Shown here: positions 1 through 47,350 of the stretch, piece after piece
Position numbering within the stretch: the first letter of the stretch is position 1
How the letters are laid out: each line of letters begins with the position of its first letter
NCBI GenBank assembly: GCA_002838945.1
Contig: PGXB01000027.1
Location: 1-47,350, forward strand
Source of the DNA: a candidate division Zixibacteria bacterium HGW-Zixibacteria-1
Lineage (GTDB): Bacteria; Zixibacteria; MSB-5A5; GN15; PGXB01
Reading direction: 5' to 3'
DNA length: 47,350 nucleotides
Translations under genes and position numbers: made by a program
Notes under the pieces: model-generated
What the model saw: the letters and a program-made list of their open reading frames with translations, nothing else
Databases searched by the model: none
What the model was told of the DNA's origin: nothing

Positions 1-19
1 AACATCTGAACACCTCCTG

Positions 20-36
20 TCCTTCGGGACTCAGGA
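20..36. repeat. REP-like 17-mer, copy 1
   Basis: The 17-mer TCCTTCGGGACTCAGGA can fold into a small hairpin with a TTCG loop. It matches a second copy at 1686-1702 at 15 of 17 positions. The TCCTTCG...CTCAGGA form resembles palindromic REP-type repeats mobilised by RAYT transposases, and a broken RAYT gene lies at the right edge of the window. Two copies are weak evidence for a family. Confidence 0.4.
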
Positions 37-70
37 TGAGAAAGAATCATAATAATAGTATCCTTTCTCC

Positions 71-805
71 GTGTCCACTAAATCGGGGGAACTTCATGTA
101 GATCTTAGTGGTAATGTGATTTGGGAAAAAAGCATTGGTAATCCAGTCTATTATGAGGGCATTTATTCCATAGATAAAACAACAGATGATGGCTATATAT
201 TAGCTGGCACTGTGGATTCGGTATCATGCAATAATCTGGATTATTATTTACTTAAGGTCGACTCCAATGGTAACATGGTGTGGAGCAAAAGGTACGGCGG
301 ACAGTATCAAGATAACCTTACCTCAGTACAAGAGACAAACGATGGCGGATATATTGCCGGAGGTACTACGAGGTCATTTGGCGCCGGATCAAAGGACATT
401 CAAATCCTTAAGTTTAATAAATGTGGCGATACAACGTGGTCTCAGTTATATGGTGATGAATCCACGGATGAAGGTTGTGTCATTTTTCAGACTCTGGATA
501 ATGGGTATATAATTGCCGGCGGAGTTGCACATTCCCCTGGTGAACATATTGGCTCATTTGTAAAAAGGATGGGTGCTCAATCGACCTATCCCGAATTCAA
601 ATGCGGGGACGCCAATGGCGATTGTGCCATTAATTTATTGGATGCAACATATATATTAAACTATCTTTATTACAGCGGCCCGGCACCCAACCCCATCGGG
701 GCCGCCGATGCCAATGGCAATGGCGCTGTTAATGTATTGGACGTAACATATTTAATAGATTATATATATAAGGGAGAGTCAGCCCCTGTCTGTCCCCCGG
801 AATAA
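71..805 (+). CDS. Dockerin-type protein with propeller-like repeats, probably 5'-truncated
   Basis: The product is 244 residues. Residues about 10-165 hold three or four repeats of the type 'DGGYIAGGT ... KFNKCGDTTWSQLYG', as in secreted delta-60-like beta-propellers. Residues about 175-240 form a type I dockerin pair: two Ca-binding loops starting DANGD and DANGN, each followed by an LLDATY or VLDVTY helix and a GPAP or GESAP turn. Such modules anchor secreted proteins by binding cohesins; no cohesin was seen in the window. The only possible start is a GTG at 71 without a ribosome binding site, with a stop codon 15 bases upstream. There is no signal peptide although the protein should be exported, so this is probably the 3' remnant of a longer gene. 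Confidence 0.75.
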   Translation: MSTKSGELHVDLSGNVIWEKSIGNPVYYEGIYSIDKTTDDGYILAGTVDSVSCNNLDYYLLKVDSNGNMVWSKRYGGQYQDNLTSVQETNDGGYIAGGTTRSFGAGSKDIQILKFNKCGDTTWSQLYGDESTDEGCVIFQTLDNGYIIAGGVAHSPGEHIGSFVKRMGAQSTYPEFKCGDANGDCAINLLDATYILNYLYYSGPAPNPIGAADANGNGAVNVLDVTYLIDYIYKGESAPVCPPE

Positions 806-942
806 TAAGATATTGTATACCAATAACATAAACACAATAATTAGTATCCCGGGGCGGATTATATATCCGTCCCGGCTTTCTTTACTTCGCTGAAATGATA
901 TCACAATGAGGGTTTTGGAAGCATAACCCATATTTCAGATGC

Positions 943-1635
943 TTACTTCATCCGCGCAGCAATAAAAGGGATTTCATAGAGATCGATAAGTTTATTGATA
1001 ATAAAATCCGGCTTTTCTTTGGGGTAGCGGATTTTCTGGTCGCGGTGCGGGCCGACATTCAGCCGGATAGCCGTCATGCCGATCATCTTTGCCGGAACCA
1101 TATCGTTATCCTGACGGTCACCGATCATGGCCGATTCTTCCGGGAGCGAGCCAAGATTCTCAAGTATTTTCAAAAACATCCTGACATCCGGCTTGGAATA
1201 ACCGATCTCATCGGAGACCTTGACCGAATCAAAAAATCTGAGAATCCCATGGCTGTCCAGATAATCAAGCACCGTCTGCGGTTGATTGGCAGCAAATCCA
1301 AGTTTGAATTTGCCATGTAGTTTTCCCAGAATTTCGGCAATACCCGGCTGAAGCCGGTAATGATCGAACGGTTTGAAATTGTCGAACTCGGAGCGAAGCA
1401 TATAGAAAGCGTCCTCGTTCGGTTTCACCAACTGCCAGATAACATAGGAAAACAGCGATGGCGCATAGCACTCGACCGCCTTCGCTTCATATTTTTTAAT
1501 GGCGGCTTCGGAAACCGATTTGCCCTTTAATTCATTGATTCGTTTGCGGAGATATCCGTTCCAGGCGCGATGCGCCCCGGTTTCATCGATTATCGGCCAG
1601 CCGATGTCGAAAAGGATGGTGTTTATATCCGCCAT
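943..1635 (-). CDS. HAD-superfamily hydrolase (HAD-IA type)
   Basis: A 230-residue cytoplasmic protein of the haloacid dehalogenase superfamily, which mostly removes phosphate from small metabolites. Motif I near residue 10 reads ILFDIGWPIID and contains the nucleophile Asp. The helical cap follows at about 20-90. The motif III lysine is in EIGYSKPDVRMF, and the acidic motif IV is IGDRQDNDMVPAKMIG. The substrate cannot be read from the sequence. Motif I has Gly-Trp-Pro after the nucleophile region instead of the usual second Asp, a variation that also occurs in non-phosphatase or phosphonatase-like HADs. It lies 170 bases downstream of ppdK on the same strand, behind a terminator hairpin, so it is probably transcribed separately. 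Confidence 0.85.
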   Translation of the reverse strand: MADINTILFDIGWPIIDETGAHRAWNGYLRKRINELKGKSVSEAAIKKYEAKAVECYAPSLFSYVIWQLVKPNEDAFYMLRSEFDNFKPFDHYRLQPGIAEILGKLHGKFKLGFAANQPQTVLDYLDSHGILRFFDSVKVSDEIGYSKPDVRMFLKILENLGSLPEESAMIGDRQDNDMVPAKMIGMTAIRLNVGPHRDQKIRYPKEKPDFIINKLIDLYEIPFIAARMK

Positions 1636-1685
1636 GGTTTGCCAGCCTTATGCAGTCATGTTGAGATATTTCCGTGGGTGGCAGA

Positions 1686-1702
1686 TCCTTCGAGGCTCAG
1701 GA
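1686..1702. repeat. REP-like 17-mer, copy 2
   Basis: TCCTTCGAGGCTCAGGA lies in the gap between the HAD gene and ppdK. It differs from the copy at 20-36 only in the central bases, while both arms are identical. An intergenic position and conserved arms are typical of REP-like elements. Confidence 0.4.
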
Positions 1703-1756
1703 GCCCTGTCAACATCTGCCCTCATTCCTTACCCATGCAGTCAGATCATTATATAA

Positions 1757-1782
1757 GCCAAAAGCCGCCGGGAAGGCGGCTT
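1757..1782 (-). terminator. Terminator of ppdK
   Basis: The 8-base arms AAGCCGCC and GGCGGCTT flank a short GGGAA loop, just downstream of the ppdK stop codon. On the minus strand the hairpin is followed by TTTGGCTTAT, a weak U-tract. Confidence 0.6.
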
Positions 1783-1805
1783 CTGACATCCACTATCTTC
1801 AAAAA

Positions 1806-4670
1806 CTACTTATCGCGTTCGGCGGTCGCCTGCTGTTCTTTGATAGTCGCCTGCGCCGCAGCCAGCCGCGCAATCGGCACCCGGAAAGGTGAACAGGAGA
1901 CATAATTCAGGCCGATTCGATGGCAGAATTCCACCGATTCGGGATCGCCGCCATGCTCGCCGCAGATTCCGACCTTAAGATCGGGATTGGTGGCACGGCC
2001 CCGTTCGGTACCCATTTTCACCAGTTCGCCGACCCCTTCCTGATCGATCGTGACAAACGGATCTTTCGGAAGGATGCCCTTCTCCTGGTAGTAGCGGAGA
2101 AACTTGCCGGCATCGTCACGCGAGAAACCCATCGCCATCTGGGTCATATCATTGGTGCCGAAACTGAAGAACTGCGCTTCCTTGGCAATCTGATCGGCGA
2201 CAATGGCCGCCCGCGGAATCTCGATCATGGTTCCGACCAGATATTCCATCGATTTCAGCTTGTACTTCTTGATCACTTCATTGGCGATTCTCTCGACCAC
2301 TTCTTTCTGATTTATGAACTCATTGACATGGCCGACAAGCGGAATCATTATTTCCGGGATTATTTTCTTCTTGGCCTTGGTAAGTTCGCAGGCGGCTTCC
2401 ATAATCGCCCGGACCTGCATTTCGGTAATCTCCGGATAAACGATACCAAGACGGCAGCCGCGATGGCCCAGCATCGGGTTGACCTCTTTCAGTTCATCGA
2501 TACGGCGAAGGATCTTCTTCTTTTTCGCCAGGAGCTCATCATAGTGTTCATCATACTTGTCGAGACTTTCAATCTCTGCTTTGATGGCGGCCTTATCCGG
2601 CAGAAATTCATGAAGCGGCGGATCCAAGGTTCTGATAGTGACCGGATATCCATCCATAACATCGAACAGACCCTTGAAATCTTTTTTCTGGAAGGGCAGC
2701 AGGTGGTCCAGGGCATCCTGGCGCTCCATGGTGGAATCGGCCAGAATCATTTCCTGCACTATCGGAAGCCTGTCCTCGGCGAAAAACATATGTTCGGTGC
2801 GGCACAGACCGATTCCCTCGGCGCCGTATTTAAGCGCCTGCTGGGCGTCATGGGGCGTGTCGGCATTGGTGCGGACCCGCAATTTGCGAACTTCATCGGC
2901 CCATGTCATAAACTCGGCAAAGGCTCCCGAGAGCTCCGGCTCGATGGTTGCCACTTCACCGATAATAACCTCACCGGTGGAACCATTGAGAGTAATGACC
3001 TCACCCTGCTTGATAATCAATTTACCGATCTGGAACTGCTTCTTGGCCTCGTTGACCCGCATCGCTTCACAGCCGGCGACACAGCATTTACCCATGCCCC
3101 GGGCCACCACCGCCGCATGTGAAGTCATGCCGCCGCGCGAGGTCAGAATACCGGTCGAGGCATGCATCCCCTCGATATCATCCGGGTTGGTTTCCTGACG
3201 AACCAGAATAGGCTTGACTTTGTTCTTGGTCGCCTTGACCACATCCTCGGAGTTGAAATAGACCGCTCCCGAAGACGCCCCCGGCGAAGCCGGCAAACCT
3301 TTGGCAATCACTTCATATTTGGCCGCGGGATCCAGCCGGCGATGAAGCAACTGATCGAGCTGGCTCGGATCAATGCGCATCAAAGCTTCCTGCTTCGTAA
3401 TCAGCTTTTCCTTGACCATATCGACCGCTATCTGGAGCGCCGCCTGGACGGTTCTCTTGCCGGTCCGGGTCTGAAGCATATAAAGCTTGCCTTCCTGGAT
3501 GGTAAACTCGAAATCCTGAACATCACGATAATGTTTTTCCAACCGGTCGGTAATCTCTTTGAGCTGCTTGTAAACACCGGGCATTTCATCCTTGAGGCTG
3601 GTAATCGGCTGCGGGGTGCGAATCCCGGCCACGACATCTTCGCCCTGCGCATTTATCAGATATTCACCGTAAAATTCCTTTTGGCCATTGGCGGGATTAC
3701 GCGTAAATCCCACTCCGGTCCCGGAAGAATTACCCATATTGCCATAAACCATCGCCTGAATATTTACCGCCGTACCCAGGTCGCTGGGTATATTGTTGAG
3801 GCGGCGGTAACTGATGGCACGCGGATTGTTCCATGAGCGAAAGACGGCATCCCGGGACATCCGGAGTTGGACATAGGGATCATCGGGGAACGTTTCGCCT
3901 GTCTTGCGCTTGATGATCTGCTTGAATTTTTTGATAATATCGTTGAGATCCTCAACCTGGAGCGAAGAATCCTGCTTGATCTTTCTATCCTTTTTCTTGC
4001 TCTCGATGACACTCTCAAACTGAATTTTATCGATACCAAGAACGACATTGCCGAACATCTGGACAAATCGGCGGTAGTTATCACAGGCGAATCGCTCATC
4101 GCCGGTCTTGGCGGCCAGACCCTTTAGTGTGTCTTTATTCAGCCCCAGATTCAAAATCGTATCCATCATACCCGGCATGGAAAACTTGGCGCCCGAACGA
4201 ACCGAAACCAGCAATGGATTTTCCGGATCGCCGAATTTGGCGCCGACGATTTTTTCTATCCTGCCCATATATTCTTCAAGTTCTTTATCAATATCCTCCG
4301 GAATTTTAAGATCACTCTCATAATAGAGTGTGCAAACTTCGGTGGTAATCGTAAATCCGGGCGGGACCGGCACTCCGATCTGGCTCATTTCGGCCAGTCC
4401 GGCTCCTTTGCCGCCAAGCAAATCGCGCATACTGGCGTCGCCGTCGGCCTTACCGGCTCCAAAGAAGTAGCAAGGTTTTTGTTGCAGCAGTTTTTTGGTC
4501 GATTTATCTTTGGGTGTTTTGGCGCTCGACTTGTCTGCTTTGCTTTTAGAGGTTACGGTTTTAGCCTTAGTTTTAGGCGTGGCTTTTTTCATACTCTTTT
4601 TTCCTGGTTTAGCTGTTTTCTTCGGTCCCCTTTTATCCTTTGTTTTTCCTGCTTTTTTCGTCGCTACCAT
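1806..4670 (-). CDS. ppdK: Pyruvate, phosphate dikinase with lysine-rich N-terminal tail
   Basis: This 954-residue enzyme interconverts pyruvate + ATP + Pi and phosphoenolpyruvate + AMP + PPi in the cytoplasm, at the gluconeogenesis/glycolysis node. After residue 65 the full family layout is present: an ATP-grasp nucleotide-binding part (about 70-400, with GGKGAGLAEM and SVRSGAKFSMPGMMDT), the swivelling phosphohistidine domain with GGMTSHAAVVARG (His near 518), and a C-terminal PEP/pyruvate TIM barrel with GLCRTEHMFF, MLGHRGCRLG, GTNDMTQM and the catalytic Cys of GICGEHGGDP (about 903). Family members are normally about 875-890 residues. The extra 60-65 N-terminal residues are almost only Lys, Ala, Thr, Ser and Pro, like a histone H1 tail. 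The start at 4670 has an AGGAGG site upstream, which supports translation of the tail. Confidence 0.97.
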   Translation of the reverse strand: MVATKKAGKTKDKRGPKKTAKPGKKSMKKATPKTKAKTVTSKSKADKSSAKTPKDKSTKKLLQQKPCYFFGAGKADGDASMRDLLGGKGAGLAEMSQIGVPVPPGFTITTEVCTLYYESDLKIPEDIDKELEEYMGRIEKIVGAKFGDPENPLLVSVRSGAKFSMPGMMDTILNLGLNKDTLKGLAAKTGDERFACDNYRRFVQMFGNVVLGIDKIQFESVIESKKKDRKIKQDSSLQVEDLNDIIKKFKQIIKRKTGETFPDDPYVQLRMSRDAVFRSWNNPRAISYRRLNNIPSDLGTAVNIQAMVYGNMGNSSGTGVGFTRNPANGQKEFYGEYLINAQGEDVVAGIRTPQPITSLKDEMPGVYKQLKEITDRLEKHYRDVQDFEFTIQEGKLYMLQTRTGKRTVQAALQIAVDMVKEKLITKQEALMRIDPSQLDQLLHRRLDPAAKYEVIAKGLPASPGASSGAVYFNSEDVVKATKNKVKPILVRQETNPDDIEGMHASTGILTSRGGMTSHAAVVARGMGKCCVAGCEAMRVNEAKKQFQIGKLIIKQGEVITLNGSTGEVIIGEVATIEPELSGAFAEFMTWADEVRKLRVRTNADTPHDAQQALKYGAEGIGLCRTEHMFFAEDRLPIVQEMILADSTMERQDALDHLLPFQKKDFKGLFDVMDGYPVTIRTLDPPLHEFLPDKAAIKAEIESLDKYDEHYDELLAKKKKILRRIDELKEVNPMLGHRGCRLGIVYPEITEMQVRAIMEAACELTKAKKKIIPEIMIPLVGHVNEFINQKEVVERIANEVIKKYKLKSMEYLVGTMIEIPRAAIVADQIAKEAQFFSFGTNDMTQMAMGFSRDDAGKFLRYYQEKGILPKDPFVTIDQEGVGELVKMGTERGRATNPDLKVGICGEHGGDPESVEFCHRIGLNYVSCSPFRVPIARLAAAQATIKEQQATAERDK

Positions 4671-4735
4671 TACCGATTTCCCCTCCTGTCCTTAAATTAT
4701 GGACATAAATACATCAATTTTGAGTTATACGCAAT

Positions 4736-4777
4736 AAAAAAAGGCGGCGTAAGTGAGAATTCTCACTTGCGCCGCCC
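4736..4777 (-). terminator. Strong intrinsic terminator after the 107-residue gene
   Basis: A near-perfect inverted repeat spans 4743-4776: a GGCGGCG stem base plus AAGTGAGAA/TTCTCACTT with one G-T pair. Seven T residues follow on the minus strand. It lies between the stop of the small lysine-rich gene (4798) and the start of ppdK (4670), so ppdK needs its own promoter in 4671-4735. Confidence 0.85.
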
Positions 4778-4797
4778 AAGACTCGTTGGCAGCAAAA

Positions 4798-5121
4798 CTA
4801 CATTGTGAAAAGACGCTCACCGCTGATGATTTTCTCCAAAATCTTCAGCGTTTTCTCGACCGGCGCGTGCATAATATCAGAGGTATTAAAAGTCGAGCGA
4901 ATCACCTCGCGTGGACAGACAAAATTCGCCTTGCCTCTCCCCCCCCGAGCTTTCTTCTTGTGAGTCAGATTATACTGCCGTTGATATTCCTTGGCTTTTT
5001 CCTTGTGCATTTGATAATAACGGCGCTGGTACTCACGACGTGCCTCGGGCGTGGAAAGCTTTCCTTTGCCTTTCCTCTTACTATTAGTTTTGGTGCCGGC
5101 AGAATTAGCTGTATTAGCCAT
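4798..5121 (-). CDS. Small lysine/arginine-rich protein of unknown function
   Basis: A 107-residue protein that I cannot place in a family. Residues 1-65 are highly basic and include two related helical stretches, EYQRRYYQMHKEKAKEYQRQYN, around two Tyr-Gln-Arg blocks, followed by KKKARGGRGK. Residues 66-107 are neutral, with the sequence NFVCPREVIRSTFNTSDIMH and a helical end. It could be a nucleic-acid-binding protein; its basic half resembles the tail on the adjacent PPDK. A GAGGAGGGG site sits directly before the ATG, with a TTGACA/TATTTT promoter about 85 bases upstream and a strong terminator downstream, so it looks like a single-gene unit. Confidence 0.7.
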   Translation of the reverse strand: MANTANSAGTKTNSKRKGKGKLSTPEARREYQRRYYQMHKEKAKEYQRQYNLTHKKKARGGRGKANFVCPREVIRSTFNTSDIMHAPVEKTLKILEKIISGERLFTM

Positions 5122-5205
5122 CCCCTCCTCACTTTCAGCTAATGAAGTTATGTTACCCTAATTGAAAAAATAACTTATCGCTCGGCCCAACCTATCGACA
5201 GTGAA

Positions 5206-5234
5206 AAAATACCCAAAATGGCTTTACTTGTCAA
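5206..5234 (-). promoter_or_regulatory. Sigma70-type promoter for the small basic gene
   Basis: On the minus strand a TTGACA (5234-5229) and a TATTTT (5211-5206) are separated by 17 bases, about 85 bases upstream of the ATG at 5121. Confidence 0.55.
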
Positions 5235-5350
5235 GAGAAATTTAAATAATTTTTCGTAATTCTTTACAGGTCAGCATATTGCGATTTAATAAAATTTATT
5301 TTTTGTAATATACTATATTACGAAGACTTATGGCAAATGTTTGTAAAATA

Positions 5351-5380
5351 AAAGAGCCCCAATTGAATGGGGCTCTTTTT
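5351..5380 (-). terminator. Terminator ending the 12-gene operon
   Basis: The arms AAAGAGCCCC (5351-5360) and GGGGCTCTTT (5369-5378) enclose an 8-base loop. T-tracts follow on both sides, so it can work in both directions. It is 19 bases past the stop codon of the last operon gene at 5399. Confidence 0.9.
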
Positions 5381-5398
5381 TGCCATATTTATTTCACA

Positions 5399-6193
5399 TT
5401 ATGTTTCGGTGACTCTTCCCCGACTATTAAAATAACTTACGATTTCAAAAATCGCCCAGATAATAAAAACGCCGAACACCAGGAACCAGAAAAGCATGAA
5501 GCCCCCCTTGCCGGCGCCCCATGCGACCGCCGTCCAGTCGTTGAGAATCTGGATGCGCTGCACAAAAAGAGAAATTCGGCCCATCACCGTATAGCCGAAC
5601 GAAGCGCCGAAACCGATCATAAGAATCCAGATTCCGAAACTTGACACGATCTTGAATAATCCGGTGTGCTCCTTGGAAAAGAAGAAATAAAACAAGGCGG
5701 CCAGTGTCCCGAGGAATATTATTATACTGGCAATACCGGAAGTGGTGTCAAACACAGAACGACCCGCGAAGTTGCTCCAGTCAATAATGCCCCTCATGGC
5801 CGACAGCATTTGCTCAATCACTCTGGCCTGCATTTCGCGGGGAACGGCCATGCCGGCGGCGATACCCATGTACAGAGCAATCGGCCAGCGGCTGATCCAG
5901 GATCTTTTCCGGGAGAACCGGGTCCACATCATGATGCCCAGCGCGGCCGGTATCAGATACCAGAATTGCGAAGAATTCAGCCATAGAAAATACCAGTCGC
6001 CGTCATTGAGCCTGGCGAAAAGATTGGGAATCAAAATCTGGTGCCATAAAACCAGGGCAAAATACCCGGCCGAAACTCCGACCACCAGATGTTCCGCAAA
6101 TTTGTAAAACGGATTGTCTTTGTACAGAAACGAGAAGGTGCATAATGTCAGAAATGCTCCTAATGTCGTCCATAAAAATGTACTCCATTCCAT
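5399..6193 (-). CDS. Module 3, subunit D: polytopic membrane protein (D3)
   Basis: A 264-residue inner-membrane protein with about six hydrophobic segments. It is the third paralogue of the D family. All three share FLYKDNPxYK near residue 25, a GxSAGY(W/F) segment, an RxxWISRWPxA loop, a KEHxGxF loop, and the near-invariant GIWxLMIxFGASFGYTVMxR stretch followed by SL and a DW ending. D3 has a longer C-terminal end with an extra hydrophobic segment (GGFMLFWFLVFGVFIIWAI). It is the last gene of the operon, 13 bases after C3, and is followed by a terminator. I do not recognise a named function. The conserved Gly-rich 'FGASFGYTVM' segment suggests a structural or transport role in a membrane complex. 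Confidence 0.85.
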   Translation of the reverse strand: MEWSTFLWTTLGAFLTLCTFSFLYKDNPFYKFAEHLVVGVSAGYFALVLWHQILIPNLFARLNDGDWYFLWLNSSQFWYLIPAALGIMMWTRFSRKRSWISRWPIALYMGIAAGMAVPREMQARVIEQMLSAMRGIIDWSNFAGRSVFDTTSGIASIIIFLGTLAALFYFFFSKEHTGLFKIVSSFGIWILMIGFGASFGYTVMGRISLFVQRIQILNDWTAVAWGAGKGGFMLFWFLVFGVFIIWAIFEIVSYFNSRGRVTET

Positions 6194-6206
6194 ATATGAT
6201 CACCTC

Positions 6207-7076
6207 CTATCTCAGTTTCCGTCGGTTGCGTGTTGCCAGATATCCCACATTACCCATCAGGATAAATAAAATAATCAGAATATGGGCAAAGACCTGAATT
6301 CTCATACCATCAATCGCGCGCCCGGGGTTGTCGCATAGTTTCTCAATCTGGGCCGACCCCAGAAGCCCGGCCGCAAGTCCGAAAATCTGGCCGGAACCAA
6401 GATATGGATACATATCGGCCCCCATAACTCCCGTAACCGCCAGGGCCAGAGGAACACCATAATTTCCGTGCCCGTAAGTGATCCACATTTCAGCCACATT
6501 GCCCGCCGCCATGTCCAGAACCAGCTTGCACTGATCGAAGTTCTTGACACCTTTCATCATCGGGATACTGTCGATCGGCGTGCTGTAATAATCGGTCGGA
6601 AACGGGACGCGAAAATCAAGACCCATGGCCTGGATAACCATGGCCGGATAGGGCTTGTATCCCAGGAAAACATAATCAATCCCGTTGACGATTTCTCTCC
6701 CTTTATAGAAGACATCATTATAGGTGGCATCATGACTGACCGAGTCGGTGATATCCTTAATCACCTGATCGACCATCCCCTGACCAAGATTGGAAAGGGT
6801 CCCGAAAATCACTTTTACTTTCTTGCGAAAACACATTTCCGCAATGACATAGGTGGTCGGGTGAAGTTCCGCCAGCGCATTGGGATCATAGTCAACCGAC
6901 AAATAAATCATATCGCCCTCTTCCAGCGATTCGAATCTATTGTAGATTGTCTTGACTTCATTACTGATTGTAATCGGAACCGCGAAATCCCAGAGATATG
7001 TGATGACACATACTATCGCCAGAAAGAGGAAGACCCAGCGCCGATCGAGCGACATCATACGATCAAATATATTCAT
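6207..7076 (-). CDS. Module 3, subunit C: membrane-anchored Rossmann-like protein (C3)
   Basis: A 289-residue protein: one N-terminal membrane segment (about 13-32), a soluble domain of about 220 residues, and a C-terminal membrane segment (about 262-282, HILIILFILMGNVGYLATRNRR). The soluble domain starts with an EGDMIYLSVDYDPNALAELHP-like stretch, shared with C1 (LVSLDYDPPSAPELQP) and C2 (LLSYDYGPSMAPEVEP). It continues with an alternating strand-helix pattern and a Y-rich 'DYYSTPIDS' motif also found in C1. All C copies end in NIGY- or NAAF-type membrane anchors. C3 lacks the double GG of GLLGG found in C1 and C2, having AAGLLGSAQIE instead. Function unknown. It starts 13 bases after B3. 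Confidence 0.85.
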   Translation of the reverse strand: MNIFDRMMSLDRRWVFLFLAIVCVITYLWDFAVPITISNEVKTIYNRFESLEEGDMIYLSVDYDPNALAELHPTTYVIAEMCFRKKVKVIFGTLSNLGQGMVDQVIKDITDSVSHDATYNDVFYKGREIVNGIDYVFLGYKPYPAMVIQAMGLDFRVPFPTDYYSTPIDSIPMMKGVKNFDQCKLVLDMAAGNVAEMWITYGHGNYGVPLALAVTGVMGADMYPYLGSGQIFGLAAGLLGSAQIEKLCDNPGRAIDGMRIQVFAHILIILFILMGNVGYLATRNRRKLR

Positions 7077-7089
7077 ACTTCAATCCTCC

Positions 7090-7731
7090 TCAATCCTTGC
7101 CCAGGTAGGCTCGTTCGATTCCCAGAATCACCTTCAGGGCCGTGGCCACCATGCCGAGACCGACTCCGATAACAATGGCCCGTTTTGCGGCCAGGTTCGG
7201 AACATTGAGAAGCCACACCGAGAATTTTTCCATGATCGGCTGAAGTGGTCCCAGGAAGGGATTGAAACGGAGCATGATAACCAGCGCCGCAATTAACAGC
7301 AGGGTCGCCAGAAGAGACCTTGCCCGGAAGGCCCGATAGGCGGCCGATGCAATAAAGAAGGCCAGCAGTGAAAACATCGTGGCCTGAATCGGAATAACAA
7401 TATGATTATAAAAATGCACGAACATATAATTGTCGGAACCCACCGGCGTCGAGAAATTCCGGAAATAATCGAAGCCGAAGAATGTCATAAAAAATAATCC
7501 GGCCAGAGTGACAATGGCATATTGCCAGTTGGGTTTCTTATATTTTACTTTATCCCAGGAGACTCTTATCAGCGACCAGATGCCCAGCGCCAGGGCAAAA
7601 ACACCGATAATCATCATCCAGTCCATAAAGAATGCATTTACCCATTCGGACGCCTGATGCGGAATATAATACTGTATGATCATGGCGAATCCGAATACGA
7701 AAACCATCATTAATGGGAACTGTCTTTTCAT
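7090..7731 (-). CDS. Module 3, subunit B: small polytopic membrane protein (B3)
   Basis: A 213-residue integral membrane protein with about six membrane segments, third copy of the B family. Family hallmarks are an MKRQFPL- or MRREIPM-like start, an aromatic-Pro-His loop (YYIPHQ), an FxxASAxYRAFRAR segment in the middle, and a C-terminal RAIVIGVGLG...ILGIERAYLG stretch. B3 carries all of them. The conserved Arg-rich 'YRAFRAR' faces the cytoplasm in a simple positive-inside model. It lies between A3 (gap 15) and C3 (gap 13), so translation is probably coupled. No known enzyme or transporter signature was seen. Confidence 0.85.
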   Translation of the reverse strand: MKRQFPLMMVFVFGFAMIIQYYIPHQASEWVNAFFMDWMMIIGVFALALGIWSLIRVSWDKVKYKKPNWQYAIVTLAGLFFMTFFGFDYFRNFSTPVGSDNYMFVHFYNHIVIPIQATMFSLLAFFIASAAYRAFRARSLLATLLLIAALVIMLRFNPFLGPLQPIMEKFSVWLLNVPNLAAKRAIVIGVGLGMVATALKVILGIERAYLGKD

Positions 7732-7746
7732 CTTTGTCTGCCCTTC

Positions 7747-8979
7747 TTAACCTGTAACATGGAAAAATTCAGCAAAGCCCTGATAACCCAGCATCAATGA
7801 TACAAGGCCGATTACAGTCAGGATTATTACGGCCGCTTTGGCATAATCCTGGGCCTTCAGCGAACCCAGCAGCAGGGGTTCCTTGCCAAGGTATGCCGAC
7901 GCCGCGTAGAGTTCCTCGCCGATCAAAGTGTAGTCGCAGGCAACCACGAAAAACGGTATTTGCGAAATTTCATCGGTCCCTGAAATCTGGATCGAGCCGG
8001 CGACAACGCCGGTTTCGGCCAAAATCAGCGACTCGGCATAGAACTTACCCATATATAAATTTGTGGCCGGTCGTTCACGAAGCATCACGCCGTTGACGCC
8101 GGCGACATAGGCAAACTGCTGATTGGTCACGAAATAGACCATATCTTCATTAAAGGCGTCCGGGCGGCCCGCATCCAGATATGACGTGCGCACCGTTTCC
8201 TGCGCGACCGTCATAACGATCGGGTCATAGCACGGGACAATCAAACCTGTCTGGTACTCCGCCACTTTTTTGGCGACGCGCCCGAGAATCGTGTAGGACG
8301 CAATCGTGGCAATATCGGCGGCGGTTCCCAGCCCGAGGACATACAAAATCGGCTTGCCCATCTCAGTTGCCCGGCCGATGGCCTCATCGATCGCCTCGAT
8401 GCCGGCCAGACGACGCACATACAGGTCGGCCCCGCCTTTGGCTCTGTTAATGAAGTATATGGTAAGGAACAGAAATCCGGCGACCATCAACAAAACCGGC
8501 AGTCTTTCCCAGTTGAACCATTGGCCGTACGATTGCACCGGCCCGAAAATCTCCGATTCCGAATAAACAGTACTGTCAATAGTCAAAGCCCGGACCTTAT
8601 AATAATAATTTTGATAATCGGGCATATAATCATTATCGCCCTCATTTAGTGCCCCGGCATCCTTGTAACTGTTGACGCCGACCAACAGGCCGGAGCGGAC
8701 GCTGAACGGTCCATCGGGGGTATCTGCCCGGTAAACCATATAGCCGACAAAATCTTTCCGACCCGCCTCCTCATCAGGAGACTCGTCCCAGATCAGATTG
8801 ATCGCATGGCCATGGTCATCCGGAGCATCTTCCGCGGACAGACCCTTTACCGGAGCCGGCGGCGGTGCGACCTGGACCGTATCGGGCGTCTCCATGGTTC
8901 CGGGACTTTCCTGCGCAGAAGTTGTCGCCCATGCAATCATAAGAAGCATAGTGAAAACAACTATCATTTTTAGCTTCAT
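7747..8979 (-). CDS. Module 3, subunit A: exported Fn3 / membrane / DUF6754-like protein (A3)
   Basis: A 410-residue protein. The start at 8979 is chosen because a GAGG site lies 5 bases upstream and a signal peptide follows (MKLKMIVVFTMLLMIAWATTSAQ); an upstream extension in the same frame runs through D2 and is rejected. The order is signal peptide (1-23), a fibronectin type III-like domain (about 45-150), a membrane segment (about 165-185), a cytoplasmic alpha/beta domain (about 190-370) and a C-terminal membrane segment. The cytoplasmic domain has AIGRATEMGKPILYV, a PFFVVACDYTLIGEELYAAS core and LLLGSLKAQD, the features I associate with proteins annotated DUF6754 (from memory). It is more divergent than A1 and A2: the PGINDMD motif is replaced by LGLGTAAD. 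Confidence 0.85.
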   Translation of the reverse strand: MKLKMIVVFTMLLMIAWATTSAQESPGTMETPDTVQVAPPPAPVKGLSAEDAPDDHGHAINLIWDESPDEEAGRKDFVGYMVYRADTPDGPFSVRSGLLVGVNSYKDAGALNEGDNDYMPDYQNYYYKVRALTIDSTVYSESEIFGPVQSYGQWFNWERLPVLLMVAGFLFLTIYFINRAKGGADLYVRRLAGIEAIDEAIGRATEMGKPILYVLGLGTAADIATIASYTILGRVAKKVAEYQTGLIVPCYDPIVMTVAQETVRTSYLDAGRPDAFNEDMVYFVTNQQFAYVAGVNGVMLRERPATNLYMGKFYAESLILAETGVVAGSIQISGTDEISQIPFFVVACDYTLIGEELYAASAYLGKEPLLLGSLKAQDYAKAAVIILTVIGLVSLMLGYQGFAEFFHVTG

Positions 8980-9005
8980 AAAAGCCTCGTGCTGTTTATG
9001 TGAAT

Positions 9006-9830
9006 TTAACTTATTAATCCCAACCAATCTTTGAATAGATATGTGAGGCGGCCGACCAGAAGGGAAACGCGTCCCATCACGGTATAGCCGAATGAGGCTC
9101 CAAAAGTTATCATTAACACCCATATTCCAACTTTCGAGGCAACTCCGAAAAACCCTTTATGCTCCTTCGAGAAAAAGAAGTAAATCAGGCCGCTGAAAAC
9201 CCCGATAAAGATACCCCAGTTGGAAAGCGTCATAACAAGCTGACCGGTCGACGACAGTGAGAGATCGGAGAAAAACGGTCCGATTCCTTTCCAATCGACG
9301 AGCAGCGGCACGAATGTATTGCTGACCTGGCTGATAAAATCGGTTCTCAGATAACGAACCAAATTCAAACCGGCCGTGGTACCGACAATCCAGGCCAGGG
9401 CCCAGCGGGAAATCCAGCCAGCTTTTGAGGACAGTCTCATCAACAGCAAAATGCCAAGAATCAGCGGTACTATATAAAAAATGTTGAATCCCTTGTAGGG
9501 AACACCAAAAGTACTCGATAGGCTTTCCGATAAATTCGGAAGCATGTTGCCGACAATGGTTGACCAGAATCCGACACACATCCAGTAAGCTGCCGAAACA
9601 CCGACAAATAAATTCTCCGCAAACTTATAATAAGGATTATCCTTGTAGAGAAATGAAAAGATGGCCAGAGTCAGAAATGCGGCCAGAGTTAAGAGGAAGG
9701 CATCGCGGACAGAAAACCATAACCCTGAATCCTCATCATGAATGGCAATACCCTTGATGATCCAACTGATCAGGAAAAAGGCGATGACAGCCGCCAGAAT
9801 AATCTTACTAATCCGCTTCGAGTCAGCCAT
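9006..9830 (-). CDS. Module 2, subunit D: polytopic membrane protein (D2)
   Basis: A 274-residue D-family membrane protein. The start at 9830 is preferred over an upstream ATG at 9857 because GGAG lies 5 bases before it and it begins one base after the C2 stop (TGAAATG arrangement). It has an extra N-terminal membrane segment (KIILAAVIAFFLISWIIKG) that D1 and D3 lack, then the family motifs FLYKDNPYYK, GVSAAYW, WISRWALAW, KEHKGFFG and GIWVLMITFGASFGYTVMGR. About seven membrane segments are expected. The strong C-terminal motif conservation against weak conservation elsewhere points to a shared protein-contact or functional site. Function unknown. Confidence 0.85.
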   Translation of the reverse strand: MADSKRISKIILAAVIAFFLISWIIKGIAIHDEDSGLWFSVRDAFLLTLAAFLTLAIFSFLYKDNPYYKFAENLFVGVSAAYWMCVGFWSTIVGNMLPNLSESLSSTFGVPYKGFNIFYIVPLILGILLLMRLSSKAGWISRWALAWIVGTTAGLNLVRYLRTDFISQVSNTFVPLLVDWKGIGPFFSDLSLSSTGQLVMTLSNWGIFIGVFSGLIYFFFSKEHKGFFGVASKVGIWVLMITFGASFGYTVMGRVSLLVGRLTYLFKDWLGLIS

Positions 9831-9831
9831 T

Positions 9832-10743
9832 TCAGCTCCGCTTCCGTTTCGATACAAAGTATGAAATATTTCCGATAACGATAAAGGCCATGACTATCAA
9901 ATGGGCCAGGGTCTGGGGACCCATCATTTTAATTCCCGGTGTGGGTGATTTTTCGAATCGCTTATATACTTTTTTAAGCTGCGATTCATACTCGGCCGCA
10001 CCTTTTATTCCGCCCAGAAGCCCCACCATCTGTTTGGGATAATACGGATACAGCAGCGGCGCCGATACGGCCGCGCAGCCTCCCGCCGTCGGTATATTAC
10101 CCTGTGACCCGGCGAAAAGGATCCATTCTTTGACCCCGGGATAGCCGCCGCCGATAGAAATCAGAAGATCCATATCCTTGAGCGATCGAATGCCGTTGAA
10201 TATCGCCAATGAGTCAAGATCCCTGCCGTCCACATCCGTCAAATACATTTTTCTGAAATCGGTGATGATGACATTCAGAACCCCGGTGCCGCCCGCCTTA
10301 AAGCCGATATTAATGTAGTCGACACCATAAACCTTGTCGGGAAAATCTTTTTTGACGACAGAATCAATGGCCGTCCCCGCCAGCGACTGCCCGGTTGCCC
10401 AGAGACACATGACATAAACCCTGTGCCCCTTGGCCAGAGCATGCCGCAAAAAGGCGTTCGACATCGGTTCAACTTCGGGAGCCATCGAAGGGCCGTAATC
10501 GTACGACAGCAGTATCTTCGATCCCGCGGGCAGATTTTCGATCTTATTAAAAACATCCATGACAATCGGAGTTGCTTTTTCGGAAAAAGTAATATTGAAC
10601 AAAAGCGGCACCGATACCGACAAGCCGATAAACAGGAAAATTATCTGCCTCTCCACTTCTTTGCCGCGCAGGGATAAAATGAACAGCCAGAGCAATCCGA
10701 TCGCTATGATAATCAATGATATGATCAAACCTATATTACTCAT
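9832..10743 (-). CDS. Module 2, subunit C: membrane-anchored Rossmann-like protein (C2)
   Basis: A 303-residue C-family protein with two N-terminal hydrophobic segments (about 4-24 and 33-55), a soluble domain (about 65-270) and a C-terminal anchor (about 278-296, IVMAFIVIGNISYFVSKRKR). The soluble part has LLSYDYGPSMAPEVEP, a 'GVDYINIGFKAGG' strand-loop also found in C1 (YGRDYVNLGFQTGN), a GGGYPGVKEW motif, and GLLGGIKGAAEYE shared with C1. The start overlaps the end of B2 by 8 bases, which implies coupled translation. Gly-rich loops after predicted strands would fit nucleotide or substrate binding, but no named motif is present. Confidence 0.85.
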   Translation of the reverse strand: MSNIGLIISLIIIAIGLLWLFILSLRGKEVERQIIFLFIGLSVSVPLLFNITFSEKATPIVMDVFNKIENLPAGSKILLSYDYGPSMAPEVEPMSNAFLRHALAKGHRVYVMCLWATGQSLAGTAIDSVVKKDFPDKVYGVDYINIGFKAGGTGVLNVIITDFRKMYLTDVDGRDLDSLAIFNGIRSLKDMDLLISIGGGYPGVKEWILFAGSQGNIPTAGGCAAVSAPLLYPYYPKQMVGLLGGIKGAAEYESQLKKVYKRFEKSPTPGIKMMGPQTLAHLIVMAFIVIGNISYFVSKRKRS

Positions 10744-11413
10744 TGTCCGTCCCCAGATGTGTTCGTTCGACGCCGAGTATCAGCCGTAACGACATCGATA
10801 CGACCCCCAGTGCAATACCGATCATAATGGCTCTCTGCCCGGCCAGGTTGGGCGAAGTCATAATCCAGATGGCCAGGTTGGGGATTTGCAGGATGGAAAA
10901 TGATTCCGGGATCCAGGAAGTGGCATAGACACCAAGCGGCGTTCGGCCCAGCAGAATGATAAATGCCGCCACCAGAAGAATGGTGGCATCGCTGTTCTTG
11001 GCCCGGAAAGCGCGATACGACGCTGACGCGACATAGAAGGCCAGAAGGGCATACATGGTGGCGCCCAGCGGATTGAAAATCCAGTCGTACATCATCTGGA
11101 ACATCGACCCGGGAGCCGCCACATCGGCGGTAATACCGCCGGGATTAAATAATTTGCCAAGTCCTGCCGCCAGCATAACAATGAAAGCGACAACCGTAAC
11201 TATCGAAAAGCCCCAATCGGTTCTTTTCTTGAAAATCTTATCCGCATGAACACGTATCAAATTGCCGCCGCCGAGAAAGAAAGCAAAGACGGCGATAATA
11301 TCGAAAAACAGCGAGAAATCCTCACCGAGCGTCTCGATCGGAGGAAAGAAAACCGACAGGACCAGCACGGTTCCGACAACAAAAGTAATGGCTAATGGTA
11401 TCTGTTTTTTCAA
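10736..11413 (-). CDS. Module 2, subunit B: small polytopic membrane protein (B2)
   Basis: A 225-residue B-family membrane protein. It has the MKKQIPLAITFVVG start, an FFPP loop where B1 and B3 have IPH, LAFYVASASYRAFRAKNSDA in the middle, and RAIMIGIALGVVSMSLRLIL followed by GVERTHLG at the C terminus. Compared with B1 and B3 it carries an extra loop around residue 95-105 (FNPGGITADVAAPG). It lies 22 bases after A2 and overlaps C2 by 8 bases. About six membrane segments; no known function. Confidence 0.85.
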   Translation of the reverse strand: MKKQIPLAITFVVGTVLVLSVFFPPIETLGEDFSLFFDIIAVFAFFLGGGNLIRVHADKIFKKRTDWGFSIVTVVAFIVMLAAGLGKLFNPGGITADVAAPGSMFQMMYDWIFNPLGATMYALLAFYVASASYRAFRAKNSDATILLVAAFIILLGRTPLGVYATSWIPESFSILQIPNLAIWIMTSPNLAGQRAIMIGIALGVVSMSLRLILGVERTHLGTDNE

Positions 11414-11435
11414 TCCAATCTCCGGCTTTCAATCA

Positions 11436-12665
11436 TCAGCTTTGAACATTGAAAATTTTAATCATAAACTCATACAAATCCACGAAAATTTCTACACCCC
11501 AGGCACTGGCAATGGTCGCGGATAAGACGCCGATCAATATCGCCACCATCGCCAGGAACTTGCCCACATCCTGACCCTTAAGAGAACCAAGCTGTTTCGG
11601 CTCGTTGGATAGATAGGCCGAGGCCGCAAAAAGCTCCTCCCCGATCAAAGTATAGTCGCAGGCCGCCACAAAAAACGGCAGCTGCGCCGGCATGGCGGTT
11701 CCGGCGATCTGGATGGCCCCGATCGAATTGCCGGTTTCGGCAAGAATCAGCGATTCGGCAAAAAAGGCGCCGAGATAGAAACATGTCGCCGGCTTTTCTC
11801 TGACCATAATACCGTCAACCGCCGCTACATAGCCGAATTGCTCATCGGTAATATAACGAACCATGTCATCATTATAGGCATCCGGGCGGCCCGCCCCCAT
11901 ATAAGCTTCCTTGATGGTCTCGCGGGCGGTTGTCATCACGATCGAGCGCGATACCGGCATATTTATCTTTATATCATAATCGGCCACCACCTTGGCCACA
12001 CGGCCGAGAATAGTGATACCGGCAATAGTCTGAACATCATCCATGTCATTGATGCCGGGAATAAATAGAATGGGACGGCCCATTTCGGTGGCCCGGCCAA
12101 TGGCCTCATCGATCGCTTCAAGACCGGCGATCTTTCTGATAAACAGCTTCCGGCCGCGCTTGGCATGGGCTATGAAAAATGTGACCGAACCGGCTATCAG
12201 GAGACCGATAATAAAAAGATTCAGCAATCTAAAGTTAATGAATTCGGTGTTGGGAACAACCGGGTCGGACTCGGCGGAAAATATCTGACCGCCGCTATAA
12301 TTGAGGCCGATTTTATAGACATAGGCAATACCGTTTTCGACCGACTTGTCCTTGAAGGAACTATCGCCGGGAAGAACCGCGCCAACCAGCGTAAACTCAT
12401 CCGATCCGTCTGCCGCCCGATAAATATCATACCCCAGAATCCTGCCCGAAGCATCGTCATCCGGGGAAATTGTCCAGGACACTCCGGTATTGTCGCCGCG
12501 GTCATAATTAAAATCTTTGGCAATAACATTGGTCGGCGGCGCCGGTAAAAAAACTTCGTGAGATAAGGTATCTTCGGCGGCAGGTTCGGGTTCCTGTGCC
12601 GCAACGGGCAATGATAGAAGGGCAAAAAAAAGAAAAATAAAAATCGAAATCTTCTGTAATTTCAT
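11436..12665 (-). CDS. Module 2, subunit A: exported Fn3 / membrane / DUF6754-like protein (A2)
   Basis: A 409-residue protein. The ATG at 12665 is chosen because a clear signal peptide follows (MKLQKISIFIFLFFALLSLP...AAQ); the open frame continues upstream only as a shadow of D1. After the signal come a Fn3-like domain (about 40-150), a membrane segment (about 160-180, LLNLFIIGLLIAGSVTFF), a cytoplasmic domain and a C-terminal membrane segment. Shared with A1: IAGLEAIDEAIGRATEMGRP, PGINDMDDVQTIAG, GRPDAYNDD, NSIGAIQIAGT and LPFFVAACDYTLIGEELFAA. It starts 23 bases after D1. The Fn3 part would sit outside the cell membrane and the conserved alpha/beta domain inside. Confidence 0.87.
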   Translation of the reverse strand: MKLQKISIFIFLFFALLSLPVAAQEPEPAAEDTLSHEVFLPAPPTNVIAKDFNYDRGDNTGVSWTISPDDDASGRILGYDIYRAADGSDEFTLVGAVLPGDSSFKDKSVENGIAYVYKIGLNYSGGQIFSAESDPVVPNTEFINFRLLNLFIIGLLIAGSVTFFIAHAKRGRKLFIRKIAGLEAIDEAIGRATEMGRPILFIPGINDMDDVQTIAGITILGRVAKVVADYDIKINMPVSRSIVMTTARETIKEAYMGAGRPDAYNDDMVRYITDEQFGYVAAVDGIMVREKPATCFYLGAFFAESLILAETGNSIGAIQIAGTAMPAQLPFFVAACDYTLIGEELFAASAYLSNEPKQLGSLKGQDVGKFLAMVAILIGVLSATIASAWGVEIFVDLYEFMIKIFNVQS

Positions 12666-12688
12666 CACTTTGAATAAATCATCTTTCA

Positions 12689-13333
12689 CTATTGGATCAT
12701 TCCCAGCCAATCTCCAAAAATAAAATCCATCCGACCAATCAATAGCGACATACGACTCATAACCGTATAGCCAAATGATGCCCCGAAAGTTATCATTATG
12801 ACCCAGATACCAATCTTGGCGGCACCGCCAAAGGCTCCCACATGCTCCTTGGAAAAATAAAAATATACCAGACCTGTAAAAGTGCCGACCACGACAACCA
12901 GATTGGCCACGATCGTACCAAAGGATGCCGAGAAAATCGACGCTCCGTAATGGGTGCTGAAAAAGGGCAGAATCGAACTCTGCACCTGAGCCATCACGTT
13001 GGAGGAGAAATAATTCATCAGATACAAACCGGCAATGGCGCCGACAATAAAGGCCAGCGGCCAGCGGGAAATCCACCCAATACTGGGGATCAGCCTTAAA
13101 ATCATCATAAAACCAAGAATGGCTCCGACCAGCAGCATATAATCATGATTGACGGAGACACCGACATACAACTTTCCATACAGATTATCCCAGTATGAAA
13201 CAACAAACCAATAGCCGGCCGATATCCCGACAAAGACCGCTTCGCTGAGTTTGTACCACGGGTTGTCTTTATAAAGAAATGATATTATTCCCAGTGTAAA
13301 AAAGGCCGCCAGCCAGGTCCCAAATAATTCCAT
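12689..13333 (-). CDS. Module 1, subunit D: polytopic membrane protein (D1)
   Basis: A 214-residue D-family membrane protein, the shortest of the three, with six predicted membrane segments (about 3-19, 28-45, 64-82, 90-107, 137-160, 172-192). It carries FLYKDNPWYKLSE, VGISAGYW, GWISRWPLAF, SKEHVGAFGG and GIWVIMITFGASFGYTVMSR followed by MSLLIGR and a DWLGMIQ end. D1 defines the core of the family; D2 and D3 add a membrane segment at the N and C terminus respectively. It starts 41 bases after C1, the largest gap inside the operon. Function unknown. Confidence 0.85.
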   Translation of the reverse strand: MELFGTWLAAFFTLGIISFLYKDNPWYKLSEAVFVGISAGYWFVVSYWDNLYGKLYVGVSVNHDYMLLVGAILGFMMILRLIPSIGWISRWPLAFIVGAIAGLYLMNYFSSNVMAQVQSSILPFFSTHYGASIFSASFGTIVANLVVVVGTFTGLVYFYFSKEHVGAFGGAAKIGIWVIMITFGASFGYTVMSRMSLLIGRMDFIFGDWLGMIQ

Positions 13334-13374
13334 ATTATCTTACTCCGGTTTGTATCAAACCAAGCGCCTCATTT

Positions 13375-14358
13375 TTATTTCCTGCTTCTTTTCTCACCTA
13401 GAAAAAAGGCCGCATTACCAATAATGATAAAAGCGATAACAATAACATGTGCAAACGACTGGGAAACCATAAACTTGGTCCCTTTGCCGAGAACCCCGGT
13501 AACCTTCTCAAATTCCGCGGCCCCGTTCAAGCCACCCAGAAGACCAACCAATTGTCCCGATCTGATGTATGGATATACCTGAGGAGCCTGAACCGCGGTA
13601 TTTCCCGCGCCAAGCTTAACACCAAAGCGGTCAACGCCAATTTGCACCCATTCAATCGTCCCCGGATAACCGGCGGACAAATTGAACGAAAAATCTATAT
13701 TCGAAAAATTGGATATATTCTTGACAAGTTCCAGCGAATCATAGGGCGTTCCGTAATAATCGCTCTGAAACATACTCTTGAAACTGCCGCCCATGCGCTG
13801 AATGACAAATTCATTTCCGGTCTGGAAGCCGAGGTTGACATAATCCCGGCCATATTGAAGATTGAGCGCCTGGATATCCGGCGATTCCATGATTTTCTGG
13901 ATGGCCAGTTCCGCCTGTTGCGGTCCCTGGGGCCAAAGCCCCATTATTATTACCTTAAGATCACGTTTAAAGCAAAGTCCGAAAAATGATTCAGCCATCG
14001 GTTGCAGCTCCGGCGCCGACGGCGGATCATAGTCCAGCGACACCAGCACTTTCGAGCCCGGCTTCAGATCCATGACGGTGTCATACAGCGCTTTCACCTC
14101 AGGCGAAAGCTCGATCTTCTGCTGGATGCTCATAAAGAAAGGCAGAACCACGGCGATACCGACAAAAAGGAAAACGACCCGACGCTCGTAAACTTTACCC
14201 TGAATGGTCCTGACCAGAATAAAAAGCAGGAACAGCGCAATCAAAACTATAATAATATATGAAACTGCCGTTGAAAATACGACCGGTTTGGGAATGACAA
14301 AGTAGAAGAACAATGTCAGAATTAGTACGCCCGCATATACCAGAAAATCCTTTTTCAT
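13375..14358 (-). CDS. Module 1, subunit C: membrane-anchored Rossmann-like protein (C1)
   Basis: A 327-residue C-family protein with three N-terminal hydrophobic segments (about 5-22, 30-50, 70-88), a soluble domain (about 95-290) and a C-terminal anchor (HVIVIAFIIIGNAAFFLGEKR). The domain has GSKVLVSLDYDPPSAPELQP, MGLWPQGPQQAELAIQK, the 'DYYGTPYDS' motif shared with C3, SAGYPGTIEW shared with C2, and GLLGGLNGAAEFE. Its ATG overlaps the B1 stop codon by one base (TAATG), a sign of translational coupling. Which side of the membrane the domain faces is uncertain, because the number of N-terminal segments differs between copies. Confidence 0.85.
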   Translation of the reverse strand: MKKDFLVYAGVLILTLFFYFVIPKPVVFSTAVSYIIIVLIALFLLFILVRTIQGKVYERRVVFLFVGIAVVLPFFMSIQQKIELSPEVKALYDTVMDLKPGSKVLVSLDYDPPSAPELQPMAESFFGLCFKRDLKVIIMGLWPQGPQQAELAIQKIMESPDIQALNLQYGRDYVNLGFQTGNEFVIQRMGGSFKSMFQSDYYGTPYDSLELVKNISNFSNIDFSFNLSAGYPGTIEWVQIGVDRFGVKLGAGNTAVQAPQVYPYIRSGQLVGLLGGLNGAAEFEKVTGVLGKGTKFMVSQSFAHVIVIAFIIIGNAAFFLGEKRSRK

Positions 14359-15011
14359 TATTCACCTCCAAGATGCGCCCGCTCGATCCCAAGAATGATC
14401 CTGAGCGACGTGGAAACTATGCCCAGCGCAATACCGATCATGATGGCCCGCTGGCCGGCCCCGTTGATATAGTTCATTATCCAGGAAGCTACTTTTGACG
14501 GATATATGACTTCGGGAAGATGAAAAATTCCTGCAATTGCATCGCCGACCGGAACCCGGCCGATCATGACAAAGAAGGCCGCAACCAGGAGCAGAGTAGC
14601 CTCGAGATTTCTGGCCCGAAAGGCCCGATAGGAGGCCGACGCCACAAAAAAGGCCAGCAAGGCAAACATTGTGGCCGACAGCGGCGTGTATATCCACTGG
14701 TAAAGCCAGTCGAATTTGGTGCCAAAATCACGAAACCCCTCGCCTCCGGAAAATCCAATAAGCACTATCAGGGCAAATGATACAACGATCACGATCGAAT
14801 AGCCCCAGTCGCGACTCTTACGGTAAACCTTATCGAAGGAAATTTTCAGCAAATTGAGCGCCCCGAGCCAAATGGCACAGGCGCCGATAATGGAGAACCA
14901 GTCTGAAAACCAGTTATTCAACTGATTGAAAGGATAGTGAGGAATAAAGTATTGAATCAGGAAAACGAATCCAACCACCGCAGTTATTATCATCGGAATT
15001 TCACGACGCAT
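14358..15011 (-). CDS. Module 1, subunit B: small polytopic membrane protein (B1)
   Basis: A 217-residue B-family membrane protein with about six membrane segments. Motifs are MRREIPMIITAVVG at the start, QYFIPHYP in the first loop, LLAFFVASASYRAFRARNLE in the middle and RAIMIGIALGIVSTSLRIIL with GIERAHLG at the end. The B copies keep their C-terminal third much better than their loops. It lies 18 bases after A1 and overlaps C1 by one base. No catalytic or transporter motif was recognised. Confidence 0.85.
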   Translation of the reverse strand: MRREIPMIITAVVGFVFLIQYFIPHYPFNQLNNWFSDWFSIIGACAIWLGALNLLKISFDKVYRKSRDWGYSIVIVVSFALIVLIGFSGGEGFRDFGTKFDWLYQWIYTPLSATMFALLAFFVASASYRAFRARNLEATLLLVAAFFVMIGRVPVGDAIAGIFHLPEVIYPSKVASWIMNYINGAGQRAIMIGIALGIVSTSLRIILGIERAHLGGE

Positions 15012-15029
15012 ATGCCAGTCCTCTTATTC

Positions 15030-16277
15030 CTATTCGCCTATTACTCTAAAAAAGTTGGAGAATTGATATAAATTAAACGTCTCCAATATCACACCGATTA
15101 TAATCGATAACAAAATGGCGGCTTTGGCCGCATCCTGCCCTTTGATGGAACCAAGAAGCCGGGGTTCGCGGCTGAGATAAGCCGACGCTGCAAAAAGCTC
15201 TTCGCCGATCAAAGTATAGTCACACGAGGCCACGAAAAAGGGCAATTGCGAGGGCTGCCCTGTTCCGGCTATCTGGATGGCGCCGATTGAGTTACCTGTT
15301 TCGGCCATAATCAGCGACTCGGCAAAAAAGGCGCCCATATAAAAAATCGTGGCCGGTTTATCGCGGACAATAATTCCATCTATCGCGGCCGCATATCCAA
15401 ATTGATCATCGGTAATGTAATGAACCTGATCTTCATTGAAGGCATCCGGCCGACCCGCCTTGCTGTAAGATTCCTTGACGATTTCCTTCGCCGTAATCAT
15501 AACCAGCGAACGACTGACCGGCACTTCGATCTGGGTCTCATACTCAGCCGCCAATTGGGCCACCCGGCCGAGAATGGCCACACCGGCAATAGTCTGGACA
15601 TTATCCATATCATTGATGCCGGGTACGAACAAAATCTTCCGGCCCATTTCGGTGGCTCGGCCAACAGCCTCATCAACCGATTCCAGACCGGCGATTTTCC
15701 TGATATATAACTCCTGTCCCGATTTTGCCTTCTGTATAAAGAAAAATATCGCGACACAAACAAAAATGGTCCCGACAAAAACATTGATTCGCTCCATATT
15801 GAACCATTGGGCCGAAGACTTGACCGGACCGACCGGATCGGATTCGGAAAGCACCGACCAGATGACGCTGCCGCCACGTTTGAGCTCATTAACAGCGGCC
15901 ACCCGATAAAAATATTCCACCCCGTCCTTGACGGCATTGTCAATAAATTCGACCTTGCCGGCAGGGACATCTCCCACCACCGTAAATGAATCGGCTCCGA
16001 CTTCTGACCGCATAACGCGGTAGGCGGTAACCTTACCGTCCTCATGATCATCAACCGATATGTCCCAATCGATACGGATTGCACCGCCGCCGTCATTCGG
16101 CTGATCCTTAACAACAATATTTTTGGGAATAACCGGCATTACATCCGGCGGAACCTGAATCAGAGTATCAGCGGCGGCCTGTGATGAATCAATCATTTCC
16201 TGGGCCGACAAAGAAACTGTCGCCGCAAAAACCGCCAGCAGCGCCAGAATAGAAAATTTGAAAATATAAGATTTCAT
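15030..16277 (-). CDS. Module 1, subunit A: exported Fn3 / membrane / DUF6754-like protein (A1)
   Basis: A 415-residue protein and the first gene of the 12-gene operon. A signal peptide (1-25, ending SLSAQ) is followed by a Fn3-like domain (about 48-150, PKNIVVKDQPNDGG onwards), a membrane segment (about 163-183) and a cytoplasmic alpha/beta domain with ESVDEAVGRATEMGRKILFV, PGINDMDNVQTIAG, GRPDAFNEDQVHYITDDQFG, NSIGAIQIAGTGQPSQLPFF and CDYTLIGEELFAASAYLS, then a C-terminal membrane segment. The domain resembles proteins annotated DUF6754 (from memory). The ATG lacks a well-placed Shine-Dalgarno: the best candidate, GTGAGG, lies about 15 bases away, inside the arm of a leader hairpin, which could link hairpin folding to expression. 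Confidence 0.88.
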   Translation of the reverse strand: MKSYIFKFSILALLAVFAATVSLSAQEMIDSSQAAADTLIQVPPDVMPVIPKNIVVKDQPNDGGGAIRIDWDISVDDHEDGKVTAYRVMRSEVGADSFTVVGDVPAGKVEFIDNAVKDGVEYFYRVAAVNELKRGGSVIWSVLSESDPVGPVKSSAQWFNMERINVFVGTIFVCVAIFFFIQKAKSGQELYIRKIAGLESVDEAVGRATEMGRKILFVPGINDMDNVQTIAGVAILGRVAQLAAEYETQIEVPVSRSLVMITAKEIVKESYSKAGRPDAFNEDQVHYITDDQFGYAAAIDGIIVRDKPATIFYMGAFFAESLIMAETGNSIGAIQIAGTGQPSQLPFFVASCDYTLIGEELFAASAYLSREPRLLGSIKGQDAAKAAILLSIIIGVILETFNLYQFSNFFRVIGE

Positions 16278-16285
16278 ATTAAATC

Positions 16286-16455
16286 AAAAAGACCTCACAG
16301 TTATAGCTATTCGGTAACTCGGTGAGGCCTCCGTTTCTTTGTTTGAAGTTTTATATTTCTTCATATCCTTACTTGCAAACCGGCATAATCCATTGCAGCC
16401 GACTCACCCCGGTAGTTCAACAAATGAATCTAATTATATGCCACATCGATGTCAA
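16286..16455 (-). promoter_or_regulatory. Promoter and terminator-like structured leader of the 12-gene operon
   Basis: On the minus strand TTGACA (16455-16450) is followed after 17 bases by TAGATT (16432-16427), with a TATAAT in between. The expected leader is about 140 bases. It contains a GTTTGcAAG/CTTCAAAC stem and, just before the start codon, a hairpin at 16329-16291: GGCCTCAC/GTGAGGTC outer stem, 2-base bulge, AGTTA/TAACT inner stem, then TTTTT. That is the shape of an intrinsic terminator. An upstream GGTGAG (16408-16403) can pair with CTCACC (16326-16321) of the terminator arm, so an alternative antiterminator fold is possible. It matches no riboswitch class I know. Confidence 0.5.
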
Positions 16456-16701
16456 GCCAAAAATCAAATGATCCGGTTATGGTTTTTTTGTTGAGAATCC
16501 ATTGATTCCATTCGGGTACAATATCTTCCGCTTTCCGCTTGACAGATTCGGCCCCTTTGGTTAGTATTAAATAACAATTGAAGTTCGTCAATAATGAAAA
16601 GATCCCGGATGCCTTCGGCATTTTCCGGTATCTTCTATCCCAAAAAGGATTCATTATTGTCCGACGTTATTTATTTCTAAGTTATTTTAAGGAGTCCAGA
16701 G

Positions 16702-16974
16702 ATGCAGGGTAGCAAGCTCTATGTGGGAAACCTTCGATATTCGACAACGGTCGAACAATTGACTGAACTGTTTTCAAATTATGGTGAGGTGAAACATGTC
16801 AATATTATCGAAGGCCGAGGCTTTGGATTCGTCGAAATGTCAAAGGCCGAGGAGGCCGAAAAAGCCATGGAAGCTCTTAATGGGTTCGATTTTAACGGGC
16901 GGACGATGCGTATCGATGAGGCCCGCCCACCGAGAAACGGCCCGCGACCCAGGCGTGATGAACGGAAATATTGA
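16702..16974 (+). CDS. RNA-recognition-motif (RRM) protein
   Basis: A 90-residue single-RRM protein, binding single-stranded RNA in the cytoplasm; bacterial relatives are small and often cold-induced. RNP2 is KLYVGNL (about 5-11) and RNP1 is RGFGFVEM (about 38-45); the beta4 strand is TMRIDEARP. The last 12 residues form an Arg/Pro/Gly tail, common in cyanobacterial and other bacterial RRM proteins. An AAGGAG site ends 7 bases before the ATG. It is divergent from the 12-gene operon. The AT-rich upstream region contains a small hairpin (about 16606-16630). Confidence 0.93.
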   Translation: MQGSKLYVGNLRYSTTVEQLTELFSNYGEVKHVNIIEGRGFGFVEMSKAEEAEKAMEALNGFDFNGRTMRIDEARPPRNGPRPRRDERKY

Positions 16975-17210
16975 GTTTGATGCCGGGTAAATTTCTGATA
17001 TGAGGGATTCTGTCGAGGTCTGCATAAGCAAAAGTTATCTTACTGCCATATGGTCGGTCCGGACCGGAAAAGCTTTCTTAAAATAAACTGGAGACGGTTG
17101 GTCACAGTCTTTATCCGTATCCTTGAAATTGAATGGAGTTGGGTTGGCCTTCATTTCCCGGATTGACGAATATCCAAAGTCCGTTCAATCAGCAGAATTG
17201 TGCAAGATTA

Positions 17211-18050
17211 TCAATTGTTGATATATCGGATCAGAAAGGAATCGAGTCCCTGGGTGTATTTACCGGGAATATCAATAATCGCCCGATTATGACCTCCCGA
17301 TATTTCGAGAAACTCCTTGGGCTGTCCGGCAGCCTCATATAAACGTCGGCCGTGGCTGTAAGGAACCAATTCATCATCAGTCGAATGAATGATCAATACG
17401 GGGCATTTTACCCTGCGGATATAATCGATCGTTCCATAATGAAAACGCCCGAGCAGTCTCACCGGCATATAGGGATATAATTTCGAGGCCATATCCTCGA
17501 TCGAAGTGAAGGCCGATTCTACTATGAGCGCCCGGGGATTGGTTTCGGAAGCCAGCCGGGCCGCCGCCGCCCCTCCAAATGATCGTCCGAATATTACGAT
17601 TTTATCCGGGGCGTATTGTTTTTCGCGTACCAGCCACTGCCAGGCGGCCGTAGCATCAAGGTGCGTTCCCTCTTCGGTCGGCTTGCCTCCGCTGCGGCCA
17701 TAACCGCGATAGTCAAAAATAAAGACGCTCAATCCGAGTCGATTAAACAATTGAATTGATTCCAGCCGATGCGAAATGTTGCCGGCATTGCCATGGCAGA
17801 ACAGAAGAACCGCCCGTTCATTTTCGGCCGGGATAAACCAGCCGTTTAGCGTGACGCTGTCGGATGCTACAAAATCGACATTTTCAAATTCCAGGCCGAT
17901 ATTGCCGGGATCGGCTTCGATTTTGGCGGTAGGAATATATATAAATCGGGATTGCATTATATATAGCATGATTGCGAAAACGATATAACCTCCGGCTGCA
18001 ATCGCCGCAATTGTGCCTGTCAAATGCCACATTCTAAAACTTCTCTTCAT
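17211..18050 (-). CDS. Membrane-anchored alpha/beta hydrolase (BEM46/ABHD13-like)
   Basis: A 279-residue serine hydrolase. One N-terminal membrane segment (about 11-31) precedes the hydrolase domain. The oxyanion region is LLFCHGNAGN (83-91), the nucleophile elbow GRSFGG (Ser157), the acid is in HSTDDELVP (Asp225 or 226) and the His is in GGHN (His254). The FDYRGYGRSGG strand-loop is typical of the BEM46 group, whose substrates are mostly unknown, probably esters or lipids. It is a single gene 129 bases downstream of the methyltransferase on the same strand. Confidence 0.9.
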   Translation of the reverse strand: MKRSFRMWHLTGTIAAIAAGGYIVFAIMLYIMQSRFIYIPTAKIEADPGNIGLEFENVDFVASDSVTLNGWFIPAENERAVLLFCHGNAGNISHRLESIQLFNRLGLSVFIFDYRGYGRSGGKPTEEGTHLDATAAWQWLVREKQYAPDKIVIFGRSFGGAAAARLASETNPRALIVESAFTSIEDMASKLYPYMPVRLLGRFHYGTIDYIRRVKCPVLIIHSTDDELVPYSHGRRLYEAAGQPKEFLEISGGHNRAIIDIPGKYTQGLDSFLIRYINN

Positions 18051-18178
18051 CTTTCATTGCAATCAGTCTGAATCCGGTTTGAACGACATATGATTATTCT
18101 GTAAACCGGGTCAAATGAACAGTATCATCAGAAATGTCATAAACAAAGGATAATTTATAATATATGAATCCAACCTTC

Positions 18179-18988
18179 TCAATCTTTTTTTCTTCCCACC
18201 AGGATACAACACAGCGGTATCTTTTTCTCTTTTTCGATATGCTCCCACATTTTAGAGATATCGTGATCATATTCAATGAATTCCGTTATATTAATGCCGG
18301 CAGCAATAATGGCATTGAATATATCCGAAAGCTTCTGAGTAAAACTGAAGGCTTCCTTTGCTTTATATGTCGTCATCCCTACATAATCGATACCGGTATC
18401 GTTGGCCCAAGGCTCGGTTCGATAATAGGAATAGGCGACGTTCAGCGGATGCTTTTGATCATACTCCGGCTCATCCGCTGCAGCCAGCATAAAAGCGAAT
18501 GGATGCTGCTCGTAAATAAGCAGGGTGCCGTTCTTTCTCATTAGCCTTGATACAATCTTGAAGAAACCGCCGAGATCCGGCAGCCAGGTCAGCGCACCGA
18601 TCGAAATATATATTAAATCAAAGGAATTATTATATTCGGGCCCTATTTCCAGAACATCGGTCCTTACAAATTTACAATTTGCTCCGGCAATCGCAGCCAG
18701 TTCATCGGCCTCCTTGATGGCATCGTCGGAAAGATCAAATCCCACACCTGATTTTGCACCCAGATTGATCATCGAAAGCAGTTCCCGTCCGTTGTTGCAG
18801 CATAACTGCGCCGCATCCATTCCCTCGATTCGCAGCTGCTTCATCTTTTCCGTTATCGTCTCGTCCAGAATCGAGAAGCCCTTCCTGGCAAAACCGTTCT
18901 TCAGTTCATCTCCCCGTGCCTGCTGATGCTTTTGAATCGCCTCATTCCAGGCCTCTCGATTGGCTTCAATAATTTTTTTTCTATCCAT
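18179..18988 (-). CDS. Class I SAM-dependent methyltransferase
   Basis: A 269-residue cytoplasmic methyltransferase. The start at 18988 is chosen because GGGGAT lies 6 bases before the ATG; an ATG at 19009 has none. Motif I is the unusual AAQLCCNNGREL (about 60-71), a variant of the SAM-binding loop known in a subgroup of methyltransferases. FDLSDDAIKEA binds the ribose side and YISIGALTWLPDL is motif IV. The substrate is not apparent. It begins 26 bases after the nitroreductase stop codon, so the two are co-transcribed. Confidence 0.88.
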   Translation of the reverse strand: MDRKKIIEANREAWNEAIQKHQQARGDELKNGFARKGFSILDETITEKMKQLRIEGMDAAQLCCNNGRELLSMINLGAKSGVGFDLSDDAIKEADELAAIAGANCKFVRTDVLEIGPEYNNSFDLIYISIGALTWLPDLGGFFKIVSRLMRKNGTLLIYEQHPFAFMLAAADEPEYDQKHPLNVAYSYYRTEPWANDTGIDYVGMTTYKAKEAFSFTQKLSDIFNAIIAAGINITEFIEYDHDISKMWEHIEKEKKIPLCCILVGRKKD

Positions 18989-19014
18989 TTCAATATCCCC
19001 GAATGACATCTATT

Positions 19015-19932
19015 TTATACGACCGGGGGCCGGAATTTCTTAAACCAGCCGAATCCCGCCTCTTCGATCATTTTTACAAAATCCTCATTACCCTGGGGCA
19101 TCACATCGGCGGTGTAATGCAGCCCGAAATAATACTGGGCCATATTTATATAACCTCGTTCCTTTATCGAGGCCAGACATTTCCGTGCAAAATCATCGCC
19201 ATGCACCGCCCGGCAGACCTGTTCTATATATTCCATCCGCTCATCGTTGGTCTCGAATTTGCGGTCGGGGTATTTGCGCTCGAAAGCCTCGAGCAGTTCC
19301 TTATCGGCGGGATCATGATATTTTTCATTATGCACGATCACGTCGATGCCAAGTTTCTTTCTGGGCGCCGGCCTGACTTTGGGATAGCCAAGACAGAGCA
19401 GAACCACGGGAAAGACACCGTCGGGAAGCTCAAACATGCGGCGGATGTCACGAGGGAAATCCATTATGGTACCGATATATACTGACCCCAGATCCATGGC
19501 ATCGGCGGCGGTGCAGATATTCTGGGCGGCGATAATGACATCCTGAAAAGAGATCCAGAAATGGCGGAAAGCGCTTTTGCCGGAAAAGGGCGCCGTTTCC
19601 AGTTTCGCCCAGCGTTCCAGACGGTGCCAGTCAATGCAAAATATCAGATTTACCGGCGCCTCGCCGATAAATTTCTGATGACACATTTCGCCCAGCTTTT
19701 CGCTTACCTCTTTGTTCTCGATCTTTATAATGGAGAAGGGTTGGAGATTACCCCCGGTTGCGGCATGAATGCCCGCCTTCAGGACCAGATCCATCATCTC
19801 CGGCGGTATTTTCTTGTCAAGAAACGACCGGCAGCTGCCGCGCTCGATCAGCAGTCTCATCGTTTCATTGGGAAAGTCACCCCCGACCGAATCGGCCGTT
19901 CCATGATGCTTGCAGTTATTATCATCCGTCAT
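19015..19932 (-). CDS. Nitroreductase-family FMN flavoprotein
   Basis: A 305-residue protein. The start at 19932 has AGGAGG 5 bases upstream; the longer reading from 19965 does not. The nitroreductase fold begins with RGSCRSFLDKKIPPEMMDLV (FMN phosphate-binding Arg-Ser pair). It continues with AATGGNLQPFSIIKI, an ICTAADAMDLGSVYIGTI segment near the flavin, and LGYPKVRPAPRKKL before a long C-terminal extension of about 95 residues not seen in minimal nitroreductases. Members reduce nitro groups or quinones, or oxidise peptides and azolines in RiPP pathways. It is paired with the methyltransferase and follows the radical SAM cassettes on the same strand, so a tailoring role is possible but unproven. 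Confidence 0.88.
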   Translation of the reverse strand: MTDDNNCKHHGTADSVGGDFPNETMRLLIERGSCRSFLDKKIPPEMMDLVLKAGIHAATGGNLQPFSIIKIENKEVSEKLGEMCHQKFIGEAPVNLIFCIDWHRLERWAKLETAPFSGKSAFRHFWISFQDVIIAAQNICTAADAMDLGSVYIGTIMDFPRDIRRMFELPDGVFPVVLLCLGYPKVRPAPRKKLGIDVIVHNEKYHDPADKELLEAFERKYPDRKFETNDERMEYIEQVCRAVHGDDFARKCLASIKERGYINMAQYYFGLHYTADVMPQGNEDFVKMIEEAGFGWFKKFRPPVV

Positions 19933-20030
19933 TGTATCCTCCTGCTGGAAAAAAGCCAGTGTCAATCAAGGGCTAATATACGAATAAAATCACGCATTGT
20001 TACCAAATATAATGGAAGGATATTATTAAG

Positions 20031-20061
20031 AGCGGGAACCGCCTTATTTCGCGGTTCCCGC
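20031..20061 (-). terminator. Hairpin ending the secreted-peptide transcript
   Basis: A perfect 11-base inverted repeat (GCGGGAACCGC / GCGGTTCCCGC) encloses an 8-base loop. On the minus strand it is followed by TCTTAATAATAT, U-rich rather than a pure U-tract. It lies between the six-cysteine peptide gene and the nitroreductase. Confidence 0.65.
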
Positions 20062-20143
20062 ATGAATGGTAGCCGTGTTTTCGCTTCAAACACCGAATTG
20101 CATCCCTGAATTTCCGATCAGGCGAATCCGGCGGTCGATTAAA

Positions 20144-20344
20144 TTATGGTATCCAGCCCGGCCAGTTGCAGGCATCGCCCCAGTAGCAATTCCAGCCGCC
20201 CGGAATCGGGCAGCAGATATACCAGGTGCCGTTGAGACATGTGGCGATACAATTCGGTTTGGCCTGCGCCGTCGAAACCAGCGCGCCGACCAGAAAGGCC
20301 AGGACAAAGACACATACCAGCACTGTAAAAGACTTCTTGTGCAT
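20144..20344 (-). CDS. Secreted six-cysteine, tryptophan-rich small peptide
   Basis: A 66-residue protein with a strong AAGGAGGTG site 7 bases before its ATG. Residues 1-28 form a Sec signal peptide ending STAQA. The mature part, about 38 residues, has six Cys (32, 36, 44, 45, 53, 59 of the precursor) and five Trp in a C-x3-C-x7-CC-x7-C-x5-C pattern, with many Gly and Pro. This looks like a disulphide-rich exported peptide or a substrate for modification. It lies 293 bases downstream of the second radical SAM cassette, in the same direction. It shares no leader with the two cassette peptides. I recognise no family. Confidence 0.75.
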   Translation of the reverse strand: MHKKSFTVLVCVFVLAFLVGALVSTAQAKPNCIATCLNGTWYICCPIPGGWNCYWGDACNWPGWIP

Positions 20345-20637
20345 CCAGTTTCACCTCCTTCCATGGCAGAAATACAATCCTGAATCCCGGCATTCTTAAC
20401 GCCGCAAGATTTTGATTGTATATCTTGTATGAATGGCCCTGCTGTCAGGCAAAGATGCAGTAGCCGCCGGGGTGATATAACCTGATGAAATAATTTCAAA
20501 AAATCAATCAAAATTTCGATTTAAGATCGGACAATGGACATTGTATTCTTTAATAGTCATTACGTTCGTACATAATACTGTTGCCGTGAATAAGAACCGA
20601 CACTTGAATCCGTAAGCATGAATGCCGATGGATCGGC

Positions 20638-21756
20638 CTAGGTCTTTTCATACACATCAGCCATCGCTTCCCGGAAAAGTTCCAGCCGCGCTGTCACTTC
20701 CTCGGTATCCTCGCGCTCAGGAACACCCTCGCGCCGCTCCATCTGATAGATGCAGTAAGGGTTATTGGCCCGGCACCCGGTGGCGGAGTACGAAGTTACC
20801 GTGCATCCCCCCCGGCAAAGCGGGAGATATTTGCAGTCATGGCAATCACCATCGGCGCTTTCGCGCGTGAATTTGCGGTTATAAGCGAAACTGTCGGGAT
20901 CATTCCAGATTTCGGAAAGCGATCTATCGCGAATATTGCCCTCGACAAAAGTTTCCGGCATCGACAAACAACCCTTGATGTCGCCGTTCGACTCGACTCC
21001 GAGAACACGCATCCCGGCGTAACAGCCGTAGTACGGCCGCTCGTTCCACAGCTTGTATCCCTTGTGGCCGTAAAAGCCGATATTCTCCCCGATATCGATA
21101 TCCATCCTGCCATCTTTTTTGAATTCTATGCACTTATCGATCAGCTTCGGATAATTTTCCAGGCTCAGAACCAGGTTGCTGTTTTCCGCCATCCGCCCCG
21201 TGCAGGTTGTCATCTGAATCCGCCACTGCCGGCAGCCGACATCGAGGAGGTGTTGCCTGATCTCATCCAGTTCGCCAAGATTGATATTCGATATCTGCGT
21301 GACGGCTGCGTATTTGACATTGCCGTTTTTGCTCATCATTTCCATGGCGCTATAGGCCCTGCGGAAACTATCATCACGCTGCCGGATATAGTTGTGGGTT
21401 TTTTCGGTTCCATCGAAACTAACACCGATTTTGCTCATGCCAAGCCGCTCAAAATCATCGACGACACCCTTCGTGATCGCATAACCGTTGGTTATGAGAC
21501 ACGGTTTGATGCCCCTCCGGCCGATCCGCTCGGCCAGCTGTCGCCAGTCGTCACGAAGCAACGGCTCGCCCCCGGAGAGAACTATCATGTATGCCCGGAG
21601 ATCGGCCAGTTCATCAATAAGATTCAGAGCCTCCTGGGTGCTGAGCTCGTCAGGGCGCTTCTTGCCGGCCGAAGTGCCGCAGTGGATACAGCGCATATTG
21701 CAGGCAAAGGTTATTTCCCAGACAACCGCATGGGGGTAAAAATCAAAATCGCTCAT
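20638..21756 (-). CDS. Cassette B, second radical SAM/SPASM enzyme
   Basis: A 372-residue radical SAM enzyme with a SPASM-type C terminus. The SAM [4Fe-4S] cluster motif CNMRCIHC is at residues 19-26 (Cys19, 23, 26), followed by LSGGEPLLRDDW and a GVSFDGTEKTHNYIRQRDDS substrate-side stretch. The C-terminal part has GCYAGMRVLG, GDIKGCLSMPE and ECHDCKYLPLCRGGC-type ligands (here DCHDCKYLPLC), which bind auxiliary clusters. It is the paralogue of the enzyme at 23730-24845, with nearly identical motifs and length. Its start overlaps the stop of the preceding enzyme by 4 bases (ATGA). Such pairs modify ribosomal peptides, usually forming C-S or C-C crosslinks; the reaction here is unknown. Confidence 0.93.
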   Translation of the reverse strand: MSDFDFYPHAVVWEITFACNMRCIHCGTSAGKKRPDELSTQEALNLIDELADLRAYMIVLSGGEPLLRDDWRQLAERIGRRGIKPCLITNGYAITKGVVDDFERLGMSKIGVSFDGTEKTHNYIRQRDDSFRRAYSAMEMMSKNGNVKYAAVTQISNINLGELDEIRQHLLDVGCRQWRIQMTTCTGRMAENSNLVLSLENYPKLIDKCIEFKKDGRMDIDIGENIGFYGHKGYKLWNERPYYGCYAGMRVLGVESNGDIKGCLSMPETFVEGNIRDRSLSEIWNDPDSFAYNRKFTRESADGDCHDCKYLPLCRGGCTVTSYSATGCRANNPYCIYQMERREGVPEREDTEEVTARLELFREAMADVYEKT

Positions 21757-23099
21757 ATCTTCTCCTTTATCTCCGGTTTAAGCCGCCGGTATCTGGACAG
21801 GGCGATGATTTCCAGCATTTCCGGCAGGTTGTGTTTCCATGCTTCACACATCATCTCCGCCCCGACTTCGCGGTCGGCACGTCGCGACGGACACCCGCCA
21901 AGACAGATGGGCAGAATATTGCATTTGCTGCATTTGTCATTATGAAAAGGGTCAAATCTGAATAGCCGGGTGAAATTGGGGTGGTTGTAATCATCGCTGT
22001 CGCGGATATTTCCCAGGGAACGAGATTTGTCGCCGATATGGTTCAGGCATTTGTATAGAACACCCTCGTGGTCCAGAACAATGCCGTTAATTGTCTGGGC
22101 GAGACAGAAATTCGTTATCGGGCGGGGCAGTTTATCTATGGAAAAGCCTCTTTCAAGCATGAGGCGGAAATATTCTATTTCAGCTTTGGAAAAATCCTCG
22201 GGACTGTGGCAGTTTTCCGAAATATTGGCGCAGACCGCCGTGGCCGGTTCAAGAAATCCGAAATATATCCGGGCCTTCTCGCCCAGACCTGCCGCGGCCA
22301 ATTCCGTGAGCATTTCGTCGAGCATATCTATATTGAAGTCTTTATCGATATTCACCCTGATGCTGACATTCATTTTATCAGAAGCGTACTTTATATTTTC
22401 GATTATCCGTTCGAAGCTTGGCTTACCGTTTTTAAGGGGCCGTTTCCGGTTATGCAAACGGGCCGGGCCGTCGATTGTAACCTGGGCCGTCGGCACCTTC
22501 AATTCAAGAAGGCGGTCGATATTCTCCGGAGTCAGGAGATACCCATTGGTTATGATACTGCCAAAATATCTGAATCCCGCTTTCTCCTTCATTCGGAAAA
22601 TCGAGTCCGTGATTTTTGAGATAATATCCATGGCCAGAAGCGGTTCACCGCCGTACCAGCAAACAGCGATGCTTTTGGTGCCGACAAGATTTTTCTCGAT
22701 TCGGTCGAGCAACGCGCCGACTGTATCATCGGACATTTTACCCTTTTTGTCGCCCTCGAAACAATAGGCGCAGGCCATATTGCATGCCATCGTAGGTGCA
22801 ATAATATATCCCGGATTGGCGGCATCATAACGGGCGCGGTAATGATTAAAAGCAATCTCTTCGGTTTGATCGGTATCGGTACGGTGGACAAAGCCGGCAT
22901 ATACCAGCTGATTGAAAAACTCCTGTTCTTCAGCGCCTAAATCCGGAGTTTCCGAAGAGGTCAGCTTACCGCCGATTCTTTTCAGTGCCTTATAATTTTC
23001 GGGCGTGATCATGGCCACCGCTCCGGAAAAGGCGTTGTAGGCGATATAATTGCCGTCGTTCCAGGGTTGTAAATGGTTATATATCGAAAGTTTGTACAT
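21753..23099 (-). CDS. Cassette B, first radical SAM/SPASM peptide maturase
   Basis: A 448-residue enzyme. The start MYKLSIYNHLQPW at 23099 is chosen because it aligns with the paralogue's MATLSRYNHIQPW and gives exactly the same length; the region before it holds a conserved hairpin. Residues 1-100 form a small domain (YNAFSGAVAMI onwards) that may recognise the precursor leader. The cluster motif CNMACAYC is at 106-113, followed by WYGGEPLLAMDII and VTIDGPARLHNRKRPLKNG. The C-terminal SPASM segment has CSKCNILPICLGGCPSRRAD, with further Cys before and after. It lies 70 bases after the peptide stop and overlaps the second enzyme by 4 bases. It probably crosslinks the three-Cys peptide encoded just upstream. 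Confidence 0.93.
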   Translation of the reverse strand: MYKLSIYNHLQPWNDGNYIAYNAFSGAVAMITPENYKALKRIGGKLTSSETPDLGAEEQEFFNQLVYAGFVHRTDTDQTEEIAFNHYRARYDAANPGYIIAPTMACNMACAYCFEGDKKGKMSDDTVGALLDRIEKNLVGTKSIAVCWYGGEPLLAMDIISKITDSIFRMKEKAGFRYFGSIITNGYLLTPENIDRLLELKVPTAQVTIDGPARLHNRKRPLKNGKPSFERIIENIKYASDKMNVSIRVNIDKDFNIDMLDEMLTELAAAGLGEKARIYFGFLEPATAVCANISENCHSPEDFSKAEIEYFRLMLERGFSIDKLPRPITNFCLAQTINGIVLDHEGVLYKCLNHIGDKSRSLGNIRDSDDYNHPNFTRLFRFDPFHNDKCSKCNILPICLGGCPSRRADREVGAEMMCEAWKHNLPEMLEIIALSRYRRLKPEIKEKI

Positions 23100-23120
23100 C
23101 AGGTCATCTCGTTTTACATC

Positions 23121-23150
23121 GGCAGGGAAGGGATACCGCCCTTCCATGCC
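23121..23150 (-). promoter_or_regulatory. Conserved hairpin between peptide and enzyme genes, cassette B
   Basis: The arms GGCA-g-GGAAGGG and CCCTTCC-a-TGCC form an 11-pair stem with a 6-base loop. On the minus strand the 5' arm reads GGCATGGAAGGG, matching GCATGGAAAGGG of the cassette A hairpin at the same place. It lies between the peptide stop (23170) and the enzyme start (23099), where it may tune RNA stability or the peptide-to-enzyme ratio. Confidence 0.6.
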
Positions 23151-23169
23151 TTTTTGATTCATATCACAA

Positions 23170-23286
23170 TTAATCCGGTGGCAGGCCGTACAACGGATAG
23201 GCCACGTCATAGCACTTGGTGGTGCAGAAAATCAGCGGGATGCAGACTTCCTTTTTAGGTTTGTTGGGGTCGACTAAAAACAGCAT
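23170..23286 (-). CDS. Cassette B precursor peptide, three cysteines, 38 residues
   Basis: The ATG at 23286 follows GGAGGAGGTGAGACT, a near-perfect ribosome binding site that is also conserved in cassette A. The peptide begins MLFLVDPNKP and ends YPLYGLPPD; Cys are at 15, 21 and 25 (C-x5-C-x3-C). The cassette A peptide shares MLFLVDPxKP, Val14-Cys15, a C-x3-C and the YPLYG end. A short peptide with conserved ends and a Cys core directly ahead of two radical SAM/SPASM enzymes is the usual layout of a RiPP precursor. There is no signal peptide and no GG or other known cleavage motif. Whether the ends are leader, follower or part of the product is unknown. Confidence 0.88.
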   Translation of the reverse strand: MLFLVDPNKPKKEVCIPLIFCTTKCYDVAYPLYGLPPD

Positions 23287-23336
23287 AGTCTCACCTCCTC
23301 CAATTAATTAAATGGTTCGGTGGTTGAAGAAATGCC

Positions 23337-23363
23337 GGTGTCATAAATTTTATAAATGACACC
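23337..23363 (-). promoter_or_regulatory. Inverted repeat in the peptide leader, cassette B
   Basis: GGTGTCAT and ATGACACC, 11 bases apart, lie 51 bases upstream of the peptide start. Cassette A has GTGCCAT/ATGACAC at 53 bases, with one mismatch. The equal position in both cassettes suggests an operator or RNA stem. Confidence 0.5.
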
Positions 23364-23475
23364 CTATAATGTTGCTGTACTGCTCTACAATGTAAGGTAA
23401 TCAAACAGTGGTTGATCGAAGTGCATCACCCCAATTTGAGGTTAATTATTTTTCAGTGTTGCAATTACTCAAGGC

Positions 23476-23523
23476 AAAAAAAGATAGCGGTAAAATTCTC
23501 AGGTTGCAAAGCCGAATGCTATC
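23476..23523 (-). terminator. Leader terminator/attenuator, cassette B
   Basis: On the minus strand GATAGC and GCTATC pair across about 29 bases and are followed by TTTTTTT. It lies about 25 bases past the promoter and 190 bases before the peptide gene. Cassette A has the same stem, spacing and T-tract. Confidence 0.6.
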
Positions 23524-23548
23524 CAAAAATCCGCGCCTTGGTGCATGT

Positions 23549-23577
23549 AAGGTAAATTATACGCTCAGGACTGTCAA
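23549..23577 (-). promoter_or_regulatory. Promoter of cassette B
   Basis: TTGACA (23577-23572) and TACCTT (23554-23549) are 17 bases apart on the minus strand, with a TATAAT between them. The cassette A promoter has the same layout and the same flanking TTTATACTTGAC text. Confidence 0.5.
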
Positions 23578-23605
23578 GTATAAATTGCCGGTATCTTCGA
23601 CATAT

Positions 23606-23635
23606 TAAAAAAAGGACAAGCTGAAGTCCTGTCCT
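23606..23635 (-). terminator. Terminator ending cassette A
   Basis: AGGACA and TGTCCT pair and are followed on the minus strand by TTTTTTT. It lies about 95 bases past the stop of the second cassette A enzyme and just before the cassette B promoter, so the two cassettes are separate transcripts. Confidence 0.7.
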
Positions 23636-23729
23636 CATATCAAAATATGGCTGTCCGCCAGAGATTTAGCCGCACTTATCTCATTTCAGTCATACCTTTG
23701 CTGTATCCCGCAGGCGGCACGGTCTCCCA

Positions 23730-24845
23730 TCAATCCTTTTCAAAGATATCGGTCATGGCTTCCCGGAAAGGCTCCAGCATTTCCCTGACCTGCGGCGTAT
23801 CCTCGCATTTGATGCCCTGCCGCTTTTCTATCTGATAAATACAGTACGGATTATTGGCCCGGCAGCCGGTCGCGGAAAATGATGTCACCGTACAGCCGCC
23901 GCGACAGAGCGGCAGATATTTGCAGTCATGACACTCTCCCTCGGCCATGTCACGGTTGAATTTGCGATTATAGGCGAAACCGTCGGGATTATTCCAGATC
24001 TCGGTCAGTGAGGAGTTCCGAATATTGCCTTCCACGAAATTCTCCGGCATCGAGAGACACCCCTTAATATCTCCGTTTGATTCTATTCCAAGCACCCGCG
24101 TTCCGGCAAAACACCCCAGATACCGCCGGTCCTTCCAAAGTTCCTGCCCCTGGCAGCCGTAATAGCCGATATTTTCGCCGAGATCAAAACTCAGGCGTGT
24201 CTCTTTGGTATATTCGAGACATTTTTCGATAAGTTTGGGATAATTATCAAGAGAGAGAACCAGATCGCTCTGCTCGCACATGCGGCCGGTGCTGGTGGTC
24301 ATCTGAACGCGCCACAACGGGCAGCCGACCTCGATCAACTGGTCCCTGATCTGGTCGAGTTCCTCGAAATTGATATTGGAGACCTGCGTTACCGCTTCAC
24401 AACGGACCTTGCCGTTTTCGCTCATCAACTTCATGGCGTTCAATGCCTTCGACCAGCTGTCATCGCGCTGCCTGATATAATTATGCGTTTTTTCGGTCCC
24501 GTCAAAACTGACCCCGATCGTACTGAAGCCCAGCCGCTCAAAATCATCGACGATTTCCTTTGTGACCAGATAACCGTTGGTAATCAGGCCCGCTTTCATA
24601 TTTCCGGCGACAATTCGTGCGGCCAGTTCTCTCCAGTCTTTTCTCATCAGCGGTTCGCCCCCGGAGAGAATAATGGCATTCGTGCCCAGATCGGCCATTT
24701 CGTCGATAAGAGCCAGCGCCTCATCGGTCGTGAGTTCATCCGGTCTTTTCTTTCCTGCCGCGGTGCCGCAGTGCAAACAGCGCATGTTGCATGCAAAGGT
24801 GATCTCCCAGACGACGGTAGCGGGATAAAACGTATAGCCACTCAT
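23730..24845 (-). CDS. Cassette A, second radical SAM/SPASM enzyme
   Basis: A 371-residue radical SAM enzyme, paralogue of 20638-21756. The cluster motif CNMRCLHC is at residues 19-26, then LSGGEPLMRKDW and GVSFDGTEKTHNYIRQRDDS, identical in both copies. The SPASM end has GCFAGTRVLG, GDIKGCLSMPE, ECHDCKYLPLCRGGC and SATGCRANNPYCIYQ. This enzyme lacks the N-terminal leader-recognition-like domain of its partner, starting only 18 residues before the cluster, so it may rely on the first enzyme to bind the substrate. Its start overlaps the first enzyme's stop by 4 bases, and a terminator follows. Confidence 0.93.
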   Translation of the reverse strand: MSGYTFYPATVVWEITFACNMRCLHCGTAAGKKRPDELTTDEALALIDEMADLGTNAIILSGGEPLMRKDWRELAARIVAGNMKAGLITNGYLVTKEIVDDFERLGFSTIGVSFDGTEKTHNYIRQRDDSWSKALNAMKLMSENGKVRCEAVTQVSNINFEELDQIRDQLIEVGCPLWRVQMTTSTGRMCEQSDLVLSLDNYPKLIEKCLEYTKETRLSFDLGENIGYYGCQGQELWKDRRYLGCFAGTRVLGIESNGDIKGCLSMPENFVEGNIRNSSLTEIWNNPDGFAYNRKFNRDMAEGECHDCKYLPLCRGGCTVTSFSATGCRANNPYCIYQIEKRQGIKCEDTPQVREMLEPFREAMTDIFEKD

Positions 24846-26188
24846 AACTGCTCCTTCATCTCCGGTTTCAACTGCCGGTATTTGGAAAGCGCTATCACTT
24901 CCAGCATCTCAGGCAGATTATATTTCCAGCTGTCACATAGTTCATCTTTCGTGAGTCCCCGCTCGGCTCGCTTCATGGGGCATCCACCCAGACAGAGCGG
25001 CAAAATATTGCACTCCCGACATTCCGAATCTTCAAAGGGATTGAATCTGAAAAAACTCAAAAAGTTGGGGTGCATGTAATTAATTTTCTCTCTGATATTA
25101 CCTATGGATTTGGCTTTATCGCCGACCGTATTCAGGCAGCGGTAAACGTCGCCATCAGGATCCAGCGCAAATCCGGACAGACATTGCGTCAGGCAGTACA
25201 TCATCATCGGCGACGGCAGCTTGTCAATCTTGAAATTCTTCTCCAGCAGAAGACGGTAATAATCCACCTCGACATGGGAAAAATCCCGGGTGGTATGGCA
25301 GGTCTCGGCGATATTGGCGCAAACCGAATTAATAGGTTCCAGGAATTCAAAATATAACAGTGCCTTATCTCTCAAGCCGGCTTCGATCAGTTGATCAAGC
25401 AACTCGCCCAAAAGTTCGATATTGAATTTCTCATCGACATTTATTCGAATACTTATATTAAGCTTACCTACGGCATATTTCAAATTTTCAATGATGGTTT
25501 CGAAACTGGGACCGCCGTTCTTCAGGCGGCGCTTGTAGTTATGATGTCTGGCCGGGCCGTCCAGCGTAACCTGGGCCACGCCGACATGCCACTCCACCAG
25601 CTGATCGACAATTTCGGGCCTTAACAGGTAGCCGTTGGTGATGATATCGGCATTATACGCAAAACGATGTTCTTTGCCGAGATCAAGAAATTTGCGGGAC
25701 AGCCGCTCTATAATATCCATGGCCAGCAGCGGCTCGCCGCCGTACCAAGTGACATCGAAACGGCCGATGCTGTCGGCGCCCTTTTTTACAAAAGCCTCAA
25801 TTTCCCTAATGGTGTCGTCCGACATCCGCCCCTTCTTATTGCCTTCGAAACAATACTCGCAAGCCATATTGCAGGCCATCGTCGGTGCAACCACCAGACC
25901 GAGAGCGGTGCCACCATAGCGGGCAAAATGATGAAGGAATTTTAATTCCTCCTGCTGACTATAGTGATCAGGATGAACCATCCCGGCATATTCCATCTGC
26001 TTGAAAAGTTCCTGTTCTTTCGGTGTGAATTCAGGATCGGACCGGATTTTTATTTTTTCAATTATATCATTATAGATTTTATGATTTCCATGATCCAACA
26101 GCGCCACGGCGCCGGTGAACGCATTATAGACGATAAAATATTGATCCCTCCAGGGTTGGATATGATTATATCGTGATAAAGTAGCCAT
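24842..26188 (-). CDS. Cassette A, first radical SAM/SPASM peptide maturase
   Basis: A 448-residue enzyme. The start at 26188 is chosen over a longer reading from 26251 because the extra codons would lie in a perfect hairpin, and because the shorter form has exactly the length of its paralogue. The N-terminal domain (1-100, YNAFTGAVALLDHGNHKIYN) may bind the peptide. CNMACEYC sits at 106-113, then WYGGEPLLAMDIIERL and VTLDGPARHHNYKRRLKNGG. SPASM ligands include CRECNILPLCLGGCPMKRAE and a final DELCDSWKYNLPEMLEVIA shared with cassette B. It probably modifies the three-Cys peptide encoded just upstream. The binding site before this ATG is weak. Confidence 0.92.
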   Translation of the reverse strand: MATLSRYNHIQPWRDQYFIVYNAFTGAVALLDHGNHKIYNDIIEKIKIRSDPEFTPKEQELFKQMEYAGMVHPDHYSQQEELKFLHHFARYGGTALGLVVAPTMACNMACEYCFEGNKKGRMSDDTIREIEAFVKKGADSIGRFDVTWYGGEPLLAMDIIERLSRKFLDLGKEHRFAYNADIITNGYLLRPEIVDQLVEWHVGVAQVTLDGPARHHNYKRRLKNGGPSFETIIENLKYAVGKLNISIRINVDEKFNIELLGELLDQLIEAGLRDKALLYFEFLEPINSVCANIAETCHTTRDFSHVEVDYYRLLLEKNFKIDKLPSPMMMYCLTQCLSGFALDPDGDVYRCLNTVGDKAKSIGNIREKINYMHPNFLSFFRFNPFEDSECRECNILPLCLGGCPMKRAERGLTKDELCDSWKYNLPEMLEVIALSKYRQLKPEMKEQL

Positions 26189-26222
26189 TTTCTTCAATGA
26201 TACTCCAGGTTCCCCGGATAAA

Positions 26223-26254
26223 AGCATGGAAAGGGAAAAATCCCTTTCCATGCT
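26223..26254 (-). promoter_or_regulatory. Perfect hairpin between peptide and enzyme genes, cassette A
   Basis: The 14-base arms AGCATGGAAAGGGA and TCCCTTTCCATGCT enclose a 4-base loop; on the minus strand TTTT follows. It lies between the peptide stop and the first enzyme. Such a weak terminator or RNA-end protector would let the peptide be made in excess of the enzymes. Cassette B has a related hairpin. Confidence 0.7.
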
Positions 26255-26275
26255 GATAAAGTTTTGCAGCGGGGA

Positions 26276-26383
26276 TTAGATCTCGATGCCATAAAGCGGA
26301 TAAAATACTCCCTTGCAGAACTTCTTGCAGTCAAACGTGCACACATTCAGTGTGGGCTTGTCCGGATCGACCAAGAATAGCAT
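26276..26383 (-). CDS. Cassette A precursor peptide, three cysteines, 35 residues
   Basis: The ATG at 26383 follows GAGGAGGTGAGACA, the same ribosome binding site as in cassette B. The peptide starts MLFLVDPDKP and ends YPLYGIEI; Cys are at 15, 19 and 23, a regular C-x3-C-x3-C. With the cassette B peptide it shares the first ten residues but one, Val14-Cys15, and the YPLYG end. The central residues between the Cys differ completely and are charged here (Asp, Lys-Lys) where the B peptide is hydrophobic. Thus the enzymes' recognition parts are conserved and the product core varies, the usual RiPP pattern. No secretion signal or exporter is encoded nearby. Confidence 0.88.
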   Translation of the reverse strand: MLFLVDPDKPTLNVCTFDCKKFCKGVFYPLYGIEI

Positions 26384-26435
26384 TGTCTCACCTCCTCAGA
26401 TGTGGTCAAAGGGTTGAGCGGTAGATAAAATGCAT

Positions 26436-26459
26436 GTGCCATTTTACTTCTAATGACAC
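26436..26459 (-). promoter_or_regulatory. Imperfect inverted repeat in the peptide leader, cassette A
   Basis: GTGCCAT and ATGACAC are 10 bases apart and lie 53 bases upstream of the peptide start, matching the perfect repeat at 23337-23363 in position and sequence. Confidence 0.4.
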
Positions 26460-26572
26460 TCTCATATTGACAAACAATTTTTCCGGTACCTGTACAATAT
26501 TGGTAATTGGTTAAGGGTCGGTAATTACCTCGAAGTTTTAAAGTTATTTTAGCGCTGCAAATTCCGGGACAG

Positions 26573-26620
26573 AAAAAAGATAGCATGACCAAATCAGGGC
26601 TGTCAGATTAACTGCTATCT
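26573..26620 (-). terminator. Leader terminator/attenuator, cassette A
   Basis: AGATAGC and GCTATCT pair across about 29 bases, followed by TTTTT on the minus strand. It starts about 25 bases past the promoter, 190 bases before the peptide gene, as in cassette B. The shared CGGATTT just upstream adds to the conservation. Confidence 0.6.
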
Positions 26621-26643
26621 CAAACCAAATCCGTATTGCTTAT

Positions 26644-26672
26644 AAGTAATACTATACAAATTCGGAAGTCAA
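26644..26672 (-). promoter_or_regulatory. Promoter of cassette A
   Basis: TTGACT (26672-26667) is followed after 17 bases by TTACTT (26649-26644) on the minus strand. A TATAGT lies between them. Sequence and layout match the cassette B promoter. Confidence 0.45.
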
Positions 26673-26775
26673 GTATAAAATGCCACCGGCAAAGCGGCGG
26701 AAACCGGTATCAGGCCTGTTTTCGCCCTTATCGCATTGGCGTCATACGATTTGCGATTATGACCAGGAAAAAATG

Positions 26776-27699
26776 TCAATTCAACTTATAAACGCAGCAA
26801 CTGCCCCGAAAATCAGGTATCAGCAATAGGTTGTTTTTGCGGTCTATTGAAATATCTGCCGGCAATCCCATATTGGTAAGTACAGTATCAAGGCGGGCGT
26901 TGACCGGGTCGAATTTATAAATGGCACCCTTTCGGTGATCGGAGAAGTACAGGGAGCCGCGCCGGTCCACATCTATCCCGTCCAACTGCCCGAAATTTTC
27001 ATCAGTCAAAATATCCCGCACTGTCTCACTAAATGCAATTTTCGCGATACGTGGCGGGCTCCAGCAGGCGGCATAAAGGAAACCACCCTTGTCCCAAAGC
27101 AGGCCATTGGGCGATTCGAGGACGGCAATTTCCGTTATTTCACCCGTTGTATCTACCATGAAAATCCTGTCAGTGAGCATATCGGATACATACAGGCGGC
27201 CAATTGCATCCACTGCCATATCATTAAGGAATTTCGGCCTAAACGGTGAGAAATCGATCCCGGACAATTGCCGGCCGGATGAGACTTCGAAGGCCCGCAC
27301 ATTACCGATATCGGCCACATACAAAATTGAATCGAAAACGGCCATCCCCTTCGGAGCATTTAATTGAACCTGTTCCGACCGGCCGTCAATAAAATAGTTA
27401 TCGATTAACCTGAAATTGCTGTCCAATTTGATAATATAGCCGTTGTCGTCTTTGCCGAAGGGGTCACCATTAATATTCGAAATGAAATAGCAATTCGATG
27501 TTTCATCAAAAATAAAACTCTCGGGCGTGGAAAATTTGACGACTTTTCCGAAGCAATCCTTCTTTAACGGGATCAGGCCGAAATTCTGATTCTGCATGTC
27601 GCCCGAATCGGATGAGCAGGCGGAAATGAGCGACATGGCTATTGCCGATAATAAAAGGCCGGCAATGTAAACTGGTATTCTTATATGCGAGTATTTCAT
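26776..27699 (-). CDS. NHL/SMP-30-like beta-propeller lipoprotein
   Basis: A 307-residue lipoprotein. The start at 27699 has GGAGGG 8 bases before it. The signal peptide ends in a lipobox (LISAC), so the protein is anchored to a membrane outside the cytoplasm. The rest is a six-bladed beta-propeller: repeats such as LNAPKGMAVFDSILYVADIG, DMAVDAIGRLYVSDM and GIDVDRRGSLYFSDHRKG follow the NHL/SMP-30 strand pattern. The binding partner is unknown. It lies about 390 bases upstream of the cassette A peptide on the same strand, beyond that cassette's own promoter, so linkage to the cassettes is uncertain. Confidence 0.85.
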   Translation of the reverse strand: MKYSHIRIPVYIAGLLLSAIAMSLISACSSDSGDMQNQNFGLIPLKKDCFGKVVKFSTPESFIFDETSNCYFISNINGDPFGKDDNGYIIKLDSNFRLIDNYFIDGRSEQVQLNAPKGMAVFDSILYVADIGNVRAFEVSSGRQLSGIDFSPFRPKFLNDMAVDAIGRLYVSDMLTDRIFMVDTTGEITEIAVLESPNGLLWDKGGFLYAACWSPPRIAKIAFSETVRDILTDENFGQLDGIDVDRRGSLYFSDHRKGAIYKFDPVNARLDTVLTNMGLPADISIDRKNNLLLIPDFRGSCCVYKLN

Positions 27700-27811
27700 T
27701 TCGCTTCCCTCCTTCTGTCTTTTGCCTGCCCCGGGCGGCAAGCCTGACTATCAGATAAGAGAACTCTTGAAATATCGCAATTAATTTTTTGCCGGTCTGT
27801 GTAAATTTATA

Positions 27812-29668
27812 TTACAAATATTCTTTCAAGGTCAATTTAGGTTTCTTTTCCACGCCGTCTCGCTCAACAAGGAAGTCATACTGAGTGCCGCTTTCAACCT
27901 TGAAAAGATCGACCACGGTAAAATATCCGCCTAAAAACCGCATCTCGATGTTATTGATCGACTTGATTATGTCGCCCTTCATAAATCCGGCTTTAAACGC
28001 CGGAGTCCCGGCCGGAACATTCCGCACTTCGTACTGACCCTTGTCATTCAGCCAGATTTGGAAACCGGCTTTATCCTCGGCAAACTTCCGATCGAAATCC
28101 TGCCCCTTTTCGACCATGACCTGCTGATTTTTATAATCAAGATACAGCACAAAATGGCGGAACAGGGGATTGCCAAGATTGCCCATCAGTTCCTTTGAAC
28201 CAAAGGCTCCCGCGGTTTCGGTGGCGGCGATGTCGATTAGCGGCTTTTCAAGAGTATAGCCTCCGAATTCGATGCTCTCAAAACGAAGCTCCTTTTCCTG
28301 GAACTCCCCGCCGGCTCCCATACCAAGCCTGTCAATGCCGGGACGGTTGAGAAATCCGTTATCCAGCGCATAAGGATAGTGGAAATTGGTCGAACCGGCC
28401 CCCAGATCCATGGTGCATTGGCCGGTGTACTTACCGTCAATAGTAACCTGGACACTGAACATGTTCTCTCTTAACGGTGCGTTCAGGATGGTGCCGTTTC
28501 CATTGTAAGCGAATTTCTCGGGATCATAGAATGACAGGGTTTGATTGGCATAATCCACTTTAGTCACAAACCTCGACAGGAAATCATATCCGAGAATACC
28601 GGCCACATCCAGACCGTATTTGTCGAAGAATTGAGAGATATCGATAACTGCCACCTGCTGGGAACTGAATTTTATACCCATCAGGCTGAACGGCGGCAGG
28701 GTCGCAAAAGCAACTTCCACCGTGTTCCCGGCACCGGATCCTTTCATATTGCCCTTTATTTCGAGCCCCAATTCTTCGGCATATTTGGTCGTCAGGACCG
28801 TCATACTGGCCCCGGTATCCAGCACCCACAGTCTTTCCCGGCCATTAATATTTACCATTAGATAAATATGTTCACCGATATATTGAAACGGAACATTTTC
28901 GGCATTCTCATCATTGGTAAATTCAAAATCCCGGACATCTTCGGCCGGCGGCTCAAACAGGCTCCGGTCTATATCCAGATTGGTTTCATATTTCTCGACT
29001 CTCATTGATATTTGCTGCCCGACGGGAAGAATCTCGATTTCCTGCGCAAAATCCCTTTTAATGCCGTTTACTTCCCTGTAATCCGAGTGAAGAATGCTGG
29101 TCTCCTCGTCCGGATGTTTTTCAACCGATTTAACCAGCATGAAATCGGCCGTGCTATAGTAATCAAAGGATAGATCATCATTAATACTGTTGCTTGTCTT
29201 GATAACATAACACTCAATATCATTTACCTGCTCGACTCCCTCGAAAATCAATTTGAAATTTTTGGAATCCCGGTCAAGGAAATCAAAGGCCGCTTTCAGC
29301 TTCGATATTTCTCTACGTTTCAGGCTTTCCTCGTCTTTAATAACCAGAAGCTTGCCGTTGCCGTCCACCACCCAGCTGAAATCACCGTTGTCCCCGGAAA
29401 TCTGTTTAAAGACTTTTAAATCGAATTCCTGGCGCGTGAGAATCGGCTCCATGCCCCATTGCTTGATGGTTCCTTCCAAACCGGCCATTGAAACTGCCGC
29501 TTCGAAATAACTGGTTTTCTCGGCCTTTAATTTATCAAGTCCGCCGATTGCTTCAAGATTTTTATTAACGATTTGATAGGGATCACTAAGATCGGCCCCG
29601 GCAATTGCGCCGAGACCTGTTGTGCCGGCAATAACCGCCACCGCCAGCATTATCCTGCTGATTTTCAT
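27812..29668 (-). CDS. Exported LolA-like / retropepsin-like aspartyl protease / PDZ protein
   Basis: A 618-residue exported protein. A signal peptide (1-25) precedes a LolA/outer-membrane-lipoprotein-sorting-like domain (about 30-240, DPYQIVNKNLEAIGGLDK onwards). A retropepsin-type protease follows, with first lobe LWVLDTGASMTVL (Asp284) and GILGYDFLSRF. The second lobe, CTMDLGAGSTN, carries Asp421 in DLG rather than D[TS]G. A PDZ domain (about 535-610, VPAGTPAFKAGFMKGDIIKS) ends it. The combination suggests an envelope protease that recognises lipid or hydrophobic cargo and misfolded proteins. Leu at the second Thr/Ser position may lower or abolish peptidase activity of that lobe. It is a single gene. 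Confidence 0.88.
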   Translation of the reverse strand: MKISRIMLAVAVIAGTTGLGAIAGADLSDPYQIVNKNLEAIGGLDKLKAEKTSYFEAAVSMAGLEGTIKQWGMEPILTRQEFDLKVFKQISGDNGDFSWVVDGNGKLLVIKDEESLKRREISKLKAAFDFLDRDSKNFKLIFEGVEQVNDIECYVIKTSNSINDDLSFDYYSTADFMLVKSVEKHPDEETSILHSDYREVNGIKRDFAQEIEILPVGQQISMRVEKYETNLDIDRSLFEPPAEDVRDFEFTNDENAENVPFQYIGEHIYLMVNINGRERLWVLDTGASMTVLTTKYAEELGLEIKGNMKGSGAGNTVEVAFATLPPFSLMGIKFSSQQVAVIDISQFFDKYGLDVAGILGYDFLSRFVTKVDYANQTLSFYDPEKFAYNGNGTILNAPLRENMFSVQVTIDGKYTGQCTMDLGAGSTNFHYPYALDNGFLNRPGIDRLGMGAGGEFQEKELRFESIEFGGYTLEKPLIDIAATETAGAFGSKELMGNLGNPLFRHFVLYLDYKNQQVMVEKGQDFDRKFAEDKAGFQIWLNDKGQYEVRNVPAGTPAFKAGFMKGDIIKSINNIEMRFLGGYFTVVDLFKVESGTQYDFLVERDGVEKKPKLTLKEYL

Positions 29669-29850
29669 TTCATTTCTCCGGTTTCATGAAAAGGTCGTTG
29701 TAATTGTACACGTTTTTGCTAAACATACAGCCGAATCTACGATGATTGTCTAATAATGTTTCTAATAATCGAAAATAATAATTCCGGGCAAAGAAATACC
29801 CCCCTTCATAATAGAATTTACTCAAATTCCCAAATAAAGGAGGGCAATAA

Positions 29851-30279
29851 TCAGGCTATTTCAACCAGTTCGATCTCGAAAATAAGCGTTTTCCCGGCCA
29901 GAGGGTGGTTGGCATCGAGAGTCACTTTGTCGCCTTCCACACCGGTGATAGTAACATCGATAACATGACCATCGGGTCTCTTTATCTGCAATTGCTGTCC
30001 GACATTGGGATCGATATCCGGGGGAAAATCGCCTTTGGATACTTCCACCATAAGCTCCTCGCGGTGATGGCCATAGGCGTCATCCGGCACGATTGTCACG
30101 GTCTTTTTGCCATTCAGTTCCATACCGATTACCCCGGTCTCGAACCCCGTTATAACGTTTCCCTTGCCGATCTCAAATTCAAGCGGCGGACGATTTTCGG
30201 AACTGTCGAAAACGGTTCCGTCCTCGAGCTTGCCAACATAATGTACCTTAACCTTACTGCCTTCTTTTACCTGGCTCAT
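29851..30279 (-). CDS. FKBP-type peptidyl-prolyl isomerase (SlyD-like)
   Basis: A 142-residue cytoplasmic prolyl isomerase/chaperone. The start at 30279 has GGAGG 6 bases upstream; the longer reading does not. The FKBP half (VHYVGKLEDGTVFDSSENRP, GKGNVITGFETGVIGMELN) is interrupted by an IF-type insert (about 70-125, DDAYGHHREELMVEVSKGDF) and closed by NHPLAGKTLIFEIELVEI, the SlyD architecture. The metal-binding His-rich tail of E. coli SlyD is absent. It assists folding of proline-limited proteins. Confidence 0.95.
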   Translation of the reverse strand: MSQVKEGSKVKVHYVGKLEDGTVFDSSENRPPLEFEIGKGNVITGFETGVIGMELNGKKTVTIVPDDAYGHHREELMVEVSKGDFPPDIDPNVGQQLQIKRPDGHVIDVTITGVEGDKVTLDANHPLAGKTLIFEIELVEIA

Positions 30280-30489
30280 TAAAACCTCCAAAATGTATTT
30301 AAAATAACAAATCTCACCTTTAACTCTTCTGATTATATCAGCAACATCCGCTAAACTTGATATGGAGAACAAGGTTAAGGGAATAATGCCTTAAACCAGC
30401 ATGAAGTCGGGTCGTTTTTTTACTTTAATTATAAATTGATAAATAAACAAGAGGTTTTTGAAAAATTATAAAATTGCGATACCAAACTT

Positions 30490-30993
30490 TCAAAATAGAA
30501 TGCTCCAGACGAAATAAACAATCATAATCACCGCGATGGCCAGTTTAATGACGGTCCCGGCCAGAAATCCGATAAAACTGCCCAGCCCCGCCTTCAATGC
30601 CGTCCGGCTTTTTTTGCCGGCCATCATTTCAAAAACGACCGCCCCGACAAAGGCACTCAAAATAAAAATGAGCAATCCGGCCCCGGGGATCAACAACCCG
30701 ACAATCGTGCCCAGCACGGCTCCGATCATCCCGGCTGTGGAGCCGCCCATTTTCCTGACACCCAGCGAACCGGCCAGCCAGTCCAGCAGTATCGAGGCCG
30801 CCGTCAAAACGGCAAAAATAACAATCGTCTGCCCGCTGATCGTGGCAAAACCGGTCAGCACTGCATATATCACCAAGGCCGCAAAAATTATCGGGACGCC
30901 GGGGATAATGGGAAGAACCGCCCCGATCAAACCGAACAGCATGACAATCAGTGCCAGAATGAAATATATGACTTCATACCAGGTCATGTTCAT
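30490..30993 (-). CDS. DUF456 family membrane protein
   Basis: A 167-residue integral membrane protein with about five membrane segments and many Gly residues. GLIGAVLPIIPGVPIIFAAL at the start and GSTAGMIGAVLGTIVGLLIP in the middle are the two glycine-zipper halves typical of DUF456. The family has no known function. Its ATG overlaps the stop of the TylF-like gene by 4 bases, so it ends a five-gene unit. Confidence 0.9.
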   Translation of the reverse strand: MNMTWYEVIYFILALIVMLFGLIGAVLPIIPGVPIIFAALVIYAVLTGFATISGQTIVIFAVLTAASILLDWLAGSLGVRKMGGSTAGMIGAVLGTIVGLLIPGAGLLIFILSAFVGAVVFEMMAGKKSRTALKAGLGSFIGFLAGTVIKLAIAVIMIVYFVWSILF

Positions 30994-31886
30994 TTTTCTA
31001 TTGTCAGGCTTTTATAGTACTCAGCCGGAAGACCTTTTCCTTTTACCGCGAAGCCCAGATGCCGCGCCGAATGAGCCAAACCCGACCCGGCGCCGAATAA
31101 AATCGGCGGAAATTCACCCAGTTTATCCCGCCAGAGCTTCTCATCCATTACCGTCAAAAGCACCTTAATAAAAGCGGCATCATGCGTAAAATAAATACCT
31201 CGTTCAGCCAGTGTGAGCCAGATGGCCGCCAGGCATTCTTTCGCCGATTCCGGCAAATCGACATCGGTAAAGGCCATGGCGATTTTATCAGGCAGATTTT
31301 CGGAAATCAAAGTATCTTTGAACCATCCTTTATAGAAACTGCAAACCGAGATTTCACCATATTTCTCAACATTGTCCCTCACCCGTTCCAGTCCAGCGGC
31401 AAAGCTTCCCGGCCGCCAGTCGGTTCCTTCGCCGGCTTTCTGTATGCTGAAATCGCTTGCATCACCGGTGGCGCTTTCCGGAAGTCCCTCGAAACTGTCG
31501 AACACATGCAGCTTCCGTCCGGTGATCTTGCTTATAATAGACAACTTGGCCGTGCTCGCACCGCTGAAACAGCCGCATTCGACCACCGCGCCCTCGGCCC
31601 CAACCGACAACAGCGCCTCGGCCAGCATCAGACCGTCGGCAGGCGTCGTCTGTGATGGTACCATGGCATCGACCACCTCAAAACGCAGAATTATTTCGGT
31701 TCGAAGCTTGACGTCCCATTTTGAGCCTTCGCCGTTTTTGATGAATTTCCGGCGCAGGTCGCGATAACTGTCGGCACAGACATTTTTCCCAACGTATGAA
31801 AACAGGCTCCGCAATAGGGGTATTTTGTCCACAAGGGGAATCATGGTCGAATTGACGAAAGGAAGCAGTTTCTTTTTTATATCCAT
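30990..31886 (-). CDS. TylF/MycF-family methyltransferase
   Basis: A 298-residue SAM-dependent O-methyltransferase-like protein. The SAM loop is VVECGCFSGASTAKL, followed by LHVFDSFEGLPES, the metal-region DVDLPESAKECL and THDAAFIKVLL. Family members methylate sugars in macrolides (tylosin, mycinamicin), but relatives are widespread in non-producers. Asp and His residues for Mg binding seem present. It sits between a GNAT gene and DUF456 with close or overlapping spacing, with no sugar or polyketide genes nearby, so the substrate is unknown. Confidence 0.88.
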   Translation of the reverse strand: MDIKKKLLPFVNSTMIPLVDKIPLLRSLFSYVGKNVCADSYRDLRRKFIKNGEGSKWDVKLRTEIILRFEVVDAMVPSQTTPADGLMLAEALLSVGAEGAVVECGCFSGASTAKLSIISKITGRKLHVFDSFEGLPESATGDASDFSIQKAGEGTDWRPGSFAAGLERVRDNVEKYGEISVCSFYKGWFKDTLISENLPDKIAMAFTDVDLPESAKECLAAIWLTLAERGIYFTHDAAFIKVLLTVMDEKLWRDKLGEFPPILFGAGSGLAHSARHLGFAVKGKGLPAEYYKSLTIEK

Positions 31887-31917
31887 TCGAGATTAATCAT
31901 CCTGAATAGTGCTAAGG

Positions 31918-32463
31918 CTATTTTTTGAATTCATCTTTCAAAATAGCATACAGTTCCAGATCGAGATACTCATCCCACTTCTTGACCCATTGCGGCAGGC
32001 AGGCGATGTATTTCATCCCGATTTTCTGCATCACTTTTCCCGAAGCCGAATTACGAACAAAATGTGTTGCGAAAATCTGATTCAATTGCAGTTTGCTGAA
32101 ACCATATTCCAGAACTGCCCCGGCCGCCTCGGTGCAAATACCTTTATTCCAGTACGGCACGCCGATCCAATAACCCATCTCCGCGCGTTCACTGAGTTTA
32201 TTAATGTGTAAGCTGATGGCGCCGGCCAGGGCCAGGCCGTCTTTTTGCACTATGGCGAAAGTCACACCTTTGCCGGCCTCGAAATCCGGCTGGTGCGTAC
32301 TTATCCACTCCTCGGACATGCCTTCTTCATATGGGTGCGGTATCATCAAGGTGTTATATGCTATCTCATAAGCGCCGACAAGTTCCGTGACAGCCGGTGC
32401 ATCATCAAAAGAAAAAGGTCTCAATATCAACCTGTCGGTTGTCAGGGTCGGCTGATTTTTCAT
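31918..32463 (-). CDS. GNAT acetyltransferase, RimJ/RimL-like
   Basis: A 181-residue acetyltransferase that uses acetyl-CoA to modify an amine, commonly a ribosomal-protein N terminus or a small molecule. It opens with TLTTDRLILRPFSFDDA, typical of the RimJ/RimL branch. The acetyl-CoA loop region is YWNKGICTEAAGAVL, followed by NSASGKVMQKIGMKY. The ATG overlaps the PhzF stop codon by 4 bases. Confidence 0.92.
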   Translation of the reverse strand: MKNQPTLTTDRLILRPFSFDDAPAVTELVGAYEIAYNTLMIPHPYEEGMSEEWISTHQPDFEAGKGVTFAIVQKDGLALAGAISLHINKLSERAEMGYWIGVPYWNKGICTEAAGAVLEYGFSKLQLNQIFATHFVRNSASGKVMQKIGMKYIACLPQWVKKWDEYLDLELYAILKDEFKK

Positions 32464-33350
32464 AGATACAGCTCTCCCTTCGCCATCAACTGCACCCTGC
32501 CGCCGACATGCACGTCAATCAGCCTGCCATTGAGACCCGCTCTCAGCATGAGCAGCGACGGCCTTTTGATTTCATAACCCTGTTCCACCATTATATCAAT
32601 ATCGCTTTTTCCGAAATATTTATGTTTGACCAGATACCCCGCCAGACACCCATTGGCCGATCCGGTCGCAGGATCCTCGGTAATTCCCAGATAGTCGGCA
32701 AAGAACCGGGCATGCAAATCATTCTCTTCGTGAAAGGTCTCCGGGCAAAAAATTAAAACCGTTTTGGACCTTTTATCATGGACAAAATGAAGAAAATCCC
32801 CGACCGAAATCCTGGCTCTTCTGACTGCATCGATGGTTCTGAGCGGCACGATACTGGTATAAACACCGGTAGAGACTTCTTCTATCGGAAATCTATCGTC
32901 AATATCCTCAACATCGAGCCCGAGCAGCGGGGCAATTTCGTTCCGGTCCCAGACCTCTCCGAATTCCGGCGTATTCTGCTTCATCCAGAGAATGTCGGGT
33001 TTGTCATTGATATAGCTGAAGGTGACCGGAATCTGTCCGACCTTCAAATTCAAATTCACCTTTTCGACCTTTTTGCGGATAATCTCCTGCTGAATGATAT
33101 AAGCAGTACCCAGCGTGGGATGTCCGGCAAACGGCATCTCCGCGGCCGGAGTAAAAATCCGGACATCATAACCACCGTCGCGCTCCTGATCAGACAAAAT
33201 AAAAGTCGTTTCCGAATAATTCATCTCGCGTGCGATGCCTTGCATTTCGCCGTCGGCCAGAAATGATCCGTCTATGAAAACCGCCAGCTGATTGCCGGCA
33301 AATTTATCCTCGGCAAAAACATCAGCAATAAAAAAAGTACATCCGATCAT
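32460..33350 (-). CDS. PhzF-family isomerase/epimerase
   Basis: A 296-residue PhzF-like protein with the diaminopimelate-epimerase fold in two halves. FAGNQLAVF (18-26) and the catalytic glutamate in NYSETTF (Glu47) are present, as are AAEMPFAGHPTLGTAY and the second-half DPATGSANGCLAGYL. In Pseudomonas PhzF isomerises DHHA on the way to phenazines. No other phenazine gene is here, so this is a stand-alone relative with unknown substrate. It is 13 bases after the broken DUF1028 gene. Confidence 0.93.
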   Translation of the reverse strand: MIGCTFFIADVFAEDKFAGNQLAVFIDGSFLADGEMQGIAREMNYSETTFILSDQERDGGYDVRIFTPAAEMPFAGHPTLGTAYIIQQEIIRKKVEKVNLNLKVGQIPVTFSYINDKPDILWMKQNTPEFGEVWDRNEIAPLLGLDVEDIDDRFPIEEVSTGVYTSIVPLRTIDAVRRARISVGDFLHFVHDKRSKTVLIFCPETFHEENDLHARFFADYLGITEDPATGSANGCLAGYLVKHKYFGKSDIDIMVEQGYEIKRPSLLMLRAGLNGRLIDVHVGGRVQLMAKGELYL

Positions 33351-33363
33351 CAGATTGCTCCTG

Positions 33364-34395
33364 CTATTTTAGAAGTGCCTCGAAAACGGGGTTGCCCTTC
33401 AATCCCGCCAGATCATTATCTACGGCCGCCTGCTTTTTAAGTTTCGGATTAAGCGCCAGCGCCTTGGTGATCGCCTCGACGGCGCCATCTATTTTGCCGG
33501 CCGCCAGCCGGATGCAGGCCAGGTCGTAAAGAACCTCGGCATAATTCGGCGCCAGCCGGGCCGCCCGCTCCATCGGCTCCAGCGCCTCGGTATATTTCTC
33601 CTCGGTGAAAAGGGTCCAGGCATCATTCCAGGCATAATTCGTCTGCGCCAGGGTCAACAGCCGCCCCAGTTCCTTGAACGGCTCGGGATGATCATCAACA
33701 CGGATATCGATGGCATGGTCGGTATAACCGCCGTACCCGGCCTTTGCCCTAACCACCAGCATTGCCGCCGATTGCTTGCCGCGGGAATCGCCTCCCATCG
33801 ACTCGCCCGCTACCAGGGCATTGAAAAGACGATCGGCCAAAGTCCCTTCAGATGCAAGAAAGACCTTTTCCATCGCCATAACAACATCTTCACCGGCGAG
33901 AATATTTCCCTGAATCGCATAATTGGGGCCGGATCTTCCACCCGCCTAGGACAGACATGAATCACCGGTGTAGGTAATCGAACTGCCGTCGGCCGCGACA
34001 ATCCCAACCTGGCGGCGGGTCGGACTCTCATCTGTCTTCAAGAGCGAATCCAGAACGTTCTTGGGAGTTAAACCGCTCTCGAGCAAGTCAATCCCGCGCC
34101 AGCCAAATGTCGTATTGGCGTACGCCTGCGTCGCTACCGCCCCGACATCCGCCCTCGCCCACGGCACGACATTGCCGACCGCAAAAAATTTCGAGGCCAC
34201 TGCCACACCCAGTTCACCGGTGGCCGGATCACGCCCCACAATCGAAAAAGTAGAGATAAGCGGTTGGCGATCAGTTAAATCCACCTGAGCGGACAGGGTG
34301 TCGACAGGATCGGTGGATGATGCCGCTTCACTCGTTATCACCATCATTGCTGTCAGGCTAAGTGCAAGACAACAAATCAAATAAAATCTTTTCAT
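33364..34395 (-). pseudogene. DUF1028 (Ntn-hydrolase-like) exported protein with TPR tail, interrupted by an in-frame amber codon
   Basis: One reading frame runs from an ATG at 34395 (AAAGGAGAA upstream) to 33364, with a TAG at 33948-33946. The first part has a signal peptide and the DUF1028 core ([40 protein letters not shown]). Directly after the stop the same frame continues AGGRSGPNYAIQGNILAGED, the conserved next family motif, then a TPR-like tail to 343 codons. Intact members usually have Trp before AGG, so TGG to TAG is a likely single-base change. It may be a recent pseudogene, a sequencing error or, less likely, readthrough. A restart at 33879 would give a 171-residue product without the catalytic N terminus. 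Confidence 0.85.
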
Positions 34396-34886
34396 GATAC
34401 TTCTCCTTTGATTTCGATCATAGAATTATATGTCAGCTTGATAAAAGAATGTAACCTCGAAGTCAATCAGAATCTTGCTGCGAATACACTCCGGATTAAT
34501 AATATACTATTTATTATAGATTTCTATTTCCCTAATTATACCATAACTCTATGTATTTATGAAACTTACGGACAAATATTTTTGCAATATTTGTGAATAA
34601 TATAACATATTTCTTGCATCAATGCGCATAATTCATTATATATCGGCCGGAAACTATGGAAACGGTTGACAACAACTGCAGTATATACTGCTGTCCTTTT
34701 GTGATTTGGCGCTCCAGTGCCATGACGGTTGAAGCATGTCCGGCATTGGGGCTCTTTTCATTCAAATTCCGGAGTAAACAGCCTATCGATTAATGGTAAC
34801 GGTGAAATTTAACTGAGCTGAAAAAAATAGCGCTTACTCGCGAAGAATTTGAAAGAATGGAATCTTTAAACAAAGGGGCAGCATCC
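34396..34886. other. Intergenic region, AT-rich, with a 14-base palindrome
   Basis: This 490-base divergent spacer between the DUF1028 gene and the Fn3-dockerin gene holds no credible gene. It is AT-rich. The perfect palindrome GCAGTATATACTGC at 34678-34691 lies about 200 bases before the dockerin start and could be an operator for a dimeric regulator. No clear promoter was found. Confidence 0.5.
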
Positions 34887-35501
34887 ATGACCCGCAGGTC
34901 TATTACACACCTCTATTTTACCCGCCATTTTATTATCCTCATTTTTCCCGCAATTCTCTGTTTACTGCTTGCTAAACCATCTTTTGCCTTAACCACCGTT
35001 AGCATGGAAGGCACCTCGGTCACACTTCACTGGACCGCACCCGGTGATGATGGTTCTATCGGCCGGGCCAGTTCATATCAAATTCGATGTTCCTTTAAAA
35101 ATTGTGGAGTCGATACACTCGCCTGGTGGGGCCAGGCCACCCTTTGCCCGGGGGTCCCTTATCCCCGTCCGGCCGGATATCTGGACAGCTTTACCATTCA
35201 GGGCCTTGAACCCGATTCCGTCTATTATTTCGCCATCAGGGCGGTCGATGATGCCGGCAACTGGTCGGAAGTGTCAAACATTTATACCAACGCATATTTC
35301 TTATGCGCCGATATCAACAACGATGACAATATTAATCTGATGGATGTTATTTTTCTGATGATTTATTTGTACCGCCATGGCCCGGCGCCTGGCCAACTCG
35401 CAAATTGTGATGTCAATTCCGACGGCATTGTCAATCTCATGGACGGCACATATTTGGTCAGCTATCTTTATAAGGGCGGCCCGTTCCCGACCTGCAAATG
35501 A
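34887..35501 (+). CDS. Secreted fibronectin III-dockerin protein
   Basis: A 204-residue exported protein. The ATG at 34887 is preferred because a signal peptide follows directly (IILIFPAILCLLLAKPSFA) and AAAGGGG lies before it. After cleavage a Fn3 domain follows (about 35-130, VSMEGTSVTLHWTAPGDDGS ... YYFAIRAVDDAGNWSEVS), then a dockerin pair with DINNDDNINLMDVIFLMIYL and DVNSDGIVNLMDGTYLVSYL. Both Ca-binding loops look intact. It probably attaches outside the cell through a cohesin or related partner. Confidence 0.88.
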   Translation: MTRRSITHLYFTRHFIILIFPAILCLLLAKPSFALTTVSMEGTSVTLHWTAPGDDGSIGRASSYQIRCSFKNCGVDTLAWWGQATLCPGVPYPRPAGYLDSFTIQGLEPDSVYYFAIRAVDDAGNWSEVSNIYTNAYFLCADINNDDNINLMDVIFLMIYLYRHGPAPGQLANCDVNSDGIVNLMDGTYLVSYLYKGGPFPTCK

Positions 35502-35535
35502 CAGCGAATGATTTCAATGACCAGGTTCCTTAATA

Positions 35536-35570
35536 AAACCGGCCGATCGGGAGTTATCTCCGATCGGCCG
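35536..35570 (-). terminator. Terminator of the aldo/keto reductase gene
   Basis: An 11-base stem (CGGCCGATCGG / CCGATCGGCCG) encloses a 9-base loop. On the minus strand TTTTATTAAGG follows. It also lies 40 bases past the dockerin stop and may serve both convergent genes. Confidence 0.85.
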
Positions 35571-35596
35571 CACTTCTATGAAGTTTAATTTCCGGT

Positions 35597-36829
35597 CTAG
35601 GAATAGATCAGCTTCAGTTCCTCGATACGCCGCCCGATATCGACCGTGTTGACACAACCGGCCATACATGTATCGCAATTGCGGCATGCATCCAGGCCGG
35701 ATCTCCTCGGTATATCGTCCAGGGTAATGCGGGCCTGATGAAAATTGCCGTACTGCGCGGCATACATATGCGTCCGCATCAGATTGGGAACATCGGCGCC
35801 GTTGGGACAACTGGCCAGACAGCCGCGGCATTGCCTGCAGAAACCAAAACCAAGCTTGATTTGATTATCCTCCAGGAATTTCTTTTCCTCGGGAGCATAA
35901 TCAAGATCGAAGGCCACCGAGAAGTCTTCATTCATATGCTCAAAGTTGGTATATCCGGGAATACTTGTAGTAATACTTTCATTTCTCAACACCCATTTCA
36001 GTGCCGCTCTGGCAATGGTCGAACTGCTGTAATTACGGCGCGATTCCGGATTGGGCCAGCGACCGCCCCCGGCCAGCGCTTTCATGGCGACAATCCCGAC
36101 TCCCTTGTCCGCCCCATTTTTTATGGCCATCAGCAAATCGACGTCATCGGCCATTGTAAAGTTGACGGCCGTCAGGACAACATCCCAGCTTCCCTGCCGT
36201 GTCACTTCATTGATAATGCCGGTCATATTCGAATGCGTCGAAACACCAACAAAACGCACTTTTCCCTGATCCTTCAGCAGCTTCATCCCCTCAACTATGC
36301 CGGGATTGCTAACATCCGCGGTATCGGAGACATCATGCAAATACAAAATATCGACATAATCCATTTTAAGCCGCTGAAGACTGGCTTCACAATTGGCAAT
36401 CAGTTTCTTCTTTGATTCTTCCGGATCGAGCCCATTGCGCTGCCCCGGCGTATGTATTTTGGTGCCGATAATTACCTTATCGCGAACCTTCAGCTTACTG
36501 ATGACATTTCCCACCATCTGCTCGTTGCTTCCATACTGGTAATATGCGGCAGTGTCGAAATGCCTGACGCCCATCTCATATGACGCCTGGACGACTTCGG
36601 GATTATTGGCATTCATCATGCCCATGCTGATAATCGGCATCTTCAGCCCGGTGCGGCCCAGGGTCCGCTGAATGACTTCCTTTTTCGCCGCCGTTTCTTT
36701 TTTCTCAGTTACTTGCCCCAGCACGGCGGACGGCACCAGCCCTGCAATTCCGGCCGAGACGATACCGGCCGACGCGGCGGTCAAAAATTTCCGCCGATTG
36801 ATTTCCGATGATGCTTTCGACATCGTCAT
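35597..36829 (-). CDS. Tat-exported aldo/keto reductase with C-terminal ferredoxin domain
   Basis: A 410-residue protein. The N terminus has a twin-arginine signal (NRRKFLTAASAGIVSAGIAG), so it is exported folded, with its cofactors. The aldo/keto reductase barrel follows: FDTAAYYQYGS with the catalytic Tyr, VIIGTKIHTPGQR with the Lys, and DILYLHDVSD with the His. The end carries CRQCRGCLASCPNG and CRNCDTCMAGCVNT, ligands for two [4Fe-4S] clusters. Such fusions are common in FCB and Planctomycetes genomes, with unknown substrates. Because the Tat route exports it, it would need an electron donor outside the cytoplasm. Confidence 0.93.
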   Translation of the reverse strand: MTMSKASSEINRRKFLTAASAGIVSAGIAGLVPSAVLGQVTEKKETAAKKEVIQRTLGRTGLKMPIISMGMMNANNPEVVQASYEMGVRHFDTAAYYQYGSNEQMVGNVISKLKVRDKVIIGTKIHTPGQRNGLDPEESKKKLIANCEASLQRLKMDYVDILYLHDVSDTADVSNPGIVEGMKLLKDQGKVRFVGVSTHSNMTGIINEVTRQGSWDVVLTAVNFTMADDVDLLMAIKNGADKGVGIVAMKALAGGGRWPNPESRRNYSSSTIARAALKWVLRNESITTSIPGYTNFEHMNEDFSVAFDLDYAPEEKKFLEDNQIKLGFGFCRQCRGCLASCPNGADVPNLMRTHMYAAQYGNFHQARITLDDIPRRSGLDACRNCDTCMAGCVNTVDIGRRIEELKLIYS

Positions 36830-36845
36830 AATACCCCCATATATA

Positions 36846-38435
36846 TTAGTTTGACTCTCCTTGTTCCTGATTCAAACCCAGCCGATCCCTGGCATTATTC
36901 AGAATAATTTCTTTCATTCCGGGATCGATGGCTGTATCACCGGGCAGCACTTTCATGACTTGCTCATAACATTTAAGCGCCCCATCATTGTCGCCCGATG
37001 CCGTAAGCGCATCGGCATAACTATCCCAGCAATTGGCCGAATTAGGATAGGCAATGGTATTCAATCGAAATATCTGAACCGCATCATCGAGCCGATTGGA
37101 CTGGAGCATTTCATAACCAAGCGCATTCATCATCACTTCGCGAAAGATCCGGTAGTCCGGATCCTGCAGCCTGAATTTCTCGAAAAGCTCTACTCCGCGC
37201 GCACTTCCTTCATTTCTGATGATATTGACAAATTCAGCCTCGAGGGGCGGAAGGTCCAATCCGGCCATAAACGTGAAATCGGCCGATTCCGAATCCGAAA
37301 GTCCGTCTTTGAATGTCCGGAGCTTGTCTGCATTCTTTCCGATAACGGCCTCGAAAAATTCCAGTATTGTCCGGCAAGCGGACCCGTAGCGCGTGCAGAT
37401 TTGCGCCGATCTTGGAGTAGTTTCCATAAAAGCCTGCGAGGCAAAAAGAACGGCATGACTGAAATCGTTTCCAGTCATGCCATCACAGGCAAGAATATAT
37501 CGGTCGGAATATTTAAGCGAATCAAGAACCGACAGATCATGACCGGCCTGGTCCTTACCGAAAACAAGCATCATGGGAACACTCATATCATTATAGATAA
37601 AATTCGGATTCGACCCCGAGTATTTCATAAAATCATCCGATATAAACGAACCCTCGATTACCGCGACCGCGTCGCCCTCCTTATTGCGCATCTGCATTAT
37701 CAACGCGGTCAATCCCCCGAATCCAATACCCAATAGCCCCAGTTTGTCCCTATCCACAAACCCCATATCCCTGACAATTGAATACACAAATTCCTTGTCG
37801 CGTGTCATGGCTTCAATATCGGCCTCGGTGGGCTGAGGGTGAAATACCCTGACTCCCATTGAATGTGTCGTGGCAACGACATATCCATGACTCGCCAGCA
37901 ACTCACATAGCACCAGATTTTCCGAAAAGCCGGCCATACTGTTGGCATGATATATGATCAGAGGAAATTTTCCCTGCGCATAGGGCGCATCCTTTACCGC
38001 CTTCATTTTCAGGTTCATGAAATCCTGCACCATGGCGCGATTATTATTCGTGAGCTGTGCCAGATAATTCAATTCCCTGGCCTGCATACCGGCAACAAGG
38101 ATGTTGAACCTGCCGACATTGGGATATGGATATACGTACTCGCCATAAACCATCGATCCCGCTTCACTCGAGCCCGCCGCAGGATACCAGATACAAACCT
38201 GTATTGGTCGAGCCCGTTCCTCCGACAGCAGTTGCCCGTCATAATCATACTTCGGCATAAAACTTCTGGTATAGTCATATTTCTCAATCGTCATAAAGCC
38301 GATCTCATGCGGGCCGAAAACAAGACCCGAATCACCATCCAATGCCTGCGCCCTTACCACGGCAAAATTGAATAACAGACCGCAGGCAGCAGCGAAAAAG
38401 GCTATCCTGAGTGTCACATGTTTGCGAGCGAACAT
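36846..38435 (-). CDS. Exported alpha/beta hydrolase-like protein lacking the Ser nucleophile, with TPR tail
   Basis: A 529-residue exported protein. A signal peptide (about 1-31) is followed by a PAF-acetylhydrolase/dienelactone-hydrolase-like domain (about 40-400) with FPLIIYHANSMAGF near the oxyanion position and HGYVVATTHSMG. The nucleophile elbow, normally GHSFGG, reads GIGFGG with Gly238, so the serine is missing; the codon is GGA, more than one change from Ser codons of the AGC type. A TPR-like tail (about 430-525) follows. It may be a non-catalytic binding protein. It is 16 bases upstream of the reductase gene and may be co-transcribed with it. Confidence 0.82.
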   Translation of the reverse strand: MFARKHVTLRIAFFAAACGLLFNFAVVRAQALDGDSGLVFGPHEIGFMTIEKYDYTRSFMPKYDYDGQLLSEERARPIQVCIWYPAAGSSEAGSMVYGEYVYPYPNVGRFNILVAGMQARELNYLAQLTNNNRAMVQDFMNLKMKAVKDAPYAQGKFPLIIYHANSMAGFSENLVLCELLASHGYVVATTHSMGVRVFHPQPTEADIEAMTRDKEFVYSIVRDMGFVDRDKLGLLGIGFGGLTALIMQMRNKEGDAVAVIEGSFISDDFMKYSGSNPNFIYNDMSVPMMLVFGKDQAGHDLSVLDSLKYSDRYILACDGMTGNDFSHAVLFASQAFMETTPRSAQICTRYGSACRTILEFFEAVIGKNADKLRTFKDGLSDSESADFTFMAGLDLPPLEAEFVNIIRNEGSARGVELFEKFRLQDPDYRIFREVMMNALGYEMLQSNRLDDAVQIFRLNTIAYPNSANCWDSYADALTASGDNDGALKCYEQVMKVLPGDTAIDPGMKEIILNNARDRLGLNQEQGESN

Positions 38436-38581
38436 ATTTCCCCCGATAAATTATACTCATCAAAATTATATTTCAGAAACGCCGCCAGGCGATTTTTATT
38501 CATATTTATTTTTGAAGTATTGAAGAGAAAAGATATTTTTATAAAAAGCCGCAATTTGAAGCTGACTCCGATTTAATAGTA

Positions 38582-39241
38582 TCAACTTAACTCATAAAAT
38601 ATATACCAAAAACAATCGCCATAAAAGATATTTTCTGCACTTAATGAAGAATTGTATCTGGAAAATATTTCCAGAAGTTGTTCAGGATTATAATAATTCT
38701 TCAGTACCAGATGCTCGCTTCCATTCTGCAGCTTCCGCAGTTTAAATGTGTCCGGGCTGCCTTCCGGCCGGTGAAGGTCGCCGCCCAAACCCGGAATTAA
38801 TACATTATCAGCCATAAAAACACGGGCGCCCGGTCCAAGGACTCGATGAAATGACTCCATAAAACTTTCAATCGCCTTTTTCGGTATATGCGAGAACCAG
38901 AAATTGGCCAGTCCCCCATTAAAATACCCGGGCTTGAACTTCAAACTATAGGCATCTTCCAGCATAAAATCAATCGGGCAACCGTACTTTCCGGCCTTTG
39001 CTCGGGCCAGCATCTCCGGTGAATTATCGACGGCACAAATATACTTGGCCGTTTCCGATAAGGACTTCGTCCAGTATCCGGTTCCGCAGGCGACCTCAAG
39101 CACCCTCCGACCGTCAAAATACCTTTTGACAGCCTCGGCGATTTTTTTCTGCTCCGCCTGACGAACCGGATCATCGCGGTTATATATTTCCTCATATTCT
39201 CCGGCTCTGAGATTGTAGTAATCTTCCATAAATTCACTCAT
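38582..39241 (-). CDS. Class I SAM-dependent methyltransferase
   Basis: A 219-residue cytoplasmic methyltransferase. Motif I is RRVLEVACGTGYWTKSL, the acidic loop is AVDNSPEMLARAK and motif IV region is GGLANFWFSHIPKKAI. It belongs to the general methyltransferase-11/25 group; the substrate is unknown. It starts 17 bases after the GNAT gene (AGGA 5 bases upstream), so the two form an operon. Confidence 0.9.
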   Translation of the reverse strand: MSEFMEDYYNLRAGEYEEIYNRDDPVRQAEQKKIAEAVKRYFDGRRVLEVACGTGYWTKSLSETAKYICAVDNSPEMLARAKAGKYGCPIDFMLEDAYSLKFKPGYFNGGLANFWFSHIPKKAIESFMESFHRVLGPGARVFMADNVLIPGLGGDLHRPEGSPDTFKLRKLQNGSEHLVLKNYYNPEQLLEIFSRYNSSLSAENIFYGDCFWYIFYELS

Positions 39242-39258
39242 TCAATCCTGTAATTCAA

Positions 39259-39723
39259 TCAAAGCTCCAGTTCCATAAACCGCGCTCCCGGAACCGGGTT
39301 ATGATAATATGGCTCAATATCGTAAAAACCGATTATTTCATAAAGGGCAATCGCCGAGGCCAGCTGCGGCACTGTGTCCAGACGCATTTTTTTATATCCT
39401 ATCTCACGTGCCCGGGCAAGAAGCTCCTCTGCCAGTCTGCGTCCGGCCCCGTGTCCCCTGAATTCCGGGCGGACGAACAGCCGCTTCATTTCGCACGTAT
39501 CATTGTCCATTTTGCGAAGGGCAATGCATCCGGCAATTCTGTCGCCATCCCTGGCCAGAAGCAGACAGCCGCCGGGAGGCGCATACTTCCCGGGAAAACT
39601 TTCCATCTCTTCCGCAAAATCCTGGAAATTAAGATCAAACCCTAAAAACTCCGCATATTCGGCTATTAGCAATTTGGCGGTCTCAAGCGACTCTTTATCG
39701 TAGGATTCAACTATCGTTAACAT
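39259..39723 (-). CDS. GNAT-family N-acetyltransferase
   Basis: A 154-residue acetyltransferase. The acetyl-CoA-binding motif A is MKRLFVRPEFRGHGAGRRLA, followed by ARAREIGYKKMRLDT. The N-terminal half has LIAEYAEFLGFDLNFQDF, seen in small-molecule GNATs close to amino-acid acetyltransferases. The substrate is not predictable. First gene of a two-gene operon with the following methyltransferase. Confidence 0.92.
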   Translation of the reverse strand: MLTIVESYDKESLETAKLLIAEYAEFLGFDLNFQDFAEEMESFPGKYAPPGGCLLLARDGDRIAGCIALRKMDNDTCEMKRLFVRPEFRGHGAGRRLAEELLARAREIGYKKMRLDTVPQLASAIALYEIIGFYDIEPYYHNPVPGARFMELEL

Positions 39724-39774
39724 TACGTTATTCGCCCTGATGCACCATACGGATTTGTTTTCGGGATAACCTGG

Positions 39775-40665
39775 CTACTTGTGATAATTGAATATGGGAA
39801 GGACCTTAAAAGGCGCCGGATTGTTTCTGGCAATATTAACTATCCCGATCTGCAGTCCCCTGAGATTTTTCGCGAAATTTAAAAGACCGATTGATATTCC
39901 AATCATATCCCTCGTGGCATGGCAGTACGACGCAATCTTGACTCCTTTCAGCTCCCGGCCCTTGATTTCAAGACCGGCAATCTGCAGGCCGCTGATATAG
40001 TCGCCGCCGATACCGATTCCTCCGATCGTCAGACCGCTGATTTCATCCCCGCCAACGCCAATACCGCCGATGGCAATTCCTTTGATCTCATCCGCGCCGA
40101 CGCCCACTCCGCCGATGGCAAGGCCATGGATAATATCGGCTCCAGTGCCGATGCCTCCGATTACGATGCCCTTAATTTGACTCGCGCCGACACCGATCCC
40201 CCCGATGCCGATACCCTGCAAATCATCGCAACCCAATCCAATCAGCCCGGCTGCGAATCCGTGAATACTGTTCCCGCCAAGACCTATCCCGCCGATGGCC
40301 ACACCATTAACGGTATCAACCGCCAATCCTATTCCGGCCAGGGCCAGTCCATCGACCCGATCCGCAACCCCGGCAATTCCCCCTATTGCCACACCGGTCA
40401 GTCTGCTCATCGACGGCGCTACCACTGCCAGCGCCAAACCATTCATGACAAAATTCGGATTTTCATCCGGGTTCCAGAACGTAATATTCAGTCCGTTCAC
40501 ATTTCTGACATGTCTGTCAACCAGATTGAACCGTATGCCGTTCAGATAACTTGAGTTGCCGAAACTGAGACCATAATCATTGACCGTCAAACCATATGAC
40601 CCGGCCTGAATTGCTCCCGAACAAATCGAAATAAAAAATACGGCTAATATGAGCTCTTTTTTCAC
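39775..40665 (-). CDS. Exported 15-residue-repeat (solenoid-like) protein
   Basis: A 296-residue exported protein. The GTG at 40665, with AAGGTGG just upstream, is preferred over a TTG at 40680 because a signal peptide follows (KKELILAVFFISICSGAIQAG). After a unique region (about 25-90), eleven or so 15-residue repeats run to about residue 265, of the form G-[LIV]-x-I-G-G-I-G-[VIL]-G-x-x-x-I-x. Their regular Gly and branched-chain positions predict a beta-solenoid, like LA_2272-type surface repeats. The repeats' DNA is divergent (45-base units), so the repeats are old. The gene is monocistronic; function is likely surface attachment or structure. Confidence 0.85.
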   Translation of the reverse strand: MKKELILAVFFISICSGAIQAGSYGLTVNDYGLSFGNSSYLNGIRFNLVDRHVRNVNGLNITFWNPDENPNFVMNGLALAVVAPSMSRLTGVAIGGIAGVADRVDGLALAGIGLAVDTVNGVAIGGIGLGGNSIHGFAAGLIGLGCDDLQGIGIGGIGVGASQIKGIVIGGIGTGADIIHGLAIGGVGVGADEIKGIAIGGIGVGGDEISGLTIGGIGIGGDYISGLQIAGLEIKGRELKGVKIASYCHATRDMIGISIGLLNFAKNLRGLQIGIVNIARNNPAPFKVLPIFNYHK

Positions 40666-40731
40666 GGTTCCACCTTCCAAAATTCATTACTCACGTACAT
40701 ACGCTACTTGAACCGAGTAGTTTCAATCTGT

Positions 40732-41304
40732 CTATTTCATTCTATCCTTCTGCCACTGTTGCAGAATTACTTTCCATCGCTCGGCCGACCTCGCGCTATA
40801 ACCGCTTTGAAGCAGGTCGTTTATTTCAAAAGCCAGGCTGTCGGGAATCCACTCGGCCATTTCCTGAAATACTTTCCCGATATCAGCCAGCGTTTCCTCG
40901 GTGGTTTTGGCCTCGATTCTTTTTATCAAACCATCTTCGAATACCGCCACGCACCTCCGGTAATGATATTCATCGATGCCGGCCAGTCTCAGCCACTCGT
41001 TGATCTCCCTGACATCGAACAGAACCGAATCACCTTCGGTGCTCATATTGCGGAACTCAAGCTGGACATCGAGCACCGAATCGTATTCCGCCAGGCTGCG
41101 AATGGCCGCTTTCCCGTTCAGGGCCCGGTTATCCAGTATGAACGAGGCATCATCGGCAATCAGCGCCATGATATTGTCCACATTGTGGCTGTTGTATGTC
41201 ACCTCATATTTCTTGAGCAGTCCGACCGAGTCCTGCCCCGAACATGCAAACATCAAAAGAAAGACAGATGCGAGTGTCATCATGATGCCCATTTTTTTTG
41301 TCAT
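40732..41304 (-). CDS. SnoaL/NTF2-like lipoprotein
   Basis: A 190-residue lipoprotein. AAAGGAGGTGCATAT precedes the ATG at 41304. The signal peptide ends in a lipobox (LMFAC). The following domain has the SnoaL/NTF2-like pattern: LKKYEVTYNSHNVDNIMALI at the first helix, DDASFILDNRALNGKAAIRS, and a beta-rich C-terminal half. Some relatives are enzymes, many are ligand binders; no active-site pair stands out. Confidence 0.82.
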   Translation of the reverse strand: MTKKMGIMMTLASVFLLMFACSGQDSVGLLKKYEVTYNSHNVDNIMALIADDASFILDNRALNGKAAIRSLAEYDSVLDVQLEFRNMSTEGDSVLFDVREINEWLRLAGIDEYHYRRCVAVFEDGLIKRIEAKTTEETLADIGKVFQEMAEWIPDSLAFEINDLLQSGYSARSAERWKVILQQWQKDRMK

Positions 41305-41439
41305 ATATGCACCTCCTTTTATGTGGTCCGGCAGAAACAATTCGAATCCTTGTTGCATATCATTCTTGACGTCAATTCTCGGAGAGAATTGACCAAATCA
41401 TTCTGACGGCAAACCGCGGAATAATTTGGCATTTGCCAT

Positions 41440-42168
41440 TTATTCAAATCTTATATTTCTCAGAAAAATAGTACATTCTCCCCCGTTAATTTCTTTCAAT
41501 GAAACCAATGAAAACGCACTTATCACATTGGACAAATCCTGATTCAATAAATCCATTTTAAATTCCTGCCAGGTCATGGATAAGGCTTTTCTACCCATGG
41601 AGACTTCATACGAATCCTTATAATTGAGATCGCGGAGTCCACCTGATTTGAATTCAATGACCTCGTTACCCCACCTACCCTTAGCCTCAAAGACAAGCCG
41701 ATTAATTCCTGATAATGATCGACCCGGCTTATCACCCCAGTTGTTTTCAGGATACAACCAATATACCTGCAATCTATTACCGAAAGCATGTTCAAGCACA
41801 ATTTTTATACTTTCAGATGTCCGCGAAACATCTATACCCATATGCGAATTGGCCATATCTCCCGTAAATCCAGAACAAGAAAAGTAGGCGTCAATATCCA
41901 TCGGTAATGGTGGCATTTGAGAAGCTGCTTGTCTCGCGATAATTTCCGTTTCTTTCTCCGGCAGATATGTCGATACATCACCGATATTAATTTTATTTTG
42001 CGAGACAAGTGTAATCACGAGATCATGATATCTACCTAAATCATCGCTTAGAATTCTATTATTATCTTTCATGTCGATAATATTAATCACCAATGTAATT
42101 ATTGTGGCAATTCCTGCAAGAATGGCAACAATAGCAGCAATAAGCCCAATATGTTTCTTTATTTTCAC
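41440..42168 (-). CDS. Membrane-anchored protein with a galactose-binding-like domain
   Basis: A 242-residue protein. The GTG at 42168 follows GGAGGAGAA; the TTG at 42189 gives a longer but less likely reading. One membrane anchor (about 6-30, GLIAAIVAILAGIATIITLV) is followed by a short coiled region and then a beta-sandwich-like domain (about 75-240) with PENNWGDKPGRSLSGINRLV, FEAKGRWGNEVIEFKSGG and LTWQEFKMDL-like text, reminiscent of carbohydrate-binding modules. No named family is certain. The bulk would sit outside the cytoplasm. Confidence 0.65.
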   Translation of the reverse strand: MKIKKHIGLIAAIVAILAGIATIITLVINIIDMKDNNRILSDDLGRYHDLVITLVSQNKINIGDVSTYLPEKETEIIARQAASQMPPLPMDIDAYFSCSGFTGDMANSHMGIDVSRTSESIKIVLEHAFGNRLQVYWLYPENNWGDKPGRSLSGINRLVFEAKGRWGNEVIEFKSGGLRDLNYKDSYEVSMGRKALSMTWQEFKMDLLNQDLSNVISAFSLVSLKEINGGECTIFLRNIRFE

Positions 42169-42258
42169 TTCTCCTCCAAATTTTAACAAAAATATTTTGG
42201 AATTAATTCGCTATTCTATAATGTTCTCGTCAAGGCCACCAACTGAAAACCTTCCCAC

Positions 42259-42555
42259 CTATATCTCCTCCGTCAACTCCAGGAACCGCTTGTAGGGTAT
42301 CGCCGTCCAGCTCTGCGATTCGAAGGCGCCGTGAGCCAGCGATATCATCGAAACCTTCGCCGCCGTTTCCGGGTCGGGGGCCTCATAAATATCCATGAAA
42401 TCATATCCCCCCAGAAGTGCATAATGCGCCACGAATTTTACATCGGGGCATTTCTCCCGAACCTGGTCCAGCCAGGCCCGGCCGATTTTCGCCCGGTCCT
42501 TTATCTGCTTTGAAACCTCGGGCGAAAGCTTGGTCATAAGCACGTAAGTCGGCAT
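42259..42555 (-). CDS. GYD-domain protein
   Basis: A 98-residue small protein of the GYD family, named for the conserved Gly-Tyr-Asp, here in YALLGGYDFMDIYEAPD. The fold is ferredoxin-like, as in Dabb or YCII proteins, and the role is unknown. AAAGGAGG lies 6 bases before the ATG. Confidence 0.93.
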   Translation of the reverse strand: MPTYVLMTKLSPEVSKQIKDRAKIGRAWLDQVREKCPDVKFVAHYALLGGYDFMDIYEAPDPETAAKVSMISLAHGAFESQSWTAIPYKRFLELTEEI

Positions 42556-42868
42556 GACAAACCTCCTTTATTGAAAACTCGATTTTCTATATTAAGCTTG
42601 GTCAATCTGCGATGATATTCCAGTATCCCGGTTCCATTATAATATATAATATATTTGAAAATCCGACAAGCAAAAGATTATTAACTCGATAAATATCATT
42701 GTCTTAACTGTAAGATAATGCGCCCTCAAAATATATTTCATGAAAACCGAAACTCTGTCGCCCGGGGAACCGTAATAAGGGCAGATATCACAGGCAACAT
42801 ATTATTTATTAAAATGATACTCTAAGTCAGACATTGATGTCGGAACCGTGTTCACACGGGAGGATTTT
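42556..42868. other. Intergenic region, no gene seen
   Basis: This 313-base spacer between two divergently oriented genes contains no credible coding region, repeat or strong hairpin. It must hold the promoters of the GYD gene and of the membrane protein at 42869. Confidence 0.4.
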
Positions 42869-43273
42869 GTGGAACGTCATATAAAAACATTAGGGACCCT
42901 GCACATTATTTACGGATTCTTGCTGGTCTCCCAGAGTATCCTGGCCATGATCGGCATCAGATTGCTGAAAGTGCTGCTTCACAATATTCACGGGGCAATT
43001 TATGTCGGCAACAGGCTGCCGTATATCACTTCGGCAGTTTTGATGGATATCATCTGGGCCACGCTTATCATCATCCCGATGATTATTGCCATACCCTGTC
43101 TGGCCGGCGGGTTTGGACTATTGAACGAAAAGAGCTGGGGCCGCCCGGTCGCCCTGGTTGTCGGGATAATAATGCTTTTCAATTCTCCGCTTGGAACGGT
43201 TCTGGGAATATATACGATCTGGGTCCTGATGAAACCGGCACCGGTTGAAAACGTCGCCCACTCGACAGTCTGA
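42869..43273 (+). CDS. Small polytopic membrane protein
   Basis: A 134-residue protein. The GTG at 42869 is chosen because GGGAGG ends about 5 bases before it; the reading from 42848 covers the ribosome binding site itself. Three or four membrane segments are visible (about 10-32, 55-82, 93-108, 112-125). Loops GLLNEKSWGRPVALVVGIIM and ILAMIGIRLLK have the pattern of small uncharacterised bacterial membrane proteins. Function unknown. Confidence 0.75.
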   Translation: MERHIKTLGTLHIIYGFLLVSQSILAMIGIRLLKVLLHNIHGAIYVGNRLPYITSAVLMDIIWATLIIIPMIIAIPCLAGGFGLLNEKSWGRPVALVVGIIMLFNSPLGTVLGIYTIWVLMKPAPVENVAHSTV

Positions 43274-43288
43274 TCGCACGGCGACTTT

Positions 43289-44518
43289 TTATTTAATAAC
43301 GGGTCGATCCGATCCGAATCCCATTATGATATTTATAATTGATATCAGATTTCCCGACTGCTTTCCCTCGAAATCACGACCGAATGTAAACGAGACGCTC
43401 TTGTTCCTGGCAATGGCATAGTCGAATTGAAGCGCCAACCTGTATTCATCATCCCCATCGGTCAAATTGGGATAATAGCGATATATTGCTTCCGCCGATA
43501 GCGACAGTTTTTTTACATTATCCAATATAATTCTGCTTCCGAAATCAATCACAGTGGAATCGCCATTATTATCATTTGTCAGACATCTTATAACGCCAAG
43601 CATACTCCATTTGCGCCATTCATAGCCGGCTGTCATCCATGCACCCCAGCGGCGGAATTTTCCTTTGTCAAAATCATTATTGGGGAAATCATAGACCATT
43701 CCTCCGGCAAAATCGGCCTTGAATCCAAGTCTCTTAAGTTGCCGATCAGTAATCAGCTTCCGCAGTCGCTCAATTATTGTCTTATTGTCTTCCAGAAATT
43801 CGGTATCGATATTGATTTTGGCATTTTCCCCGGCAGCAGTTCTTCGAGCAGAAATTTTTTCCAATATTTCTGCATAAACTTCGATTTCGGCATCCAGGCG
43901 GACACTGTCACCGCCATTTTCAATCCGATTCCGGAGAATGTCAATGGCTTTCGCGGCAAGTTCTTTGACAGCATCCAAAGAATCTGCTTCACTCAAGAAT
44001 TCGTAAGCATACCGCTCCAGCAGGGATCTCGACAGACTGTCTATTTCTCTATCCATTTCTTCGATAATCCGCCCGCGAAATAATGAAAACCTTATACCCA
44101 CGGCTTGTGATGTTACTGCCGAATCTTCAATGGCATCATCTATTGACGTCGTCAATGATAAAGACAGCGACTGAAGCAAATTTGCACCCGGCCTATTACT
44201 GGAGTAATCCTCATATTTGATTTTTTGTCCCCAAAATATCCAGTACGGCATAATTTCCACCGCCATGTTCCTGGGGAAGTTATTCAAATCGTTTGTATTA
44301 TTAAGAATGCTTATCATCAAGTCATTTGATGTACCGGGCCGTTCGACGGCAGCCGGCTCAATTCCCATTAGTACAAAACCCGGCGATGCCGGCGGCAACA
44401 ACATATCAAAAGAGACTGTCCCATCATTTTCCTCATTATCTGCATCTGCCGCGAAAAGTGGACAATGCAAAAATAACATGGCAAATAGCGCGAAACCGAC
44501 TCCAGATATTATTTTCAT
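43289..44518 (-). CDS. Exported protein, likely outer-membrane beta-barrel with helical insert
   Basis: A 409-residue exported protein. GGGGATGG precedes the ATG and a signal peptide (about 1-23, ending LFAADA) follows. Residues about 45-165 and 270-409 show alternating hydrophobic residues typical of barrel strands, such as FGSRIILDNVKKLSLSAEAI and LALQFDYAIARNKSVSFTFG. Between them lies a long charged helical stretch (about 175-265, EIEVYAEILEKISARR). I recognise no family. It follows the 117-residue gene by 20 bases, so the two are co-transcribed. Confidence 0.7.
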   Translation of the reverse strand: MKIISGVGFALFAMLFLHCPLFAADADNEENDGTVSFDMLLPPASPGFVLMGIEPAAVERPGTSNDLMISILNNTNDLNNFPRNMAVEIMPYWIFWGQKIKYEDYSSNRPGANLLQSLSLSLTTSIDDAIEDSAVTSQAVGIRFSLFRGRIIEEMDREIDSLSRSLLERYAYEFLSEADSLDAVKELAAKAIDILRNRIENGGDSVRLDAEIEVYAEILEKISARRTAAGENAKINIDTEFLEDNKTIIERLRKLITDRQLKRLGFKADFAGGMVYDFPNNDFDKGKFRRWGAWMTAGYEWRKWSMLGVIRCLTNDNNGDSTVIDFGSRIILDNVKKLSLSAEAIYRYYPNLTDGDDEYRLALQFDYAIARNKSVSFTFGRDFEGKQSGNLISIINIIMGFGSDRPVIK

Positions 44519-44538
44519 TTCACCATCCCCTTTAGAAA

Positions 44539-44892
44539 TTAGATAAATTCGACATTAAAGACATAAAATTTCACATCCCCGTGCTTTTCAACGCCGGACT
44601 GAAGCATTTCCTTGAAATCCTTGCGCCCTCCCTTTAACTGATAGGTAACGCTGGTCTCATTTGTCTCGACTCTTTCATCCCTGACCATTGTGGTACAGTT
44701 CAGGATTTGACGTTTCAGGTCCTTTCCTGTCCCGGGTAACACGAGTGAAAATGAGTCGATCTTGTTATCTCCTATTTTCAAATCATTCAAGTAAACGGTC
44801 GACTCCGCCCTTTGCCCGTGACCAATCTCCACGACAAATTCCACGGGCTTATCCGATTTAATAATGTAGAACGTACTGAGATAGGTACCCAT
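44539..44892 (-). CDS. Small hypothetical protein, no family recognised
   Basis: A 117-residue protein with a clear AAGGAGG site before the ATG and no signal peptide. The sequence is beta-rich, with STFYIIKSDKPVEFVVEIGH and a hydrophilic middle (RDERVETNETSVTYQLKGG), ending KFYVFNVEF. It precedes the exported barrel-like protein gene by 20 bases. I can say nothing on function. Confidence 0.65.
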   Translation of the reverse strand: MGTYLSTFYIIKSDKPVEFVVEIGHGQRAESTVYLNDLKIGDNKIDSFSLVLPGTGKDLKRQILNCTTMVRDERVETNETSVTYQLKGGRKDFKEMLQSGVEKHGDVKFYVFNVEFI

Positions 44893-45052
44893 ATAAACCT
44901 CCTTATGGTTATTAAATCTTCTCCCAATGATGCCGGGCGATGATGATATTCGAGAAGATCCGTCTATTTTCTGAAAATATATAACCCAAAATATTAATAC
45001 TATTTTAATTTGCCGCTTTTGGAGATCAATGTCAATAGAAAATTAAGGATAC

Positions 45053-45088
45053 AAACAAAACCGGGGCGGGTTCCTTCCGCTCCGGTTT
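45053..45088 (-). terminator. Terminator of the DUF1579 gene
   Basis: AAACCGGGGCGG and CCGCTCCGGTTT pair with one G-T, enclosing a 7-base loop. TTTTGTTTG follows on the minus strand. It is 30 bases past the stop codon at 45119. Confidence 0.8.
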
Positions 45089-45118
45089 ATAAAATAAATC
45101 TAAGTTGTTTTCTTTTTT

Positions 45119-45724
45119 TTATTTGGCCCTGGTATAGGTGATCTCGAGCATCTTGAACTGTTCGGCGCCGCCGGTCATTTCCTTGTTGTAAAAAACCGTC
45201 GTCAGGATAAATTTATCTTTATCGATGATCTGGATGGCCTGGTCATATTTCTGGGTAAAGCCGGCGATAACATCGACCTCTTCACCGTACATCGTGATCA
45301 CTTTGGTCGTATCATTATAACCGCCCGCCGCCGTCACATAAAAAGTCCCCCAGGTATCGTAACCAACGAAGGTATACTTATTACTACGCCGGTCGAAACC
45401 AAGGATGGTCAATGTTTCGGTGTACATCTCCCCTTCGCCGCTTTCGGAAGTCATCTCCAGAAACCTGCCTCCAAGAATCATTTCATTGACAGCTTTGCCG
45501 GAAAAGTCAATCGGCACTGCGCCCGGCATCGGCATGATCCAGCCGGTCATATCCCATTTCCCTTCAAGACCGGCCAGCAGTGCATGCTCCGGGCCCGGCT
45601 GCGACAGCCGCATGGCTTCTTCCATCCATGGCGCCTGCTCCGGTACCGCCTCTTTTTCGCTTTGCGCAAATATCGCGGCCGGAACCGTCAGCGTCAACAG
45701 CATCAAAATCGTTCCCAACCTCAT
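45119..45724 (-). CDS. DUF1579 family exported protein
   Basis: A 201-residue protein. The start at 45724 (GGGAG 8 bases upstream) is followed by a signal peptide ending AAIFAQ. The DUF1579 domain runs from about 40: LLAGLEGKWDMTGWIMP, FLEMTSESGEG, LGFDRRSNKYTFVGYDTWGT, and YNDTTKVITMYGEE. The family is a lipocalin-like beta-barrel found in many bacteria, with unknown ligands. Confidence 0.92.
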   Translation of the reverse strand: MRLGTILMLLTLTVPAAIFAQSEKEAVPEQAPWMEEAMRLSQPGPEHALLAGLEGKWDMTGWIMPMPGAVPIDFSGKAVNEMILGGRFLEMTSESGEGEMYTETLTILGFDRRSNKYTFVGYDTWGTFYVTAAGGYNDTTKVITMYGEEVDVIAGFTQKYDQAIQIIDKDKFILTTVFYNKEMTGGAEQFKMLEITYTRAK

Positions 45725-45811
45725 TTTAATTCTCCCTTCTGTGGTGTTTGTGTTATTCAAAATAGAACATTATTGATTATGCGTCAATCACATCACACCG
45801 GTAAAAAAATA

Positions 45812-46462
45812 TTATTCCGGGTTCTTTTCGATTTTCCTGAAAACATAACCTCCGGTCTCGGCGCCCCAGACCTGGTTGCCATCGGCGTCAAAACCCCGAT
45901 CCCAGCTTCTCATGTGGTCGGAAGCGATGACCACTTCCGAGGTGGCATAGGCGGCCCCGCGAAGCGTGCTCTCACAGCCGGTCCCGACCGTCGAGCCGAC
46001 AAACTTATCCTCAACCTTTCTCAAAACAATCGTGCACCCCTCGCGCAAACTGAGCGAGTCGGGCGTCAGATGTTCCAGCGGCAGTTCTTTCTTCCAGTCG
46101 CCGGCGAATCGAAGCGGCTCCTCGATAGTGTAAACGGCGCTCTCGAACGTGGAGTCATCAAGCTGGCTGATACGGTACACGCGCTGACGGTATGGTGTCT
46201 CGAGAGTGGCCGCTGTCGCCTGTTCGACATACAGCCAGTGCGCATCGGAACGCTCTTTCCAGATCGGAACCATCTCCAGCCGGATATCAAGATAACTCGA
46301 ATCGGCCGCGGCCTGTTCCTGCGATGAAAACGAACCGTTCATATATGACAGCAGAAGCTCCAGATCGGAGATATTTTTCGGCGCCTCCTTCTGTGTCCCG
46401 CACGCCAGGATAATTATTATGGGAATCATTGAAATCAATGCGATGCATTTCCTGATGTCCAT
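45812..46462 (-). CDS. CpcT/CpeT-like lipoprotein
   Basis: A 216-residue lipoprotein. The start at 46462 has AAGGAGG upstream and a lipobox (IILAC) follows; a longer reading from 46573 is rejected. The domain matches the CpcT/CpeT pattern: DLELLLSYMNGSFSSQEQAA, IWKERSDAHWLYVEQA, YRQRVYRISQLDDSTFESAV and GCTIVLRKVEDKFVGSTVG. In cyanobacteria these attach bilins to phycobiliproteins. Outside them the domain is widespread as envelope lipoproteins, where a chromophore role is not expected. Confidence 0.88.
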   Translation of the reverse strand: MDIRKCIALISMIPIIIILACGTQKEAPKNISDLELLLSYMNGSFSSQEQAAADSSYLDIRLEMVPIWKERSDAHWLYVEQATAATLETPYRQRVYRISQLDDSTFESAVYTIEEPLRFAGDWKKELPLEHLTPDSLSLREGCTIVLRKVEDKFVGSTVGTGCESTLRGAAYATSEVVIASDHMRSWDRGFDADGNQVWGAETGGYVFRKIEKNPE

Positions 46463-46958
46463 CAGTCCTCCTTGAAAATGAAATTCACGCACCAAAGGGA
46501 AATAAGATACATGTTTTAACAGATTTTTAAAGGGAAAAATGGGGCCGCATGCAAGACATGGCGCCCCGCTCATTGGGTTGGTGAGAATGGATCAGGCGAA
46601 ATAATCCATCTCGTCCGGTAAGCTTCGGAAGAGACACCGGGCTATCGGTGCAACGCGGCGTAATAAAATTGCCATCTTTTTCGAGGTGATTTTGACGAAT
46701 ATTTCCTTGTACTATATAATGTCCCATTCGGTTACAGGAAATTGGCTTTGTTTTTGCGTTTTTAAATATTTTCAAGACTTGTTCCCCCGCGAAAAAATAG
46801 CCTGCCCCGGATTAAGGTATGGACAATCCACATTTTTGACACACTCTTAGACATAGTTATATTATTACTCCTCTATAATACCCCCTCGCGACCAATTTAC
46901 CATCGATTTGATGCGAAAATTGTCAAGAATAATGTGATTGACAGATTTTATTCATTTA
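46463..46958. other. Intergenic region ahead of the RAYT gene
   Basis: This 495-base region holds no credible gene; an 82-codon open frame on the minus strand lacks a ribosome binding site. Its right part holds a TTGACA-TATATT promoter at 46836-46863, pointing toward the RAYT gene. Confidence 0.45.
46836..46863 (+). promoter_or_regulatory. Promoter toward the RAYT gene
   Basis: TTGACA (46836-46841) and TATATT (46858-46863) are separated by 16 bases, about 100 bases before the possible RAYT start. Confidence 0.5.
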
Positions 46959-47297
46959 ATGAATAAGTATAAAATGGCAGATTCACTCGAAATTCCATAT
47001 CGCAGAAACATCCGTCTGAAAGATTTTGATTATGCCACCGAAGGCGCGTATTTCGTTACCATTGGTACGTATGAGAAACAATGTCTGTTCGGTGATGTGA
47101 TCGATGGCGAGATGCGGTTGAATGAAGCCGGGGTGATGATGCGGGAGGAGTGGTTGATGACGCCACGCCGTTATCCCAATATTGTTTTAGATGAATTTGT
47201 CATCATGCCCAATCATTTACATGGGATAATAATTGTAGGGGCGACCCTTGCTGTACAGTATCATGAGATCCGAGACAGTATGTCTCAGAACATATGA
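46959..47297 (+). pseudogene. RAYT (REP-associated tyrosine transposase), broken at its 3' end
   Basis: The frame encodes the N-terminal two thirds of a Y1-type transposase: YRRNIRLKDFDYATEGAYFV, GDVIDGEMRLNEAGVMMREE, and the metal-binding HLHG in DEFVIMPNHLHGIIIVGATL. In intact relatives a region of 60-100 residues with the catalytic Tyr follows. Here the frame changes after GATLAV and stops at 47297. The start is an ATG at 46959 or 46974; no ribosome binding site is seen. These enzymes mobilise short REP palindromes. Truncation means it is inactive here. The sequence after 47250 may be another element. Confidence 0.82.
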
Positions 47298-47350
47298 AAC
47301 ACTTGTTGTGTTCTTGACACTGGTATAACCAACGGTTTTGTTCTTTTGGT
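47253..47350. other. Possible foreign sequence interrupting RAYT
   Basis: RAYT homology stops near 47250. What follows to the window end holds two short palindromes, GAGAC-agtat-GTCTC (47272-47286) and AACAC-ttgtt-GTGTT (47298-47312), as may occur at the hairpin ends of IS200/IS605-like or other elements. Too little is inside the window to identify it. Confidence 0.3.

Follow-up and report, generated by a model that had tools for sequence, protein, structure and literature searches.

A threefold tandem of a four-gene membrane module and its GlmL/MutL-type partner in Zixibacteria

Twelve minus-strand genes in a Zixibacteria genome form one putative operon in which a four-gene order, A-B-C-D, is repeated three times, and the same module is found in at least ten phyla. 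The best explanation, to which we give slightly better than even credence, is that A-B-C-D constitute an undescribed inner-membrane complex acting with two soluble proteins, E and F, and that this complex has been tripled here into three protomer types. The six core genes A to F, often accompanied by two small genes, G and H, are highly conserved and have no described function. Considering them together joins one domain of unknown function and several families outside Pfam into a single testable machine.

The tandem operon and its three sets

The operon lies in the window, a stretch of 47,350 nucleotides of contig PGXB01000027.1 (Table 1). A preliminary description had reported twelve minus-strand genes in A-B-C-D order three times over with small gaps, and all open reading frame (ORF) ends match it exactly. 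With the starts of all 12 ORFs trimmed to likely ATG or TTG codons, the intergenic gaps from A1 to D3 are 18, -1, 41, 23, 22, -8, 1, 26, 15, 13, and 13 bases (range, -8 to +41), and ribosome-binding-like sequences precede most starts. The stretch downstream of D3 (4600 to 5500) yielded no terminator-like site.

Table 1. Genes of the tandem operon, in order of transcription
Gene	Position	Strand	Description	Evidence
A1	15030..16277	-	DUF6754 + Fn3, lineage T1	ORF; PF20539, E = 2.9e-126
B1	14358..15011	-	Polytopic, about 6 TM; motif SYRAFRAR in cytosolic loop	
C1	13375..14358	-	Three TMs at the N terminus, alpha/beta domain in the periplasm, one TM at the C terminus (predicted)	
D1	12689..13333	-	Polytopic membrane protein; FSFLYKDN and FGASFGYTVM motifs	
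A2	11436..12665	-	DUF6754 + Fn3, lineage T2	PF20539, E = 9.9e-126; trees
B2	10736..11413	-		versus B1, 48% identity, E = 3e-66
C2	9832..10743	-		versus C1, 36% identity, E = 2e-58
D2	9006..9830	-	Extra N-terminal TM	versus D1, 46% identity, E = 4e-65
A3	7747..8979	-	DUF6754 + Fn3, lineage T3	PF20539, E = 5.9e-116; trees
B3	7090..7731	-		versus B1, 43% identity, E = 4e-56
C3	6207..7076	-	One N-terminal TM	versus C1, 33% identity, E = 1e-51
D3	5399..6193	-		versus D1, 40% identity, E = 4e-45

Between modules, identities are 42 to 54% for A (E = 1e-103 to 1e-147), 39 to 48% for B (E = 1e-45 to 3e-66), 24 to 36% for C (E = 7e-30 to 2e-58), and 40 to 46% for D (E = 4e-45 to 4e-65). With within-family E values of 7e-30 to 1e-147, the paralogy of each gene with its counterparts in the other modules, as originally described, is far above chance; no cross-family matches among A, B, C, and D were found at E < 0.01. 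The motifs AIGRATEMG, YRAFRA[RK], FGASFGYTVM, and LLGG, named in the preliminary description, are all present in the translated genes.

Compared with the same operon in another species of the genus, all 12 genes have a dN of about 0.04 to 0.16 against a dS of about 0.7 to 2 (partly saturated), and every one of the 12 copies is under purifying selection. In phylogenetic trees, the tandem positions T1, T2, and T3 form separate supported clades, which indicates that they are old, distinct orthologous lineages, and T2 is the lineage closest to the module that other phyla carry in single copy. The clades and the low dN relative to dS bear out the earlier view that the duplication is old and that all copies are selected.

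All three sets occur on one contig in fixed order in 12 of 17 genomes spanning the whole order, and most of the remaining 5 genomes are fragmentary or incomplete. The tandem is reduced to T1 and T3 in some Zixibacteria loci (L040 and L053), so the full trio is not an absolute requirement there. The count of three copies holds for the tandem operon but not genome-wide, since the same genome carries two further solo modules (L006 and L007), five in all, and the A proteins of these solo modules lack Fn3.

A gene unit that extends to soluble partners

The A-B-C-D unit was found in Zixibacteria, Planctomycetota, Neomarinimicrobiota, Latescibacterota, WOR-3, Fermentibacterota, and others, with strict gene order in about 70 loci (nearly all loci) from at least ten phyla. 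Counts of C and D track those of A 1:1 across 17 genomes, with essentially no orphans. Among the 104 complete modules that were collected, the trees of partners from the same module correlate at r = 0.75 to 0.81, while swapping partners lowers r to 0.24 to 0.34 (maximum, 0.52 for swaps within a locus). Strict order, matching counts, and partner-specific co-divergence together support A, B, C, and D as an obligate gene unit and suggest that A1 goes with B1-C1-D1. When checked across genomes, the four families occur together, with essentially no orphans, rather than scattered. That these are merely co-transcribed membrane proteins with no common function is very improbable given the strict cross-phylum unit, the co-divergence, and the 1:1 counts.

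The four-gene unit first described proved real but incomplete: E and F co-occur with it almost perfectly, and the predicted functional unit is larger than A to D and includes these soluble proteins, an association that, as read from gene content, is newly found. E and F lie directly upstream of the module, or divergently next door, in about 40 loci, and they are fused in Neomarinimicrobiota. Of 148 Planctomycetota genomes, 37 have both A and E, 2 have A only, 1 has E only, and 108 have neither; the co-occurrence holds where E is far from A (G105, G177, and G222). About one-quarter of sampled Planctomycetota have the system, some of these genomes being assembled as single large contigs, and it is present in 60 of 60 relatives sampled. 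Many loci also have G and H ahead of E. Searches for plasmid carriage (tblastn) returned no match. An anti-phage defense system was rejected as a candidate because PADLOC models did not match any of A to H at E = 0.01.

E is a GlmL/MutL-type ASKHA protein (PF13941, E = 6e-128; 428 bits against a gathering score of 27) with a mean identity across phyla of 71% and about 130 to 150 extra C-terminal residues relative to that family. DCGSTTTK, DIGGATTD, and the S-G-G of (G)SGGVLSHAP are invariant in 22 aligned rows; the phosphate 1, phosphate 2, and adenosine motifs are intact, and E is a predicted ATPase. F is a barrel-sandwich plus KOW-like protein. Like B, C, and D, the proteins F, G, and H have no entry such as PF20539.

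The window's genome has one E and one F against five modules, which bears on how the three sets are used. A serious alternative, to which we assign somewhat less than an even chance, is that the complex is the same but each of the three sets builds its own alternative version, differing from the others in substrate or partner, in place of one mixed assembly. The partner-specific co-divergence within each module fits this alternative, as do the solo modules with a different A, the T1-plus-T3 loci, and the sufficiency of a single module in several other phyla. However, independent complexes ought to scatter and to vanish individually, whereas the sets are kept in one operon in fixed order, and a single E and F serve all three. 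We favor three protomer types in fixed proportion.

Predicted architecture and genomic context

A belongs to a family that already has a name, Pfam DUF6754 (PF20539), a domain of unknown function. A1, A2, and A3 are full-length matches to this 257-residue domain at 420, 418, and 386 bits (gathering score, 27 bits), and all five A proteins in the genome are members far above the cut-off. By positive-inside reasoning, which was applied to A to D, A is predicted to have a signal peptide, an Fn3 domain outside, a transmembrane segment (TM), the DUF6754 domain inside, and a second TM. A1, whose predicted cytosolic domain is of the alpha/beta type, has a confident AF2 model (pLDDT, 92.3). The Fn3 domain matches titin Fn3 in a PDB profile search (E = 2.4e-22) and is found by Foldseek (E = 7.6e-6; probability, 1.0), although its Pfam fn3 score is below the cut-off (14.6 versus 25 bits). 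Neither PDB search gave an informative match to A beyond Fn3, which dominated the Foldseek list.

B, C, and D matched no Pfam or NCBIfam family. B is predicted to have about 6 TMs and D about 5 to 6, while the alpha/beta domain of C is placed outside, between TMs. The AF2 model of C1 (pLDDT, 94.0) had no Foldseek match in PDB at E <= 1e-3 (best E, 1.9e-3; TM score, about 0.2), and PDB sequence searches with C, E, F, and G profiles returned nothing useful. Homology between the A and C domains was undetectable, though their alternating secondary structure is similar.

We infer the following arrangement. The DUF6754 domain of A would reach into the cytosol and, usually, its Fn3 domain into the periplasm; B and D would form the membrane core, with the alpha/beta domain of C in the periplasm. 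E, together with F, may dock on the cytosolic domain of A, and ATP binding or hydrolysis by E could switch or scaffold the complex, a change that might be relayed via B and D to C and Fn3 outside. Rather than metabolic, the role is likely an energized one at the cell envelope, in which envelope material would be moved or assembled. In Zixibacteria, an early tripling would have produced three non-interchangeable, co-transcribed sets with a common single E and F. The fullest version is a tentative and rather unlikely proposal. It envisages a trans-envelope machine of a new kind, assembled from A-B-C-D protomers, energized or gated by a GlmL-type ASKHA protein (E/F), and widespread among FCB/PVC-type phyla that are largely uncultured; in Zixibacteria, the tandem operon would supply three dedicated types of protomer to one hetero-oligomer.

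In Fermentibacterota the module adjoins genes for a TonB-dependent receptor, ExbB, ExbD, and TonB, and in WOR-3, Gimesia, and Zixibacteria it adjoins ExbB/ExbD(/TonB) or TolQRAB-like genes. This neighborhood in four phyla is suggestive of an envelope link. It also fits a proton-motive-force-driven accessory of outer-membrane uptake or export with ABCD as the inner-membrane Ton/Tol partner. However, such neighbors do not recur at Neomarinimicrobiota, Phycisphaerae, Acidobacteria, or Latescibacterota loci; the adjacency is missing in most phyla and could be due to chance. B and D, moreover, are not MotA/TolQ/ExbB proteins, and we regard this accessory role as improbable. Downstream genes, namely conserved ones for a lysine-rich protein and PPDK in Zixibacteria and fatty-acid genes in Phycisphaerae, do not recur across phyla and were rejected as members of the system, being lineage synteny.

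Comparison with known systems

A literature search found no mention of DUF6754, in keeping with the initial remark that no description was known, and a search on GlmL/MutL, including GlmL with glutamate mutase, returned nothing about an A-B-C-D system. The A-F system appears to be undescribed. The PF20539 entry presents a lone domain without function, whereas here A is joined to partners B to H.

An ABC transporter or Lpt-like exporter was rejected because no ABC ATPase or membrane family scored above the cut-off for A to D, E, or F; B1 has a sub-threshold TMD0 match (E = 0.37). Like the RNF and NQR redox pumps, the system has polytopic partners, and F weakly resembles RnfC_N and NqrA_N (E = 0.03 to 0.07). 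These matches are below cut-offs, however, and no other Rnf or Nqr subunit family was found among A to D, so membership was rejected. Tol-Pal and TonB-ExbB-ExbD are neighbors in four phyla, yet ABCD is not homologous to any subunit; a Pfam search found no MotA/TolQ/ExbB (PF01618) or ExbD (PF02472) domains in A to D, and a Tol/Ton/Mot motor was rejected for B and D.

An actin-like scaffold is combined with inner-membrane proteins in type IV pili (PilM-PilN-PilO), in type II secretion (GspL), and in the case of FtsA. The pairing of a cytosolic ASKHA-fold protein with bitopic and polytopic envelope partners resembles E plus ABCD by analogy only; B, C, and D have no sequence match to these systems, and E matches FtsA only at 0.095. 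The tripling, for its part, offers a natural experiment on the diversification of paralogous membrane assemblies.

GlmL/MutL proteins (PF13941 and TIGR01319) are accessory to the adenosylcobalamin-dependent mutases of glutamate and ornithine, and an ATP-dependent reactivase role has been proposed for GlmL. To our knowledge, GlmL-type ASKHA proteins accompany soluble corrinoid enzymes and not membrane complexes, which counts against the proposed complex of ABCD acting with E. It is conceivable, though about as improbable as the Ton/Tol role, that the module is a membrane-bound enzyme with a labile cofactor, such as a corrinoid, and that E is its ATP-dependent reactivase. E is nearest to GlmL and ornithine-degradation Or-4 proteins (E = 8e-68 and 1e-64), and numerous acidic, Arg, and Gln residues in the cytosolic domain of A are invariant, as would be expected of an active site. 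However, E falls under the curated cut-offs (229 versus 475 bits for NF040745, 219 versus 600 for NF040744, and 173 versus 204 for TIGR01319), and neither A nor C matches a family that binds cofactors. Furthermore, no B12-dependent mutase or corrinoid protein is among the recurrent neighbor families of the examined loci, nor are mutase subunits in the E locus of the window's genome. E shares the ASKHA core and intact phosphate motifs of GlmL/MutL but differs in being tied to membrane proteins instead of a mutase, and an E-powered inner-membrane complex would extend this ATPase family past B12 enzymology.

The tandem operon and its four families

The preliminary description proposed twelve minus-strand genes in the order A-B-C-D, repeated three times; all of these open reading frames are present at the coordinates given there, and the order was confirmed. 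The twelve genes are likely to form one operon, since intergenic distances are small (-8 to +41 bases) and purine-rich, ribosome-binding-like stretches precede most starts; promoter-like matches 5' of A1, the A gene of the first module, are at best suggestive. Identity between modules, family by family, is 24 to 54% (E-values 7e-30 to 1e-147), and none of the four families matched another. In a comparison with a second species of the genus, dN is 0.04 to 0.16 for every one of the twelve genes, and dS is about 1 or higher (partly saturated). This low dN against dS places all twelve under purifying selection, in line with the earlier suggestion that all copies are under selection.

A belongs to Pfam DUF6754 (386 to 420 bits; cut-off, 27), and B, C, and D reached no family in Pfam or NCBIfam. 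AlphaFold2 models built from locus-derived alignments had a mean pLDDT of 92.3 for A1 (113 rows) and 94.0 for C1, the C of the first module (76 rows). The predicted layout of A1 is a signal helix, an Fn3 domain (confirmed by profile search and Foldseek), a transmembrane segment (TM), an alternating alpha/beta domain, and a TM; that of C1 is TMs, an alternating alpha/beta domain, and a TM. No PDB structure matched the C1 model at E<=1e-3, and homology between A and C was not detectable. From loop charges in the paralogues, we infer that the domain of A lies inside and that of C outside.

Distribution of the module and the E/F pair

The 3.83-Mb genome holds five modules, namely, the tandem and two solo modules (single A-B-C-D sets outside the tandem), both with short A proteins that have no Fn3. 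DUF6754 was found in 60/60 relatives sampled, typically in 4 to 6 copies, and in none of 14 well-known control genomes; C and D counts track A 1:1, except in fragmentary genomes and where an additional A copy occasionally occurs. The relatives that a scan of ~85,000 species genomes recovered come from Zixibacteria, Planctomycetota, Neomarinimicrobiota, Gemmatimonadota, Latescibacterota, WOR-3, Fermentibacterota, Eisenbacteria, Coatesbacteria, Calditrichota, and a small number of Acidobacteria and Myxococcota MAGs. When we asked whether A, B, C, and D occur together elsewhere, the same gene order was seen nearly everywhere among these loci. The Neomarinimicrobiota, Acidobacteria, and Latescibacterota genomes that were searched have a single module each, those of Planctomycetota have 1 or 2, and those of WOR-3, Fermentibacterota, Eisenbacteria, and Zixibacteria mostly 2 to 7. 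Among sampled genomes, 39/148 Planctomycetota and 3/99 Acidobacteriota carry it.

E (~610 aa; GlmL/MutL-type ASKHA protein) and F (~375 aa; barrel-sandwich/KOW-like) lie directly upstream of A or divergently adjoin it in ~40 loci and are fused in Neomarinimicrobiota. E matches PF13941 (E-value, 6e-128) but falls short of the cut-offs set for the GlmL equivalogs. It has invariant ASKHA motifs and a mean identity across phyla of 71%. F shows weak barrel-sandwich similarity (biotinyl/lipoyl, RnfC_N), and its C terminus gives a weak SPT5 KOW-like match. Two small genes recur upstream of E, G (~130 aa) in 21 loci and H (~150 aa) in 10, and one locus (L035) reads H-G-E-F followed by three A-B-C-D modules. 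In the window's genome, a Zixibacteria-specific signal-peptide protein lies between E and F.

The E/F pair co-occurs with the A-B-C-D unit. Across 148 Planctomycetota genomes, A is present in 39, E in 38, and F in 36; A and E occur together in 37, A alone in 2, E alone in 1, and neither in 108, from which we computed a phi of ~0.95. These co-occurrences include genomes in which E lies hundreds of kilobases from A, and such co-retention without linkage is the strongest functional evidence obtained.

Features of the window and of compared loci (L) and genomes (G); C before a number denotes a contig
Feature	Location	Strand	Remarks
107-aa lysine-rich protein and pyruvate phosphate dikinase	window 1806-5121	-	directly downstream of the last tandem gene (D3); many Zixibacteria loci conserve this pair after the tandem
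Tandemly duplicated candidate RiPP cassette	window 20638-26383	-	its two short ORFs are paralogous, each upstream of a radical-SAM/SPASM maturase-like gene pair
Short Cys-containing ORF, candidate RiPP cassette	window 23170-23286	-	MLFLVDPNKPKKEVCIPLIFCTTKCYDVAYPLYGLPPD
Short Cys-containing ORF, candidate RiPP cassette	window 26276-26383	-	MLFLVDPDKPTLNVCTFDCKKFCKGVFYPLYGIEI
Secreted protein, aspartic-protease-like domain	window 27812-29668	-	DegP-like C-terminal stretch, PDZ in appearance
Glycine-rich repeat protein	window 39775-40680	-	matches LA_2272 surface-repeat family
E and F	C3:85998-89814, window's genome		single-copy, unlinked to modules
Third-module C and D fused in frame	L013 15715-17427		single ORF of 571 residues; may be natural or reflect misassembly
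Two short DUF6754 genes side by side	G008 C1:1645616-1647296		similar in G004, G014; pointing to A-only duplication within a solo module
Signal-peptide protein with C-terminal TM, between E and F	L119 7879-8661		seen in Zixibacteria loci; no Pfam family
DUF4388 protein and next protein, between A-B-C-D and ExbB/ExbD/TonB	L077 6774-8364		equivalents in L066, L080 (WOR-3); next protein has no Pfam match and is taken to be roadblock-like

Age of the tripling and partner fidelity

Whether built from DUF6754 or from A-B-C-D in concatenation (104 modules), the trees resolve the three tandem positions as well-supported separate lineages (T1, T2, and T3), so the tandem did not arise by recent amplification, which bears out the old duplication proposed earlier. 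Of the three, T2 is the closest to the single-copy module found in other phyla, and T1 and T3 are older branches. Over the same 104 modules, the A, B, C, and D distance matrices correlate pairwise at 0.75 to 0.81; with partners swapped among modules within a locus (200 swaps), the mean correlation was 0.24 to 0.34 and the maximum 0.52. Judged by these distances, each A keeps its own B, C, and D partners, and A-B-C-D is a conserved four-gene unit, co-occurring and co-diverging.

Such partner-specific co-divergence would suit three alternative complexes, as would the existence of solo modules and of two loci (L040 and L053) whose tandems carry the T1 and T3 lineages only, with T2 missing from the locus. 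The fixed order, the one operon, and the single E/F pair common to the three sets speak for dedicated protomers of one assembly, and we lean slightly toward this second reading.

Gene neighbourhood and possible role

Adjacency to Ton/Tol genes is a suggestive clue to the system's role. In Fermentibacterota, A-B-C-D is followed by TonB receptor-ExbB-ExbD-ExbD-TonB, and in WOR-3 by ExbB-ExbD-ExbD-TonB, with a DUF4388 protein and others intervening. Gimesia has ExbB-ExbD-ExbD-TatD upstream of G-E-F-A-B-C-D, and in Zixibacteria, including the window's genome, tolQ-tolR-tolA-tolB-like genes come after E, the signal-peptide protein, and F. A-B-C-D together may constitute one inner-membrane complex, in which B/D would make the membrane core, C and Fn3 would provide periplasmic arms, and E could act as an ATP-dependent switch or scaffold on the cytosolic domain of A; its task would concern the cell envelope.

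The literature searched, whose coverage is partial so that absence from it proves nothing, contains no paper mentioning DUF6754 and, for the E family, nothing on an A-B-C-D/E/F system, in keeping with the preliminary statement that no such system was known. Each known system considered was set aside by its own membership test, and, as far as can be seen, A-B-C-D/E/F is a real, widespread, and undescribed system.

Follow-up and report, generated by a model that had tools for sequence, protein, structure and literature searches.

Described systems closest to the cassettes

Spliceotides are formed in Pleurocapsa by the enzyme pair PlpX/PlpY (PlpXY), which acts at MYG and LYG sites with a loss of C8H9NO and, in the laboratory, on the splice tag (G)GPIRPLYGLPI (PMC10533398). 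The cassettes described here, from the phylum Zixibacteria, comprise a peptide gene followed by genes for two radical SAM/SPASM enzymes (enzyme 1 and enzyme 2). They resemble spliceotide systems in carrying X-Tyr-Gly in a near-identical context (PIRPLYGLPI versus IKPLYGVPI) and in encoding a radical SAM/SPASM enzyme that is probably related. In contrast to the long Nif11/NHLP leaders of spliceotides, the Zixibacteria precursors are 31–48 aa in total, with a seven-residue leader. They also have a Cys-rich core and a second, CteB-like enzyme, while no separate, stand-alone PlpY-like leader-binding gene was seen beside enzyme 2.

Clo7bot systems (maturase CtpM, TIGR04334) share the leader, a first Cys at about residue 15, loci with several precursors and a nearby ABC exporter, and CtpM is 31% identical to enzyme 1 over 97%. 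However, they lack both enzyme 2 and the P-x-Y-G end. No paper describing Clo7bot was found in the literature searched. The ranthipeptide synthase CteB (SCIFF) and, by fold, TigE resemble enzyme 1 in structure, including the leader-binding domain and SPASM, but CteB is only ~18% identical over the structural alignment, acts with a different leader and core, and the SCIFF maturase model scores only about 73–88 bits. The nearest named relatives of enzyme 2 are the GDL motif/DUF1843 maturase (TIGR03913) and nif11-class maturase 3 (TIGR04103), whose adjoining peptides contain P/L/M-Y-G/A. The precursors of these systems are unrelated outside the motif, and enzyme 2 falls far below both cut-offs.

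The initial annotation of this locus had held that the YPLYG end and the enzyme pair matched no class that it could name. Each half can nevertheless be named, because the tail matches a splice tag, the kin of enzyme 2 adjoin X-Y-G/A peptides, and the leader and enzyme 1 lie within the Clo7bot/TIGR04463 group. Other families that it had suggested for comparison scored far under the cut-offs of their curated models: GeoRSP (106–110 bits, cut-off 400), FibroRumin (69–75, cut-off 400) and CXXX-repeat (64–75, cut-off 350). No description of a combined Clo7bot-type and splicease-type cassette was found in the literature searched, which covered only part of the published work on spliceases.

Two tandem cassettes and their family

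The window, that is, the whole stretch of 47,350 nucleotides that was analysed, contains two tandem cassettes, A and B, each consisting of a three-Cys peptide and the two enzymes, with all genes on the minus strand. The precursor of cassette B (26276..26383; 35 aa, MLFLVDPDKPTLNVCTFDCKKFCKGVFYPLYGIEI) has the leader MLFLVDP, a CxxxCxxxC core with Cys at 15, 19 and 23, and a putative YPLYG splice motif. It is followed by enzyme 1 (24842..26188; 448 aa) and enzyme 2 (23730..24845; 371 aa). The precursor of cassette A (23170..23286; 38 aa, MLFLVDPNKPKKEVCIPLIFCTTKCYDVAYPLYGLPPD) has Cys at 15, 21 and 25. Its enzyme 1 (21753..23099; 448 aa) and enzyme 2 (20638..21756; 372 aa) are 54% and 70% identical to their counterparts in cassette B. 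The length of enzyme 1 is counted from the start (LSRYNH in cassette B), the open frames being longer (469 in B, 485 in A). In both cassettes the enzyme genes overlap by four bases (ATGA), the cluster cysteines lie at 106/110/113 in enzyme 1 and 19/23/26 in enzyme 2, and the SPASM cysteine set of each enzyme is complete, that of enzyme 2 being C245-x12-G-x4-C263, C305-x2-C308-x5-C314-x3-C318 and C335. GGAGG stands ahead of the ATG of each peptide gene, within the ribosome-binding site GAGGAGG for peptide B and GGAGGAGG for peptide A.

The cassettes had initially been annotated as RiPP-like, with no strand given, and their lengths, Cys positions and gene overlap all agreed on recheck. The span assigned to them (20638–26672) was too generous, as coding ends at 26383 and the remainder is upstream region only. 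A structured 5′ leader before both peptide genes, suggested by hairpins seen by eye, was dropped because its folding energy was within that of shuffles (z −1.0 and +0.8); an Rfam search of the window gave no match. The genome has a third cassette outside the window, on another contig (C6), followed by a gene for an MsbA-type ABC exporter.

A search for similar peptides beside radical SAM pairs in other genomes, as had been proposed, located the cassette family in 38 of 132 Zixibacteria genomes, over a quarter of the total, and yielded 70 distinct precursors. Over 15 pairs, pN/pS was 0.05 in the leader, 0.19 in the middle and 0.07 in the tail. The precursor family is therefore under strong purifying selection, and the initial description of conserved ends around a variable, Cys-rich middle holds. 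Enzyme 1 and the peptide occur together in 36 of these 38 genomes versus 1 of the other 94 (Fisher p 8e-29). Ribosome-binding sites, the third cassette, the 70 homologues, pN/pS and co-occurrence together establish that the cassettes are not a product of chance. The same data bear on whether the peptides, which have 1 to 6 Cys each, are small metal- or cluster-binding proteins with radical SAM genes as neighbours for some other reason. Their richness in Cys would suit such a role, but the near-perfect co-occurrence with enzyme 1 across the 132 genomes, and a tail that tracks the presence of enzyme 2, make it very improbable.

The precursors had no match in NCBIfam (E up to 10) or Pfam (E up to 1), and relatives of enzyme 1 on viral contigs were partial only (25–35%). 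An MsbA-type ABC exporter follows in the cassettes of many relatives, and a gene for a B12 radical SAM enzyme is present in about half of all relatives. When presence of the latter was compared with nine peptide features, Lys before P-x-Y-G was the sole standout (18/28 versus 8/31, p 0.004, uncorrected); this was not used further.

Enzyme 1, the leader and the Cys-rich core

Pfam/NCBIfam searches, comparison with PDB 5wgg and AlphaFold modelling portray enzyme 1 as a radical SAM/SPASM protein with an N-terminal RRE-like, leader-binding domain. Its scores against the Clo7bot maturase model TIGR04334 (325 and 317 bits) lie below the cut-off of 600. The closest solved relative is CteB (PDB 5wgg; E 9e-26, aligned from residue 19). 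The AlphaFold model of the cassette B enzyme aligns to CteB over residues 5–440 (Z 24), leader-binding domain included, and also to TigE over 1–448. The seven-residue leader has the consensus M-x-[FY]-[LI]-x-x-P, with the first Cys near residue 15, a leader pattern common to Clo7bot (MKFIKKP) and CefA (MQYLVQP). Enzyme 1, whose modelled fold resembles that of CteB, and the leader both fall within the broad Clo7bot/TIGR04463 group.

Crosslinking of the cysteines, already considered plausible in the initial annotation, remains so. The CxxxC spacing accounts for 90 of 127 Cys gaps in the family. No conserved acceptor residue beside Cys was found in the precursor alignment, so the type of link is a guess; enzyme 1 has no close relative of established chemistry.

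The C-terminal tail and enzyme 2

Both window peptides carry, near the C-terminus, LYG sites at which tyramine splicing is predicted, on the basis of their match to the PlpXY tag: Leu30-Tyr31-Gly32 in peptide B (26288..26296, minus strand) and Leu32-Tyr33-Gly34 in peptide A (23185..23193, minus strand). Across the 70 precursors the tail is P-[L47/C11/M10/I1]-Y69-[G67/S2]. Zixibacteria tails read IKPLYGVPI or YPLYGLPPD; [I/V][K/R]-P-[L/M/C]-Y-G is present in 24 of 70 and P-[L/M]-Y-G-[L/V/I]-P in 35 of 70. Among peptides from cassettes with enzyme 2, 69 of 70 contain the motif P-x-Y-[G/S], versus 0 of 36 from related cassettes without it (p 1e-27); in control ORFs the figure is 17 of 3011. The exception is one clade I peptide whose cassette has enzyme 2. 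A single natural test is offered by locus L025, which has a clade I enzyme 1 and no enzyme 2: all three of its peptides retain the leader but not the tail. In clade II, the second enzyme is of another type (only 103–111 bits against TIGR04103), and the peptides contain no X-Y-G.

The best NCBIfam matches of enzyme 2 are TIGR04103 and TIGR03913, both under cut-off; at 247 bits against a cut-off of 725, it is not a member of TIGR04103. Peptides adjoining its relatives include a Nostoc Nif11 precursor ending SIALYGLPPELF, with the motif downstream of the GG site, in the core; DUF1843 peptides with IKPYGVAI, RMLYGGAM, LPMYAASI and others; and a 35-aa ORF in Agathobacter (...GPVMYGTGVRM). In the tree, enzyme 2 groups with the MYG-associated Agathobacter enzyme (support 99), while its link to the Nostoc/Azospirillum LYG group has a support of only 43, with the TIGR04133 group nearby. 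The structure model of enzyme 2 (pLDDT 67, C-terminal half below 50) was too weak for a fold search.

An early reading took the tail as a mere recognition tag for enzyme 2, in line with the initial annotation, which had regarded both conserved ends as recognition parts. The C-terminal end, which resembles a tyramine-splicing site, is probably more than that, and the early reading was abandoned in view of the peptides beside enzyme 2 relatives and of the splice tag in the literature. In a rival reading, both enzymes would act on cysteines only, as TrnC/TrnD do for thuricin CD, with PLYG as a docking tag. The four-base gene overlap is compatible with this, as are the tail-less peptides that accompany enzyme 1 in L025 and Clo7bot systems. 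However, L/M-Y-G recurs beside enzyme 2 relatives in peptides with markedly different leaders, in Nostoc within the core, and the tail closely matches a known splice tag. Consequently, we consider a docking role unlikely.

Slightly less likely again is that enzyme 2 alters the tyrosine in another way, for example through a PqqE- or mycofactocin-like C–C link or a Tyr-centred crosslink. The Tyr is invariant in all 69 motif-bearing precursors, and SkfB and PqqE are among the closest solved relatives of enzyme 2. Yet the preceding L/M/C and the following Gly show almost the same conservation as the Tyr, as in splicease sites, and PqqE and MftC fall outside the enzyme 2 group in the tree. Enzyme 2 is predicted to be a splicease with PlpX-like tyramine excision, as judged by the tag and its family relatives.

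A putative hybrid pathway and its significance

Taken jointly, Cys crosslinking by enzyme 1 and tyramine excision from X-Tyr-Gly by enzyme 2 would make each cassette a hybrid RiPP system, a reading we regard as probable. In enzyme 1, the RRE-like domain would bind the leader M-L-F-L-V-D-P as a strand and might also serve enzyme 2. Enzyme 1 would then crosslink the cysteines of the CxxxC middle to neighbouring residues, most likely as thioethers, and enzyme 2 would excise part of the tyrosine, so that a reactive keto group remains, in an alpha-keto-beta-amino acid. Where present, the B12 radical SAM enzyme could methylate the product and the ABC exporter would export it. The product may be secreted and could possibly inhibit proteases.

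A wider proposal, whose chances we see as evenly balanced, is that the cassettes encode a phylum-wide class of ultra-short ribosomal peptides of uncultured Zixibacteria, combining radical Cys crosslinks with a ketoamide from tyramine splicing, in which one leader-binding domain serves both reactions, Cys itself can be spliced (PCYG, 11 precursors) and the B12 enzyme adds a third modification in some cassettes.

If the hybrid reading is true, two known, separate peptide chemistries are joined on the smallest precursors. The family would supply around 70 substrates ready for testing, which vary naturally at the splice site (L/M/C/I before Tyr, G/S after), and an uncultured phylum would become a possible source of protease inhibitors of the crosslinked ketoamide type. 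It would also suggest a common set of parts through which to understand the orphan leader of Clo7bot type and the enzymes of the GDL/DUF1843 and nif11-class-3 groups.

Cassettes of the genome and their distribution

Cassettes A and B lie on the minus strand. In each, the peptide gene comes first, then those of enzymes 1 and 2, which overlap at an ATGA. The residue counts and cysteine positions given for both cassettes in the initial annotation were all borne out by the window sequence. The assembly comprises 82 contigs, of which the window is contig 27, and its relatives within the same family include genomes named Candidatus Zixiibacteriota. A third cassette is found on contig 6, where a peptide with a GTG start (MIYLIDPSEITKSGCKKLTCDTYVPPVCKDVVYPLYGIDPVPI) and enzymes 1 and 2 are followed by an MsbA-like ABC exporter. 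The window cassettes carry neither an exporter nor a B12-binding radical SAM enzyme, and the contig 6 exporter may serve all three cassettes.

The 5′ leaders of peptides A and B (23287-23584 and 26384-26679) are alike: in both, a GATAGC...GCTATC-T6/7 hairpin is accompanied by a GTGTCAT...ATG(A/G)CAC hairpin close to the ribosome-binding site. The arrangement resembles attenuation, but the folding was not beyond chance, and this candidate was rejected. Nitroreductase-family and methyltransferase genes 3′ of cassette A on the same strand (18179-19965) are probably unrelated to it, because they are not kept in other cassettes. Elsewhere in the window (5399-16277), a block of four genes for membrane proteins of unknown function is repeated in tandem, three copies in all.

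With enzyme 1 as the query against 84,980 species genomes, 15 loci were recovered at 48-54% identity, the next best match reaching only 31%. By name or kin, all 15 belong to Zixibacteria or to unassigned FCB/bacterium bins; one (L033, DYGG01000001.1) is labelled Ignavibacterium and is probably a mislabelled bin of the assembly's own family. Tallied from the tables of the enzyme 1 and peptide searches, enzyme 1 of clade I, the clade of the window cassettes, is present in 38 of 132 genomes of the phylum, the peptide in 37, and both in 36 (Fisher p 8e-29). One enzyme pair is preceded by one to six or more precursor genes; beyond the pair, clade I cassettes often include a B12-binding radical SAM enzyme with an exporter after it. 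In three divergent clade I cassettes (L194, L195, L196), enzyme 1 is immediately preceded by a further SPASM radical SAM enzyme, the third of the cassette, of 354-366 aa.

Precursor peptides and enzyme 1

The 70 distinct clade I precursors gathered are 31-48 aa long and contain one to six cysteines (mode three). Their leader follows the plan M-[I/V/L..]-[Y/F]-L-[I/V]-D-P, in which P7 is invariant (70/70) and L4 nearly so (67/70). The first cysteine is residue 15 in 43 of the 70, CxxxC spacing accounts for 90 of 127 cysteine gaps, and all but one end in P-[L/C/M]-Y-[G/S]. For related precursors compared in 15 pairs, pN/pS came to 0.05 in the leader, 0.19 in the middle and 0.07 in the tail; these low values indicate that the peptides are translated and that both ends are under constraint.

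The best NCBIfam matches of enzyme 1 are the Clo7bot maturase TIGR04334 (CtpM) and TIGR04463, both far under cut-off. Among solved structures, CteB is nearest to it in sequence (E 9e-26, alignment from residue 19); this synthase forms a Cys thioether, and its N-terminal domain is an RRE to which the leader binds as a strand (PMC8326336). The AlphaFold model of enzyme 1 (pLDDT 80) has a b-b-b-a-a N-terminal domain, and can be aligned with CteB from residue 5 to 440 (Z 24) and with TigE along residues 1-448 (Z 22.8).

Clade I precursors share their seven-residue leader plan with Clo7bot peptides adjoining CtpM on a Paraclostridium plasmid (MKFIKKP..., MKYIVKP...) and with the CefA peptide adjoining a TIGR04463 enzyme (MQYLVQP). 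The sister clades in Zixibacteria also keep it (clade II, MKFLEKP...KPCPC...ILPP; clade III, MNWLVEP...). In enzyme 1 trees, clades I, II and III, CtpM and TIGR04463 lie near one another, clade I being fully supported and the deeper nodes weakly so. The common leader plan and neighbouring tree positions therefore indicate that leader and enzyme 1 belong together, as a known kind.

The same genome carries a clade II cassette (L010, G000:C5:35641-38852) with, in this order, an enzyme-1-like gene, a 28-aa peptide (MKFLEKPQDSVKKPCPCLNRLFLILPPW) and a different SPASM enzyme; the KPCPC...ILPP of this peptide is common to many relatives in the phylum. Clade III loci (L159, L160, L161, L173) have a lone enzyme-1-like gene with Cys-rich MNWLVEP-like peptides downstream. 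Two of them also encode an Rce1-like CAAX protease, and L173 has an ABC ATPase gene.

The tail motif and enzyme 2

Enzyme 2 is probably a PlpX-like splicease that excises tyramine at X-Tyr-Gly. PlpXY accepts both MYG and LYG, and the tag used with it in the laboratory is (G)GPIRPLYGLPI (PMC10533398, Table 1), the centre of which is identical, residue for residue, to IKPLYGVPI and YPLYGLPPD of clade I precursors. P-x-Y-[GS] occurs in 69/70 clade I precursors of enzyme-2 type, a few of which sit at contig ends or alone, where enzyme 2 is not visible. The sole motif-less member from a cassette with enzyme 2 is MIFLIEPVSATKNRCPSLWSCGERLCPILCRTLI (genome G086). The motif was found in 0/36 precursors from E1-type cassettes without enzyme 2 (clade I, n=3; clade II, n=19; clade III, n=5; Clo7bot, n=9), the clade II and III peptides having been chosen by eye from a ribosome-binding-site scan, and in 17/3011 control ORFs from the same loci. 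Clade II, in which none of the 19 peptides has the motif, does have a second enzyme of another kind, scoring only 103-111 bits against TIGR04103 (rank 15 or lower). The cleanest test lies within one clade, at locus L025, where enzyme 1 of clade I occurs twice. The copy lacking an enzyme 2 goes with three precursors, all of which carry the leader and none P-x-Y-G; the copy accompanied by enzyme 2 goes with a precursor that carries YPLYS.

In NCBIfam, enzyme 2 best matches TIGR04103 (nif11-class maturase 3) and TIGR03913 (GDL maturase), both under cut-off. Its closest relatives on annotated plasmids are an Aureibacter enzyme, three Azospirillum GDL maturases, a Nostoc TIGR04103 enzyme and an Agathobacter enzyme, and the small genes adjoining these relatives were translated. 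The Nostoc Nif11 precursor ends in GGRGSIALYGLPPELF, and DUF1843 peptides contain IKPYGVAI, RMLYGGAM, RPMYMATM, VRPYGPAM, QPYGAGI, LPMYAASI and VLYAAGI; one more from Azospirillum, MYMATVTDAI, has Y-M-A only. On the Agathobacter rectalis plasmid, a radical SAM and MFS gene pair is preceded by a 35-aa ORF without annotation (L219, 4815-4922) that ends in FGPVMYGTGVRM (PVMYGTGVRM) and is likely to encode a substrate for a splicease of this human gut bacterium. The Nostoc, DUF1843 and Agathobacter motifs are similar to YPLYGLPPD, with which peptide A ends.

In the enzyme 2 tree, the Zixibacteria and Agathobacter enzymes group with a support of 99 and join the Nostoc/Azospirillum group with only 43, with TIGR04133 close by; the lineage argument for a splicease is thus fair, not closed. 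A lipoprotein adjoining a TIGR04133 radical SAM enzyme on a Parabacteroides plasmid (L227, 563-1405) has PCEYGSPHA close to the lipid-anchored end, a hint that the TIGR04133 system, too, may splice out tyramine.

A proposed maturation pathway

The genes, their families, the motif, the co-occurrence and the selection are observed, and each half of the system (leader with enzyme 1, X-Y-G with enzyme 2) is already a known kind. The literature searched describes no hybrid of the two on precursors of 31-48 aa, key splicease surveys lying outside the reach of that search. In the proposed pathway, the leader would dock onto the RRE-like domain of enzyme 1, which would crosslink cysteines in the precursor middle, most likely as thioethers; such a crosslink is likely. 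Enzyme 2 would splice tyramine from X-Y-G to leave a ketoamide, a step that, taken alone, we consider likely as well. With no RRE of its own and no stand-alone PlpY partner gene seen beside it, enzyme 2 may borrow the RRE-like domain of enzyme 1. The hybrid as a whole, leaving the type of Cys link open, is on balance probable. The MsbA-like transporter would export the product, which would be a secreted compound and, as a spliceotide ketoamide has already been used as a protease-inhibition moiety, perhaps a protease inhibitor.
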